A program made the translations under genes and the position numbers. Below are positions 1-64,000 of a DNA stretch of 64,000 nt, one piece after another. Numbering within the stretch: the stretch's first letter is position 1; every line of letters begins with the position of its first letter. This stretch comes from Pyropia yezoensis. Its lineage: Eukaryota > Rhodophyta > Bangiophyceae > Bangiales > Bangiaceae. The DNA lies in NCBI GenBank assembly GCA_009829735.1, contig CM020618.1, forward strand, positions 24,041,346 through 24,105,345, written 5' to 3'. The notes beneath the pieces are model-generated. The model was not told the origin of the DNA. It worked only from the letters and a program-made list of their open reading frames with translations, and ran no database searches.

Positions 1-1263
1 AGACAGATGTACTCCTCGCTGAGGCGTGGGGTGTACTGGCCCACGATGGTCGCCGATGTGTACGGCCACGTCTGTTAGTGCACAGACCGTGCCCGGAAGC
101 GCCTACACGAGCTTAAACAAACGTCTACGCTCAAGCTCTTCCCGGCCACCGAGCCATTTGCCAGCTTGGCAATGAACATTCTCGGTCCCCTTCCGGAGTC
201 CGAGGGAGGACACAAGTTTATACTTGTGATTGTGGACCTCTTTTCGAAGCTGACCCGCGCGGTTTCTATGCGGGAGACAACAGCGATTGCGGTCGCTTGG
301 CGTTCGTGAACGTCTAGATTGCCTCTTACGGCATTCCGGACTCGGTGTTGACCGATAACGATCCTCAGTTTGCGTCTGTTATTCTAAGGGGTCTTGTGAC
401 TCCTGGTTATCGTGTCTAAGTACTGGAAATTCTACCACCCCAAAACACACGTTCAATTGGAGCCTTATAACCGCACCGTGGTGCGGCAGCTCCATGTCTG
501 TGTCGCGGAGCACCCAAAGGAGTGGGATGAATACATCTCCCTCCTGACCACAGCGTATAATACGCCGGTGCCCACCAGCACGGGTCAAGCCCCGTTGCTA
601 TGTGTAAGCCCTCGGAGACTTCGAACCCTAGGGATTGAGCGTCCACCTAAGCTCCGACCTGAAAGGGAAAGGGAAGAGCTTGGGGACGATAAGGACTCCG
701 ACCCCTTAGGGGAAGCGTCACGATATGTCGGGGAGCTAAAGGGTATACTCCCCAAGGTGCGGAAGCACCTTAGAAAGGCACAAGAGGCCTACAAGAGAAA
801 CGTTGACGCGTCAGTGGCGGAAAAGAGTAAGGATCTCCACGTGGGAGACTGGATTCTCATGGCTTCCCACGCTCGGAAACGGTCCAGGTTGGCTCATAAG
901 AGCGTAGGACCATACATGGTCCTAAAAACCGACGGGCGTCGCTTTACCATCAAAAGCCCCGAAGGGATTCGTACGGTCAGTAGTGACTACATCATGCGGG
1001 CACCGGCACCCCAAGAGGGGCACCCCGCGCGGATGAGGGCTGAAGCCATTCGACAAAACTATGAAAACACGGCTCCTTCTAAGGGGAGCTTTGATGAGGC
1101 GGAGTATGTTTTTGAAACTTTTGTGGGACACCGCTATAAAGCGGATGGGTCCCTGGAGCTATGGGTCCGGTGGTTTGGGTACGGACCCGAAGGCGACACT
1201 TGGACGGTCTCCACGGGGCTGCCGGCTGAAGCCGTGGGGAAATATTGCAAGAGGAAAAAGTGA
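1..1263 (+). pseudogene. Ty3/gypsy integrase-chromodomain remnant (copy A)
   Basis: This is the 3' end of a chromovirus pol gene, entering from the left edge. Frame 1 reads integrase text (zinc-binding region, then the catalytic core with phrases such as FPATEPFAS and ILGPLPES) but carries a TAG at 76-78 and further breaks near 300-411. From 412 to 1263 the frame is open: the end of the core, the basic integrase C terminus (GPYMVLKTDGRRF), then a chromodomain-like tail with the WVRWFGYGPEGDTW pattern. It ends at TGA 1261-1263. The text matches the plus-strand pol at 22303-25153 closely, so both belong to one family. The copy is non-functional; the start is outside the window and the 412 position is only where the open frame resumes. 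Confidence 0.9.
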
Positions 1264-1267
1264 CCAA

Positions 1268-1283
1268 CTCGGGTTACTCCGAG
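1268..1283. promoter_or_regulatory. Short hairpin between convergent pol and antisense ORF (copy A)
   Basis: CTCGG (1268-1272), a six-base loop and CCGAG (1279-1283) form a 5-bp stem directly after the pol stop. The loop contains the TAA of the antisense ORF (1274-1276 on the minus strand). A matching stem (TCGGG/CCCGA) occurs at 25081-25094 in copy D. A role in 3'-end formation is only inferred. Confidence 0.35.
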
Positions 1284-2611
1284 TGGTATATTCTTTCATC
1301 ACGCAAAACCAAATGCCCCCGTAACTGGCACACTGAGGGGGCGACTAACTCCCTCTCCCACGTCACCGGGGCAACGGGGTAACCCGCCTTATTTCCCTGG
1401 GCCTCCGCCCGAGGCTGACCGCCTCCAGAAGGAGCGGTAGGGAGACGGGGGGCCCGACAAGAGATGCGGTCGGAACCCCAAACGGCCTCGTTGCTCGCCA
1501 GACGGCGAGCACGGTCGTCGGGAGTGTCTACCTCCCCCATCTCGGGGAAGAGCGAGGGGCCACGCTGGGCCAACTCGATTTCTGGGTTGGCCAACCGAGT
1601 CTCCGCGTCGACCCCTTTGCCATAAGGCAAAGGCGCTTCCCCAAGCCCCTCGAGGAGGAGGAGACTACCCTTGATAGGGCAGACCTCCTTCGACACTAAA
1701 ACGAGGCCACGACGCCCTCCCTGGTCCCGGAGAGTAGTCTCCGTAACCACATTCCTAAAACGACGAAGCAGACTTAGGGCTGCGTCGAAGAGGCCCGATA
1801 CGTCTACCCCGTTCGGCATGAAGTGGAGGGTGGCGTCGAGACCCATGAGAGCTTCTACCAACTCCCTACGGAGCAGCCACAGGTGGCCGTACTTCAGGAC
1901 TGACGTCAAGAAAACATCGGCCACCTCCACCAACCACGAGGTGGAAGCCATGGCGTTCTCCCGCACCCCACAAGGGGCACTAAAAAGGAGGCTTCCCCGA
2001 GTATGAAAATCATCGGGGAGTCGACACGCCATGCCTCGGGGGACCTCTAAAGAAGTCCACCAGCTGGGAACATGCGGGTAGAGACCCGCCCGTGAACGTG
2101 CAGGCACGTGGAAATGTTCCCGCTGCTCGCAGCTCACGAGTAGCCGGGTATTTTCCCGGATACGCCACTCGCTTAAAGAATCCCGGGTATAATACCCTGG
2201 GTTACCTCTTCCCAGATGGGGAAGGGGGCCAGGATGAAAGTGGAGGTCCAAACATGGTACATTCCCTTCGGGGGGAGGCCCCCGTATGGTTGCCTGGACC
2301 CCGAAGAGGAGGTCGATGTCAACCTTCCCCCGTTAAAAGGGAGGGTCAGGCGGGAGTAAGTCTGACAGGGCATAACCCGTATCATACAGCACCCGGATGT
2401 TGCGCCAAACATTGGCCAGGGACGTCACCCCTACGGATTGATACCGTGGGAAAACCAAGTTGTCCCCTCGGGGACAACCCGGCCCCCCGAACCGCTCCGC
2501 CTCGATGGCGTAGAGCGGGAGGCCCCTGTAGGAGTTTTCCCCGGCTTCGAGCGGGTGCGGCGAGTCCCTCGAGGAGTCGCCGTGGGGGGACCCCGCGCCA
2601 CTCACCTCCAT
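1274..2611 (-). pseudogene. Antisense accessory ORF of chromovirus copy A
   Basis: This minus-strand reading frame converges on pol and ends 10 bp from the pol stop. From the ATG at 2611 it runs 446 codons in one frame, interrupted by a single TAA at 2333-2335. The protein resembles those at 6522-8123 and 57835-55919. Shared landmarks are a W-W pair followed by (V/L)EVP (here WWTSLEVP), a G-x-LW segment (GHLWLLRR), and a [LY]-PY-x-x-GV motif (LPYGKGVD). I recognise no known domain. The N-terminal third is weaker in similarity. The position, 3' of integrase and antisense, is the same in all three copies, which marks it as a component of the element rather than a host gene. Function unknown. 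Confidence 0.7.
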
Positions 2612-3600
2612 GCTCCCCCCGTTATGGGGAGGAGCCTGTTGGATGGGCAGGGGAGGTCAATCCCCCGACGCCCGACGGGTCATGCTCCCGCTGCAATTCC
2701 TCCCTTGTGTCTGGGCAGGCCTCATGCAATTGCGCGATGGCCTGGGCCGGGCAGTGCGGGAGCAGCACGGATGGGGTACCGTGACTGCGGTTAATTGGGG
2801 GAGCCCGGGGCCTGGGCAGGGCGGTCAACGGGTAGAAGTGGACGGAGGGGAGCCGCCCAGTCGCCGGCGGCGGCGGTTGTGCCGCGGCGCGACAGGCGTC
2901 ACCCAGCCACGTCGGCTGGGCTGCCCGGGGAGGGCCCCCCGGGGGGGGGGGGGGAGGTTGACCGAAGGGTCAACCGAGGCGATGGGCTGGTGGGAGGGTC
3001 AGGTGGAGCAGACACAGACGGCGGGGATGGCGGGCAGCAATACACACCATCTTTACTACACCGACTTACCCCCACTCAACAGGTTATGGGCCCAGAGCCC
3101 CCGGATGGTACTAGCTACACCCCCCTGGAGCCCTTTGTGACGCGGCCTGACAGGCGGACGGCGGGTTTGGGCGCCGACGACAACGAGCTGGCGAGGGCAA
3201 CAGACGGAGCTGCAGCGCCGGCGAGCCAAGGAGAGTAGGCGACAGACGGCGCTGCAGCACCGGTGAGCCAGCAAGCCGGACCCCCGCCAACCGCTTCGTG
3301 CGGCGGTGCGGACGACCGCGGACGCCAACAGACGCCGGCAAAGACGGCGGTGACGGCAGAGGCGCGACAGACCTTCACCGTCACGAGGACGATGGGGACG
3401 GAAGGGGAGCAGGCGACCATCTTCGCCACGAGGATGGCCGCGAAGGACCGGGGCGAGTACGCGATCACGGCTACCCACGTCGACAGCGTACTGGTCGGGG
3501 TCACCGAGGAGTGCGACAGAGGCGCCCCCCGCACGCTCCCGGCAGGCGCGACCGAGGGAGCCGGGGCGGGCAAGGAGCGGAGGACGGGCCGACGTACCAG
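2612..3600. other. Non-coding spacer with G homopolymer
   Basis: No gene is supported here. The stretch is GC-rich and contains a long G run at about 2939-2954, close to where a polypurine tract and 3' LTR of copy A might be expected, but I could not define an LTR. The right half is the probable untranslated leader of the copia relic that follows. Confidence 0.5.
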
Positions 3601-4888
3601 ATGGCGGCAAGGATGGACGCGGCGATGAAGATTACGAAGTTTGGCGAAGACAACCACTTAACCTGGCTCGGTGATATCGAGCAAGTACTGAAGATTAAGG
3701 ACTGCTGGGAAGCGGTAGAGGGCGATCCACCCACGGCGATCCCTTTGCAGCTGGCGGCTCCGGGGGGGAGGCCCACCAAGGCAGACCTGATGCTGACGCT
3801 GGACACCGCGGAGACGACGGCGGAGGCCAAGGTTATCATCCGGAAGCAGCTGCGCGCGCTGGAGTGGCGGCGCAAGGACGAGGTTGCCAAGGCCCTCATG
3901 CACCTCCACGTGAAGACTACTTACCACGCCACGTTCGGCCTGGTTGACACGGCGCGGGGGGTACGGTTGCAGCTGTAGTTGGCGTTTCGGTCGCGTGGTT
4001 TGGCGCGGGCAATGGACATGCGCAGGAAGCTGGCCAGCATCCGCAAGGAGGCGGCCGAGGGGATGACCGAGTACATCAACCGGGGCAGTATGATCTGCTA
4101 CGAGATGCGGCTGCTGGGACAAGAGCCGCAGAATATCGACTTGGTGGCCGCCGCCCTCGCCGGGCTCCCGGACAAGTACGACACGACTGGAACTGCTGGA
4201 GCTGATGGAGCTCACGTCGCTGAGCGGCGTCACGGAGCGGCTCATCGCGGCGAAGGTGAAGCAGAGGCGGACGGAGCGGGGATCCGGGCCGGAGCCGGTG
4301 GCGCTCGCGGCCGCGACGACGGCCGTCGCCCCGCGGGCCTCAGTGCAGCAGCAACCACGGCCAATCGCAGAACACGGGGACAGACGGCAGTGCTACGCCT
4401 GTGGCCACATCGGCCATATGCGACGCGACTGCCCCACCAACTTCTACCGGCGCCAGCGCAACGACGGCTACCGCGGGGCTGTGCCGGGCGAGCGACGCGC
4501 GTGGACTCCTCATCACGGGGGACAGGGACGACAATTCGAGGGGCGACGCCTCGGGTTGGTTTATCAAGACCAACCCCCGGAACCGTGACGACGGCCACCC
4601 TGGCGGACATGCGCACGCACGCCTACACTCTCCGCCGACGCGCTATCGTGAACGAAACCGTTACGAAGGAGCGGACAGGCAGCACAAGCGCCGCGCTTGG
4701 CCCCCCCCTTCGCGGGCAGGGAAGTGGGTCGGTCCTGGAGGGAGAGGACCTCTGGCAGGAGGACTTGCCATGGCGACCATTCGGACAGCAGCCAACGTCA
4801 CGTCGGGCGAGTGCCAGGTAAGTGGGGCCGACTGGATCATCGACAGCGGGCCAGCCACCACATGACGGACGACCCGCCCACCCTCACA
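3601..4888 (+). pseudogene. Ty1/copia gag-protease remnant
   Basis: From the ATG at 3601 the reading resembles copia-type Gag: KFGEDNHLTWLGDIEQVL at the start, then a later helical segment with EGMTEYINRG. An in-frame TAG at 3976-3978 and a frameshift near 4188 break it. The second frame continues to a CCHC zinc knuckle (CYACGHIGHMRRDC, about 4392-4433). Near 4830-4880 the copia protease signature WIIDSG is followed, one base out of frame, by ASHHMTDD. The element stops at about 4888 where satellite DNA begins; integrase and reverse transcriptase are absent. Family assignment rests on the order gag, zinc knuckle, then the DSGA-SHHM protease motif. Confidence 0.75.
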
Positions 4889-5714
4889 GGCAGGGCGCAC
4901 GCCCCCGACCGTGTAGGGCGCCAACCGTGCCGCTGCAGGACGCAAGTGTGGCGCGTAACCATGGACATAAATACAAACATTCATACCGCCAAGCCGCGGT
5001 TACCCACAGCCGCCCTCCGCGTCGTCCACATCGCGCATCCAAAAAGCACGTCCAGGGGTCAAATTGGGCCACCACCCGCATCGGGGACGTTGCGCATGGC
5101 TGGGACGCGCTACTTCCGCACGGAAAGCTGGGAACAAGTGTACTCATTCCATCCCGCACGCGTGCGTCAGCTGGAACACTCGTCCGTTGCCCACACCAGC
5201 CGGGGCATCCGTGGACCCGCGGGGGCGTCATGGCGCCCCCGACCGTGTAGGGCGCCAACCGTGCCGCTCCAGGACGCAAGTGTGGCGCGTAAACTTGGAC
5301 ATAAATACAAACATTCATACCGCCAAGCCGCGGTTACCCACTGCCGCCCTCCGCGTCGTCCATGTCGCGCATCCAAAAAGCACCTCCAGGGGTCAAATTG
5401 GGCCACCACCCGCATCGGGGACGTTGCGCATGGCTGGGACGCGCTACTTCCGCACGGAAAGTTGGGAACCAATGTACTCATTCCATCACGCTTTCGTGCG
5501 TCAGCTGGAGCACTCGCCCGTTCCCCACACTGGCCCGGGTGTCTATGCGCCCCCAGGGGCGTGATGACGCCTCCGACCGTGTAGGGCGCCAACCGTGCCG
5601 CTGCAGGACGCAAGTGTGGCGCGTAACCTTGGACTAAAATACGAAAATTCAAAGCGCCAAGGCGCGGTCACCTACTGCCGCTCTCCGCGTCGTCCACGTC
5701 GCGCATCCAAAAAG
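4889..5714. repeat. 334-bp satellite, left block
   Basis: About two and a half tandem monomers. The landmark GACCGTGTAGGG starts at 4907, 5241 and 5575, a period of 334 bp. The block is cut at 5714 by the insertion of retroelement B and continues at 15031. The many open frames in it are by-products of GC-rich repetition, not genes. Confidence 0.92.
5710..5714. repeat. Target-site duplication of element B, left copy
   Basis: AAAAG immediately left of the LTR; the same five bases follow the other LTR at 15031-15035. The sequence lies inside a satellite monomer, so the empty site is known from neighbouring monomers. Confidence 0.9.
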
Positions 5715-6183
5715 TGGGGCAAAAACCTCTCGCACACACGGCACCCAAGTTGGGGCGGTGTACAAGGGCTGCCTCCCGTGTCGGGGGAACCGGAAGAAGT
5801 GCAAGTCGCACACACTCTATCCCTGTTGTGGGGCAATCCCCCCACTGACAAACAAGAAGATGGTGTGTGGTCCAACAGTTTCTTGTTCGGGACGGGGACG
5901 CAGGGCCAAGCCCCGCTGTCCCTCCCCTTACCTCCCCAGGGTCCCCTCAGAATCTCGTCACTCAGAATCTCCCACTCCAGCACCTGCCCACCGGGCCACA
6001 CGAAAATTCAAGACGATAAATGCAGAAAACCCTCAAATCCAAGTTGGATTTATTACTAAGCTATCTATCCCAAACTTGGGGAATATAGACCCAAATGCAG
6101 GGGGAGGAACGGATCAGGCTAGTGGCCTGCCGCCCCTTGCATGGCACGTGTTGCTTCCCTACCTGGGGGTCAATACTGCCACA
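5715..6183 (-). repeat. 3' LTR of element B
   Basis: Direct copy of 14562-15030; 469 bp. In element orientation it begins TGTGGCAG at 6183 and ends at 5715. Confidence 0.95.
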
Positions 6184-6184
6184 A

Positions 6185-6197
6185 TCCCCTCTCCTCA
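6185..6197 (-). promoter_or_regulatory. Polypurine tract of element B
   Basis: On the minus strand GAGGAGAGGGGA lies just outside the 3' LTR, separated by one T. This is the expected place and composition of the plus-strand DNA primer of an LTR retrotransposon. Confidence 0.75.
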
Positions 6198-6521
6198 GTT
6201 CCGACGGACCCGGTCGGCCCTGTGAGGGGGTGCGTAAACGCACGTCTCGGCGTTGGGGGCGCGACTTGCTGTCCCCCCTTGAGTACGTAACGTGGATGTG
6301 GAGGCGGTCACGTTGACCGCCCCTCTCCTCAAGCTTGCCGACTTGGCAGTTTGCTGTCCCCGGTTCACACTTCACCTTTACCCCCATCTCCTCTTCACCT
6401 TCCACTGGGCCGCCCCACGCTGGGGAGGCCACCCGTCTACCCACGATCCGAGTCCCCCTCAACTCGAGGCGGGTCTCGTGCCGCTGTAGCCAGAGCGTCT
6501 CTCCCCAACTTGGGGAGAGCC

Positions 6522-8123
6522 ATGGCGACCCCGGGGGCGGAGACGGACTCCCTCGATGAACGTATGGAGGACACCCCCTGCGGTGCGGCGCCCGCCGGGA
6601 CTTCCGGCGGGGGCTCCGCGGTTACTCCGGGGGATGGGACTCCCGCGTGACCCGGCTTTGGGTTGACGGCGGGATCTTCCCCGGAGGCGGGTCAAGTTGT
6701 CCCGCGTGAGGCCTTGGGGCGGTGGTTTTACCCCGCTTGGCCTCTGTATGAGGAGGGGTTGACTGTTCTTCGCTGTGGCCGACTTGGCGCAGCGATGGGT
6801 CGGGTATGGGACCGCCTACGGGACAAGTATCCCCGTAGGGTCCGGTTCCCTGCCGGCTTCATGACGGACCAGTTTGCCTTCCAGGACGATGAGGAGGTCG
6901 AGGACGGACAGCGGGCCAAGGCCATGATGGACTGCGGGGGAACTATCCCGGGTCCCGGCGACTTGCCGACCTTTACTTGGGACGCGGTCGCAACTCGCCC
7001 CCCGTACCTTCACGAGGCCGATCCGCACACTCATCACTTTGATGTGCGGATGAAGAAAGACTTCCGGCGAGGTCCCTACATGGTGACCTCGGCTCAACTT
7101 GAGTTTTCGCAGCAGTCTGCTGCCAGTAAAGAGCAGTACTACCCGAAGATGCCCGAGTGGTGGCCTCAAGTTGAGGTCCCCTACGGGTTCCCGGCGTTGC
7201 TGCCACGGTTGCTCGACCACTTCGGCTCCGTCATGCTGACGCCTAGCCCGGATCATCTTGTGTGGGTCATGTTAGCCACCCAGTGGCTCCTCGAGGTCAT
7301 GTCGACCTGAGTGTCCTGTGTCCATCGGCGGGGGATGCTTTGGCATCTCCCCCTCCGGATTATCCAAGGTTTGGAACAGCTCACCCCTCAGCTAGTTGCT
7401 GAGGGGTGCTCATCAGGACAACTCACTCTACTTGAGGAGATGCTTCGCCCCCACAAGTCTATCGAGTGGGAGAGCATTGAGCACAAGTTGCGCCGCCCCA
7501 CTCGTGGGCCCAAGGACGGTGGCGCACTTCGCCAGTTCGCATGGGTCGCTCGTGAACTGCACGACGGCCGTGTGGTGCTACGAGAGTGGTGGGGCATCGC
7601 GGACTACCCGTATGCCCCGGGGGTGGATCGCCACACTGCGCCACCCCCGCACAAGGCCATAGTTATGGCCGTGCCCTTACATGATGACCACATGACTCAA
7701 CCCACTGCGGGGGCCCCAAGTCGGGGTCGCAGTTACACCCGACCACCGCCACCTCGGCGTGACCCTCTGCTTCCAACTGTCCCCTACAAGCCGCACGGGG
7801 ACATCCCTATTAGCGTGGACGTTGAGTCGTCCACCCCGGTGTCCCCCAACTTGAGGGCCACCCTTCTGACGGTATACCCCAAGTTGGTGTTACCGCCCAC
7901 GCCTCTGACCTCGGACATGATGATCACCACGTTGGTGCGCACCATTTCCTGGTTGGCCACGTCGACCGCAACCCTGCAAGCTTCCGCGACTCCTCAACTT
8001 GAGGAGCGCGTTCGTACTGCAGTGGCGACCGCGAAGTGCGAGTCGGTGGCGGAGTTTATGACGGCCGAGTTGGCTCGCATTGGGGCTATTATGCCCCAGC
8101 CAGCCCCACTTGGGCGTGGCTAA
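6522..8123 (+). pseudogene. Antisense accessory ORF of chromovirus copy B
   Basis: It lies between integrase and the 3' LTR, opposite to gag-pol. ATG 6522 is in a good initiation context (gagccATGg). The frame runs about 533 codons to TAA 8121-8123, broken only by in-frame TGA at 6648-6650 and 7308-7310. It shares WWPQVEVP, GMLWHLPL and YPYAPGVD with the equivalent motifs in copies A and E. After the conserved central part come a Pro-rich linker and a C-terminal probably helical segment. No catalytic motif or known family is recognised. Because three diverged elements keep this protein at one site, I take it as a real accessory gene decayed in this copy. An SR-rich open frame follows at 8190-8477 and might be an exon or shifted tail. 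Confidence 0.75.
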
Positions 8124-8566
8124 CGTCGTGCGAGCCGGGCATACTCGCCTCCTCGCCGTCGTCGCCGACGCTCCCGACGCTCTCCCTCCGTGTCGGAAGA
8201 CGAGTTGTCGTACTCCGTCTCGGAGTCCCCTCCTCCGTCAGAGTCGGATTCGGTCCGGCGTCTGCGTCGCCAACTTGCGCGCAAGACTAAGCAGAAGAGC
8301 AGCTGCGGTCGTCGCCACTTGCGCGACCGTGAGGGGCGAGACGGTTCCGACTTGGAGCCCCGACTGGTGGGGAGCGTTATCGCCGTAGGTCTCGCCGCTC
8401 GCCTCCACGTGAGGGCGAGGGCCGTGGGGTTCGAGAGTCTAGCATGCATGCCTAGTTGGCAGCTGCCTTTTTTGTGAGAGTGTGAGGGTTAGGGCTGTAC
8501 TGAAAAGCCACTCTGCGTACCACTTCGACTTGAAGCACTCTCTTGGCATTGTTACTCGGCCTTCCC
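8124..8566. other. Spacer between convergent accessory ORF and pol (copy B)
   Basis: Contains an Arg/Ser-rich open stretch on the plus strand (8190-8477) that could be a frameshifted tail of the accessory ORF. Otherwise nothing recognised. Confidence 0.4.
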
Positions 8567-10130
8567 TCATGTTGAGGGGGGGCTGTTAGGGTCTATCTCA
8601 TTGCGGGCACAGTATGCCCGGACCTTCTCAGCGGGAAGGTTCTCCACATATTCCCACGTATCATCCTTGGCTTTGTAGCCGAACCAACGCACCCTCAACA
8701 TGAGGCGGTTAGTGTCCTCATCCCAGCCGTGGTCGATGAAATTATCGAACACGTACTCCTGCGGGCCCTGTTTGGCCGCAGGCAGTGAGGGGAGGCGCCA
8801 CGCTTCCAACGCACGCGCCCAAGCTGGGTCGCCTGCAGGCGGTGGTGCAACTTTGACCACGTCCTGTCCGTTCACTGTGCGGACCCCATCGTCACTTTCG
8901 ATGGTGAAGCGCCGCCCATCAGTACGAAGGACCTGGTACGGCCCCTTCGTCTGGAATACCAACTCACCCCCAGTAGGGGTGTGTGAGTGAACCAGCACCC
9001 AGTCACCCTGCTCGGGGACATGCTTAGCATTGCGCACCTTTTTGTCAAAGGTACGCTTGTAGCGCTTTTGTGCTTTGTCCATCTCAGCCCTGACTTGAGG
9101 GATGAGGTGTTCCAGCCTAGCAGCGAACTCCGCCTTACTCTCAGTAGGAGTAGGCGTACTGCCACTATCCTCCCTAGTTGGGAGCGACCGCCGCACGGCA
9201 ATAGACCGCACACGACGGGGGGTCACAAAAGCGAGGGGTACTTCCCCGGTAGATGAGTGAACCTGCGAATTGTAGGCAGTAGTAAGGATAGACATGTATT
9301 GGTCCCACGTCTTCACGTGCTCACTCACATAGTGGCGCAGCTGCCGAACAATAGTTTTGTTGAAACGCTCCACCTGCCCATTAGTTTGTGGGTGGTAGGG
9401 GGTGGCATAGTATGCCTTAACCCCCAACATGTCCAGCACTCCCTGAAACAGTACAGACGCAAATTGCGGTCCATTGTCCGATAGTGTACTATCCGGAATG
9501 CCATACGCGGCAACCCAGTGATCTAGGAAGGCTGACACGACCGACATGGCCGTGATCTCTGCCAGTGGGATCGCTCGCGTAAGTTTCGTGAAGCGGTCAC
9601 AGATAACCAGGAGGTACTGGTTGCCCTCCTTGGTCACTGGCAGTTGCCCAAGGATGTCCATTGCCAACGCGGCAAAGGGCTCCTTGGCCGGGAACAATAG
9701 CATAGCCGTAGTAGGCCGCCGTTCCATCAGGCGGTTCTGCGCACAACTTGTCCAGACAGCCACCCAACTGTAGATGTCCACCACCATGGACGGCCAGTAG
9801 TACCTGGTCGTCAGGGTCTGGTACAGCTTACTAGACCCCAGGTGTCCACCTGTGGGAGCGTTATGCTCCCTCTCAAGGATACTGTCCCTGAGGGATGCGG
9901 GGACGACAAGTTGTTCGGTCCCCTGGAATAACCCCCTCCTCATGAGGAGGCCATCGTCTCCCAAGAAGAACCGCGTCTCCGCCACTGTATCCAGTGTATC
10001 CCTCTGCGACTTGCAGAAGGGATCCTCGGCCTGGGCCTTCACCACCTCGTCCAGGGACAGGGGCAAGTACTTCTTGTTCCCTGGCGCCTCGGGCTCTAAC
10101 ACCTGACCCGAGCGCGTGACTACCCCCCAC
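8567..10130 (-). pseudogene. Integrase with C-terminal chromodomain (copy B)
   Basis: The integrase part of pol. N-terminal H-H-C-C zinc region (EREHNAPTGGHLGSSKLYQT, then WTSCAQNRL, so one Cys looks replaced), then the DDE core: D in LAMDILGQLP, D in LSDNGPQFAS, E in NGQVERFN. A basic C-terminal domain (GPYQVLRTDGRRF) leads to a chromodomain-like end (LRVRWFGYKAKDDTW...LPAEKV), stop TGA at 8567-8569. Such tails target chromoviral integrases to chromatin (family knowledge). The frame joins the upstream RT-RNase H frame only after a one-base change in the G run near 10130; intact catalytic residues suggest recent decay. Confidence 0.88.
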
Positions 10131-11492
10131 GATGGGGATGTCCTCATCGACTGGGTTAGTGTCCAGCCCCTCGGTAGGTACCCGAGAAAGGCAGTCGGCA
10201 AGGGCATGTTGCCTGCCACGTCGGTACTCAATATCAAAGTTGAAGGGTGCCAGTCGCACCCTCCACCGGATGAGACGAGTGTTCGTACAATCCTTCTTAA
10301 AGATGAACTGCAACGCGCGGTGCTCACAGCGGATGAGGAACTTCTCACCCTCTAGGTAGTGACGAAGTGACGTCACCGCCCACACCACTGCGAGTCCTTG
10401 CAACTCGGTGACTCCGTAGTTCTTCTTGGCCGAGTTCAGCCCCTTGCTGAAGTATCCCACCGGCAAGTACTCCTGGTCCGGCTGCTGCTGAAGCAACACA
10501 CAACCAAGTTGGTCGTAGCTAGCGTCCACATCCAGGATGTAGTGGCCTCCCAACCTGGGAATAGCCAGGATAGGGGGCCTCAGCAGAAGGTCCCGAAGAG
10601 TCTCAAAGGATTCCTGCTCCACCCGACTTGGGGGAGGCAGGTTCTTCGGTAGCGTTGAGCTCACTAACTCATTCAACGGCTTCGCCACCTTGGCGAAGCC
10701 CTTGGTGAAACGTCGGTACACGTTACACATCCCGAGGAAGCTCCTCATCTGGGTCTGGGTCCGGGGGTACTGAGCCTCACGGATGGCCCACAAGTTCTTC
10801 TCGTTGACACCGAGACGCCCCGGACGGACAACATGTCCCAAGTATTCGACCTCCTGAGTGAAGAGGTGGCACTTACTCGCCTTCAGTGACACACCGGCGT
10901 CAGCAAGTGGCTTGAACACCTGGCCAAGATGGCCAATGTGTTCCTCCGGACTTCGGGAGAACACAATGACATCGTCTAGGTACACGAGACAGATCTGCCA
11001 CCGTACTCCGGCCAGAATCATGTCCATAGCGCGCTGGAAAGTTGCCGGCGCGTTGCACAGTCCACACGGTAGGCGCTTGCACTGGTAGGTACCACAGTGA
11101 CAGGTAAAGGTAGTTTTATGCCTGTCTTCCGGGGCAATGGGGATTTGCCAGTACCCCGCGTTACAGTCCAGAGTAGAGAACACGGTTGCCTCCCCCAGAG
11201 AGTCCGGATCGTCGTCCATCCTAGGTAGGGGATAAGTGTCCTTCACCGTGCTCTCGTTGAGCTTACGGTAGTCGATACAGAACCGGGGGGTCCCATCAAC
11301 TTTGGGGACGATAACCACCGGACTCGCGCACTCGGCGTTACTGGCCTCGATCACATCGAGGGCCTCCATGCGAGCAACTTGCTCCTTAACGAGGGCCCTT
11401 GAACGGGGTCCTCCTCTATACGGTTTTTGGCGTATAGGGGGTGCACCGGGCTTCAACTCGATCCGGTGTTGGGTGGCTCTCATGAGTCCCAA
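10131..11492 (-). pseudogene. Reverse transcriptase and RNase H (copy B)
   Basis: Open for the whole domain pair. RT shows FCIDYRKLNEST, the GYWQIPI segment, LPCGLCNAPATFQRAMD and the intact catalytic YLDD box (about 10970-10985). The thumb/connection carries YLGHVVRPGRL and FLGMCNVYRRF. RNase H follows with DVDASYDQLG, the TELQGLAVVWA segment and a late D (ALADCLSR). It is separated from protease by an in-frame TAA at 11493-11495, so pol cannot be read through in this copy without suppression. Confidence 0.92.
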
Positions 11493-12552
11493 TTAACCAT
11501 CCCACAACTTGTGATATTGGTCCAAGAGGCGTTCAACTTGAACCCTCAACCTGGATGGAACACCCTCCATGTTCACATGGGGCCGAGGAGAGGCGGCCGA
11601 CTTGGCTTGATGCTTCTTTTTTCCGGACTTCGGGTCGCTACTTGCGCCCGCGTTGAGGGTGACCGCTACTACCGGTCCCTCATATTCGTCGATATAGCCG
11701 AACTTGGCTCCCGACTTGAAGTACTTGGGCGACGAGCTCAGGTTCATCACCTGGATCCTCCACGGGACTCCGGCTTTGGAGTCCATCGTGCCAAGGGCAA
11801 CATGCACTTGGTGCTTGCGAGCAAGACGGGGGTGAGGGTGCACCAACCCGTTCCCCGTGTAATCAGTTACATTGTCAACGTGCGCCACCGAGTTGGGGGG
11901 CAACGTGACTTTACGAGCTAAACGCAGGGTAGCAGTAAACCCTTCTCTCACAGAGCAAACAGGCTTCGACTGTGAGACTGTCACAGGAGCCACAGACTTT
12001 CCCTTACCAAGGATGGAGATGGTTTCCCCATTCATCGACTTGACCCAATACTCAGGGCCACAAATCAAAGGCACTTGTGTAACAACATAAGGGGTACCCA
12101 GAAGCAGGGGTACTGATATATTCTCAACTACTTCATAGGTCACTTCGACCTCATGGGTCCCCAACCTAGTTGGTAGGGTCACGGCACCAACGATGGGAAG
12201 TACCCCACCATTGATATCGATCAGATGGTCAGCTGTAGACCTCCAGCGTTGGAGCTTCATCTCCTTTGGTAATAGCGACTTGCGTATCAAGGAGGCTCCT
12301 GACCCGGTATCAAGTACGATACGGGCACAGGTGGCACGGCCGGGGGAAAAATTGCACCCGTCCAGCCACCTGGAAGTTCTCACCTGTCAGCACCGCGATG
12401 ACCCGACGTGGGTTTACGTTCGTGGGGAGTCCTACCCGAGGTGGGCGGACTCCCTTAGGTCGCCGCAGTATCCGGCACGGTTGGTTCGTCCTCTTGACCC
12501 ACTTGGCCGAGGCTGCCGTTGTGAGCTTCGGACGGCCAGCTCCAACGGTCAT
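11493..12552 (-). pseudogene. Aspartic protease region (copy B), in -1 frame relative to gag
   Basis: Translation starts by frameshift from gag near 12555; the -1 frame overlaps the gag stop. After about 70 codons a homopolymer (T5C5 in element sense, near 12345) puts the rest into another frame, where the retropepsin active site LDTGSGASLI stands at about 12298-12320. The region ends with a linker toward RT and TAA at 11493-11495. The frame switch by homopolymer may be a true mutation or an assembly error. Confidence 0.8.
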
Positions 12553-12561
12553 TCGTTTCCC
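12516..12561 (-). promoter_or_regulatory. Predicted -1 ribosomal frameshift signal, gag-protease junction of B
   Basis: Slippery heptamer G GGA AAC (12561-12555, phased as GCG GGA AAC) lies two codons before the gag TGA (12551-12549). A 6-nt spacer (GAATGA) is followed by a hairpin at 12548-12516: stems CCGTTG/CAACGG and GAGCT/AGCTC, one bulged A, 10-nt loop. The -1 frame continues straight into protease. The heptamer is of the canonical X XXY YYZ type used at retroviral gag-pro junctions. Confidence 0.82.
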
Positions 12562-14384
12562 GCCGACTTGGCGTCCGAATCTGAGGGCGGAGTGGAAGAC
12601 GACAAGTCCGAGGACGACGTGTCCGCCTCCTCCGCCGAGGGTGTGGCGACCGGGACGACCGTTCGAGACACACCCTCGCGGCGTGAACGTACATCGTTCG
12701 TAGCCGACTTCTTACTCGCATTCCTAACAAGTTGTTGGATGCGTTTACTCAGCTTGGGGCAATCATATGCCCAGTGTCCATCGGAGTTGCAGTTCCAACA
12801 CCGATTGTCAGTTCCCGGAGGGGTCTTCCCAACTGGGGAAGACGAAGAGATACCCTGGGAAGTTCCCACGGCAGCTACCACCCTTTCCTTGCGGATTCGG
12901 CGTGCCTCTCTCAACTCTCTGGCCTGGCACGCCTCCTCACGTTCCTTGGCCAACTCGGCCTGACGCTCCTGGCGTTGTTCCTCCCGCAACTTGCGGTAGG
13001 CCTCACCTCTGCGGTAAGCGAACCTAGCCAACTCGGCCAGGGTCGCCCGGGCAGTGTTATGCTCCCGGGTCTCCATCTGGACTGACCAATGGAGTCCCTC
13101 CACAAACCGACTCTTCACCACAGCTTGTGGATGAAGAAACCCACAAAGATTGTTGAGCTTACGGACTCGCTCCGCAAAAGACAACTCGTCCTCGGCCTCT
13201 TCCTCATGGGCTTGCGTAAGCTCCTCGACTTGAGAAGCCAACGCTGCTTCATCCACCATGGCTCTCAACAACCAGTTGACGAGCTCCAAGCAGGACGTCA
13301 CCTCACCAGCGCCTCCACTTGAGGAGCTGGGCATGGCGGACATAAGTTCTGTCCGCAGGTCCCCCTTCGTGAATTCCTGTAGCATATAGAAGGCCATGCC
13401 TTCACTTATGGCATTGTCTTCACAGGCTTTTGTGAAAAGACGTAGGAACTCAAAGACACGGAGGGGGGGACCTCCATCCCACTCCGCTTTGTGCCCAAAA
13501 GAGTGAAGTGCATTCTTCCTGGCACGGCCCATGGCTCGGGCCTGGACAGGACGGTATGGTTACGCCACCGACTTGTTGTGGAGGGCGTAGGTCTCACAAT
13601 CAAGGATCCTCTGGTAGACCGTATTGGCTACCTGGATCTTGGGCGGCACCTCACGTTGAGGAAACAGCCGCTGTGGCACCGTTTCCAGGGGAAACTCCTC
13701 CGTGAAGGGCGTACGCCCCACCGAGATTGGTGTGGCTCCCTCGTTGGGAGTCACAGGTGTCGCCCCCTGTTCGGGGCGACCTGAGATAGGCGTGAGGAGG
13801 GATTCCCTCTGCGCCTGCGGGCTCGAAAGCCTCAATCCGGTCTGGACATTAAGACCATCTGGCAAACTCGCCACAATCTGATTCAGAATAGTATTCGTCA
13901 TCGTGACCACCAGGTCCGGCAAAGTCTGCCGCAACACATTGGTCGCCTCCCGACGGACAGTTCCCGGGAGGAGTGGATTGTCGTCTCCAGTTGAGTCTCG
14001 ATCCGCTTCCGGGAGTCCACCTGAGGGGTAACCACGTTCCTCAGGGGTCTCAACCGGGGGCATGGGCGCGAGCCCATCGCCGACCAACGGAGGTCCGCCG
14101 TCCTCCGAAAGCCTAGTTGGCGACGGCTCCAAGCCAAAGTTGGCTCCAACCCGAGTGGAACCCGCGGGGACAGTCCTCACCCCTTGGGACGTTCCCGTTG
14201 AGCTTACCACACGGTGGCCAGACTTCGGCCCACCCACATCAGAAGTGTCACCCGAGTGAACTCCCGACTGAGTCGGGGTGGCCTGTTGCCCGCCCGCACT
14301 TCCAGTCCTGCTGGCTTGAGGGACCTCTAGTTCCTCTGCGACCCCAGGTAAACCAACCTGTGTCTCACCAGTTTTCAAAGGCAC
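12549..14384 (-). pseudogene. Gag polyprotein (copy B)
   Basis: One frame from at least 14384 to TGA 12549-12551, broken only by TAA at 13560-13562; the text on both sides aligns in frame with the Gag at 21694-20243 (NKSV..., then W-DG-PPL-VF). Conserved capsid-like segments include LELVNWLLR and FVEGLHW. A CCHC zinc knuckle (CWNCNSDGHWAYDC) lies near 12768-12810, followed by an Arg/Ser-rich tail. The N-terminal third is Pro/Gly/Thr-rich. The start codon is not settled; the first codon at 14384 is GTG. Confidence 0.85.
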
Positions 14385-14541
14385 TGAAGTACGTGCGTCA
14401 CCCGTGTACTCCCCGGACGACGGGGGGGTCCGAGCTAGCCATGCTGGCTGACGATCCGTATGACACGGTCCAAGTCCACCGTTCCTCTAAGACAGAGGGC
14501 CCCCTACACCCGGGTGCACCCGGAGGTAAAGTTTACCTCTG

Positions 14542-14559
14542 TCCCCTGCTGCTCCACCA
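14542..14559 (-). promoter_or_regulatory. Primer binding site of element B
   Basis: In element sense this begins TGGTGGAGCAGCAGGGGA, two bases inside the 5' LTR, so it could pair with a tRNA 3' end in CCA. Element C has the same 17 bases at 22189-22173. I could not assign the tRNA; it is not a plain initiator-Met site. Confidence 0.8.
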
Positions 14560-14561
14560 AA

Positions 14562-15030
14562 TGTGGCAAAAACCTCTCGCACACACGGCACCCAAGTTGG
14601 GGCGGTGTACAAGGGCTGCCTCCCGTGTCGGGGGGACCGGAAGAAGTGCAAGTCGCACACACTCTATCCCTGTTGTGGGGCAATCCCCCCACTGACAAAC
14701 AAGAAGATGGTGTGTGGTCCAACAGTTTCTTGTTCGGGACGGGGACGCAGGGCCAAGCCCCGCTGTCCCTCCCCTTACCCCCCCAGGGTCCCCTCAGAAT
14801 CTCGTCACTCAGAATCTCCCACTCCAGCACCTGCCCACCGGGCCACACGAAAATTCAGGACGATCAATGCAGAAAACCCTCAAATCCAAGTTGGATTTAT
14901 TACTAAGCTAACTATCCCAAACTTGGAGAATATAGACCCAAATGCAGGGGGAGGAACGGATCAGGCTAGTGGCTTGCCGCTAATTGCATCGCACGTGTTG
15001 CCCCCCTACCTGGGGGTCAATACTGACACA
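14562..15030 (-). repeat. 5' LTR of element B
   Basis: 469 bp, direct copy of 5715-6183. In element orientation it starts TGTGTCAG (15030) and ends CCACA (14562). Confidence 0.95.
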
Positions 15031-15035
15031 AAAAG
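15031..15035. repeat. Target-site duplication of element B, right copy
   Basis: AAAAG, matching 5710-5714; satellite text resumes directly after it. Confidence 0.9.
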
Positions 15036-18000
15036 CACTTCTAGGGGTCAAATTGGGCCACCACCCGCATCGGGGACGTTGCGCATGGATGGGACGCGCT
15101 ACTTCTGCACAGAATGTTGGGAACAAATTTACTCATTACATCCCGCGCGCGTGCGTCAGCTGGAGCACTCGTCCGCTCCCCACACCGGCCGGGACGTCTA
15201 TGCGCCCCCGGGGGCGTCATGGCGCCCCCGACCGTGTTGGGCGCCAACCGTGCCTCTGCAAGACGCGAGTGTGGCTCGTAAACCTGGACATAAATACCAA
15301 CATTCAAACAGTTAAGACGCGATCACCCACTGCCGCCATCCGCGTCGTCCACGTCGCGCATTCAAAAAGCACCTCCAGGGGTCAAGTTGGACCACCACCC
15401 GCATCGGGGACGTTGCGCATGGCTGGGACGCGCCACTTCCGCACGGATTGTTGGGAACAGATGTTCTCATTCCATCACGCCTGCGTGCGTCAGTTGGAGC
15501 ACTCGTCCGTTCCCCACACCGGCCGGGGCGTCTATGCGCCCCCCCAGGGGCGTCATTTCGCCCCCCACAGTGTTGGGCGCCAACCGTGCCGCTGCAGGAC
15601 GCCAGTGTGGCGCGTAACCTTGGACAGACATACAATCATTCATACCGTTCAGCCGCGAGGACCCACTGCCGCCCTCCGCGTCGTCCACGTCGCGCATTCA
15701 AAAAGCACCTCCAGGGGTCAAATTGGGCCACCACCCACATCGGGGACGTTGCGCATGGATGGGACGCGCCACTTCCGCACGGAACGTTTGGAACAAAAGT
15801 ACCTATTTCTCTCCGCGCGCGTGTATCAGCTGGAACACTCGTCCGTTGCCCACACCAGCCGGGGCATCCGTGGACCCGCGGGGGCGTCATGGCGCCCCCG
15901 ACCGTGTAGGGCGCCAACCGTGCCGCTGCAGGACGCCAGTGTGGCGCGTAACCTTGGACTAAAATACGAAAATTCAAAGCGCCAAGCCGCGGTCACCCAC
16001 TGCCGCCCTCCGCGTCGTCCACGTCGCGCATTCAAAAAGCACCTCCAGGGGTCAAATTGGGCCACCACCCGCATCGGGGACGTTGCGCATGGATGGGACG
16101 TGCCACTTCCGCACGAAAAGTTGGGAACAAAAGAACAGATCATATCCTGCACGCGTGCGTCACCTGGAACACTCTTCCGCTCCCCACACCGGCCGGGGCG
16201 TCTATGCGCCCCCGGGGGCGTCATGGCGCCCCCGACCGTGTAGGGCATCAACCGAGCCGCTGCAAGACGCCACTGAGGCGCGTACCCTTGGACACAAGTA
16301 CCAACATTCAAACAGTTAAGACGCGATCACCCACTGCCGCCATCCGCGAAGTCCACGTCGCGCATCCAAAAAGCACCTCCATGGGCCAAGTCGGGCCACC
16401 ACCGGCATCGGGGACGTTGCGCATGGCTGGGACGCGCCACTTCCGCATTGAACGTTTGAAAAAAAATTACCTATTTCTTCCCGCGCGCGTGTATCAGCTC
16501 GAACACTCGTCCGTTCCCCACACCAGCCGGGGCAACTATGCGCCCCCGGCGGCGTCATGGCGCCCCCGACCGTGTAGGGCGCCAACCGTGCCGCTGCAGG
16601 ACGCCAGTGTGGCTCGTAACCTTGGAAATGAATACAAACATTCATGCCGCCCAGCCGCGATCACCCACTGCCGCCCCCCGCATCGTCCACGTCGCGCATT
16701 CAAAAAGCACCTCCAGGGGTCAAATTGGGCCACCACCCGCATCGGGGACGTTGCGCATGGATGGGACGTGCCACTTCCGCACGAAAAGTTGGGAACAAAA
16801 GAACAGATCATATCCTGCACGCGTGCGTCACCTGGAACACTCTTCCGCTCCCCACACCGGCCGGGGCGTCTATGCGCCCCCGGGGGCGTCATGGCGCCCC
16901 CGACCGTGTAGGGCATCAACCGAGCCGCTGCAAGACGCCACTGAGGCGCGTACCCTTGGACACAAGTACCAACATTCAAACAGTTAAGACGCGATCACCC
17001 ACTGCCGCCATCCGCGAAGTCCACGTCGCGCATCCAAAAAGCACCTCCATGGGCCAAGTCGGGCCACCACCGGCATCGGGGACGTTGCGCATGGCTGGGA
17101 CGCGCCACTTCCGCATTGAACGTTTGAAAAAAAATTACCTATTTCTTCCCGCGCGCGTGTATCAGCTCGAACACTCGTCCGTTCCCCACACCAGCCGGGG
17201 CAACTATGCGCCCCCGGCGGCGTCATGGCGCCCCCGACCGTGTAGGGCGCCAACCGTGCCGCTGCAGGACGCCAGTGTGGCTCGTAACCTTGGAAATGAA
17301 TACAAACATTCATGCCGCCCAGCCGCGATCACCCACTGCCGCCCCCCGCATCGTCCACGTCGCGCATTCAAAAAGCACCTCCAGGGGTCAAATTGGGCCA
17401 CCACCCGCATCGGGGACGTTGTGCATGGATGGGACGTGCCACTTCCGCACGAAAAGTTGGGAACAAAAGAACAGATCATATCCTGCACGCGTGCGTCACC
17501 TGGAACACTCTTCCGCTCCCCACACCGGCCGGGGCGTCTATGCGCCCCCGGGGGCGTCATGGCGCCCCCGACCGTGTAGGGCATCAACCGAGCCGCTGCA
17601 AGACGCCACTGAGGCGCGTACCCTTGGACACAAGTACCAACATTCAAACAGTTAAGACGCGATCACCCACTGCCGCCATCCGCGTCGTCCACGTCGCGCA
17701 TCCAAAAAGCACCTCCATGGGCCAAGTCGGGCCACCACCGGCATCGGGGACGTTGCGCATGGCTGGGACGCGCCACTTCCGCATTGAACGTTTGAAAAAA
17801 AATTACCTATTTCTTCCCGCGCGCGTGTATCAGCTCGAACACTCGTCCGTTCCCCACACCAGCCGGGGCAACTATGCGCCCCCGGCGGCGTCATGGCGCC
17901 CCCGACCGTGTAGGGCGCCAACCGTGCCGCTGCAGGACGCCAGTGTGGCTCGTAACCTTGGAAATGAATACAAACATTCATGCCGCCCAGCCGCGATCAC

Positions 18001-19046
18001 CCACTGCCGCCCTCCGCATCGTCCACGTCGCGCATTCAAAAAGCACCTCCAGGGGTCAAATTGGGCCACCACCCGCATCGGGGACGTTGTGCATGGATGG
18101 GACGTGCCACTTCCGCACAAAAAGTTGGGAACAAAAGAACAGATCACATCCTGCACGCGTGCTTCACCTGGAACACTCTTCCGTTCCCCACACCGGCCGG
18201 GGCGTCTATGCGCCCCCGGGGGCGTCATGGCGCCCCCAACCGTGTAGGGCACCAACCGAGCCGCTGCAAGACGCCAGTGTGGCGCGTAACCTTGGACACA
18301 AGTACCAACATTCAAACAGTTAAGACGCGATCACCCACTGCCGCCATCCGCGTCGTCCACGTCGCGCATCCAAAAAGCACCCCCATGGGTCAAATTGGGC
18401 CACAACCCGCATCGAGGACGTTGCGCATGGATGGGACGCGCCACTTCCGCAGGGAACGTTTCAAACAAGTGTACCGATTTCTTCCCGCGCGCGTGTATCA
18501 GCTGGAGCACTCGTCCGTTCCCCTCACCAGTCGGGGCATCTATGCGCCCCCAGGGGCGTCATGGCGCCCCCGACCGTGTAGGGCGCCAACCGTGCCGCTG
18601 CAGGACGCCAGTGTGGCTCGTAACCTTGGACTTAAATACAAACATTCAAACCGCCAAGCCGCGATCACCCACAGCCGCCCTCCACGTCGTCCACGTCGCG
18701 CATCCAAAAAGCACCTCCAGAGGTCAAATTGGGCCACCACCCGCATCGGGGACGTTGCGCATGGCTGGGACGCGCCACTTCCGCACGGAATGTTGGGAAC
18801 AAATGCAACCATTTTATTCTGCACGCGTGCGTCAGCTGGAGCACTCGTCCGTTCCCCACACCGGCCGGGACGTCTATGCGCCCCCGGGGGCGTCATTTCG
18901 CCTCCGACCGTTAAAGGCGCCAACCGTGCCGCTGCAGGACGCCAGTATAGCGTGTAAACTTGGACATAAATACAAACATTCATACCGCCAAGCCGCGATC
19001 ACCCACTGCCGCCCTCCGCGTCGTCCACGTCGCGCATCCAAAAAGC
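15036..19046. repeat. 334-bp satellite, right block
   Basis: About twelve tandem monomers, the GACCGTGT landmark recurring near 15230, 15564, 15900, 16234, 16568, 16902, 17236, 17570, 17904, 18238, 18572 and 18906. Monomers differ by point changes. The block ends at 19046 inside a monomer, at the same CATCCAAAAAG phase where element B inserted. Frames open on both strands of this array are not credible genes: 334 is not a multiple of three and the same text is open in several frames. Confidence 0.95.
16030..18330. repeat. 668-bp dimeric higher-order repeat within satellite
   Basis: Alternating monomer types make a two-monomer unit. Segments 16316-16645, 16984-17313 and 17652-17981 are near-identical at 668-bp spacing, while adjacent monomers differ clearly (for example the AAAAAAAATTACC variant recurs only in every second monomer). 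About 3.4 units. Confidence 0.88.
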
Positions 19047-20242
19047 CCACGCCCCGCGGGAGGGTTCTATGACCCCGAGCGAGTCCATTAATCGGACTTG
19101 CTCTTCTTCCACTAGACGCGTCCTAGGACCAGACTTATAGGGATGTTGTCGGACGGGGACCGCTCCTGGCTTAAGCCGGATACGGTGCACCGTCTCTTTG
19201 ATAGTCCCGAGGGTGCCATCCCGGAGAGAATTTTATCTCTCTAAGAGCGCCGTGAGCTTAGCTCGTAGGCCTTCTGGCACCGTTTCCAGGTCTATGCCTG
19301 GGGCGTGGGAGGAATCTTTCGGAGCCGGCTTCGGCTCCGGATCCTTCAACTCCTCGGTGGAAGCCTCTTGGCTGACGCCATCAAACACAGTAATGTGTCC
19401 TATGGCCATGCCGGCACGTAAACGTACCGGCCGCTTGGTCGGATTCATAACCTGTACCGTAGTAGGCCGGCCAGGCTTAAGCGTGGCGGGCCCCTCGGCC
19501 ACTTTCGCTCCATGAATGGAGTGCAATGTGCTCTTGCCACGGATGTATCCGTGGCCTTGAAAGTGGCCTCGCACTTGAACGTGCGCAATCGTACCCGGGC
19601 GCATACGCGTCTTCTGGGTAAGGACCAGGCGGGCGTTCCCCCCCCGGGGACACGCACACACCGCCTCCCTGTTCGGCTTGCGGCGGGGGTTTTTCTGAAC
19701 CCCCCGCAGGATGGGGACGGTCTCCCCCGATAAGAGGGTGACCGTTTGGTCCTCCGAGTAAATACTCTTAGTTTTGTGGTCTACGAATGTGTTTCCCAGG
19801 ATGACGGGGACGCACGTATTCGGAACCACGCCAAAGGATATGTATGAGATTTGTTTTCCCACACAGACCCCCAGGGTGACGCTTCCCACTATGGGGAGCC
19901 ATCCCCCGTTCACATCATAAAACCTGAAGGTTTCCAGGTCTCCCAGAGGTTCCATAGGGAACCCCCGAGGTAATGCCTGCTTCCGGGCGAGTGAAGAGCC
20001 ACTCCCGGTATCGAGGATGGCCCTCGTCGCCCATTCATATCCCTTAGTAATAAAAAGCCGTACGGCTAATTGATAAGCCGTGGGTAGTGACACTAATGCC
20101 ACCATCCGAGCTGCTTGTTTAGCTTCGTCCTTCCCTTTAGGGCGGATCATCTTACGCTTCACCCCACGAGGTCGGGGTAAGATGCGTTTCAACACGACAT
20201 CCTCTTCCCCGGGGGAGGAGTCATCCTCATCAGGCCTCCCCC
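19047..20242 (-). pseudogene. Protease and start of reverse transcriptase (element C)
   Basis: Read leftward, the -1 frame after gag is open through a basic segment, the protease active site ILDTGSGSSLA (about 20000-20022) and the linker, to TAA 19233-19235. The same frame then continues as HRIRLKPGAVPVRQHPYKSG (RT N terminus) and GVIEPSRGAW, and ends abruptly at 19046 against satellite. The next piece of RT is found in plus orientation from about 22303, so this is one half of a rearranged element. Confidence 0.85.
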
Positions 20243-20255
20243 TTAATCGTTTTTT
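20211..20255 (-). promoter_or_regulatory. Predicted -1 ribosomal frameshift signal, gag-protease junction of C
   Basis: Heptamer A AAA AAC at 20255-20249 (phased TCA AAA AAC) stands one codon before the gag TAA (20245-20243). A 6-nt spacer (GATTAA) precedes GGGGGAGG (20242-20235), which can pair with CCTCCCCC (20218-20211) over a 16-nt loop. The -1 frame is the protease frame. The layout equals that of element B, although the sequences differ. Confidence 0.85.
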
Positions 20256-21694
20256 GAGGAGGGGGTATCCTCAGATGAAGTGTTCTCTGACTTTTCAATA
20301 TTCCCCTGGGGGCCAGGCCCCACTTCAGGGGCGCCAGAAGGCCCCCCCTCAGTGACAGCCGCTACGGGCTGCGCCGTCCCCGCCGTACCCCGCGGGGTAC
20401 GGACCTCAACCCGTGCGCGCTCCTTATGAGCTTTCTCAAACTTGGCCCGCGTCTCGACACTAAGGTCGGGACAGTGGCGCGTAAAATGCTCATGGCTGTT
20501 ACAAGCCAGGCAGGGGTAGCGATTTAAACGCTCCCTCCCCGCATCAGCGCCAACTTTGGCTTTCCCCCCGTACAACGAAGGTACGGAAGAACCGCTGGGG
20601 GTAGTAGCCACCCCCGCTGCAATGCCTTTAGAGGCATTGCGCCGAGCCCGACGCTCCGCGGCGTCTGCGGACCATTGGGCTTGCAGCTCCTCATTGCGCC
20701 CGCGACATATGTCGCTTTTGCGTTGAGCATAGCGTGCCAACGCCTTCATGGGCGTGTCTGGTGTATTAAATTCACGGACATCAGCTCGTACCTCCCACCA
20801 GACCCCTTGCATAAAGCGGCCCTTAAGTTGGCTCGCAGTATGAATATACTCGCAGAGCGCATTTGCGTCGCGGACGCGCCGGTAAAAGGCGGTCTTGGCT
20901 TCGTCCTCCTCTTGGGCAACGTTATTAAACGCTGCCACTTGGGATGATATTAATTCCTCGTCCGCATAACTGCGGAGGAGCCAGTTAACCAGCTCCAGAT
21001 ACGAAGTGACCTCTCCCGCTCGTCCCCCCGCCTTAGAGGGGATAAGGGAGAGGAGCTCCTTCTTGAGTTCCCCTTTGGTAAACTCTGAAAGGAGGTACAT
21101 AGCCCGGCCTTCTGAGAGGTCGTTGTCATCGCTAGCCTTACGGAAGCGATTGAGGAATTTGAACACCCCTAGAGGGGGGGTCCCGTCCCAGAGGGCGTCA
21201 CGCTTAAACGTGAGGGATATCTCTTTGCGCTTACGGCCTAAGCCGTGAGCCATCTTTTCATCATAGCGTACGCTCTTATTGGCGAGTGCATAAGACTCGC
21301 AATCCAGGATACCTTTAAAGGTATCATCATCGGGTATTATCTTGAGCGGGATAACCCGCTCAGGTTCCCCATGACGTCCGGGGGATAGCACACGGGCCAC
21401 CGGGCGGTGGGTCGAAGCGCTTAAGCGCCTCGTCCCACGCCTGTCAGGATCAACATCACTTGCCTCTGAAGAGGAAGATGTCTGCGAATAACCGTGGGGT
21501 CGGCGGCGAGTCCGCCGACCAGATCGAGAGATTGAACCCTCGACCTTATCGAGTCGAGCAGAAACTGGTGACACCACCTCAGTCAACATCTGGCGGAAAG
21601 CCGCCAGAGGAACGGTTCCCATAGCCGTGGAGGACGACCCCCCCACAGCGGGTACGCCCCCCAAAGGGGCGCCTCTAAAATTATCCGTAGCCAT
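20243..21694 (-). CDS. Gag polyprotein (element C)
   Basis: An uninterrupted 483-residue frame from ATG 21694 to TAA 20243-20245. The order is a Ser/Arg-rich N terminus, the capsid-like region (LWDGTPPLGVFKFLNRF, EVTSYLELVNWLLR), a helical basic stretch rich in Arg/Glu, and a CCHC knuckle (CLACNSHEHFTRHC, about 20470-20511). The acidic Ser/Glu-rich tail runs into the frameshift site. It aligns with the Gag of element B over its length. An upstream in-frame segment (22045-21704) is separated by TAG 21701-21703 and may be a leader ORF or a lost N-terminal extension. This Gag itself is intact, but its element is rearranged. Confidence 0.88.
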   Translation of the reverse strand: MATDNFRGAPLGGVPAVGGSSSTAMGTVPLAAFRQMLTEVVSPVSARLDKVEGSISRSGRRTRRRPHGYSQTSSSSEASDVDPDRRGTRRLSASTHRPVARVLSPGRHGEPERVIPLKIIPDDDTFKGILDCESYALANKSVRYDEKMAHGLGRKRKEISLTFKRDALWDGTPPLGVFKFLNRFRKASDDNDLSEGRAMYLLSEFTKGELKKELLSLIPSKAGGRAGEVTSYLELVNWLLRSYADEELISSQVAAFNNVAQEEDEAKTAFYRRVRDANALCEYIHTASQLKGRFMQGVWWEVRADVREFNTPDTPMKALARYAQRKSDICRGRNEELQAQWSADAAERRARRNASKGIAAGVATTPSGSSVPSLYGGKAKVGADAGRERLNRYPCLACNSHEHFTRHCPDLSVETRAKFEKAHKERARVEVRTPRGTAGTAQPVAAVTEGGPSGAPEVGPGPQGNIEKSENTSSEDTPSSKND

Positions 21695-21700
21695 ACGGTC

Positions 21701-22045
21701 CTAGGTGGGCAATGCAAACGTACCCCCACCCGTGGGTGAGGCCCAGGCCCCCCACTCACGGGAGGTAAAGGTAGAGCGGTCGCCGAAGCCGTGGGCTGCC
21801 TCCCCATCAGGGGTCGCGCCTGGAGTGGCTTGTACCAGGCCGGGAGCCTCACCGGCGCCTGGCACTCCACCCGGAGGCAGGTCCAAACGGGACAAACTCG
21901 TGCGTTCCCGCTGAGCGGCCGACTCAACACCAGGGTTGGTCCGTGAGGCGCCACCGGGAGCTTCGCCGGTGCCTGCTGTCACATTTGACGTTTCCACAAG
22001 TGTAGGACCTCCTCCTTGAGGAGGAGCAGAAGTTTCAGACTGCAT
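21701..22045 (-). CDS. Leader ORF upstream of gag (element C)
   Basis: ATG 22045 to TAG 21701-21703, 114 residues, rich in Gly, Pro and Thr, in the same frame as gag and only 6 nt from its ATG. Either a short upstream ORF or the N-terminal part of Gag cut off by a nonsense change; the Gag of element B has a comparable Gly/Pro/Thr-rich N-terminal region in frame, which favours the second reading. Confidence 0.45.
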   Translation of the reverse strand: MQSETSAPPQGGGPTLVETSNVTAGTGEAPGGASRTNPGVESAAQRERTSLSRLDLPPGGVPGAGEAPGLVQATPGATPDGEAAHGFGDRSTFTSREWGAWASPTGGGTFALPT

Positions 22046-22171
22046 CTTGACCCACCTGTAAAGGCTAGAAAGAAAAGGTATCAGGGGTCACAACCCAACC
22101 ACAGAGCACACGACCAAGAAACCACCCAACAAAAGGAGAGGAGAGGAGACCAGAAGGTGGAGCGAATCCCC

Positions 22172-22189
22172 TCCCCTGCTGCTCCACCA
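22172..22189 (-). promoter_or_regulatory. Primer binding site of element C
   Basis: Shares 17 consecutive bases with the site of element B (TGGTGGAGCAGCAGGGG in element sense), two bases from the adjoining LTR fragment. Confidence 0.78.
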
Positions 22190-22191
22190 AA

Positions 22192-22302
22192 TGTGGTGGT
22201 TATCTGGGCGTAAGCCCACACCAGCGGGGTACCTTATCCTCCTGAAGGAGATGGTGGGGAACCCGGGGTATAAACCCTGGAGTCAGAACCGCCGGAACGT
22301 AG
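22192..22302 (-). repeat. LTR fragment of element C (inner end)
   Basis: In element sense it ends ...AACCACCACA directly beside the primer binding site, as a 5' LTR should. Only about 110 bp remain before the sequence switches to plus-strand RT, so the LTR is truncated or the element was broken here. Confidence 0.65.
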
Positions 22303-25153
22303 AGCTCCGTCCCCAAGCCTGGGGGCGGTAAACGATTTTGCATCGACTACCGTCGTCTTCATGAGATGATGGTGAAGGATGCATATCCTATACCGCGTAT
22401 GGACGAGTGCTTAGATTCACTCGGGAACGCCAACGTCTTTTCGACGGTGGATTGTAATGGTGGCTACTGGCAAATACCGGTAGCCAAGGAGGACCCGCCG
22501 TTAACGGCCTTTACGTGCCACTCTGGAACTTGGCAGTGCAAGCGCCTCCCTTTTGGGTTGTGCAACGCGCCAGCCACCTTTCAGCGTGCCATGGACATGA
22601 TCCTGGCAGGCGTGAAGTGGCAGATATGCCTCGTCGTCTTGAATGACGTTATTGTCTTTTCCCAAGTCGGCGGAGGATCATTTAGAGCACCTTGAGACGG
22701 TGCTCTCCCTCCTCAAGGCCCATGGGGTTTCCCTCAAAGCCAACAAGTGCCACCTCTTTCAAGAGGAGGTCGACTACCTCGGCCATGTCATAAGACCTGG
22801 CCGCGTTCTCGTTAACGAGAAAAATACGAGAGCGCTACGAGGGTTGCAATACCCTCGTACACAAACCCAGATGAAAGGTTTTCTGGGGATGTGCGGCGTC
22901 TATCGGCGCTTCGTACGGGACTCCGCCAAATTAGCGAAGCCCCTTACCGCGCTGACGAGTACCAAGCTTCCTACGAAGCTATCTCCCCCCACAGAGGTGG
23001 AGAGGAACGCTTTCGAGACGCTACGGGGGCTGCTTCGATCACCCCCCGTGTTAGCGATACCTCGGATTGGCGGCCACTATATAGTGGACGTGGACGCGAG
23101 CTATGAGCAGCTCGGCTGTTGTCTATTACAGCAGCAACCCGACGGGGAATACCTCCCTGTAGGGTATTACTCCCGGCTGTTGAGCCCGGACGAGAGAAAT
23201 TATCACGTCACCGAGATTGAAGCGCTTTGTGTCGCATGGGCCGTGACACACCTACGATCCTACCTTGAAGGGGAGGAATTTGTAATAGGGTGTGATCACC
23301 GTGCCCTTTTGTCGGTGCTGGCTACAAATAGCCCAAACATACGGATTAACCGTTGGCGGCTTCAGCTGTCTGAGTTCACCTACAAACTCCGGTATAAACC
23401 GGGGGCCGACCATAAGGTGGCCGCCGCTTTGTCACGCTTGCCCACGGACGAGCCTGACAAGGCTCCTATGGATGAGGACCTTCCGGTCCTCGCCACGGTG
23501 ACCCGGTCTGCTCAGGCTTTGGCCGGGCGGAGCGAGAAGCATCGCCTTTTGGGGCCCATTACGGTAGAGGAGCTTACAAAAGCTCAGGCTGAGGACACCT
23601 TCTGCCTGGAACGGCGGGAGGAATGGGAGTCGGTACCTCCCCCTGACCCGAAATGGGCCAGGAAGGCTTTCTTCTTCGAGAACGAGGAAGGAATACTATG
23701 CCGGAGGTCCTTCTTCCTGGACACCACTCAGATGGTGATCCCCACATCTCTGCGGGAACGTCTTATGACGTACCACCATGAGTTACCATTGGCGGCTCAT
23801 CCTGGGGCTCGCCGGATGTACGCCACGCTGAGGCGTGGGGTCTACTGGCCCACCATGATTGTAGACGTGTACAAACACGTCTCCCAGTGCACGGGGTGTG
23901 CTCCAAATGGGCTGGATGAGCGTAGGCATACGTCTACGCTCAAGCTATTCCCAGCCAACGAGGCCTTCGCCAGCCTGGTGATGGATATTCTCGGACCCTT
24001 ACCCGCTTCTGAAAGCGGTAACAGGTTTATACTTGTTATGGTGGACCGTTTTTGTAAGCTCACCCGGGCGGTCCCCATGAAGGAGATTACCGCGGTGGCA
24101 GTGGCTTCGGCTTTTATTGACGCCTGGGTAGCGTCTTATGGCATACCCGACTCAACGCTGACCGATAACGGTCCGCAGTTTGCTTCCGTCTTTTTCCAGG
24201 GGGTCTTAGGACTCCTACGGATTGAGGCGAAGTATACGACGCCTTACCACCCCCAAACAAATGGGCAGGTGGAGCGATGTACTCGCACTATTATAAGGCA
24301 TCTCCGGGTTTATACCGCGGAGCACCCAAAGGAGTGGGACCGTTATGTCTCACTCCTCACAACGGCCTATAACACTCAAGTGCATTCTAGCACTGGACAG
24401 GCCCCCCTCATGTTTGTGAGCCCAAGGCGGCTCCAAACCATGGGGGTCGAGCGCCTCCCTAAGCTCCGTCCCCTTAAGGAGAAGGAGGACTTGGAGGAAG
24501 GCGAGGAAGAGGACTCCCGGACCGCAGCCTTACGGTTTGTGGAAGACTTGAAGAGCATCATTCCCCAGGTGCGTAAGCACCTGGCCAAGGCGCAGGAGGC
24601 GCATAAGAAAGCCTTTGACGCCACTGTCGCGGAGAAGAATAAGGACCTGCGGGAGGGGGACTGGGTCTTCCTGGCCTCCCATACCCGTAAGCGGTCTAAC
24701 CTCGCTCATAAGAGCGTGGGCCCCTACATGGTCTTGAGGACCGATGGGCGACGCTTCACTGTCGAGACCCCTTCAGGGATCCGAACGGTTACGAGTGACC
24801 ATGTCACTCGTGCCCCGGCACGCCAAGCAGGCCATCCTGCCTGGGCACGTGCCGAGGCAACACGAGCCAACTTTAAAGTGGCTCAGCCCTCCCCGAGCAC
24901 AGGAGATGGCAGAGAGTACGTGTTCGAGAAGTTTGTGGACCACCGCTTTCATGCGGAGACAGCGCTTGAATTACGCATACGCTGGTTCGGCTATGGCCCC
25001 CAGGTTGATACCTGGCGGCTAGCAACGGGTTTGCCGGCTGAAGCCGTGCGAAGATATTGCAGGAGAAGGAAGCTTAAAATTCGGGTTACCCCGAGTGGCA
25101 TCTTCTTTTATGCCACGGTACTAAGAGGTAAGGGGCAGAAGCTTGGACTTTAA
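22303..25153 (+). pseudogene. RT, RNase H, integrase and chromodomain (element D)
   Basis: Plus-strand pol beginning abruptly in RT at VPKPGGGKRFCIDYRR. The catalytic box reads VLND instead of YLDD (about 22633-22648), so RT would be inactive. A single-base frameshift near 22660-22680 separates it from the long open frame 22643-25153. That frame holds the RT thumb (YLGHVIRPGRV, FLGMCGVYRRF), RNase H (VDVDASYEQLG), the integrase zinc region, the DDE core (LVMDILGPLP, LTDNGPQFAS, NGQVERC) and the chromodomain-like tail (ELRIRWFGYGPQVDTW). It is very close to copy A at 1-1263. Its missing 5' part is probably the inverted half at 19047-22302. Confidence 0.9.
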
Positions 25154-25845
25154 TGGAAGTCGCCCTCTCTAATCTCTCCCGCCGACTGTGACGACTACGC
25201 TTTCCATTAAGAAGACAAGGAGCACCCCACCGCGCATGGTCACCTCTGCGCTAGCATTGTGGGAAAATGTTTGCTTCGACCGTAAGGTCGTGGGTTCACG
25301 TTCACGGCATCGGTCGTGGACCTTCCCCGCGAGGCTATCACCTACGTGAGGAAGCGCAAGGCTTAAGACGATGGCGGACGCCGTCGTCGTCGCCAAAACC
25401 TTTTGCGTCGACCCCATATGGGGTCGCCTTGCTAACGGCGTCGATGGCGTACGCCCCGACGGCCGTTTACACTGGTACCGTGGTACCACTTGGCCAACTC
25501 ACCCGCCAGAAGGGGGTGGTGGACGCGTACGTTTACACGCGTGCGTTGCTTGGCACGTGGCCGTCGTCACCCCCATGGGGGTGCACCGGCAAAGGGCGTG
25601 CAAGCAGAGTGACGGGAGAGGGTCAGAAGACCCTCCCACAGTTGCCGCCCTTGACGGTGGCAACAACGACCGCTCGCCCTTGCCCTTGGTGGAGTCGTGC
25701 CGATCCTCGTCCAGAGGGACGAGCGGTACGCCCAGGTGGGTGTCGACCCCATCAGGGGTTGACCCACGGTCACCCTCCGGTATGTCATCCACCCCCATAG
25801 GAGGGTGGTCTCCCGGAGAGGACATAGCGGCCGCCCAGAAGGGCG
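25154..25845. other. Unassigned sequence 3' of pol D
   Basis: Where copies A, B and E carry the antisense accessory gene, I find no recognisable version of it here. Open frames exist on both strands but show no family motif. A short stem TCGGG/CCCGA at 25081-25094 near the pol end parallels copy A. Confidence 0.4.
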
Positions 25846-26250
25846 GCCCTGCAACAAGGAAGCAGGCGCCCGCCCACAGCGGCGACGCGTCCGGCCAGAA
25901 GTTGCCCGCCCACAGAGGGGGCGCGACGACAACAAGAGCGCCCGCCCTTGGTGGCGGCGCGGCGGGGAGGAAGAGGTCCGCCGACAGCGGCGGTGCAGCC
26001 ACGACGACAGCGCCGGCCCGCAGCGGCCGGACAAAGACAACGGCGACCGCCCACAGCGGCGCCGCAAGAAGGACGACAAGGCCGGCCCACAGCGGCCGGA
26101 CAACTGCAAAGCCGCGCGCCCGCAGCGGCAGCGCGGCCACGACAACGCCGGCCCACAGCGGCCGGACCACAGCAACGGTGCCCGCCCGCAGCGGCGGCGC
26201 GCCGAGGAGGAGGTGCCCGCCCGCAGCGGCGGCGCACAGATAAGCCGATG
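25846..26250. repeat. Degenerate minisatellite (about 33-36 bp units)
   Basis: Imperfect tandem units built on GCCCACAGCGGCCGGAC or variants; on the plus strand they would read as repeats of A-H-S-G. Open frames through it on both strands are repeat artefacts. Confidence 0.7.
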
Positions 26251-26534
26251 TAAGACGCCCGGAAGGCCGGCACACTCCGAGCGGAGACCCCCGTTTAAAG
26301 GGGAGAGGGGGGGGGGCGAGTAAGGTGCCCCGCCGAAAAACGGAGGGGTCCCACAAGGAGGCCGGTGGCTCCACCGTATGGTGGAGCCAAGGACGAGGTC
26401 GACAAGGAGGGGAGGGGTGACACTCTCTCTCCCCTACAGACCCCGCGGTTGAACCCTCGTCATAGGGCGCGAAGAGCGAAGACGCCCGGGAAAGCCCGGG
26501 TCGCACCCGTTCGGCGCACGCCCGGTGCCCCCGG

Positions 26535-26722
26535 ATGGGGAAAACCCTCAAGTCCATGTTCGATTTACTATCAAGCAAAGTATCCCTGACTTAGGAAAGT
26601 TCGGGATCAAATGCAAAGGGAGGAACGGGTCAGACCAGTTGTCCCCTGTCCCATTATGGCGCGCTCTGCCCCCCTGCGTGTTGCCAGTTCTGCCACACTC
26701 ACGGGCCCTACCTGATTCTACA
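26535..26722 (-). repeat. LTR-like fragment related to element B LTR
   Basis: The plus-strand text (AAAACCCTCAAGTCC, a TTTACTATCAAGC stretch, then AAATGCAAAGGGAGGAACGG) parallels the right two-fifths of the B LTR at 14874-15030, with many differences. It is fused directly to the middle of a gag gene on its right, so it does not bound an intact element. Confidence 0.6.
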
Positions 26723-27482
26723 AGCACATCGGGAGGCGCGTCGATCACCAGCTACGCAGAAGCCGTGAACTGGTTCCTGGAGACCTATGCTGAGCCCCAT
26801 GCGCTCGCCGTGGCCCAACACAAGTTCAGCACGCCCAACACAAGTTCAGCAGGCCCAACACAAGTTCAGCAGGGCCACGAAGGAACCGGACGAGACAATT
26901 GAGGCCTTTGCTCTGCGGCTCCGTGGGCTCACCGAGTCGGTTGCGAACATCCACTCGGAAGGGACCATGAAACAGCAACTGATCCAAGGGCTCCCTGATT
27001 TCCTTCGCACCGATGCGTACGTCTTCAATGACTCGAAACGGACCTATCAGCAGCTCGTTACCTTTGCCGCCGGGAAGCACAAGGCGGCCGCCGATGTGAT
27101 TAAGATGGCCCAGGGCCAAGCGTCTTCTCCGCGGGGCTCTACATCTGGGGCCACACATCGGCCCGTTGATTTCGAGCCCCAGAAGCCTACTGATCCTGAG
27201 CCGCTGCTGACCGTGGATTCGACGGGCCCTACGACGGTTCTGAAGCCGCCCGTGGAAAAGAAAACGGACACGATTGACCCTGGCAAGACGTACGGGCTCA
27301 AGGCCCCCACGGTTCCGTATGTGAGGGGCCGGACTCTGGACAGCCGACTCCTCTTTCGGTGCTACCTCTGTTGGGAGGCGGGCCACATGGCCCACCAATG
27401 TCCCACACTGACGGAGGCGAAGCGAAAGATTGTCCAGAAGGCCCGTGATAACTTCCTTGGAGCCACACGGGGCCGGAATTAG
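26723..27482 (+). pseudogene. Truncated gag with zinc knuckle and 20-bp repeat expansion
   Basis: It begins in mid-gag (SITSYAEAVNWFLETYAE, compare LELVNWLLR in B and C). It then runs into three copies of a 20-bp unit (about 26812-26872) that shift the frame, and continues in another frame as EPDETIEAFALRLRGL, LIQGLPDFLR and a CCHC knuckle (CYLCWEAGHMAHQC, about 27360-27402) to TAG 27480-27482. A third Gag type in the window. No protease follows. Confidence 0.7.
26812..26872. repeat. 20-bp tandem repeat, three copies, inside gag
   Basis: Unit GCCCAACACAAGTTCAGCAG, nearly perfect. Since 20 is not a multiple of three, each added copy changes the reading frame. Confidence 0.88.
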
Positions 27483-27782
27483 TCTACCGAGGTCCATCCT
27501 AAGGCGGACCACGAGTTCCATCGCAAGACCCGGATCGCTATGGTCTAGTCGTTGTGCGATGGGATCAGCCTCTCGGACGACGAGGCGGATCGTGATGATC
27601 CCGAGAACGGTGGCCCTGAGGATCCCAAGCCCCTGGGAAAAGAGTAAGGGGGGGCGGGCCCAAGAGGTTCACTCCCCGTCAACCCGATAGTTCTTGTTTG
27701 ACTTCTTCTGCGCTGGGCTTCTCGAAGATCTTCCGGGGCCTTAATGTACTAGTGGCATAAAATCCGCGAGGCCGAACAACCC
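27483..27782. other. Short spacer between two retroelement fragments
   Basis: Acidic and basic short frames only; no LTR of the following element could be found here. Confidence 0.4.
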
Positions 27783-28478
27783 GTGGCTTTCTCCGGTAAA
27801 CCTGGGACGGTTGAAGCGCGGTGCTCGCATATAGATTTCTATGTGCGACTGAGCGACCCCGACGATGCGTGCAGTATCGCTTGCACCTTCCTCGACGGTG
27901 AAGCGTTCGACTGGTGGAAGGTCCATAGTCAGACTACAGCTGTCCTGAACTGGGAATCCTTCCGTTCTGCGCTAATCGGACGGTTCAGTCCACTGCGCAA
28001 AGCACAAGCGGCACGAGACAAGCTGCACTCGTGGCGCCAGATCATAGACGTCGGAACGCTCAACAGGACGTTTCTGAGCGTCCTCTTGGACATCCTTGAC
28101 ATCACGGAAGCCGAAAAGATTGGCCGCTACACCCGAGGCTTGAAGCGGGACATCTGGCAGGCTCTTTGTCTGAAGACCTACTCAGATCTTGAATCGCTCA
28201 TGACTGACGCTTTGCGCGTGGAGGCTGCCAAGGCTGGTGCTTCGACGCACCTCGGGGGCACATATGCAAAGCCGTCCACGACGGGTGTCATTCCCATGGA
28301 TATCTCCAGCATCAAAGTCGAGAAACTCACGCCTGAAGAGCGTCAGCGCTGCATGCGTAAAGGTCTCTGCCTCCGCTGCCGCGAGAAAAGACACATGGCC
28401 AGGACTGCCCAAACGGTCAGCGGAACTGAAGCAGCAACCGTCATCATAACCGGTGCCAGACGCTTCTTCGGTTCCTGA
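27783..28478 (+). pseudogene. Gag of a second, decayed chromovirus
   Basis: The first in-frame codon at 27783 is GTG. The text is of the Retrotrans_gag type: CTFLDGEAFDWWKVHS, then WESFRSALIGRFSPL. The zinc knuckle is degenerate (CLRCREKRHMARTA; the last Cys is lost). GC content is clearly lower than in the neighbouring elements and host genes, suggesting a different origin or age. No 5' LTR was found upstream. Confidence 0.75.
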
Positions 28479-29465
28479 AAACATGTCGTCACCATTTGAA
28501 GGCCCGCGTCTCGGGCTTCTGCTTTTTGCTGCCTCTGTCAATGGACATCTGGTTCAGGTGCTGTTTGACGACGGATCTTCCATCAACATCGTATCAAGGC
28601 ACCTCGTGAATATCCTGAATGTAACCCCAAAAGAAACGGACTTCGCGGCTAACATGCCCGATGGCCGCGCCCACGTCCTCGCAGAGACCTTTGAACCCTT
28701 AGATATTCACATCGGTCCATAACAAGAACGCCTGCGGTTTGCTGTATGCGACTTAAGTGCGTACGACATCATTCTCGGAAAGAAATGACGTGACGACAAG
28801 GACGTCAAAATCAACAAGAAGAAGAACAAAATCTCCTTCGAATTTCACCGCAAGAACATCTCCAGCCCTGCCTCCCTTAAGAAACCCCATTGCCTGATTA
28901 GTAGGCAACGCTTCGCCAAGGACCTTATCCGAAAAGTTCCTTTCCTTGCCATCTACCTGCAATCCGAAGATCCTTTCAGCGCCTTTGACATCAATGCAAT
29001 CAAAATGGGAACAGCAGAAGACAAGAAAGTTAACGTCGCATCAAGGCGCGTCGTCGTCATTCTGAATGTGACCACGAAAGAAACGGTGTTCGCGGCTAAC
29101 TCGCCCGATGGTCGCGTCTACGTCATTACAGATACCATTGAAACCTAAGAGATCCACATCGGCCCATACCAAGAACGTCTGCGGTTTGCTGTACGCGAAG
29201 TGTGTACGACATCATCCTCGGAAAGAAATGGCGTCACGGCAAGGATGCCAAAATCAACACCTAGAAGAAGAAGATCTGCTTCGAGTTTAACCACAAGAAC
29301 ATCTCCATCACTGCCTGCCTCAAAAACCCCCATTGCCTGATTAGTAGGCGACGCCTCGCACAGGACCTTACCCAAAACATTCATGTCTTCGCCATCTTCC
29401 TGCAATCCGAAGATCCTTCCAAAACCTTTGCCATCAATGCAATCAAAATGGGAACCGCTGAAGAC
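28453..29465 (+). pseudogene. Protease region with internal tandem duplication (second chromovirus)
   Basis: Starts with a retropepsin-like segment in which the active site is altered (VLFDDGSSINIVS) and has stops within about 90 codons. A stretch of roughly 430 bp then occurs twice in tandem, 28590-29030 and 29036-29465, both ending ATCAATGCAATCAAAATGGGAAC, with about 15-20% difference. Both copies contain stops. The second copy leads directly into RT. Confidence 0.65.
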
Positions 29466-31400
29466 AAGAATGACGTCCAAGAGATTCTCAAAGAGTACGC
29501 CGACGTCTTCCCAGAAGAGCTTCCGGATGGACTTCCTCCTGAACGCAGGCACAAGTTCAGCGTCAAGCTTACGGAGGACGCTCAACCCTGTCGCAGTGGC
29601 ATTTATCGCCTATCTGAGTGGGAACTCGATGAACTCAAGACACAACTTGCAACCCTCATACGATAGAGGCTCATCCAACCGCGCACCTCACCGTGAGGCT
29701 CCTCTGTACTCTTTGCAGCGAAGAAGGACGGTGGCTGGCGAATGTGCATCGATAATCGAGCATTGAGCAAGGCCACTATCAATCACGCACATCTCTTCCC
29801 ACGGATTTACGACATCTTCGAGCAAGTGCGAAAAGCTGAGGAATTCACGAAGATCGACCTCCCATCAGGCTACCACCAGATCCGGCCGGACCCTGATACT
29901 ATCCCGCTGACGGCGTTCCGAAGAAAATACGGGTTCTACGAGTTTACCGCGCTACCCTTTGGGCTAACAAATGCCCCCACGATCTTCATGCACCTAATAA
30001 ATGACGTCTTCCGACCCAATCTCTACGATTTCATACGTGTCTACCTCGACAACATCCTGGTCTACAGTGAAAATTACGAAGATCACATTGAGCACCTAAG
30101 GCAAGCCCTGGACAAGTTGCGAGAGCAAAAACTGTACGCCAAGCTTAGCAAATGCCAATTTGCTTGAACAACTGTGGACTACCTCTTCCACGTCAGTTCA
30201 ATCGAAGGCTTGTCTATGGAGGACTACAAGGTCCAAGCCACTCGATCATGGGCAACGTCACAAAGGAAAAACGATGTGCAATTCTTCCTTGGCATGGTCA
30301 ACTTCTATCGTCGATTTATGAAGGGAATGGCATCCGTGGCTTCACATCTCACAATACTCACTGGGAGCATCGACTTTGAATGGAACTCTGACGCCCAGAA
30401 GGCTTTTGAGCAACTCCAAACGCTGACGATAAGTGCACCGGTATTGAGGCCATTTGACAAGAGTTACCCAATCTTTGTGTCCACAGATGCCAGTGGCTAT
30501 GCTGTTGGCGCTGTCCTTGAACAAGATAACGGAAAAGGACGACACCCAGTGGCCTTCTTCTCATTGACTCTGAATATTCACGAACAGCGCTACAGTATCC
30601 GTGCGCGCGAACTGCTCGCAGTAGTACTAACCATTCGACACTGGCGCTGCTACCTCCATGAAAGACCTCTCGAGGTGCACAGCGACTATGAGTCTCTAAG
30701 GTACCTGAAAACCCAAGAGAACCTCAACGACCGCCAAGTCAACTGGCTGCAGCTATTGAAGCAATTCGACTTCAAGATCATCCCCATCAAGGGCACATCG
30801 AACCCCGTAGCTGATGCTCTTTCCAGGCAACCACAAGACGCCCCCGACAAGCACGCTCCCAATCAAGATCTCCTTAGTCGTGCGTTAACCAAGATCACCG
30901 AACACCTACCCGAGATAACTGAAATCAACAACCTCATGACCATAAGCCCAAGTGATCAAGACTTTGCCACCCTAGACCAAGAGTACAACGCGGACCCCGA
31001 GTTTGCCGACCTATTTAAAGACCCGGTATCTCCCTACCGGCTTCACATGAGGTTGTTGAAGCGAGGTGACCGTACGTGCATCCGCGTGGGTACTCTATGC
31101 CAGAGACCACTCCATGACTAGCACGACATCCCAAGTCAAGGGCACATGGGAGTCAAAAAAAACACCAACGATATTGCTTTCAAATACTACTGGAAGACGA
31201 TGCGGAAGGACATCCTAAGATACGTACAATCATGTGATTTGTGCCAGCGGAACAATGCTGGCACCCATTCACCTCTGGGTCACCTCAAAGCACTAGATTC
31301 ACCGAACCAACGATGGGCAAGTGTCTCCATGGACTTTATCACCCCTCTTCCACTGACCCCAAAGGGCCACAATGGCAATTAAGTCATTGTAGACAGACTG
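29448..31400 (+). pseudogene. RT-RNase H-integrase N-terminal part (second chromovirus)
   Basis: RT starts DVQEILKEYADVFPEELPDG and shows WRMCIDNRALSKATI, GYHQIRPDPD and LPFGLTNAPTIF. The catalytic box is YLDN (about 30040-30052), so the second Asp is lost. RNase H follows (FVSTDASGYAVGAVLEQ...ELLAVV), then an integrase zinc region (CDLCQRNNAG) and the start of the core (WASVSMDFITPLP). Stops at 29664-29666, 29688, 30165-30167, 31119-31121 and 31381 break the frame. Confidence 0.85.
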
Positions 31401-32388
31401 TCGAAGATGATTCGACTAGCATCAGTGAAGCCCGACCGTCCTGCACCACTCGTAGCGCAACTCTACCATGATCACGTCTACCGTCATCACGGTCTACCAT
31501 CCGACGTCGTCTGCGACCGAGACCGTACCTTCTTCTCCACCTTCTGGCAGTCGCTCGCCGAAATTCTCAAGGTCAAGATCAAGGCATATTCGGCCTATCA
31601 TGCCCAGACGGATGGGCACAACCGAGATCATGAACAAGAAAATTGAAGACGTCCTGCAAAAACCCGTGAACCATCACCAGGGCGATTGGGATCTCTTTCT
31701 TGTCGCTGCAGAAGTAGCTTACAACCGGTCACCCCATGCGGTCACGACGTACTCCACATTCTTCATGAACCATGGGTTTGAACCAAGGACGGTACCGGTG
31801 GACATCCTCGACAGTAAGGAATCGAAACTAACAGCAGTCTCAGATTTGCTACGCAGTCTGCCAAAAGCTCAGGAGACTGCCATTACCGCCATCAAGAAGG
31901 CCAATGAGACTCGCTCGGCGTACGCTAACCGCCGACGCCGACCATGTACGATGGCTGTCGACGGTCTCGTGCTCCTGAGCACCATGAGCCTTATGCCGGA
32001 CGCCTTCCAAGGCGCTCGCAACTTGATGCTGAAGTTTTCGGGACCATACCGAGTCACTGACAACATCAACCATGTTACGCTCCGTTTGGATCTTCCTCAA
32101 GCAGTCCTTGATCGAAAGGTGCACAACGCCTTTCACGCCAGTCTACTGAAGCCGTACAGCGCTGATCCGTATGGTCGACTTCCCCCCACTCCACCTCCGG
32201 TAGCATTTCCGGACGGTTCGGTTGAGTACGAAGTGGGCTCCATCATACGGTCACGAAAGCACAGTGGACGACTGCAGTACCTGGTCAAGTGGAAAGGCTG
32301 CGGTGTCAGCGAGAACACCTGTCTAACCAAGCAAGACCTCGCGAACGCACCTGAAGCTCTCGACGCTTTCCTTCGACGCTCGTGCTAA
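31401..32388 (+). pseudogene. Integrase core end and classical chromodomain (second chromovirus)
   Basis: The core continues in one frame to about 31646 (DVVCDRDRTFFSTFW; the expected TDGQTE-like site reads TDGHNR), then shifts to a second frame that ends at TAA 32386-32388. The C terminus is a classical chromodomain: YEVGSIIRSRKHSGRLQYLV, then KWKGCGVSENT, with Trp-to-Cys changes at expected aromatic positions. The element is dead but clearly a separate lineage from copies A-E. Confidence 0.85.
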
Positions 32389-32397
32389 GGGGGGAAG
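32386..32397 (+). promoter_or_regulatory. Polypurine tract of second chromovirus
   Basis: TAAGGGGGGAAG runs directly into TGTAAGGATT, the usual polypurine-LTR transition; it overlaps the pol stop. Confidence 0.7.
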
Positions 32398-33060
32398 TGT
32401 AAGGATTTCCCCCCTAATCCCATGCCTACTTCCTAAGGGATAATATCTGGGACCTCTCCTTACAGATCCTGCCGAACCAACTCCTGGCAGCATGGATCAA
32501 TTCTTTGTATTTTGGGGCATGACTCGGTGTACCTTCCAGACTCAGGATGAGTCAGCCACTGTCTCACGATCTCTGCCGGCCGCACGACAGCAGCCATCGA
32601 CAGCCCATCATGGCCTGTCGAAAGGCGCCACCTTCAGCGCCCATGACGAGCCACATCTGCCACAGCTGGCAAGTCTGTTAGAATGTCCTCGCTGCAGCAT
32701 TGCAGCGATGTGATTGGCTAGCCGGCTGGCCGATTCGGTCGACTCGATCGAACCGTGCTTACACGCCTCTCGGACCTTCGGACCGACTGGCGTCTGGGGC
32801 CCGCTAGAGCGGCGCACTAGGCGCCGCACGCCGGACCCCTTCGTTTGGGGAAATCTGGGGCTGCACTCCTCTAGTGCGCACGCCCGCCCATGTTTTGTTT
32901 TGAAAGCAATGCTCTGATTTTAGACCGTTTTGTGACTACCGGCGGCGCGACGGGGAAATGGATGCTTTGGGCCACCTCGGGTGCCCCGACGCAAGTTTAT
33001 AGTGCGTGGGTGTCGGCGCCACCGTGGGAGACCGGACGGGCAACCACAGACACAGACCAA
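32398..33060 (+). repeat. 3' LTR of second chromovirus (right end uncertain)
   Basis: Starts TGTAAGGATT at 32398. No second LTR is in the window, so the right end cannot be fixed; a CA near 33052 is one candidate. GC content falls then rises through the segment. Confidence 0.5.
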
Positions 33061-34760
33061 AGACGACCTTAACGCTTTGAACCCCCCTCGATCACCACCG
33101 ACGTCGCGCCGTCCTCTTCCCCAGACCCACCACCGTCACCACCCCCACCCTCCTTCCCGCACCCAGTCGCCCTATTGGTTGGCACGGATCGCTGACACCA
33201 TCACGAGTACGTTGAGGGCTGCCCAAGTGTGGATGGTTCCTCACAGACTGCCGCATGCGCGATGCTAGTAGGAGACGGACCCCCTACAGACTCAAGAGAA
33301 GGCTTCGGCCGCGGACGCTTGAATCCCCGAGCAGGACCTCGAGGCCGAATGCTTTCGATAGCCCCATCGGATAGACCGCTACACGGTGCGGGGCGCTTCA
33401 CAAGCTGACTACGACGAGCCCTGTCGCCAGACACTCCGTCTATAGCTGCAAATCGAAAACGCGCACGAGCTGAGAGAAGGGAACCGTATGTTGAAGCCTG
33501 CAGACGGAGCAAGACACGACCCGCCACCCACACGCCATGAACCAAGAAAGCACAAGCCCACAAGAAAGGACCCAATCACCTCACAGAGGCCAGCGGTGTC
33601 AACCCCGCGCCGTCTAACACATCCCCAGGGGCCACAATCGCATGGGATGCACCGGCGCCATACGAGATGTCGCACCGCGGTCTCAACGCGAGCCTGTAGC
33701 AGCGGACCCCCAGCTCACAGGCAACAACCACATGATCACACGCGGGAGAGGTTAAATTGAAGCACACAAAAAGACAGAACGGAGGACGCCATTAACGGGT
33801 GCTGCCAGCGCGTCAAGGTGCGCCGAGACAGTCGGCGCGACTGCGCGACTCACACCCGTCCTTCAAGGGCCTCAGAGAGGGCTGGTGACAAGCACATGCA
33901 TTTACCCGACTCGCGCGCGCGCCAACCGCCCCCCAGACCCGTTACAACGTCTCACCTGCCTCAGCGACCCTTGTGTACGGGCGTTGCCAGTTCAGCGTTC
34001 CTCACGTCCGATCGCATGAACGCATTCGGCCCTACGTTCGTGCCAGGCATGGCTGCCTCAAGGCGCTACTTTGCATATAAGAAAAAGTGGAACGCGGCGT
34101 GCCTGGGCTCTCTGCCACGCAATACTCCACCCGCCCAGGACGGCAAGTACTCCCGCGCGTGCACTTGACCAAAAGTTATTGTCGGGTTCTCGACTTCAGA
34201 TAGTCAATACCCTCGACTCAAGTCCAGGGAACTTTTCATCACTCCACCAAGTGGAGGCGTGGCCAAAACGTGGCCCCCCTACCCGCTGTTTGCGAAACGC
34301 ACCTTGGCGACCACCACTGCTGCCAATCGACCTCGCACGCTCTCTCAAGCGCCACCATCAAAACCAGCAGGCGGGATCCCCCGCATCCCCCATCACGCGT
34401 CTCGCGTCCACGCCGCGGCCTCTCTCCCTCGTTGCCCATCCACGCGTCGCTAGGTCCAGCGCCCCCACCAGCGCGCCACCACTGCGGTCCTGTACGTGCC
34501 GGCGGTGCGAACCCCCCTGTGTATTTACCTACTACATACGGCTGTATCGCCTCGACTTGCTCTGCTCGTCCCCCCACCCTTCACCCATCATCCCCCCCAC
34601 CCCCCCCCCCCCCCCGGCATCCCCTTTCCGCTCGGCCAACCTTTCTTTCTCCCCCGCCTGTCACCCCCTTCTGCGCCTCCCGCTTCCTCCCCCCACCCCC
34701 ACCCCTCCCTGGCGGCACCCCAACTGGCCGCGGGCACCCGACCCCCCCCACCCTCCCGTC
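33061..34760. other. Intergenic region upstream of the rubredoxin gene
   Basis: No gene recognised. The last 250 bases before the ATG at 34761 are strongly C-rich on the plus strand, including a C run near 34598-34615, and probably belong to the promoter and leader. Confidence 0.5.
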
Positions 34761-36494
34761 ATGGCGGATGGCACCACCGCCTTCCTCCCCGCCCCCGCCC
34801 TCCCCCCCACCGCCCGCAGCCGCCGTCGCCGGCGGGCGGCGCCGCTGTCGCCCGCCCGCCGCCGCCCCGGCGGCACCGCCACCCGTCGCGGGCCCGCCGT
34901 GCCTATCACCGCGGGGCTCTTTGGGGGGCGCCCCGCCGGCGGCCGGCCGCCGCCGCCGCCGCCGCCCGCCCCGGGCACGCCGCCCGCCTCTGCGGCGGCG
35001 GCAGCGGCCGCGGCTGCCGCCGCGGCGGGCGCCCCATCCCCAGCCTCTACCGGCCCCGCGGTGGTCCCCGCTCGGCCGCCGTCGACGGTGGGGGGCGTGG
35101 CGCCGCCGTCGGCGCTGCCGTCGTCCCCCCCTGGTGGCGGTGGTCCCGCCGAGTCGGGTGCGCTGCCCCCACCGGCGGGTGCGCGGGTGGTCATCCTTGC
35201 GGACGGCCCGCTACGTTCGACGCGGTCCCTGCTGACAGGCGGCGACGCGTCGTCGTCGGCTGTCCACCCCGCGGCGTCATGGACGCGGCCGGGGGTACCC
35301 CGCCTCGGGGGTGTGCTGGTGGGCGTTGCCGCCGTTGCGGCCGCGGCTGTGGGCGCCCGCCGCGCGGCGGCGGGCGTGGCGGCGACCGCCGCCGAGTTTG
35401 GGGAGGTGATGGTCTACTACGGGGGGGGGCCGGGGGCGGCGGCGGAGATTGTGCGCGAGTACCACACGCGGCTGGGGGTGGCGCGGGCGGTGCCCGCCGC
35501 CCGGGGGGCGCTCTTCCGTGCCTACCTCCTGGCGGTGCTGTCACAAGGTGGGGGGGGGGAGGCGGGTGCCGCCGTCCCCGCCGCCGCTGCTGCCTACCCA
35601 GCTGGGGTGGGCGGCGTGGACGGCGGCGGTGGCGGCGGTGGCGGCAGAGGTGGTGGGGGTGGTGGCGGGGGCGGTGGAGGTGGAGGGGGTGGCGTATCCC
35701 TCCGCACCGTCCGGGATGCGCGGTTTGTCAAGGCGGCGCTGGGCATTGCCGACCGCCGGGCGGCCGACATCCTCAATGACCTTGCGGCGGGCCGCGGCGG
35801 CGTCGGCGCGGTCGCGTCCCACCCCGCCACCGCGTCGCGGCTCGTTTTTCTTGGCGAGCGGCTGGTGCCGCCCGTCGGGGCGGCAGTGGCTAACGGGGCG
35901 CCCCCCCCCCCGCGCCTGCGCCTCCGCTCGGCGCTGCCCTACGCCCCAGACGCGGTGGAGGAGATGCAGGCCGCCGCGGCGGTGGCGGCGTTTCGGGATG
36001 TCCTCCCGGTGTACGTGCCGGCCGGCCGCGGGGGGGGCGGCGTCTCAACTGCCGCCGGTGCGACCGCTGGTGGGGTCCCCCCTCCGCTCCCTGCAGCCGT
36101 AGAAGAGGCGGCGGAGGACCTGCGGGTCCCCCTTGACACCGCGGCGGCCGAGTGGGAGGCCGCCGTCTCGGCGGCCCCCGCGGCCACTGGCGGCGGTGGT
36201 GGTGGCCTCGACCTGGCATCCTGGGCAGCCGCCGACGCTGAGGCGGCGGAGGAGGCAGAGGCCGACGCCAAGCCCCTTGCGTCGGCGCTCGACTACCCCG
36301 CCCGGTCGGGGGAGCCCGCCAAGGTGGTCGCCCGTGCCTACGAGTGTGGGGAGTGTGGCTACACGCTCTACCCGTCGGCGACGGCGGGTGGGGGGGGGTG
36401 GGCAGAGCTCCGCTGGGCCGCCACTGAGTTTGTGTGCCCAGAGTGTGGGGCGCCCAAGGAGCGGTTTGCAGAAATGGGGGGAGGGGGGGAATGA
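34761..36494 (+). CDS. Plastid-type rubredoxin-domain protein with long helical N-terminal region
   Basis: A 577-residue intronless gene, ATG 34761 to TGA 36492-36494. I chose this ATG because the residues after it look like a transit peptide (MADGTTAFLPAPALPPTARS then Arg-rich, no acidic residues early), while the open frame upstream is only C-rich leader. The C terminus is a rubredoxin: Cys 529 and 532 (YECGECGYTLYP) and Cys 559 and 562 (FVCPECGAPKERF), the four ligands of one iron. Rubredoxins carry single electrons; plastid members assist photosystem assembly (family knowledge). In the middle are a hydrophobic Ala/Val segment (GVLVGVAAVAAAAVGA), possibly one membrane span, a Gly run, and a helical region (FVKAALGIADRRAADILNDL) that recalls Tic110-like repeats, a tentative comparison. 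No C-terminal membrane anchor is seen. Confidence 0.82.
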   Translation: MADGTTAFLPAPALPPTARSRRRRRAAPLSPARRRPGGTATRRGPAVPITAGLFGGRPAGGRPPPPPPPAPGTPPASAAAAAAAAAAAAGAPSPASTGPAVVPARPPSTVGGVAPPSALPSSPPGGGGPAESGALPPPAGARVVILADGPLRSTRSLLTGGDASSSAVHPAASWTRPGVPRLGGVLVGVAAVAAAAVGARRAAAGVAATAAEFGEVMVYYGGGPGAAAEIVREYHTRLGVARAVPAARGALFRAYLLAVLSQGGGGEAGAAVPAAAAAYPAGVGGVDGGGGGGGGRGGGGGGGGGGGGGGGVSLRTVRDARFVKAALGIADRRAADILNDLAAGRGGVGAVASHPATASRLVFLGERLVPPVGAAVANGAPPPPRLRLRSALPYAPDAVEEMQAAAAVAAFRDVLPVYVPAGRGGGGVSTAAGATAGGVPPPLPAAVEEAAEDLRVPLDTAAAEWEAAVSAAPAATGGGGGGLDLASWAAADAEAAEEAEADAKPLASALDYPARSGEPAKVVARAYECGECGYTLYPSATAGGGGWAELRWAATEFVCPECGAPKERFAEMGGGGE

Positions 36495-38679
36495 CGGGGT
36501 GGTTGCGGCGGCGGCGGCGGCGGCGGCGGCGGTGGTGGTGGTTGTGGCGGTGGCGGTGGCGGCAGTTGAGAGCAGCAGAGGGGAGCGGAGGTTACTCGGG
36601 GATCGGGTGGGTGGGCGCGTTGCGGGGGTTGGCGTTGGTGTGGGCGTGGTCGCTGTCTGTCGGCGGGGGGGGGGTGGGGGGGTGGGTGGGTGTCCTGAGA
36701 GCTTGCACGTCGGGGGTTGTTTGGTGTGGGAGGGGGGCGGGGGGGGTGGTGGGCGCACCTCCCTTGGAAGAGTGGGACGTGGCGGCGGCGCCCGCCCGTG
36801 GTGGGGCGGCCGGCTTGGGACGGCGGCGGCGGCCGCCGCGAGGTGGGACGCTGCCGTGGCGTGTGTGTGGACATTGTGGTGGGGTGTGGGCAGAGGGGCG
36901 GCGGGGCGGCGGGGCTCGGCGCGGCTGGTAACCCACCGCGCGTGCCCCCCCGGGGGAGGGCCCCCCCGTTCCTTTTTCTTGCCCTCTATAGTTTTTTCTT
37001 CCTTGGTACGGGGACGGCACGGCGCTCGCGTCGCTGACCGCCGTCGACTCTATTTGACTCGTCCTTGGCATTGGAAGCCATTGCGTTTCCTGCGTTATGG
37101 TCAAGCGAGGTTGCGTACTAGAGGGAAGGGCCTTGGGGATTGACGTCACGCAGGGTAGCGCGGGGTCAACGCACAAGATGGGCTGCCATGCGGCCACCGC
37201 CGCCAGGGGAGCCCGAATGAGGAAGGAAAAGGCCGGGACTTGTTCTCGACGGTGGTCTGGTATAGGACCACGTTCCCATTTCTCACCTTCTCACCCCTCC
37301 TTGGAGGCGCGACCAGGTGCCGCAGGGTCCACGGTAAACGCCTCTTTTACGCCAGCCGACGCCGCAGGGGCCGATGGCACTGCCAAGGCCGGGAAAGGGT
37401 GCCCGTGGGCGTACCGCAGCCGCTGCCGCTGCCCCCGTCTTGGTTGCCCGCCCCCTTCTTGGCAGCCACCCCGCGCGTGCGGTGACGGCTCTTGTGGGCA
37501 GACGCTGCCGCTGCAGGGGCGCGGCCATGCGGCGGTGGCGTGGCCGTCGATGATGGCGCGGTAGCACTGGGGCCCTTGCGAGCGCCGCCGCGAAAAGGAG
37601 GGGTGGGGGGAAGCCGCAGCCGGCGGCAGGGGCCCTGTTGCCAAAGGCCGCGGGTGGCGCGCCAGCCGCCGCAGCGGCGGCGGTTGCCGCCCCGCCACGG
37701 GCATTGCCCGCCGCCCCCTCCTCGCCTGGTAACGGCCTGGCGAGGGAGGCGCTCTCCGCCGCTGGTGCGGCCGCCGTCGTCGCTGCCAAAGGCCGCAGCC
37801 GCTGCTGTGGCGGCCGCCATCGCCTGGGGTGCCGCCGGCACGTCGCTTGCCAACGGCCTTGCGTGGCGCACCTGCTGCACCCGACGTCAGAGGCACCACA
37901 GCATCTGCTGGTGGTGCCACTGGCGCCACCCGCCGCCGCCGCCGCCGCCTTACCCCGCGCCGACGCGCGGCGGGTGGGCGCTGGCCGCGTGGGTGGCGAC
38001 GCCCCACCCGCCGCCTCCCCCCCCCCGCAGCCACCGACGCTGCCGCAGCCGCGTCCGCCGCGCGCTTGCGGGCGTCACCCGCCCAACGGGCGCCCCCACC
38101 GCCCCGACTGGCGGCGTCATGCGCAACCGCCCCAAGCGGTTTATGATAAACCGTTTGTCTCCAGTTTGTTTTTTTCGGGATCCTACTTGCCTCCGCCACG
38201 GGGACCTCCCCTGCCCGCTGCCGCGGTGACGGTACGCCCCCCCGTCGGCAGCGCCGCGCACGGCGCACCCAAAACAGAATGGGGCAGCAGTGGGAACAAG
38301 GGAAAGGAAGAAGAGAAATAGAAAGGTTGGCGGCACGGCGCCGCGCGCCGTCGCCGCGCCCGCCACCACCGGGGGGGTGGCGACGGCGGCACCCCCCGCC
38401 GGCCCGTGCCGCTGCTGCTGGCTTGCAGACATCTCCCTCCCCCATCAGTGGGGAAGTGTGAGGAGTGGACTCCCCTCCCACCGACCCTGCGCACCTAGCC
38501 CACCCCAGGCTGCTTCTCCTCACACTCATCTCCCTGCCGCCCCCCCCCCAACCCCCCTTCCCACGCCTTGGGGCTCCATCGCACGTCGCCTCCCCGCCGG
38601 TCCCCCTTGCGCACCGCCCCCCCCCGCCCCCCCCCCCCTTGAAGGAGGGTGAGTGCGGGTGGTGGCCCGGTGGATAAGG
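36495..38679. other. Spacer between convergent host genes; possible Ala-rich coding stretch
   Basis: Begins with GCG and GGT triplet runs (36505-36570). From about 38400 down to 37290 the minus strand shows Ala-rich text that hops between frames (for example FPALAVPSAPAASAGVKEAF before a stop near 37291), which could be a broken or spliced gene, but no family is recognisable and the plus strand is open too. I do not call a gene. Confidence 0.4.
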
Positions 38680-41600
38680 TCACCGCTTGGGCGTCCCCCG
38701 GGCGGCCGACGCAACCTCGTCCAGCCACTTGATGAACACGCGGTCATCCAGCGGCCGGCGCGTAATCCACGGGTGCTGCAGCAGCTCCGCGGCCGTCGGC
38801 CGCCGCCGTGGGTCCACGTGCGTGCAGAGGGCGATAAAGTCGCGCGCGTCGGCCGACAGGCCCGTGGCCATCCCCGGGCCCAGCACCGGCTTGTTCACCG
38901 CCGCGTCAATGTAATCAAAAAAGGAGGACGGCCGCTCAAACGGGTACCGCCCGAGCGCACACTCGACGAGGCTCACGCCCAGCCCCCACACGTCGCCCGC
39001 GTAGGTGTAGGTCTCCCCCTTGAGCCGCTCGGGGCTCATGTACGCGACCGTGCCGACAAAGGTGTCGGCGCGGGAGACGCCCGCCTGCAGGTCCCGCGCC
39101 AGCCCAAAGTCCGACAGCTTGGCGCGGCAGAGCGCCCGCGAGAGGAGGATGTTGGCCGTCTTAAAGTCCCGGTGCAGCACGTGGTGCCGGTGGAGGAACC
39201 GCAGGCCCCGCAGGCAGTGCACCGCAATGTGGTTCATGACGGGCTCGGGGACGGGCCCAAACTTGCGCACCGTATCCTCCAGCGACCCCCGGTCCATGTA
39301 CTCGAGCGCAATGTGGACGGCACCAGAGCCATCGTAGAAGGCGCCGAAAAAGCGGACGAGGAAGCGCGACACGTGGGTGGACAGCGTCTCGAGCTCCTTG
39401 AGCAGCTGCACCCGCTTGGCGTCGTCGTACACATTGACCACCTTGATGGCCAAGTTCCGCCCCGTGGGCATGTGCGTCGCCTTGTACACCCGTCCGTTGG
39501 CGCCCGCGCCGAGCGTCACGCCCGCCCGGAACTCGGTCAGCGACCGCACCATGATGATGTTGTTGGTCGATTTGGGCACCCCCTCCACCGACGCGCCATC
39601 GCTGTCCTTGCGCATAATCCGCTCGGGCGCCTGCACCATCCCCTTGAGGGTAATTTTAAAGCCACCCCCACGGAAGGTGCCGTCGTTGCCAAAGACAAAC
39701 TCGTCCTCCGTCACCTTTTCTTCCGACTCTGCCTTGACCAGGGGGGGCGGCCGCTTCCGCACCCCCGCCGCATCAACCGACGGGAGCACCTGCAGCGCCG
39801 CGCCGCCGCCACCTCCGCCGCCGGGGGGCTCCCCAACACCACTGCTTCTGCTACTACCGCTCCCGCCACCGCTGCCCGCCCCCACGGCAGCGGCGGCGGC
39901 AACAGCGGCGGCCGCAGCCTTGCCCGCGTCCCCGCTCGACAGGGAGAGCAGCGGCAGCGGGGGCCCCCGCGCTCTTTGTGCCCGCCTCACCGCATCGTCG
40001 CCGCCGCCGGCCGACCCGCCCGCCCCGCCCCCCGCCGCTGCCGCCGCCGCCGCGGGGGTGGACAGCGGCAGCAGCACGGCAGCGGCGGCAACGGTGACCG
40101 CCGCCGCCTCGGGCGTCGCCCCCGCCACCAGCAGGTCCGACGCGGGCGGCGACGCTGCCGCCGGGAAGGCCTGCACCTGGTTGGGGCTCCGCACCGCCGC
40201 GGCGGCGACCGCCGCCGCCGTCTTGGCCCCCTCCCCGCCAGTGTTGGTGCGCCAGCTGGTGTCCGCGGCAACCACCACCCGCGGCGGGGCGGCGTCGGCC
40301 GTGGTGGCCGCCCCCACCGCCCGTCTCCTCCCCTCCCCCGCCCCCACCCCTACCCCAACGAGCGCGGGGGGCCCGCGGGCGTCGGCGCCGCCGCCCGCTG
40401 GGCTGGGCAGCGGTGAATTAAACGCTTCCACCGCCGCAGCGTCGGCGTGGAAGCGCAAGTCCCCGTCGCTCGCCTCGTCGAGCGAAAAGGCGTCAGAGAC
40501 GGGCGCCCCCGCCCCCGCCTCCTCCTCCCTTGCCACCTCCTCGGCCGCCGCCACACCGCCGCCGCCGCCACCACCGCCACCGCCACCCCTACCCCTGCCC
40601 TTGCCCCTGCCCCCACCACCGAGGCCGGGGGGGCCCCCGTCGTCGGCCACACTAAACGCCGGGTCGTGCTGCTCTGACGGCGGGATCTCCAGCTCCGCGT
40701 CGTACGCCGGGTCGTACTCTGACCCCGCCTCCTCGGCCGCCACCGCCGCAGCGGCCGCCGCCTGCGCCGCCGCCGACGCGGGCGACGTGGACCACCGGGT
40801 GGAGCGGTTCAGGAGGAGGACCCCCGCGGCGGCAGTGGGGGACGGCCGCTCCACCCCCGCCGCCGCCACCGTGGGGGGCGCGCCCCCGCCGCCCGCCACC
40901 GCGGGGCCGAGGCCCACCAGCGCCGACGGGCGCTTGGACAGCCGCCGGGACCGCTGCTCGGCCGGCCCGTCGGGGGCGTCGGCCCTGCCGCCGCCGCCGC
41001 CCCCGTCGGCAGCGCTGCCACCACCGCCGCCGCCGCCGACGCTAGCCTGGCCCGCGTCCGCAGCGGCCGCCGCAGCGGCGGCAGTAGCAGACGCAGCGGC
41101 GGCGGCAGCCGTGGCAGCAACAGCAGCAGCAGCGCCGCCGCCGCCGCCGCCTCCCCCCCCGTCCGTCTCCCGCTTTGGCGGCAGCACCCCCCCCCCCCCC
41201 GACGGCCGCCGCTCGAGCGGCCGGGAGCCCCGGCGCTCCAGCGCCCGCCCCGGCCGCTTGGTCGGCGCGCCCACTGCCGCGGCGCGCGGGGAGGCGGGCT
41301 TGTCGCCCCCTCCCACCCCCCCCCCAGCTGAGCTCGACCCCCCCCCCCCCAACCCCCCCCCCCCGCCCGCGCCGCGCGCGAGGCCGACCGGGGCGACTGC
41401 TGGGACAGCACCTCTGGCTGGAGGCTCATCGCGGCGCCGCGCTTGGCAGCCTGCACCAGCCCCTCCCGGCGGCTGCGCTTGTGGCCAAACGGCGCGCCGG
41501 GGAGGGCGCCTGAGGAGCCCCCCGCACCGCCCCCCCCCCCCCCCCCGCCCCCCCCGCCCCCCCCCCCCCCGCCGCCGCCGCCGCCGCCACCGCCGCCACC

Positions 41601-42006
41601 GCCCCCCCCGGCCTCGTCGGCGTGCGAGGCGATGGACATCAGCGCCACCGGCCGGTCACCCCCGTGTGGGGAGCCCGCCGGCACCAACGAGGCGGTGGCC
41701 CCAAAACCCCCCCCCCGCCCATCGGCATCGACGCAGCCGCCGTGGCCACCCGCCCCGCCGCCCTCCCCGTGGTCGGCGCTGCCCGCGTACGCGCCGCCAA
41801 CGACGCCCGGGCAGCTGTAGCGGTCGGCGCGGCCCCAGCCGGGGTGCACGGGGCTCCGTGCCCCGCCGCCCCGCGCGCTGCCCGCCGCGTCCAGGTCGTC
41901 GCCCTCATCGGCAAGCACCATGCCCCGGCTGAACCGCCCGTACAGGTCGGCGTCCGAGGCCTCGGCCGCGCCGCCGCCGCCGCCGCCACCGCCGCCGCCA
42001 CCGCCG

Positions 42007-42047
<41 letters not shown>

Positions 42048-42455
42048 CGGGTCAGTGGCTGCGGCCGTCGACAAGGGCAGCAGCGGCCGGCTCCGCCGGC
42101 TGCTGCGCATCCGCACCAGGCCGCCGCCGCCGCCGCCGCCACCCCCCCCTGCTCCCCCATCGCCACCCCCCGCCCCCCCGCTGCCGCCGGCGCCACCACC
42201 CACCGACGCCCGGCGGGCGCTCCGCTCAGACCGGGACGCCATCAGCGCGCCGAGCGCGCTGTCCGACTGGGACGGCAGCCCCGCCCCGTCGGCTGCGTCT
42301 GCCGCTGCCGCTGCCGAGGCGGCCGCCGCCGCCGCGGCTGCCGCGGCGCCACCACTGGCGCCGCCACCGCCGCCGCCGCCGCCGCCGCCCCCAGCACGCG
42401 CGTTGCGCGTCGCTGAGGTGGTAAACACATTGTTGAGAAACTTGTTGACGCCCAT
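38680..42455 (-). CDS. MAP kinase kinase with giant low-complexity N terminus (frameshift in G run)
   Basis: A Ser/Thr-Tyr kinase of the MEK family at the C terminus (about 39560-38720). It has the glycine loop LGAGANGRVYKA, the AIKVV lysine, HRDFKTANILL, SDFGLARDL, and an activation loop SRADTFVGTVAYMSPERL whose S-x3-T spacing matches the two MEK phospho-sites; TGA at 38680-38682. MEKs phosphorylate MAP kinases in cytosolic cascades. Ahead lie roughly 900 residues of Gly/Ala/Ser runs. I start at ATG 42455 (MGVNKFLNNVFTTSATRNAR), a non-repetitive N terminus. That frame must change once, near the interrupted C run at 41336-41364 (G run in gene sense), to meet the kinase frame. The break could be an assembly length error, a short intron or two genes. 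About 1,250 residues if single. Confidence 0.78.
41521..42055. repeat. GCC/CCG triplet and homopolymer runs inside the kinase gene
   Basis: Two long stretches (about 41521-41608 and 41967-42050) of CCG/GCC triplets and C runs encode polyglycine in the kinase frame. Such tracts are prone to length change and to assembly error. Confidence 0.85.
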
Positions 42456-42470
42456 CTTCCCCACGCGGGT

Positions 42471-42501
<31 letters not shown>

Positions 42502-42669
42502 AGCTGATGCCGTCGCTCCAGTCACGCCGCTTCCACCACTGGGGCCGCCAAAGGCTGGATGCGGAAGAGTGGCCGGGGGGAAGAAGCGCCCGGACCAGAG
42601 GGGGGACGGGGTAAGGAAGTGGGGTACCCGGGGGGGGACGACAAGACGTGGCGCGACGCCCACGCACCG

Positions 42670-42701
<32 letters not shown>

Positions 42702-44620
42702 CGGCCGCGCGGGGGAGTGTGAGGGGTGGCGGCACCGCCACCGGCGGGCGGGAGCGCCCCCCCCCGACCGCACCTACCCCCCTCCCCCCCCCCCCTCTGC
42801 TAGCCACCTCGACTGTCACCGCCACCGCCGCCGCCACCACCCCCGCCCGCCCGCCCGCCCGTCCGCCCGCCAGAAGCCACCAACGCCCACCGCCACGGCC
42901 GCCGCGCGCCGTTGAGGCGGCCAGAGGCCCGTGGTTGCCGGCCGCGCACGGCTCGTCCCGCCGACGCTGCCGCTGTCCGCCGCCGCCACCCCCGCCCGCC
43001 AATCGCCACCCCAGGCCCGCCAGCACCCGCCCGACCACGACACGCCGTGCCGCCCACCCCCGGCCCCGTCTCTCCCCTCTACGAAACGCCCCCCCCCCCT
43101 CCCCCCAGAACGCTCGCCCGTCTGTTTGGGAGAAGCGCCAGCAGCACACCGCCACATGCGACGGGCGGCGGGCGGGCGGGCGGGCGGGCGGGGGGGGCGG
43201 GCGGGCGGGCGGGCGGGCGGCTGCTCCCCTCCCCACCCCACCCCCACCCGCCCTCCCCCCTCCCCACCTCCTGCAGGCGCAAAACAACCTGGCGGAGGCG
43301 GAGCTCAAAGACCACCCCCCCCCCCCCCCCACGTGCCACACCCCGAGTGGGCGCCGCCGCCGCTGCTGGTGACGCCGCCGCCAGCGGCGGCTGCGGCCGG
43401 CAGACCGGCCGGCCGGCCGGCTGGGCGACTGGCCGGCGGGCAGGCAGGCAGCAGCTGCAAAGGCGGCCGGCCGCCCAGCGCGGCGCGTCTGCCGCCAGCC
43501 CTCTACCCCCCATTACAGCCACGTCTCCCCCCCCCGCCGCTCCCCCCCCCCCCCCCCCACCCACCCACCTCTCCCGTCTCCTCCACCGCCTTTCTCACGT
43601 CCCACCCCCCACTCAACACCCCTACCCCTCCCCAACCACATCCGCAGGTTCCACCCGCCCGGATAATTAACTGCCCCCCCTCCCCCACACCCCGTCACCC
43701 CCACACCGCGAGCGGGCGCGCCCGCCGCCGTCCCGCCCCGTAGCTGGCATGAGGAGGAGGTACGGGTAAGGGGTAGAGGGGGAAACGTCAAACGGCGGGG
43801 AGGCAGAGTGAAGGGCAGGCCCCCGCCGAGAGTGTCGATGGTCATCCCAGCTCATGAGGGGCGATACCTGGCCTCCCCCGGACGGGAGGGGACCCCCCCT
43901 CTGGCGTGGGGCCCACGCACCCTCCCCCCCACCCCCCCCCTCCCGTCCCCTCGTCGCACCAGTGGGTGCACATCACCGCCACCTTCATCCACACACGTGC
44001 ACGGCGGCCTGCCTCTGCCAGGTTGCCAGCCGCCGTCTCGCCCGGGCAGCCCGCCAAATCATTTCCACCCCCCCCCCCCCCCACCCCGTCCGCATCCCAA
44101 CTCCGCCCCCACTCCCACCCCCACCCCCACCCCCACCCCCACTTCTTGCCGGCTCGCATTCTCGTCGTCGGTCCTTTGAGGAGAGCGGGACACGTCGGGC
44201 CAACCAGGTGCGAGGGGGAGCGCAGCGAGGAGGAAAGAGGGGGGGAGGCGGGGGGGCGTGAGGGGCGCAGGGGCGGCGGGCGGGGGGGGGGTGGGAGAAG
44301 CGCAGACCGCCACTGGGAATGGGGGAAGGGTGCGGGAGGGGGGGGGGAGGGTTGATGTTCCGCCTCCCTCCCCTTGGCCTTTCCACCCCGCCTGGCGTCA
44401 CGCCCCACGCGCAGGGGGGCGCTCACCGTGAGTGTGGCTTGGCGAGAGGCGGCGCGGGTGGCCGTCGACGCAGCGCGCGATCCCTGGCGGCCACCACCAC
44501 CAACAAAGAAAGAGAAAGAAATAAAAGGGTTTGCGGTGAAGCCGACGCAGCCGTCAATGTCGCCTCCGCCGCCGTCGCTCTCCCGCGCGCCCCCGCCCTC
44601 CGCCGCGGTTGCCGATGTAG
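42456..44620. other. GC-rich intergenic region, kinase upstream side
   Basis: CCG triplets (42470-42500, 42670-42705), GCGGGCGG tandem runs (43160-43222), C runs (43534-43556, 44070-44082) and CCCCCA repeats (about 44105-44142). Long open frames appear on both strands only because stops are rare at this base composition; none shows a domain. The first few hundred bases are the probable kinase promoter. Confidence 0.55.
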
Positions 44621-44813
44621 CCCTTGCCTCCACCGCCGCCCTCCCCGCTGGAGACCTTGCCTCCACCGCCGCCCTCCCCGCTGGAGACCTTGCCTCCACC
44701 GCCGCCCTCCCCGCTGGAGACCTTGCCTCCACCGCCGCCCTCCCCGCTGGAGACCTTGCCTCCACCGCCGCCCTCCCCGCTGGAGACCTTGCCTCCACCG
44801 CCGCCTTCCCTGC
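44621..44813. repeat. 33-bp minisatellite, five to six copies
   Basis: Unit CTCCACCGCCGCCCTCCCCG plus CTGGAGACCTTGC, almost perfect; GAGACCTTG recurs every 33 bp five times. The unit length is a multiple of three, so open frames persist through it on both strands. Confidence 0.9.
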
Positions 44814-45002
44814 CCGCACGACGCGCACAAAAACGGGGCTGTCCAGCGGGGAGGAGATGATAGCGCGTACGCCACCCACACAAAAGTCAAACGAGGGGAG
44901 AGGGCCGCCCGCTGCTGCGCGCGTTGTGTCGCGGGCAAGCACGCCGACGCGTCCCACAGCGAGAGCGGTGCGCGCCCTCCTGCCCCCCCCCCCCCAAGGT
45001 CT

Positions 45003-45308
45003 TCACCGAGTGGAAGGAACCCGACGTCGGGAAACCCAGTCGACCACCAGTACTTCAAGTGGTTCCACTTGACCTCCCTCGTCAGTGGTAAGGATGTCTC
45101 CTTCGTAGAGCTCGGCTATCCCGAGGATAGTCCCCTTCGGAAGGATGACTGTCGACTCCTCGCACCCTGCTGACTCCGCTCCCTTGTCCGCGCCGCCGCC
45201 GTCGGCTCCACCCGGACGACCTTCCACCCCCAGCCGCGCCGCCGACGCCGCCTCCTCAGTCTGACCCTCCCTTCCGGCCGCACCGCCGTGGCTCTCCCCA
45301 TCCCCCAC
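45003..45308 (-). pseudogene. Possible retroelement protease-RT linker fragment
   Basis: An open frame of 101 codons ending TGA or similar at 45003, with ESTVILPKGTILGIAELYEG followed by an acidic stretch. The V-LPKGT-LG-AE pattern occurs in the linker between protease and RT of many retroelements. There is no further retroelement text on either side. It might instead be a small host gene. Function unknown. Confidence 0.35.
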
Positions 45309-45885
45309 TAGTGCTCCGACGCCTTAGCCTCTCGGCTGCTCCTGCTGCCCCACCTCGCAGCCCCTTCGCCACAACAGTTCATTTCCCGCGGCAGCGCCGC
45401 CGCCATCGCCCTCTTTCCACGGCCACGCGGCCGTTTTTTCCCCCATTTGTGTGCTCACGCCGCTGACGCTGCCCTTCACCCGCTCAATCGCCGCCAGCGC
45501 TGCCCCCCAGCCTCTCACCCTCAGCTACAGAAGCAGCTATCAGACTGCGCCGCTGTTACAGACGCCGCTCCTCCTCGAGGACAGACCGCCGCGGCCACCG
45601 CGGCCCCCAGGGCGCGCCAGCACCACCGCCGCCGTCGAATGTGCTGGGGGTGACGGGCTCACGCTGCCGCCACCGTCTGCGCTCAGCGGCCTGAGGGAAC
45701 GCGGCAGCGGCGTCAGAGGCAGTACCGGCGGCTGCCGCGACGGTATACAACGAGAGGGGGACGGCGAGCACTTTTGCCACGCCCCTCCTCACTGAGGCTC
45801 CGCTGTGTGCAGCTGTGGGGTTGTTGTACAGGATTGTTAGTCTCAACAGTTGCAGGTTCCTGCTGAGTCCTTAGATACATAGCTC
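45309..45885. other. Unassigned intergenic sequence
   Basis: Pro/Ala-rich short frames on both strands; no recognisable gene, repeat or RNA. Confidence 0.4.
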
Positions 45886-45888
45886 TCG

Positions 45889-46024
45889 TTGGACAGGCGT
45901 GCTATGGGACCCTGCGCCGCACGTACGGGCGCTTTCCCCAAATACGGCCACTTTGAGGGGCTGTATGACCAACAGCCCATTCTCTGTGCGCCTTTCTGAG
46001 CCCATATTCGTGATCAGCGTCGTC
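45889..46024 (-). repeat. Dispersed repeat, inverted partner of 60447-60580
   Basis: About 130 bp, near-identical to the plus strand at 60447-60580, starting GACGACGCTGATCACGAAT and ending CGCCTGTCCA. The central 80 bp (from ATGGGCTCAGAAAGGCGC on) differ at only two positions by eye. Identity stops sharply on both sides. Confidence 0.85.
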
Positions 46025-46180
46025 TCCTTCGTCAGTAAAGCCTGTCGCAAAAAGTTGCAAAGTTTGTCCCAGAACCGTTTGTCACGCCGCTTCACCCCCA
46101 TACCAGCCTTTAGAGGGCCTTACTCCCTGCCTCCTCAACGTGGGTTCGCCAGTCGATACATATTTAATAAGACCCTGTAA

Positions 46181-46258
46181 GCCGGGTCACTGGGCAGGCC
46201 CAACGGGTCGCAACCCAGTGCCCGGCAGGTCATGGGGCGCGGGAAGTGCCCGCGCCCC
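46181..46258. ncRNA. Two adjacent strong hairpins, candidate structured RNA
   Basis: Hairpin 1: GCCGGG-T-CACTGGG (46181-46194) pairs with CCCAGTGCCCGGC (46214-46226), 13 bp with one bulged T. Hairpin 2: GGGGCGCGGG (46234-46243) pairs perfectly with CCCGCGCCCC (46249-46258) over AAGTG. A TATA-like TATTTAATAA lies at 46161-46170, about ten bases upstream. No known RNA family recognised; could also be part of a transposon end. Confidence 0.4.
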
Positions 46259-47901
46259 TCAAGAGGGTAAACAATGTGCCCCCGAGAGAGGAGGCAGAAA
46301 AAGAGAAAAGACAGGCGGGCGCCGAGCCGGGAAGGTGGGCAGGGCGCGCGAGGGCAAACGAACGAGCCGGCCGTCGGCGGCCGGCGATTCCCCCCCCGCG
46401 CCACGCTACTTGTCCTCCATCCGAGGACAGGTGGCTCGACCGGCGTTGATACCAAGTATGTCAACGCCCCCAGCACAATTAGAGAGAGTTAAGTAAAGAG
46501 GCACCCACTGGATTAGCAGTCATACCCCCTTGACAAACAAACAAGACACAATACTGACACCAGAAAAAGCAGGGTGATGACATTCGAGAAACAACCCAGT
46601 TCTACTAAGAGCGAACCCACCGTCGACGTCTCAATTCATTTCAGGTTTGCTAACTGAACTTTCAGAGCGGCCTCTGATTGGCTGGCGCTCCTTTCCGACC
46701 CCGTTCCGACCACGCCCGACAGAGCAGGCCTAAAACGCCCGTGGAGTTAGGTAGATCGGTGCTGACACGCTGTCATGAAATAGGGGCGGATTGTCTGGCG
46801 ATCGCTGGGTGGAGGCGTTCCGAGGATCGCTATATTTGCAATGTGGGTGTGACGGATCAGTCAATCCCCAGGCCAACCCGGCGGAAGTCGGTCGGCATGG
46901 CGGCAAACATGCAGTCAATGTCGTGGAAACGCGACCGAATCAGGTCATCTGGAACAATCATGTCTGTTTTGGACCCGCCACGCATACTTCCGTGTACAAA
47001 TGGTTCGATTGTTTCGCTGCCAGCCACTTTGGGCCGCCACCACGAGCTGTATGCGGCGAACGACAGCCGCGGATTCGACGGGCCTCGCCCGTCCGTGTCT
47101 GACCTTCCTTCAGGGGCTGGAAGGTGCCCATCACGTACCGCGTGTCTCTTCGCAGGGGGGGCTCGTTGCCAAACAGTTGACAGGTCCTGCGTGTGGGGGG
47201 AGGGGGGCCCAGCCGGATGGGGTGGCGTGGGAAGGGCGTGTTCGACTACTCACGTCGCGGGGATGCTGTGGGCACACCCCCCCGTGGCGGATGGTCGCTT
47301 CCTTTGAGGGTGGCACATGACCATCCATTGACACACCCCACTGGCGGCCGACGCGAGGGCGCGCGCCTCGACGCGCGCCCACGTCGACCCTGCGCCCCCC
47401 CACTCCCCCACCTCTCCCAGGCGTTCGGAACGGCATTGGTGGGTGCTGCTCCTGAGAAGCGCCACGTGAGTGGCGCGGCGTTGGGATAGGGTGACCCTTG
47501 TGCGAGGATCACACGGATGAAGCCGTGGCAGGGGGGCACGCTCTCTCTTTTGGGGCCACGCGGACCGCGCGTGAGGCTCCCGCGCGAGCGCCGCGCAGGG
47601 GACGACGCGAACCCCGTCGGTGGACACCCCCCCCGTGTGGCTGATGAGTGGTGCCACCGCGCTGTTCAGGTGGCGTGAGCCCCCCTCTGTGCACGAGTCG
47701 ACTGTCCACACCGCAAAAGTGGTGATTGGGGCGCCACCCGAGCTCTGGGGCGTGCCCTTGCGCGAGGGGACGCGCAGGGGAACGCCACGGCGTGTGTTTA
47801 TTGGTGTCCCTGGGCACAAAAGCCCGAAGGGGGGGGCGGCGCCGTGTGCCACCTCCCCCTTGCTGTGGTCCCATCTTCAGGCGTCCAAGGTGCCGTTCTG
47901 C
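46259..47901. other. Intergenic region left of the Harbinger genes
   Basis: Lower GC (about 46480-47050) then GC-rich. No gene or RNA recognised. The left terminal inverted repeat of the Harbinger element should be in or near this region, but its partner would fall in the assembly gap, so I could not locate it. Confidence 0.4.
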
Positions 47902-48083
47902 GCCAGCGTGCGGCGGCCCGTCGTGGGTGGGTGCTGTGCACCCCCCCCCTGTCGACGACCCATCTGGACGGGTATCACTTGCGCGCGCGCGCGCCAGCGT
48001 GGGGCGGCCCGTCGTGGGTGGGTGCTGTGCGCCCCCCCCCTGTCGACGACCCATCTGGACGGGTATCACTTGCGCGCGCGCGC
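47902..48083. repeat. 91-bp tandem duplication
   Basis: Two copies (47902-47992, 47993-48083) starting GCCAGCGTG and ending in a GCGC run, with few differences. Confidence 0.88.
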
Positions 48084-48293
48084 GCTTTCCTCGCCGCACC
48101 GTCGTCGCACCGTCGTCGTCTTCGCGCCACGGTCCCCCCCACCCCTCTTCCTTTACCACTTGCGGGCCCCTTCGCTTCATTTGCGCGCCCTCCTTGGCAT
48201 TGGTTTGGGCGCGCTTTCCCCCTCCCCCTCCTCATCACCATCACGGGGAGACTGCCCCGTCAAGTGTGAGCCTCATCCCTCGACGCACCTGCC

Positions 48294-49014
48294 ATGGACG
48301 GGCGCGGCGGGCTGCCGCCGCGGGGAGCCCCCCCCCCCCGCCCTTTCCGGCACGCACCGCCTGAACAGGTGGGCGGTGGGTACGGGCCGCCGCGGGGGGG
48401 CGGTGGGTACAGCGACGGCCCGCCGCGGGGCGGGGGTTGGTACGGCGACGGGCCGCCGCGTGGTGGCCGCGGCGATTGGGAAGGCCCCTCGCAGCGGGGC
48501 GGCTACGGCAGCCGGGACGCCGCCCCGTCGTACGACCAGGCGCCCTTGTACGGCCCATCGCGGCGCGCGGCAGACTGGGAGGGCCTGTCGCCGCAGCGCC
48601 AAGGGGGGGCCATTGGAAGCCGTCGTCCCCATCCACCCAGGACGGCCGATGGCGAGGAGCTGCACCAGTACTTCAGCAGCAGCGGGGCGGCTACCCGTCA
48701 ACCCAACAGCCGGCTCATCTACCCCAGCCCCCTCCACACCAGCCGACCCCTCCCTCGCACGTCACACCCTGCCCACCTACCTGCCCGTGCCCATCCTGCC
48801 CATACACATCAAGACCGTCACGCCCATCAACGTCAACGCCACCGGCACCCCCCAAGCTGGTGACGCCTACCAAGTACCGGGACCAGTGGGGGCGACCCAC
48901 CCTCAAGAACAAGCTCAAGCGCATCCGGGAGGCCGAGCGGCTGGCGCGCCAGATTGCCTTCTTCCAACCACCTCAAGACTCATCGGGTACGAGCCCAAGC
49001 GCAACGACGTCAAC
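48294..49014 (+). other. Gly/Arg-rich coding stretch with shifting frames, upstream of Harbinger ORF1
   Basis: ATG 48294 (ctgccATGg) opens a Gly/Arg/Pro-rich frame with repeated GPPRGGG-type units (RGG-like, typical of RNA-binding linkers) for about 130 codons. Protein-like text then moves to a second frame (PTKYRDQWGRPTLKNKLKRI near 48880-48930), with another frame in between (VPILPIHIKTVTPINVN, 48787-48837) and after (IGYEPKRNDVN, up to 49014). Short introns or indels would be needed to join these. It may be the N-terminal part of ORF1 or a separate gene. No family recognised. Confidence 0.45.
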
Positions 49015-50565
49015 ATGTCAAGCAGCTCCTCCGCCGGCGGCGACCCTGCCATCGTCGCCGCAACGGCCGCCTTCAACGCAGCCAACGAGCGCGCCCGTCG
49101 GGTCGGGGAGGCCGCCGGACGCTCCGCACGAGCAGCGGTCGGCAGCGGCAAGCGAGTGACTGCCCCCATCCCTCATGGAAGCTCCCTTCCCGCTGGTCGC
49201 ACTGGTCGGGCTGCTGCACCTTCTCGCAAAGCGCCACGCGCCCCCACTCGTTGTGGCCCTTCTATCGGTTCCCCTGGAAGTGATCCTACCCCGCCTGGCG
49301 GCGCGCCCTCCGCCGACGGTGGCCGAGGCATGGGCTGGACGGACACTGAGCGAGTCGTGCTCAGCCGCGCAGCCCTCAAGATCATGTCTGATGCCGTCAC
49401 CGGGACGGACCAGTCTGGCAAGGTTTTCTACGGTCGCGTTGCCGACACCTTCCGCGAGGATATCAGCCACATCATTACCGGTACGCCGAAACGCAGCACG
49501 TCGGCCATCACCAAAGAGTTTCGTGACAACATTAGCAAGCAGGCCCAGCGATTTGCCTCATCCTGGAGCTACATCAAGCATGCGCAGCTGACTGGCAACC
49601 CGGGGGAGGAGGACCTCATCCGCGGGGCTGTGGCGCACTACAACGGCAAAAGGGACTGGTATGCGGCGGTGCGCGGAGCAGTCGACGTCAACAACAAGCC
49701 CGTCGAGGGCAAGTGTCGGATCCTTCCCTGCTGGCGTGTGCTCCGGACCGTCGATAAGTACAGTAGGGCGGCGTACGACATGGCCGCCGGCAAGCTGGGC
49801 GATGACGATTTCCTTCTTGACGATGCGGGCCAGCCCATCCTCGGCAAGCGCGACGGGTCGGTGTCGGACTTCCAGGGGCCGCCCGGCGGCACCAAGGCCG
49901 CCAAAACCACGCGCGCTGCGGCCGCTGCCCTAATGCGCGAGTGCTCTGCCAACACCAAGGCGTTGACCAGCATTGGGGAGACGGCCAAGATGCGCATGCA
50001 GGTCGCCTTCATGAGCGACCCCGCCATCCGTGACACGACGGAGGGGCGCCGCTTCCACGAGAACCTTCTTAACCGCATCATGGAGCAGAGCGACGCGGAG
50101 GAGGCGCGGCGCAAGGCGGGCACATCTACCCTCATGCCACCGCGTATTTTGGCTTCCCCTGAGCCATCTACCGGCACTCCTTCCTGGGGATCTGGCCCTC
50201 CGCCGCCGTCACCGCCGCACGCACCTGTTGCCGTAATGGAGGAGAGTGACATGAACCTGGTGGTCTCTCTCTCTCGCGGAGAGAAGGCGCAGCTGACCAA
50301 GGCCAACAACTTCCATGCGGTTGCGTCCAATTTGGCGGTGCACATGATTGAGAGTACGCCCAGCCCCCCGCCGGGGCCATCTGACGAGCAGGAGGAAGCG
50401 GACGTGGACCGGGACATTGCGCGGGACGTGGAGAAGGACGTGGAGGACCTGGAGGAGGAGGACCTGGAGGACGGGGACGACAATGGCGGCCCGTGGGCTG
50501 CAGAGCTTGAACAAACCAAGGCCGACGACGAAGACGCTGATGATTTTGGCGAGGAGGAGGCTTGA
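49015..50565 (+). CDS. PIF/Harbinger ORF1: Myb/SANT-like DNA-binding protein
   Basis: 516 residues, ATG 49015 to TGA 50563-50565. Residues about 105-215 form a trihelical Myb/SANT-like region of the type seen in Harbinger ORF1 and NAM-associated proteins: GWTDTERVVLSRAALKIMSD, KVFYGRVADTF, then FASSWSYIKHAQL. A central Ala/Arg-rich helical part and an acidic C terminus (EEEADVDRDIARDVEKDVED) follow. In this superfamily ORF1 binds the element ends and helps the transposase enter the nucleus (family knowledge). It faces the transposase gene on the opposite strand, 775 bp away, the usual two-gene design. The same frame is open upstream; I chose 49015 because the upstream text is low-complexity, so the true N terminus may be longer. 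Confidence 0.8.
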   Translation: MSSSSSAGGDPAIVAATAAFNAANERARRVGEAAGRSARAAVGSGKRVTAPIPHGSSLPAGRTGRAAAPSRKAPRAPTRCGPSIGSPGSDPTPPGGAPSADGGRGMGWTDTERVVLSRAALKIMSDAVTGTDQSGKVFYGRVADTFREDISHIITGTPKRSTSAITKEFRDNISKQAQRFASSWSYIKHAQLTGNPGEEDLIRGAVAHYNGKRDWYAAVRGAVDVNNKPVEGKCRILPCWRVLRTVDKYSRAAYDMAAGKLGDDDFLLDDAGQPILGKRDGSVSDFQGPPGGTKAAKTTRAAAAALMRECSANTKALTSIGETAKMRMQVAFMSDPAIRDTTEGRRFHENLLNRIMEQSDAEEARRKAGTSTLMPPRILASPEPSTGTPSWGSGPPPPSPPHAPVAVMEESDMNLVVSLSRGEKAQLTKANNFHAVASNLAVHMIESTPSPPPGPSDEQEEADVDRDIARDVEKDVEDLEEEDLEDGDDNGGPWAAELEQTKADDEDADDFGEEEA

Positions 50566-51339
50566 TGCACCTCGACCCATCTACTCTGCAGTTTTGTCCC
50601 ATCCCTTGCTTGCATCTTTGTGACCGTCTGAGACCCTTTTGATATGCGTGTGCCCGCCCCATCCTTGTGCTTTGTTTGTATGCGTGTACCCGCCTCATCC
50701 TAGTGCTATGTTCCTTTTCTGCGCTGCACTTCATAGTCGTGTGCTTTTCTTTCGCGTGCGTAGAACGGCAGCAAAGGTTTTTTTTTGGCTGTGGCTGCTT
50801 CATCCAGAAGTGACCACAGTCTTTTTTTTTCCTTGGAACATGCAAAGAGCCCTCAGCCTGAACATCTCGCCTGAACCCCTCGGGCGTCACCGGGTGGCAG
50901 TAAAGCACACAGCTGCACCCAACGTCCCCACACACAGCTGCACCCAACATTCCCGCGACGCTCCTCGAGAGGGCTTCTTAGAGATTTGCGCTCTGGGGGG
51001 GGGAGCTCCTTCCCCACAAAACGCAGCGGCGGCAGCGCCATCGTCACAGCCAGGAGAGGACAGGATGGCTCTCTTGCTGGCGTGGGCGCGGTTTGAGACT
51101 CCCCTACCCTTCTGTGGCATTGCAGTGGCTCTAGCAGAGGATGGGGCTTCGATCACGTAGGCGTGTGCTTTGAGTCTCTGCATTGACGCCTCAGGGAGAA
51201 TGGATATGGCGGCTATGATGGCCTACACACAAGCAATAGGCACAGCGTGTCAAGGAAAAAAAAAAAGCAGGCGTCCACCCTTGCAAAGGGTAAACGCCAG
51301 CAAAAAAAAAACCTTTACGATGGCACCCCTCACTATGTG
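50566..51339. other. Spacer between the convergent Harbinger genes
   Basis: Lower GC, with A and T runs (50779-50786, 50823-50830, 51257-51266, 51300-51309) and two short direct repeats (CACAGCTGCACCCAAC at 50908 and 50934; GCGTG-ACCCGCC-CATCC near 50647 and 50681). Expected to hold the two 3' ends; no gene seen. Confidence 0.5.
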
Positions 51340-52886
51340 CTACAGATACGGCTGGAGGAAGGCAGCGCGGTCTTCCCATATATGAGCGGCCAAGTCGTCC
51401 CTCAGTGCCGCAAACTCATCCGCGTCTGTTGCCTCCGCGCGTGCCCGCAGCTCAAAGAGGAAGGAGCCCACAGGCGGGTCTTGGGCTGGACTAACAGCGG
51501 GAAGCGGACCCTCGCCACCACCGCCACCAGGGGCAGGGCCGCCACCCCCCGCCGCCGGTCCGCCACCACGGGCAGGGCCGCCACCCCCGCCGCTGATCCG
51601 CCACCGCCGCCGTCCCCACGTCCGCCGGCGGCAGGGCCGCCAGCCCCCGCCGCCGGTCCGCCACCGCCGCCACCGCCTCCGTGTCCACAGGCGGCAGGGC
51701 CGCCACCCCCTGCCGCTGATCCGCCACCGCCGCCGTCTCCACGTCCGCCGGCGGCAGGGCCGCCACCCATCGCCGCCGGTCCGCCATCTGGGCCGGCGGC
51801 GCCACCACCTCCACCAGCAGGAGCGCCATGGTCCCGGCCAGTGCGCCGACGAGACAAGAAACTCCCGCGCCGCTGCTCCACCGTCATGTTGTGTAAGATG
51901 GCAACGGCCTTGCCTGCGAGGATGATGCGCCGCACCGACCGAAACCGTGCAGGGTGAAGGGCCACGTGGAAACGGGCCGTCAAAACGGCGTAAAGGCGCT
52001 CTACGTCCTTGCGTAGAGCCTCCTGAAGCCGGTTGTACGTACGGTCCTGCGGCGTCTGCGGCGTGGCGAAGGGTGTGGCAAAAAAGGCGTATTGAGGATA
52101 AATACCGTCGGCGAGGTAGTAAAGGAGCGAGCGTGTGCGACCGTTGAGTGTGTAGTCGAAGGTTCGCGGCGGCCACACGCCGGAAATGACGTCAAAGTAA
52201 AGAGGAGATTGGCGCAGCACATTCAGATCATTGTTGCTCCCCGGCGTGCCAATGAAAAAATGCCAGATGAAGAGGTCCTCGTCGCATACGGTTTCCATGA
52301 CGATGGAGCGCTTCTTCTTGTAGCCCTGGTACATACCAGCGTGCGCGCGAGGGCAGTTGCGCCACGTCCAATGCGAGCAGTCGATGGAGCCCATGCACCC
52401 CGGCTTCCCTCGCTCCGCGTTCCGTTTCAAGATAATGGCGAGCTCCTCATTGTTGGGGCGGCGGAGGTAGATGTGCTCGTAGGTGTCCACAATGAAGTCA
52501 ATAAAGCTCTTGGTGGCCTTCTCAATCGTACTGCGAGAGAGGCGGACGTACTCGTCGGTGCGGTCATACGCCTCCCCGTACGCGAGGACGCGAAAGGCCG
52601 CCACCAGCTTCTGGAGAGGATGAGACTGCGGGCGTCCCGTGGCATTGATGGTCTGCTGCCACCCGGGCTCGTCCTTGATGTCCTTGTAGATGCGATCGAA
52701 GACAACCCGCGGCACACGAAAGCGGCGCTCGAAGTCCTTCTCGTCGTACACAGGAGGGTTGCCATTGAGTCCAAAGTAATCACGTAGGATGTTGTCCACT
52801 CCGGACAGAGAAGTCGCGGTTCTTGTTGGGCCGTCGGCCAGGAAGGGACCCGGGATAACGCTTCTCCTCCTCGGGGGGTGCGTCGT
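51340..52886 (-). pseudogene. PIF/Harbinger DDE transposase, N terminus in gap, C terminus frameshifted
   Basis: The frame enters from the assembly gap and is open through a helical N-terminal domain (DFERRFRVPRVVFDRIYKDI) and the whole DDE4 catalytic domain. First Asp in GSIDCSHWTWRN (about 52375-52397), second in GSNNDLNVLRQ (about 52215-52245), Glu in KDVERLYAVL (about 51986-52015). After EQRRG (near 51860) comes a Gly/Ala-rich minisatellite (51490-51830). The natural family-like end, LRDDLAAHIWED before TAA at 51340-51342, lies in a different frame. So the repeat has shifted the frame by indel, or an intron removes it. Otherwise no stops in the catalytic part, suggesting a young copy. Confidence 0.88.
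51490..51830. repeat. GC-rich minisatellite in transposase 3' part
   Basis: Imperfect units of about 33-69 bp built on GCCGGTCCGCCACC and GGCGGCAGGGCCGCC; plus-strand frames read Pro/Ala repeats, minus-strand frames Gly/Ala repeats. Confidence 0.75.
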
Positions 52887-53386
52887 NNNNNNNNNNNNNN
52901 NNNNNNNNNNNNNNNNNNNNNNNNNNNNNNNNNNNNNNNNNNNNNNNNNNNNNNNNNNNNNNNNNNNNNNNNNNNNNNNNNNNNNNNNNNNNNNNNNNNN
53001 NNNNNNNNNNNNNNNNNNNNNNNNNNNNNNNNNNNNNNNNNNNNNNNNNNNNNNNNNNNNNNNNNNNNNNNNNNNNNNNNNNNNNNNNNNNNNNNNNNNN
53101 NNNNNNNNNNNNNNNNNNNNNNNNNNNNNNNNNNNNNNNNNNNNNNNNNNNNNNNNNNNNNNNNNNNNNNNNNNNNNNNNNNNNNNNNNNNNNNNNNNNN
53201 NNNNNNNNNNNNNNNNNNNNNNNNNNNNNNNNNNNNNNNNNNNNNNNNNNNNNNNNNNNNNNNNNNNNNNNNNNNNNNNNNNNNNNNNNNNNNNNNNNNN
53301 NNNNNNNNNNNNNNNNNNNNNNNNNNNNNNNNNNNNNNNNNNNNNNNNNNNNNNNNNNNNNNNNNNNNNNNNNNNNNNNNNNNNNN
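52887..53386. other. Assembly gap (500 N)
   Basis: Exactly 500 unknown bases, a round number typical of a placeholder. The left side is Harbinger transposase, the right side is inside chromovirus RT, so the gap hides the end of one element and the 5' half of another; true size unknown. Confidence 0.98.
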
Positions 53387-55790
53387 AGTGTTTACCCTGT
53401 TGGGTGAAGCAGGAGTAACACTCAAACCTACGAAGTGTCACCTCTTTAGTAATGAGGTGGAGTACCTCGGCCATATAGTCCGGCCAGGTCGCATTCTGGT
53501 CAATGAGAAGAACCTCATGGCCATCCGTCGGGCGAAGTTCCCCCAGACGCAGACACAACTCAGGAGCTTCCTGGGTATGTGTAACGTATACAGACGCTTT
53601 GTGGCGAACTATGCCAAAGTGTCTGCACCGTTGAACCACTTGGTAAGTTCCAAGATGCCCAAGCGCTTGGATGCTCCCAAACCCCCGGAGCAAGAAGCGT
53701 TTGATAGGTTGCGAGAGCTCCTCTGCAACCCACCGGTGTTAGCGATCCCGAGACCGGGGCTCACTACATCGTTGATGTGGACGCAAGTTACGACCAACTC
53801 GGTTGTTGCTTACTCCAACAACAGCCTTCGGGGGAGTATTTACCCGTTGGCTATTTCAGTAAGGGACTCTCACCCGCCCAGAAGAACTATTCTGTGACGG
53901 AGGTAGAGGGTCTTGGCGTGGTATGGGCAGTCTCCATGCTACGGCCATACATCGAAGGAAGGAAGTTCCTCATTCGATGTGACCACAAGGCTTTGAAGTG
54001 GATACTCACACACTACAGCCTGTACGAATAACCGACTCAATCGATGGCGACTCTGCCTCGCTGAGTTCGATTATGATGTTGAATATCGGCCAGGCCCGAA
54101 GCATGCGGTTGCGGACGCGTTGTCTCGCATACCGACGGATGGGAAAGACACTTCCCCTATCCCTGAGGAACTCCCTCATGTGGCAGTGACCACTCGCTCC
54201 GGAACTGTCCTCGACCCGAGGATGCCTGGCATGGCCAAATTATTACCCGTGTCTTTGGATGAGTTTGTCCAGGCACAGGAGAGCGACAAACTTTGTCGAC
54301 GACTCAGGAAGGAGCTCGACCAGGCTCAACCGACTCGGTTCTTCCTGAATGACAACGGCATACTCTGCCGTAAGGGATATACCCAGGGGGACAAGCAAGT
54401 CGTCGTCCCCAAGGAGTTACGCAAGAGTATCCTCCAACGGGAGCACTCCTCACCGTTGGGTGGACACCCAGGGTCTACGAGGATGTATCAGACCCTACGT
54501 AAGAAGTACTATTGGCCATCACTCGTGGCTGATGTGTACGGATATGTAGCCGCATGCGCGACTTGCGCAAAGAATAGACTCATGGAGTCCCGGCAGACTT
54601 CTTCCATGAGACTCTTTCCTGCAACAGAGCCGTTTGCAGCGATAGCAGTGGACTTACTCGGTCCACTACCACGAACACCTGAAGGATATGAGTACCTTCT
54701 GGTGATGTGTGATCGCTTCACTAAGCTCACACGGGTATCCCCACTCAAGGATATCACAGCCGTGGACGTTCTGAGTGAGTTACTCGACGTCTGGGTTGCC
54801 AGTTATGGCATCCCCGACTCTATCCTTTCGGATAACGGACCACAGTTTGCGTCCGTCCTGTATCAGGGAGTCATGAAGATGTTGGGGGTGCAGACGAACT
54901 TCGCCACCCCTTACCATCCCCAGACTAATGGGCAGGTGGAACGATTCAACAGGACTCTAGTGCGCCAGTTGCGTCACTATGTCCATGACCATGTAGTCAC
55001 ATGGGCTCGTTATGCGTCACTACTCGTGACAGCATACAACTCCCAGGTACACAGTAGTACGGGAGAGGCACCGTTTGCCTTCGTCTGCCCCCGACGACTT
55101 CCGTCAGTAGCTGTGGAGCGTCTCACCCAGACTGAGGGTGAGACTTCGACTCAAACACCGAGTCAGGCGAAAGCCTCCCTACTCCAGAGACTGGAGGAGA
55201 TGATACCCCTTGTCCGGGCTACTATGGAGAAGGCCCAAGCCCGTTACAAGAGGTACTTCGATGTCCGAGTCAGACATCGTCGCGATCCGCTCCGAGTTGG
55301 AGATTGGATTTATGTTAACTCCCACGACAATAAGGGAGGGAAATTGGTCTTCAAGACTCTGGGACCATATCACATCCTTAAAACGGATGGACGTCGGTTA
55401 ACCATCGAGAGTGATGATGGTATCCGGACAATAAATGGGAATCACGCGACTCGCGCACCCGAACCCCCAGAGGGAGATCCCGCTTGGGAAAGGGCTTTGC
55501 AAGCATGGAAAGTCCCATCCTTGCCGACCTCTTCCAATAAGCCATTGGAGGCGGTGTTCGACAAGTTTGTCGGGCACGGATATGATGAGTCGGGGCGACT
55601 CATGCTCCGAGTCAGGTGGTTCGGGTATGGACCAACTTCCGACACATGGGAGTTTGTAGAGGACCTACCAGTAGAGAAGGTCCGTAGATACTGCCAGACT
55701 GTGGGCATATCTATACGCCGACGTAGCACTCGTACGTCGGGGGATGAAGTCCCTGCTCCAAGTCAGAGCAGAGCGGCAAGCCAACCATGA
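53387..55790 (+). pseudogene. RT end, RNase H, integrase and chromodomain (chromovirus copy E)
   Basis: Starts after the RT catalytic box (GVTLKPTKCHLF, YLGHIVRPGRI, FLGMCNVYRRF). A frameshift near 53755 and another near 54000-54040 break RNase H (MDASYDQLG...). From 54120 to TGA 55788-55790 one frame carries the rest: zinc region (REHSSPLGGHPGSTRMYQT...CATCAKNRL), DDE core (AVDLLGPLP, LSDNGPQFAS, NGQVERFNRT), basic domain and chromodomain-like tail (LRVRWFGYGPTSDTW). The integrase catalytic residues are intact. Closest in the window to copy B. The 5' half lies in the gap. Confidence 0.9.
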
Positions 55791-55918
55791 GTACAAACAC
55801 ATACCATGGTTCTTCAAAGAATCTCTACTAACAAAGCCGACTATGGCACAATACAAAACGAGAAGAATACCCACCACTCTTCTCACCAAGGAAAGAACAA
55901 GTCGTTCGACCGCTGACT

Positions 55919-57835
55919 CTAGCGTTCCATATGGCCACCCCCACCACTATAGGGACCGCCCGACCACGAACCCCCAGGGTCGTAGGCCGGTAGCGGAGGG
56001 GCGTAACCCACTCGGGAGGGCCCCGGAGTGGAAGCACTGGGAGGGGCCCGCCGACTCGCGGACCCATCCCCGTCGTAAGATAGATGTCCGGAGGTACTCC
56101 CTCCGTGACGCGGAAGCTGCTGCTGAGTCGACAGCAGCCGTTGGACAAACTCGTGTCCAACCGCGAGGCGAGTGACCTCAGCTGCCAATGACTGTCGCGC
56201 CGTGGCTGAGTCGCCCGACGCGAGGAAGTGACTGACACGCCGGGTGACCCAAGCCAACGTGTCAAGGGAGGCCACGAGTGAGGCCTCCACCGTGGCGTCA
56301 TACATGATGGCTCCCAAGTTGGGAAGCATCTCGCCAACGCCACGCGCAATCGGCATGGGTACCGGAGTTCGGACCCGTAGCGAACCCAACGCCACGTCGG
56401 GGAAGGGCTCGAGGAACTGGAAGGGTGGAGCCTGAGTCGGCTCCACACCCCCCGAGGTCGGAGTCGCGACCCGCGGGGAAGTCGTCGGCACAGCTCGCCC
56501 GCGGCTTCGAGGGGCTCCTCGATGAGCACCACGACGAGTCGTCGCCGATGATGTCGCCCACCCAGAGCCAGGGGGCGACGTAGAGGGAGTAACCCCCTCT
56601 GCGTAGGGAAGGGAAGAGTCCCCCAACCCCTCACGCAAGAACAGCTGTCCCTGCACCAGAGTATGGGTGACATGGACGAACTCCCGGGGTGGCTCACTCT
56701 CCAACCCCGGCTCTGGACGCTTGTTGCGGCGGAGGAAGGGTTCCAGCTGCGCCCAATCGAGTCGATTGTGCAGGGTGACCATACCCTTAAGGAGGAACGG
56801 AGCCAGGTCCCCCGCGCCCAAGGCTAACCAGTGGAAGCCAAGGGTTTCCATACCCTCCACCAGAGCCGGTGGGAGGTGCCACAGGTAACCCCGATGGACT
56901 ACATCGGAGTACCAGCCCCGAGCCACCACGACCACCCAGTGCGTGGCGAGGTAGGCGAAGACCCGGCCACCCTCCGAGCTGGAGCGTAGCACGGAGCCAA
57001 AGTAGGCAACGAGGAGGGGGATCCGAGCCGGAAACCCACAAGGTACCTCCACTGTCTCCCACCACCCTGGGAGAAAAGGGTACTGGTGCTCACGCTCCTC
57101 CAGAGGTACGTGGGTGAACTCCACCCGCGACCCGTGGATGAGGAAGCCCGAGGAGCCCCGGAGTCGGAACTCCTCTCGCACCACGCCGTGTTGGGCGTGG
57201 GCGTCCTCTCCGCCCAGGTAGGGACGGGGAAGGGCACACCACTCGGTAGACACAACCGCGTGGGTGTCGTCGATCTCCTTGTCGCCCGACCCCAAGGCGA
57301 GGGAGGTTGACAACGCCTGGACTTCAGGCGCGTCCGCCAGGCAGAGTAGCGCTGGTAGGTCGCAGACCACCCCATCAGGTAGAGTCACCTGGTTGGGGTA
57401 CCGACGAGTCCGGCGGTACCATACGTCGGTCCGCCGTGGCTCGGGGATGATCAAGTAGACATCCTTGAGCTTGCAGTCGGGAAGCTCCCCGACTGACTTG
57501 GGAGGCGCCCAGGCTCGGGGCCCCATAAGAGGACGGGGCCGCGGCGGGAGTAGCAGCCGTGACTCAGGAAGGCGGGGGATGGGAGTCACATCCCCTTCCG
57601 CCACCGGGTTGGAAGACCCATCCCCCGGTGGGACCACGGCCGAGGGGGCAGTAGGAGGTGATGGGGCGGGGACGGTTGAGGCGGCCGCCTCCGACCCTCG
57701 CCCGGGACGAGTCGTCTCCATGGCCGACCCCCGGCTGAGAGACTCCTCAGTCCCGAGGGCCTCCTCTCCCGTCCGTCGCTTGTCCGACAGAGACGTCGGA
57801 GACGGGGACAAAGGCCGACTCGGCTCACCCGCCAT
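55919..57835 (-). CDS. Antisense accessory protein of chromovirus copy E (intact)
   Basis: An uninterrupted 638-residue gene converging on pol, 128 bp from the pol stop. ATG 57835 (MAGEPSRPLSPSP) is preferred: the open frame upstream is a low-complexity repeat, and copy B starts similarly (MATPGAETDS). Residues 1-110 are Ser/Pro/Glu-rich. The conserved middle contains YRRTRRYPNQVTLPDGVV, WWETVEVPCGFPARIP, GYLWHLPPALVEGME and LPYAEGVT, shared with copies A and B. The C-terminal third is Pro-rich, then helical (LAWVTRRVSHFLASG...), with a Ser/Gly tail. No zinc, protease or coat motif is recognised and no signal or membrane segment stands out. Intact while its own pol is broken. Function unknown; plant Ty3/gypsy lineages also have antisense ORFs here (known), but I see no sequence match to claim. 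Confidence 0.8.
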   Translation of the reverse strand: MAGEPSRPLSPSPTSLSDKRRTGEEALGTEESLSRGSAMETTRPGRGSEAAASTVPAPSPPTAPSAVVPPGDGSSNPVAEGDVTPIPRLPESRLLLPPRPRPLMGPRAWAPPKSVGELPDCKLKDVYLIIPEPRRTDVWYRRTRRYPNQVTLPDGVVCDLPALLCLADAPEVQALSTSLALGSGDKEIDDTHAVVSTEWCALPRPYLGGEDAHAQHGVVREEFRLRGSSGFLIHGSRVEFTHVPLEEREHQYPFLPGWWETVEVPCGFPARIPLLVAYFGSVLRSSSEGGRVFAYLATHWVVVVARGWYSDVVHRGYLWHLPPALVEGMETLGFHWLALGAGDLAPFLLKGMVTLHNRLDWAQLEPFLRRNKRPEPGLESEPPREFVHVTHTLVQGQLFLREGLGDSSLPYAEGVTPSTSPPGSGWATSSATTRRGAHRGAPRSRGRAVPTTSPRVATPTSGGVEPTQAPPFQFLEPFPDVALGSLRVRTPVPMPIARGVGEMLPNLGAIMYDATVEASLVASLDTLAWVTRRVSHFLASGDSATARQSLAAEVTRLAVGHEFVQRLLSTQQQLPRHGGSTSGHLSYDGDGSASRRAPPSASTPGPSRVGYAPPLPAYDPGGSWSGGPYSGGGGHMER

Positions 57836-58290
57836 CACGCGACCAACCTTGACCGACTCGGTGAGGTTGAGCACGGGGGGGGACACGACCCGCTCCCCCT
57901 CCGACGACAACCAACCTTGACCGACTCGGTGAGGTAGAGCAAGGGGGGGGGACACGACCCACACCCCCCACCGACAACGAAGAAGCCCGACACAAGGGGC
58001 AGCGCGGGGAAAACACAACCCCGCCGACGAAGAAAAGGGGGGGGGAACACGACCCGCGCCCCCACTGACAACGAAGACGCCCGACACAGGGGCGGAAGGG
58101 GGAAGACACCACCCCAACCAACGACACCAACCGCACGGCGGGAAGAGACAGACCCGCCGACGCGAGGGGGCAGCGGCGGGAAGGCACACACCCGCCCGCC
58201 CACACGAAGGGGAGAGAAGACCCCGCACCGGCGGCCGAGTCCCACCGCCGGCGACCGAGTGCAACACCCCCAACTCGGGGTGCGCACACC
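57836..58290. repeat. Degenerate tandem repeat upstream of the antisense gene (copy E)
   Basis: Units starting CCAACCTTGACCGACTCGGT (57843, 57911) and GACACGACCC (57883, 57950; variant 58046), with G runs; later units (58080 on) are more diverged. It forms the leader of the accessory gene. Confidence 0.7.
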
Positions 58291-58826
58291 CCTCAACCCT
58301 GACTAGAAAGGGGGGGAAGGAGTGAGGAACACCCCGCAGAGAGCCAGCTGGGGGTGGATCGAGCTGAAGGGGGGGACACAACCCGACCCCCCGAGAGCAA
58401 CCGTACCCCAACTGAAGGGGCAGGTGCAGGTCGACGTTCCGAGTGAGAACGTCGACGCCCTACTCCTCCAGTTGAGGGGCAGGGGGTGTGGCGGAGGTAC
58501 GCCGACACCCAGATTAGGGAGCTCACCCACACGTGAGTCCACCCGTGGAGCACCCTGACCAGGTGGGGGACGACTTTCCCCCACACCTGTTTCGCGTGGA
58601 GGGGGCTCCTCTACCCAGTGTCAGGGCAGAGAGCGCACCCCACGGAGAGGGACTGCCTCTCCCGGAGGGCCCCGCCGGACGCGAGTGCAACCCCGGCGTA
58701 ACCCTGGTGCACGCTAGACGCCAGCGATGCACCGTACTTTGCATCTCAACTCGGGAATTGCATCCTCCTCTCCCGGTCACTGCGACTCGCCGCTGATTGG
58801 ACGTCCACCGGGACGGCTGGACTTTT
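58291..58826. other. Region between accessory gene leader and 3' LTR (copy E)
   Basis: No gene seen. As the accessory gene reads away from the LTR, its promoter should be here or in the LTR; I see no clear TATA box. Confidence 0.4.
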
Positions 58827-58839
58827 GAGAAGGGGGAAA
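58827..58839 (+). promoter_or_regulatory. Polypurine tract of copy E
   Basis: GAGAAGGGGGAAA lies directly against TGTGGGAGATTGGG, the start of the 3' LTR. Confidence 0.82.
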
Positions 58840-59378
58840 TGTGGGAGATTGGGCCGGAATTCGGTACCAATACTTTGAAGATTCGGGTCAAGTGGACCTG
58901 ACCGGAAGTCGAAATTCACCCGACCCACGATGGTGAAACTTCTGACTTCTGGACGGAAATTCGACTAGGACTTCCGACATACTAGAGCAGGGTAATGCTG
59001 CTGGTATTTGTTTCTTGGGATTTTTGCACGGGAGCCAGACGGATTTCTACGCTTTGAGTTCTTTGCATGTGGAGTGATATGATTGGTTTGTTTGAGGGTT
59101 CATTTTCTGAGTGTTTTGAGGGGTTGCGTGAGCGTGTGAGGAGGGTTGATAAGGAGGGACAGCAAGGCGGGGAGGGCCCACCTTGGCTGGCGAAGCAAGA
59201 AAACACCGTCTGGCTCCGACACATCTTGTTCGTGCCTTGGTGAGTGGACCCGCTCACCACACGCAAGTTCCGTGTTCGGCTGTGTGGAGGTGCTTGCTTC
59301 CGGTGTCCCAAGTTGGGATATCGGCAATACTCCTCTTCCTTCCCTGACTCGGGGTTGGTGCTTGGGAGTACTGCTACA
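58840..59378 (+). repeat. 3' LTR of copy E
   Basis: Starts TGTGGGAGATTG after the polypurine tract and probably ends ...GTACTGCTACA at 59378. The partner LTR would be in or beyond the gap, so the right end rests on the CA terminus and on the change of composition. Its last part (CCCAAGTTGGGATATCGGC) echoes the CCCAACTTGGG text near the end of the B LTR. Confidence 0.65.
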
Positions 59379-60446
59379 AGGCGGACAGGACGGTGATGGT
59401 GCGGAAAGAGATGGTCGCGTCGTCGACGGCCACTGCGTGCGACGACGGACGCGGCGCCACCAGCGCGCCGCCCCCCACCCCCCTGGCGCTCCACCCCCCC
59501 CAAACTGGCGACCGGCACAGGGAGCGACCTGCCTGCCCACCTGGGGCCCGTTTTGCGCTCCCCCCCCCCCCACTGCCCTAATTTTGAGGGTCTGTGGAAG
59601 GGGTCCCGCTCCAGGCGCCCAACGCCCCCCCTCCTGGCGCCGGTTCTGCGCCCCCCCCCCCAACTGCCCTGATTCTGAGGCTGTGGAAAGGGCCCCGCTC
59701 CACGCGGGAGCCGCCCCTCCTGCTGGCAGTGGCTCTAGCACCCCCCCACCGACTGCCGCCACTCTCGTGGACGTGTGCCAGGGGCCCCATCCCCGCCGTC
59801 CGCGGCTCGCAACGTGACACGCCCCAGCGGCCGCGACACGGAACGTCGACTATCTGTCGGCGGACCACGTCAGGGTCCTCTCGAGGGGCCCACCGCACCC
59901 GCGCGCATCCCCCCCCCCCCCGTCCACGCCCCCTGTCGAGGGGTCAGTGCTTTTCTGACAGCTGGATGACAGGCACGCGGCAGGTGCCATGGTACCATGG
60001 AGCACGTGGTTCGCCGACGGGCCCGGATTGCAACGAACGCGTGACGTGTGACTTTTTGTGCTCGTCAAAATCTTGATCTCGAAAACGTGACTTTGAGTTC
60101 AATCACGGAAACAGTCGTCGTGGCCTGCCAATCGGCCAATCCGAGGCTCGGACCTGGTCGGAAGGGGGGGGTGCGTTCCCCATACAGGCCGATCCTGTGG
60201 AACGCCCGACCACGTTCCGACCAGCTCCCGATTTGCGGGTTTGCTATCCGGTTGTACTTACGTTCACTGCGATGAACATCGCCGAATGCTGTATGGAGCG
60301 ATATGGGGAACGTGTTGTTGGTACGTGACCCTTTCCAAGCCGGGTCTTCCCTATACGTGCCACGTGTGAAATATTCGGCCAGGTTCCCACGAGTTCAGAA
60401 ATAAATGTCACTTCGGACGTGCCTGGTGGGTTCACCCTAAATAGAC
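59379..60446. other. Unassigned intergenic sequence
   Basis: Includes three degenerate units (ACTGCCCTAATTTTGAGG at 59571, ACTGCCCTGATTCTGAGG at 59668, weaker at 59751), about 97 bp apart. No gene recognised. Confidence 0.45.
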
Positions 60447-60580
60447 GACGCTGATCACGAATATGGGCTCAGAAAGGCGCACAGAGAATGGGCTGTTAGT
60501 CATGCAGCCCCTCAAAGTGGCCGTATTTGGGGAAAGCGCCCGTACGTGCGGCGCAGGGCCAAACAGCACGCCTGTCCACC
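60447..60580 (+). repeat. Dispersed repeat, inverted partner of 45889-46024
   Basis: Same unit as on the minus strand at 45889-46024. It could encode MGSERRTENGLLV..., but the flanks diverge at once and no known domain is present. A TATATATTTAT stretch follows at 60588. Confidence 0.85.
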
Positions 60581-62719
60581 GGGAGGTATATATTTATCAA
60601 CTCAATAGGTATATGCTACTGTTCATAGTGTCAAACTCCCCAACAACAACGCCGCAGCCGCCCACAGCGGCCGGTCAGTGGGGAACGGGTGCCGGCAGCG
60701 CCCGCCGTCACCCTAGTCAGCGTGAGCCGACGCGATGGGCGCCACCACTACCGCTGCCTCCGCCCACTCGTCCTCCCCTCTCTTTCCTGGCAGACCGGCT
60801 GTCTCATGGTGCCCACCTCCGGCAACCCCCCCGATCTCCTTTCTGTCAGGCTGGCCATCGCGGCTGGGGGGGGGTCGTCACCGCCGGCACCCCCCCCCCC
60901 CCGCCCCCCACCACCAACCCCGCAAGTGGCACGCAAAGCTACTGCCGCCGTGGCGTGGACTTGCCGGGTGCCCATGCGCAGCCGAGCAAGTGGCGACGAC
61001 ACGACAACACTGTTGGGGGGAGGGCGTGGTGCCCCCACCCGCGCCACCGTCGTCCCGGCCAGGACCGCCGCCGCCGCCACCGCTGTCGGCGCCGCCGCCG
61101 GGTGCGACGTCGCAGCCGCCGCCGCCGCCACCGACGCAGCCACCGAAGTCGTCTGGCCGCCGCACGGGCTCCACGGCGGCAGCCATTGCCCCCCCTCCAG
61201 CCATTCACCCCCCCCCCCCGCACGCGGCGTCTTCAAAGCGTAGCAGCAGCGTCGGCTTGCTGCTCACCGGATGCAGCGGCAGCCAGACACGCCGTCAGGG
61301 CCGTCTTCCCTCATCCCCCCCTCCCCCCCCACCGCCTCCCCCCGACCGCCCCCACCCCACCCCCCCCACATCCCAAAACGGCAGTCTCATCCGCCCCCCC
61401 CGACGCCACCGTCTGTCAGTCGGGCGCCAGCGCCGCGTGACCCCCCAGGCCCGCGTGGCCGACGAAGACCGCCACCCGCCGACTGGACGGGAATGCCCAG
61501 GCGGCCAGAATCGCCACGCTGCCGCCGCCGCCGCCCTCGGCGTGGGCGTCCTCGTTGACAGCGTCAGCGTCTTCAGCGGCAGCGTCGGCGGCAGCAACGC
61601 GCGGCGGACACGCACACCACCGCCCCCACCGCCGACCACTTGTCCACCGCCGCCGCCGCCGCCGCCGCCGCCCCCGCCGGAGTGTCTGAAAAGCGCAGCC
61701 ACCTTTCGCCGCCGCCGTCGCCCGACGCGAGCGTCGCCGCTGCGCACAAGCACCACGACACCGCTATCACCTTCCCCGTCTGGACAGCGAGGGTCAGCCG
61801 CGGCGCCATGACGGACACCCCACCGCCGCCCCCACCGCCGCCGCCGCCCTCACCGACGCCTCCACCTGCCCCACCGCCGCCGCCGCCGTCGCCGCCGCCG
61901 CCGCCGCCGTCGCCGCCGCCGCCGCCGCCGTCGCCGCCGCCGCCGCCAGCGTCCCCGGCGGGCGCCCTCCGCGGGGCGGGCGCCCCCGCCGGCCCGTCGC
62001 GGCCACATCCGGCGCCCGCCGCGACGACGGCCGGCCGGCCGCTGCGGCCGCCGCCGCCGCCGCCGCGGCGGCGGCGGCGGGGCGGCTGCCGGCGGCGGCA
62101 CCGCCCGCCCCGCCCTCCGTCCGTGGGTCCCCCCGCCGCCCCCCCCGCTGCCGACAGCGCACAACTCGGTGGGCTGTCCCCGGCAGCGGCGCCCGCCCCC
62201 ACCATCTCCCCTCGCGGCCGGCGGCGGGGGGTGGCCACACCCCCCCGTCTGCGCGGCCGCGCGACCGCCGGTCACACATCATCATGCCGACGGTGGGCGA
62301 TGCGCTGGCGGACGACCGCCCCGCGCCCGCCGCTGGCGCTGCCGCTGCGCGCGCCCGCCGCGGGTGTGTGTGTGCTGGCGGCGGGCGTGGCGTGGGGCCC
62401 CCCGCGCCGCGCCGCGTCGCCCGGTGGTCGGCCGCCGTCATTGCCGCCGGCACGCCGCGGCCGCCCGCCGCCCCCCGGCCGTCCCGCCCCGCGCCGCGCC
62501 GCGCCGCCGCGCTGCCCCCCCCCCCGCCTCCCCCCGCGCCGCCCTTCCGCCGCCCTCCCCCGCGCCCCGTCCGCGGCGGCGGCGCGCCTCCCCCCGCGGC
62601 GGCGGCGCACGCTACCGCGGCTCGCCGCCCCGCTGGGAGGCGGGCGGGGGCCGGCGGGCGGGCGGGCGGGCCGCCCCGGCGGCGCACCCCCCCCCCCGTG
62701 GGGGGTGGCTGTCGGCACC
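60581..62719. other. Low-complexity GC-rich region with GCC/CCG microsatellites
   Basis: Pro/Ala/Gly-coding triplets on both strands, with (GCCGCC)n-type runs at 61645-61680 and 61830-61950 and C runs at 60889-60903, 61204-61222 and 61317-61333. No single frame carries a recognisable domain. The last few hundred bases are the presumed promoter and leader of the gene at 62720. Confidence 0.55.
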
Positions 62720-64000
62720 ATGGCCGCCACGGCGGCTGTGAATGTGACGCAGCTGGTCGCCACCGTCACGGCGCAGCAGGCAGAGTTGTTCGCCCTCCAG
62801 AACGCCGTGAAGTACCTCACCAGGGTCGTCCGGGACCAGGAAGTCGAGGCCTCGCGCTCCCTCCTCGGCGCCGACTTTTACACCGTCATCGCCCTGCTCG
62901 TTCCGCTGCTGGTCGCCGCCTACCAGCTCGTCCCCGACCCGACAGGCGACCAAGACCACACCGAACAGTCCGAGCTCGGTGTGTACCACGAGTGGCGGAT
63001 GGCCGCGGCGACGCTGTTTGGCTACGGTGTGCTGGTCATTGGCATCGTGTTGCAGCAGCTGCAGTCGGGCTGGGGGGGCGTCGACTTGTGGTGGGTCGTC
63101 GCGCTGATGCTTGCCCCGTGGGCGCCCTTGGCGGGGCAGGTGTGGCGGACGCTGACCGCGTTTTGGCGGGTGCGCTTCATGATGCGCTCGCGCGGGTGCC
63201 GCAACCGGCTGACGGCGGTCATGCGCGAGTACCTGTGCGTTGGGAACCCCTACTTGGCGCCGTCGATAATGGCCGCCAGGCACCGCAGCGTCGAGCTGTT
63301 GCCGCGCCTGTGGGTGCCCCGCTGGGTGGTGCCAAACGTCGCAGAAGAAAAGGACGAGGTCCTCAATACTGTGAGGAAGGCTCTCAATGCGCGCGCAAAG
63401 AAGCGAGACATCCTCCTTGACGCCAGTCGCGCGAGTGCCGCCGCCTATGCTTGGGCAATGCGGGTGAACTTTCTCGACCCCTTGGCGCGGATGTGGAGCA
63501 ATCATGGGGCCAATATACCGCCGACGCGGTCGCGCTCCCTCCGCGGCATCTGCGACGTCCGCAGTTTCTGCGCTCGTCACGCTGTCGGCGAGACCGTGAT
63601 GCTCAGCCCATTTCATCTCCCCCCGGCCAAGACGGCAGGCGACACTGCGCGGGCCGCCGCTGGGGTGGAGGTGAAGCTGGACAGCGGGAAAGTGCGGCGG
63701 TCGTTGAGTTCCAAGGAGGAGACAGTGCTACTGGACGCGATAGACGTTGTGCAACCGGGGGGGACGTTGTCAAAGACGCGCGTGGAGCAGCTGTGTCGCT
63801 GTTGTGAACGATGCGTGATGGCCCTCCGAGCCGCCGTGGAGCTGTTTACTGAGTCGAGCAACTGTGGCCACCAAGGCGTCAACGCGGGCGAGTGGTTCAA
63901 AGACTTTGACCTGATGCCGCCGCGGCCTTCGTCATATGTGCTCAGCGTGTTGCGGGCGGCGGTGCTCGTGGACTGCCGCGCAAGTCCCATCGATGGCCAA
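62720..64000 (+). CDS. Multi-pass membrane protein of unknown function, 3' end beyond window
   Basis: ATG 62720 in a strong context (ggcaccATGg) opens 427 codons without a stop to the right edge. The N terminus is a short helix, possibly coiled coil (VTQLVATVTAQQAELFALQN). Three hydrophobic segments follow: FYTVIALLVPLLVAAYQLV (about residues 54-72), ATLFGYGVLVIGIVLQQL (about 97-114) and DLWWVVALMLAPWAPLAG (about 122-139). Then come a basic Arg-rich stretch (FWRVRFMMRSRGCRNRL) and a long hydrophilic domain with a Cys cluster (CRCCERC). Codon third positions are G/C-rich and the text is free of low-complexity runs, unlike everything for 2 kb upstream, which supports a real gene. I recognise no family. 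Confidence 0.72.
   Translation, partial: MAATAAVNVTQLVATVTAQQAELFALQNAVKYLTRVVRDQEVEASRSLLGADFYTVIALLVPLLVAAYQLVPDPTGDQDHTEQSELGVYHEWRMAAATLFGYGVLVIGIVLQQLQSGWGGVDLWWVVALMLAPWAPLAGQVWRTLTAFWRVRFMMRSRGCRNRLTAVMREYLCVGNPYLAPSIMAARHRSVELLPRLWVPRWVVPNVAEEKDEVLNTVRKALNARAKKRDILLDASRASAAAYAWAMRVNFLDPLARMWSNHGANIPPTRSRSLRGICDVRSFCARHAVGETVMLSPFHLPPAKTAGDTARAAAGVEVKLDSGKVRRSLSSKEETVLLDAIDVVQPGGTLSKTRVEQLCRCCERCVMALRAAVELFTESSNCGHQGVNAGEWFKDFDLMPPRPSSYVLSVLRAAVLVDCRASPIDGQ

Follow-up and report, generated by a model that had tools for sequence, protein, structure and literature searches.

Is the long reading frame that runs against pol in an LTR retrotransposon of the red alga Pyropia yezoensis a gene of that element and, if so, what might its product do? 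The frame lies in a stretch of 64,000 nucleotides (C1:24041346-24105345; the window, hereafter) within an assembly of 107.48 Mb in 11 contigs, of which C1, C2 and C3 measure 43.6, 34.3 and 29.4 Mb, respectively. The features of elements A to E of the window are collected in Table 1.

Table 1. Features of retrotransposon elements A to E; positions are counted from the first nucleotide of the window.
Feature	Position	Strand	Remarks
Element A, integrase and chromo-like end	1..1299	+	broken over more than one frame
Element A, antisense ORF	1274..2656	-	split by frameshift; pieces 1277-2332 and 2336-2656
Element B, 3' LTR	5715..6183	-	on the start side of the antisense ORF; target-site duplication AAAAG at 5710-5714
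Element B, antisense ORF	6522..8123	+	homologous to that of E; two in-frame stops in the window copy
Element B, gag (zinc knuckle), protease-like, RT, RNase H, integrase and chromo-like frames	8567..13532	-	
Element B, 5' LTR	14562..15030	-	target-site duplication AAAAG at 15031-15035
Element C, pol	22309..25153	+	RT, RNase H, integrase, chromo-like
Element C, remnant of A-type antisense ORF	25683..26540	-	~50 N-terminal codons and upstream repeats
Element D, chromodomain-bearing, other lineage	29544..32388	+	antisense ORF not found; LTR positions not located
Element E, remainder of pol	53387..55790	+	end of RT, RNase H, integrase, chromo-like C-terminus; 5'-truncated, frameshifted
Element E, spacer separating the convergent pol and antisense ORF stops	55791..55918		128 bp, from coordinates
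Element E, antisense accessory ORF	55919..57835	-	638 codons and stop, intact
Element E, leader of antisense ORF	57836..58839	-	degenerate repeats; repeat content varies in some copies
Element E, 3' LTR	58840..59378	+	539 bp; purine-rich tract (PPT) adjoins the left edge

The antisense open reading frame (aORF) of element E starts with an ATG and occupies positions 55922-57835 of the minus strand, 638 codons without a stop; upstream of the ATG it remains open to position 58459, which gives 846 codons in total. It is arranged tail-to-tail with pol, between the integrase and the 3' LTR, the pol stop at 55790 facing the aORF stop at 55919. The first-pass annotation had described this frame as open beside a frameshifted pol, and this is confirmed both by the frame itself and by pol, which is split over two frames in the window copy; both pol indels are private to that copy in a comparison with one other (L072). 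Element E is 5'-truncated, its similarity to other copies running from 53387 to 59378, and the window does not contain its 5' LTR. At two other loci (L073 and L074) the same 539 bp recur ~3.7 kb upstream of the pol part, at the expected place of a 5' LTR, with 99.4 and 99.6% identity. A similar N-terminal start region of the E protein is found in P0002, P0003, P0006 and P0007.

The surroundings of the elements are rich in repeats. Element E is flanked by two pieces of another repeat (48500-52886 and 59379-60442), and since these pieces lie ~235 bp apart in other copies in the genome, element E appears to have inserted into that repeat. The stretch 52887-53386 belongs, as far as assigned, neither to element E nor to the flanking repeat. 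The window also contains a 192-nt inverted pair (45834-46025 and 60443-60634) that is 87% complementary, an interval (40001-42000) with a GC content of 82%, long C runs and GCC repeats, and an array of 334-bp tandem repeats (4900-5714 and 15029-19046) that was interrupted when element B inserted.

The GC content of ~66% around the frame of element E lengthens open frames, and the frame might have arisen by chance. In 2000 Markov-1 simulations of the stretch, however, the longest open run across the six frames had a median of 207 codons, a 99th percentile of 385 and a maximum of 524, against the 638 codons (846 from stop to stop) that are observed. Homologues of the frame, described below for other families of elements and for a second species, likewise speak against chance, and this explanation is refuted, with next to no probability left to it.

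A tblastn search of the window with the 830-residue translation of the E frame (E <= 1e-3) retrieved, apart from E itself, the frames of A (31% identity, E 1e-15) and B (38% identity, E 6e-33), and nothing else. The earlier claim of an antisense gene intact in three copies therefore stands for the presence of homologues in A, B and E, but not for their integrity: only that of E is intact, A having a frameshift and B two stops. The three ordered motifs said to be common to the A, B and E proteins are indeed found in each of them, and a fourth copy can be added, as element C retains ~50 N-terminal codons of an A-type frame; the remnant in C is 87–93% identical to L061/L062. Stop-free relatives of the A and B frames are present elsewhere in the genome.

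By their Pfam matches, the elements have RT, RNase H and integrase in the order typical of the Ty3/gypsy group (RT-RH-INT). RVT_1, RT_RNaseH, Integrase_H2C2 and rve were matched in B and C, the RVT_1 match of C being partial (27.8 versus a cut-off of 29.6), and integrase domains were matched in E. Their termini are also those of Ty3/gypsy elements (TG..CA ends, PPT, short target-site duplication), as seen in B and, for the 539-bp LTRs and the PPT, in the E family; B is complete, with LTRs that are 96.6% similar and the same 5-bp duplication on both sides. Pfam Chromo was correctly placed but remained below its curated cut-off of 25.1 bits in A (16.2), B (22.7), C (14.7) and E (18.0), so that the label 'chromovirus' for these four elements appears reasonable, if formally weak. 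Element D passes the same cut-off with 40.2 bits and also has a Tf2-1-like SH3 match; its pol is only 22–30% identical. Antisense 3' accessory ORFs of the kind termed aORF-3R or eORF-3'R (at least 250 codons, between pol and the 3' LTR, opposite to gag-pol) are present in E and B. Those of A and of two further families, F and G, are convergent with the integrase end, at places where LTRs were not located.

In order to assess how widespread the frame is, its own genome was searched with aORF queries; the resulting lists hold the best-scoring candidates, and the counts are therefore lower bounds, biased to young copies and blind to elements devoid of an aORF. The E protein gave at least 70 matches, the window copy included and one place split in two, and 59 of the 70 were listed without internal stops. 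At least 142 matches were obtained with the C-terminal 270 residues of the B protein (138 of the 142 listed being free of stops), and at least 115 with the A protein, down to ~31% identity and with E-type places among them. Families F (L063–L065) and G (L066, L067), both absent from the window, were found by reading some of the A-protein matches. An integrase chromo motif is found no more than 1500 bp from the aORF at all 30 E loci inspected, that of the window among them, and at one locus each of F (L078) and G (L079) the integrase end adjoins the aORF on the opposite strand; the tail-to-tail layout of aORF and pol is also that of B, F and G. The first-pass annotation had further asked whether the frame might be absent from other members of the family: no such absence appeared in searches that started from the aORF itself, but stops are present in many older A-, F- and G-type copies.

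Among the candidates scored in protein searches, the homologues that carry a species name are four hypothetical proteins, all from Pyropia vietnamensis (Rhodophyta, Bangiales); other database proteins are homologous as well, one of them 98% identical to the frame, and a profile search with one sequence each of B, F, G and A yielded one more protein, P0016. The taxonomic range is a lower bound, as the 8000 best word-sharing candidates were scored. Viral contigs, examined with the patterns used, yielded no relatives of either P0008 or E.

One further family, H, has an aORF homologue of ~488 codons that is 30–33% identical to that of F and lies on repeats (L075, L076 and L077; C3:8546900-8549800 and C1:8161800-8166900). 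H frames with at least 59% identity to L076 were located at no fewer than 27 places, among at least 88 matches, and their decay varied. Pol-like sequence was not found within ~3.5 kb downstream of one H copy, on one side (L076, L077), or in the near flank of L075. The gene might once have belonged to another mobile element, and an insertion into an ancestral chromovirus might have brought it in; the pol-less H repeats would then be either that lineage or derivatives that retained the gene but lost pol. This origin would account for frames on repeats with no pol downstream, yet the evidence concerns one side of one copy and a near flank, and H does not fall clearly outside the other families (31.7% identity to F and 24.2% to B), so that a loss of pol is as likely as an independent origin. 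We consider a separate element unlikely to be the source.

The history of the gene can be compared with that of pol. Between the aORF proteins, identity is 31.5% for B and E, 72.8% for F and G, 54.9% for A and L061, 34.3% for A and F, and 24–33% for other pairs. The corresponding values for the integrase-chromo region are 61.2% for B and E, 86% over 107 residues for F and G, 62.1% for A and C, 45.9% for A and F, 43.5% for A and E, 40.3% for A and B, and 40.1% for B and F. B groups with E and F with G in both tables, and A is somewhat nearer to F/G. The matching rankings, which come from identity tables, suggest that the gene has been co-inherited with pol, although over long range, as between B and E, the aORF diverges more than the integrase. 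Judging from these sequence comparisons, the gene is probably old: it would predate the separation of the A, B/E and F/G lineages and have accompanied pol from then on.

Selection on the protein was estimated as dN/dS by the NG86 method, which is approximate, with 1000 codon bootstraps for chosen pairs. Between F and G the ratio is 0.182 (0.141–0.233) at a dS of 0.91, with 0.14–0.19 in six F-to-G pairs taken without bootstraps. The window copy of A compared with L061 gave 0.232 (0.071–0.330) at a dS of 1.80, which is near saturation, and values within A are 0.23–0.24. For the G pair L066/L067 the ratio is 0.40 (0.28–0.56), and for E it is 0.369 (0.24–0.57) against L068 and 0.322 (0.20–0.49) against L069. 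Nine of the ten pairs formed by E and L068–L071 gave 0.29–0.53 and one gave 1.13 (without bootstraps), and 34 pooled E copies gave 0.38. The ratio was 0.041, 0.060 and 0.121 in three chosen B pairs, with an interval of 0.01–0.08 around the 0.04 of L060/L048. Not one of 1000 bootstraps reached 1 in F/G, A/L061, E/L068, E/L069 or L060/L048. Along the F/G alignment, the first 80 codons have a ratio of 1.01 as opposed to 0.09–0.20 in later windows, which places the constrained part in ~400 residues. The wrong frames of three pairs all hold stops and have ratios of 0.74–2.35, except for one opposite-strand frame (0.33–0.51), which is full of stops and which we read as a shadow of the real frame.

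A comparison of dN/dS between copies had been proposed in the first-pass annotation, and the ratio is indeed not near 1 between lineages. Close pairs of older copies, on the other hand, gave 0.70–0.78 (three F pairs), 1.04 (L061/L062) and 1.13 (L070/L071), as expected for dead copies, and in the three of these close old pairs that were bootstrapped the intervals span 1; single copies are thus not under selection after insertion. One H pair gave ~0.65. The pattern matches a gene that is selected in propagating lineages and near-neutral in dead copies.

For the B family, the aORF could be set beside the pol end of the same loci. The set consists of 15 intact copies out of 29 fetched loci outside the window, chosen for a 647-codon frame readable from the ATG, and was divided post hoc into two groups from the distance table; the pol frame is readable at least partly in 14 of the 15, and not at all in L036. 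The pooled aORF ratios are 0.109 and 0.360 within the two groups and 0.171 between them, and those of the pol end 0.408 and 0.331 within and 0.289 between; in one group the aORF ratio (0.36) is thus not below that of pol (0.33). Selection on the aORF being of the same order as that on the pol end, the protein is probably of benefit to the encoding copy or lineage.

Selection on codons also bears on the possibility that the antisense transcript is itself the functional product, forming double-stranded RNA with the 3' end of pol and thereby silencing or tuning the sense RNA, with the open frame being incidental. The convergent layout and the short spacer would suit such a role, and PMC7264820 discusses regulation by antisense RNA in plant elements, but the differences between F and G concentrate at third codon positions (220 of 385), dN/dS is 0.04–0.37 in bootstrapped pairs between lineages, close pairs excepted, and long open frames have been kept at ~24–34% protein identity between families. 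Since RNA function alone does not predict this codon pattern, it is refuted as the sole function and we hold it to be very improbable as the explanation of the frame, even though RNA and protein could both act.

Taken together, position, conservation and selection identify the frame as a real, selected protein-coding accessory gene of a chromo-like Ty3/gypsy group, a reading to which we assign a probability of about 0.85. The earlier proposal of a selected component of an algal chromovirus agrees with these results, given dN/dS well below 1 in A, B, E and F/G, the association with integrase at all E loci inspected and the shared layout of B, F and G.

What the protein does is less evident from its sequence. 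Across 15 sequences, WW-x3-EVP-x-G, W300, V304, G316 and W319 are among the near-invariant positions. Pfam assigned no family to any of the 15 aORF proteins, with filters that drop most matches above E 0.1; a sequence search of the PDB gave no meaningful match, and neither did NCBIfam for four proteins, one hit at E 0.25 being to an unrelated family. An AlphaFold2 model built from the 15 sequences is poor (mean pLDDT 44.6, pTM 0.31), being better and mostly helical at residues ~300–420, and a Foldseek search of the PDB with this model gave no match below E 2, which says little. The sole basic cluster revealed by pattern search is at the C-terminus of the B-type protein. A relation to gag was considered and rejected, as a profile comparison with two gag frames of the window (that of B and a fragment at 20363-21241) was empty.

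The location between pol and the 3' LTR is one that an envelope-like protein might occupy. The antisense orientation, the lack of any Pfam family and the lack of a membrane segment, the maximum 19-residue hydropathy (KD19) being 1.16–1.57 and hence below 1.6 in 13 of 13 proteins, leave this largely refuted and extremely improbable. A structural or particle protein, such as a second capsid-like protein or a packaging or targeting factor, would be in keeping with the aORF and the integrase end of the same loci being under selection of similar magnitude and, perhaps, with the helical stretch predicted by the model. Against it, the gag profile comparison found nothing, antisense expression would uncouple the amount of the protein from that of gag, and no fold match was obtained, little as that says with so poor a model; we regard a structural role as rather improbable. 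No fold or domain supports transcript control, packaging or targeting, the functions suggested in the first-pass annotation.

For the accessory gene favoured here, the following course of events may be envisaged. The aORF would most likely be transcribed from its own promoter, in the 0.3–1 kb between the start codon and the 3' LTR (or in the LTR), converging on gag-pol; in element E, the leader is presumed to be the site of this putative antisense promoter. We infer both the translation of the aORF and the promoter, the latter by likeness to Grande (PMC7264820). The protein would then act in the nucleus on the expression or chromatin state of the element, as a transcription regulator or a counter-silencing factor. 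A nuclear regulatory or counter-silencing role, rather than one as envelope or capsid, is a tentative guess modelled on GENE23 of Grande; apart from the basic cluster of the B-type protein, no domain, fold or motif backs it. A bolder and, in our view, doubtful proposal would make this non-Pfam family, whose named relatives are so far red-algal, a core component of an entire clade of chromodomain-type retrotransposons, in which no lineage could propagate without it, possibly because it counters host silencing; the pol-less repeats, which also carry the gene, would use it by itself. If true, retrotransposons would have evolved, independently, an accessory gene on a par with those of lentiviruses or HTLV.

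The recurrence of one homologous protein in at least five element families of a single genome, with ratios as low as 0.04 between intact copies, is strong evidence that the antisense gene matters for the success of the elements. The genome holds at least ~200 matches to the two youngest families, and three of its contigs are large; RNA, ribosome and localisation tests are feasible in it.

Antisense genes between pol and the 3' LTR have been reported for Retand of plants (PMC11963269) and for Grande and RIRE2 as well as the fungal element Boty (PMC7264820). PMC11963269 describes Retand as a flowering-plant lineage outside the chromoviruses in which 97% of recently active clusters encode TRP28, and about half have tandem repeats in the antisense ORF region. 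The algal elements differ in being chromo-like, and the domain of the Retand proteins (TRP28 or Transposase_28, PF04195) is absent from 15 of 15 aORF proteins at the Pfam filters given above; it had no match at E <= 10 in the algal genome itself and passed the cut-off in none of 14 control genomes, a set without a plant. The plant mobile domain ORFs of Ogre (PF10536) are, similarly, extra ORFs typical of a lineage within Ty3/gypsy (PMC6317226), and that domain had no match in the same 15 proteins, searched with the same filters. In green plants, most non-chromovirus OTA elements carry extra ORFs, whose proteins, according to PMC6317226, lack a conserved domain shared by the majority of a lineage's elements; PMC9289625 also treats additional domains of plant elements.

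The closest likeness is one of arrangement. Maize Grande gene23, which is cited in PMC7264820 as having its own promoter and a nuclear protein, and rice RIRE2 share site and orientation with the algal gene; both are plant elements. Boty of Botrytis cinerea carries its antisense ORF between pol and the 3' LTR, as the algal elements do, and extends the arrangement beyond plants (PMC7264820); this fungal element is likewise compared by layout. Antisense genes of the HTLV HBZ type, retroelement genes with a nuclear protein (cited in PMC11963269), serve as a working analogy only. Among the open-access papers listed, judged by titles and the openings of abstracts, antisense ORFs in red-algal retrotransposons were not found. 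Plant LTR elements are known to carry antisense extra ORFs that have no function assigned to them, and here a homologous protein recurs in families A, B, E, F and G. New with respect to the known systems are therefore the host, a red alga, the chromodomain-type lineage and the protein family, with one homologous protein shared by at least five families of elements.
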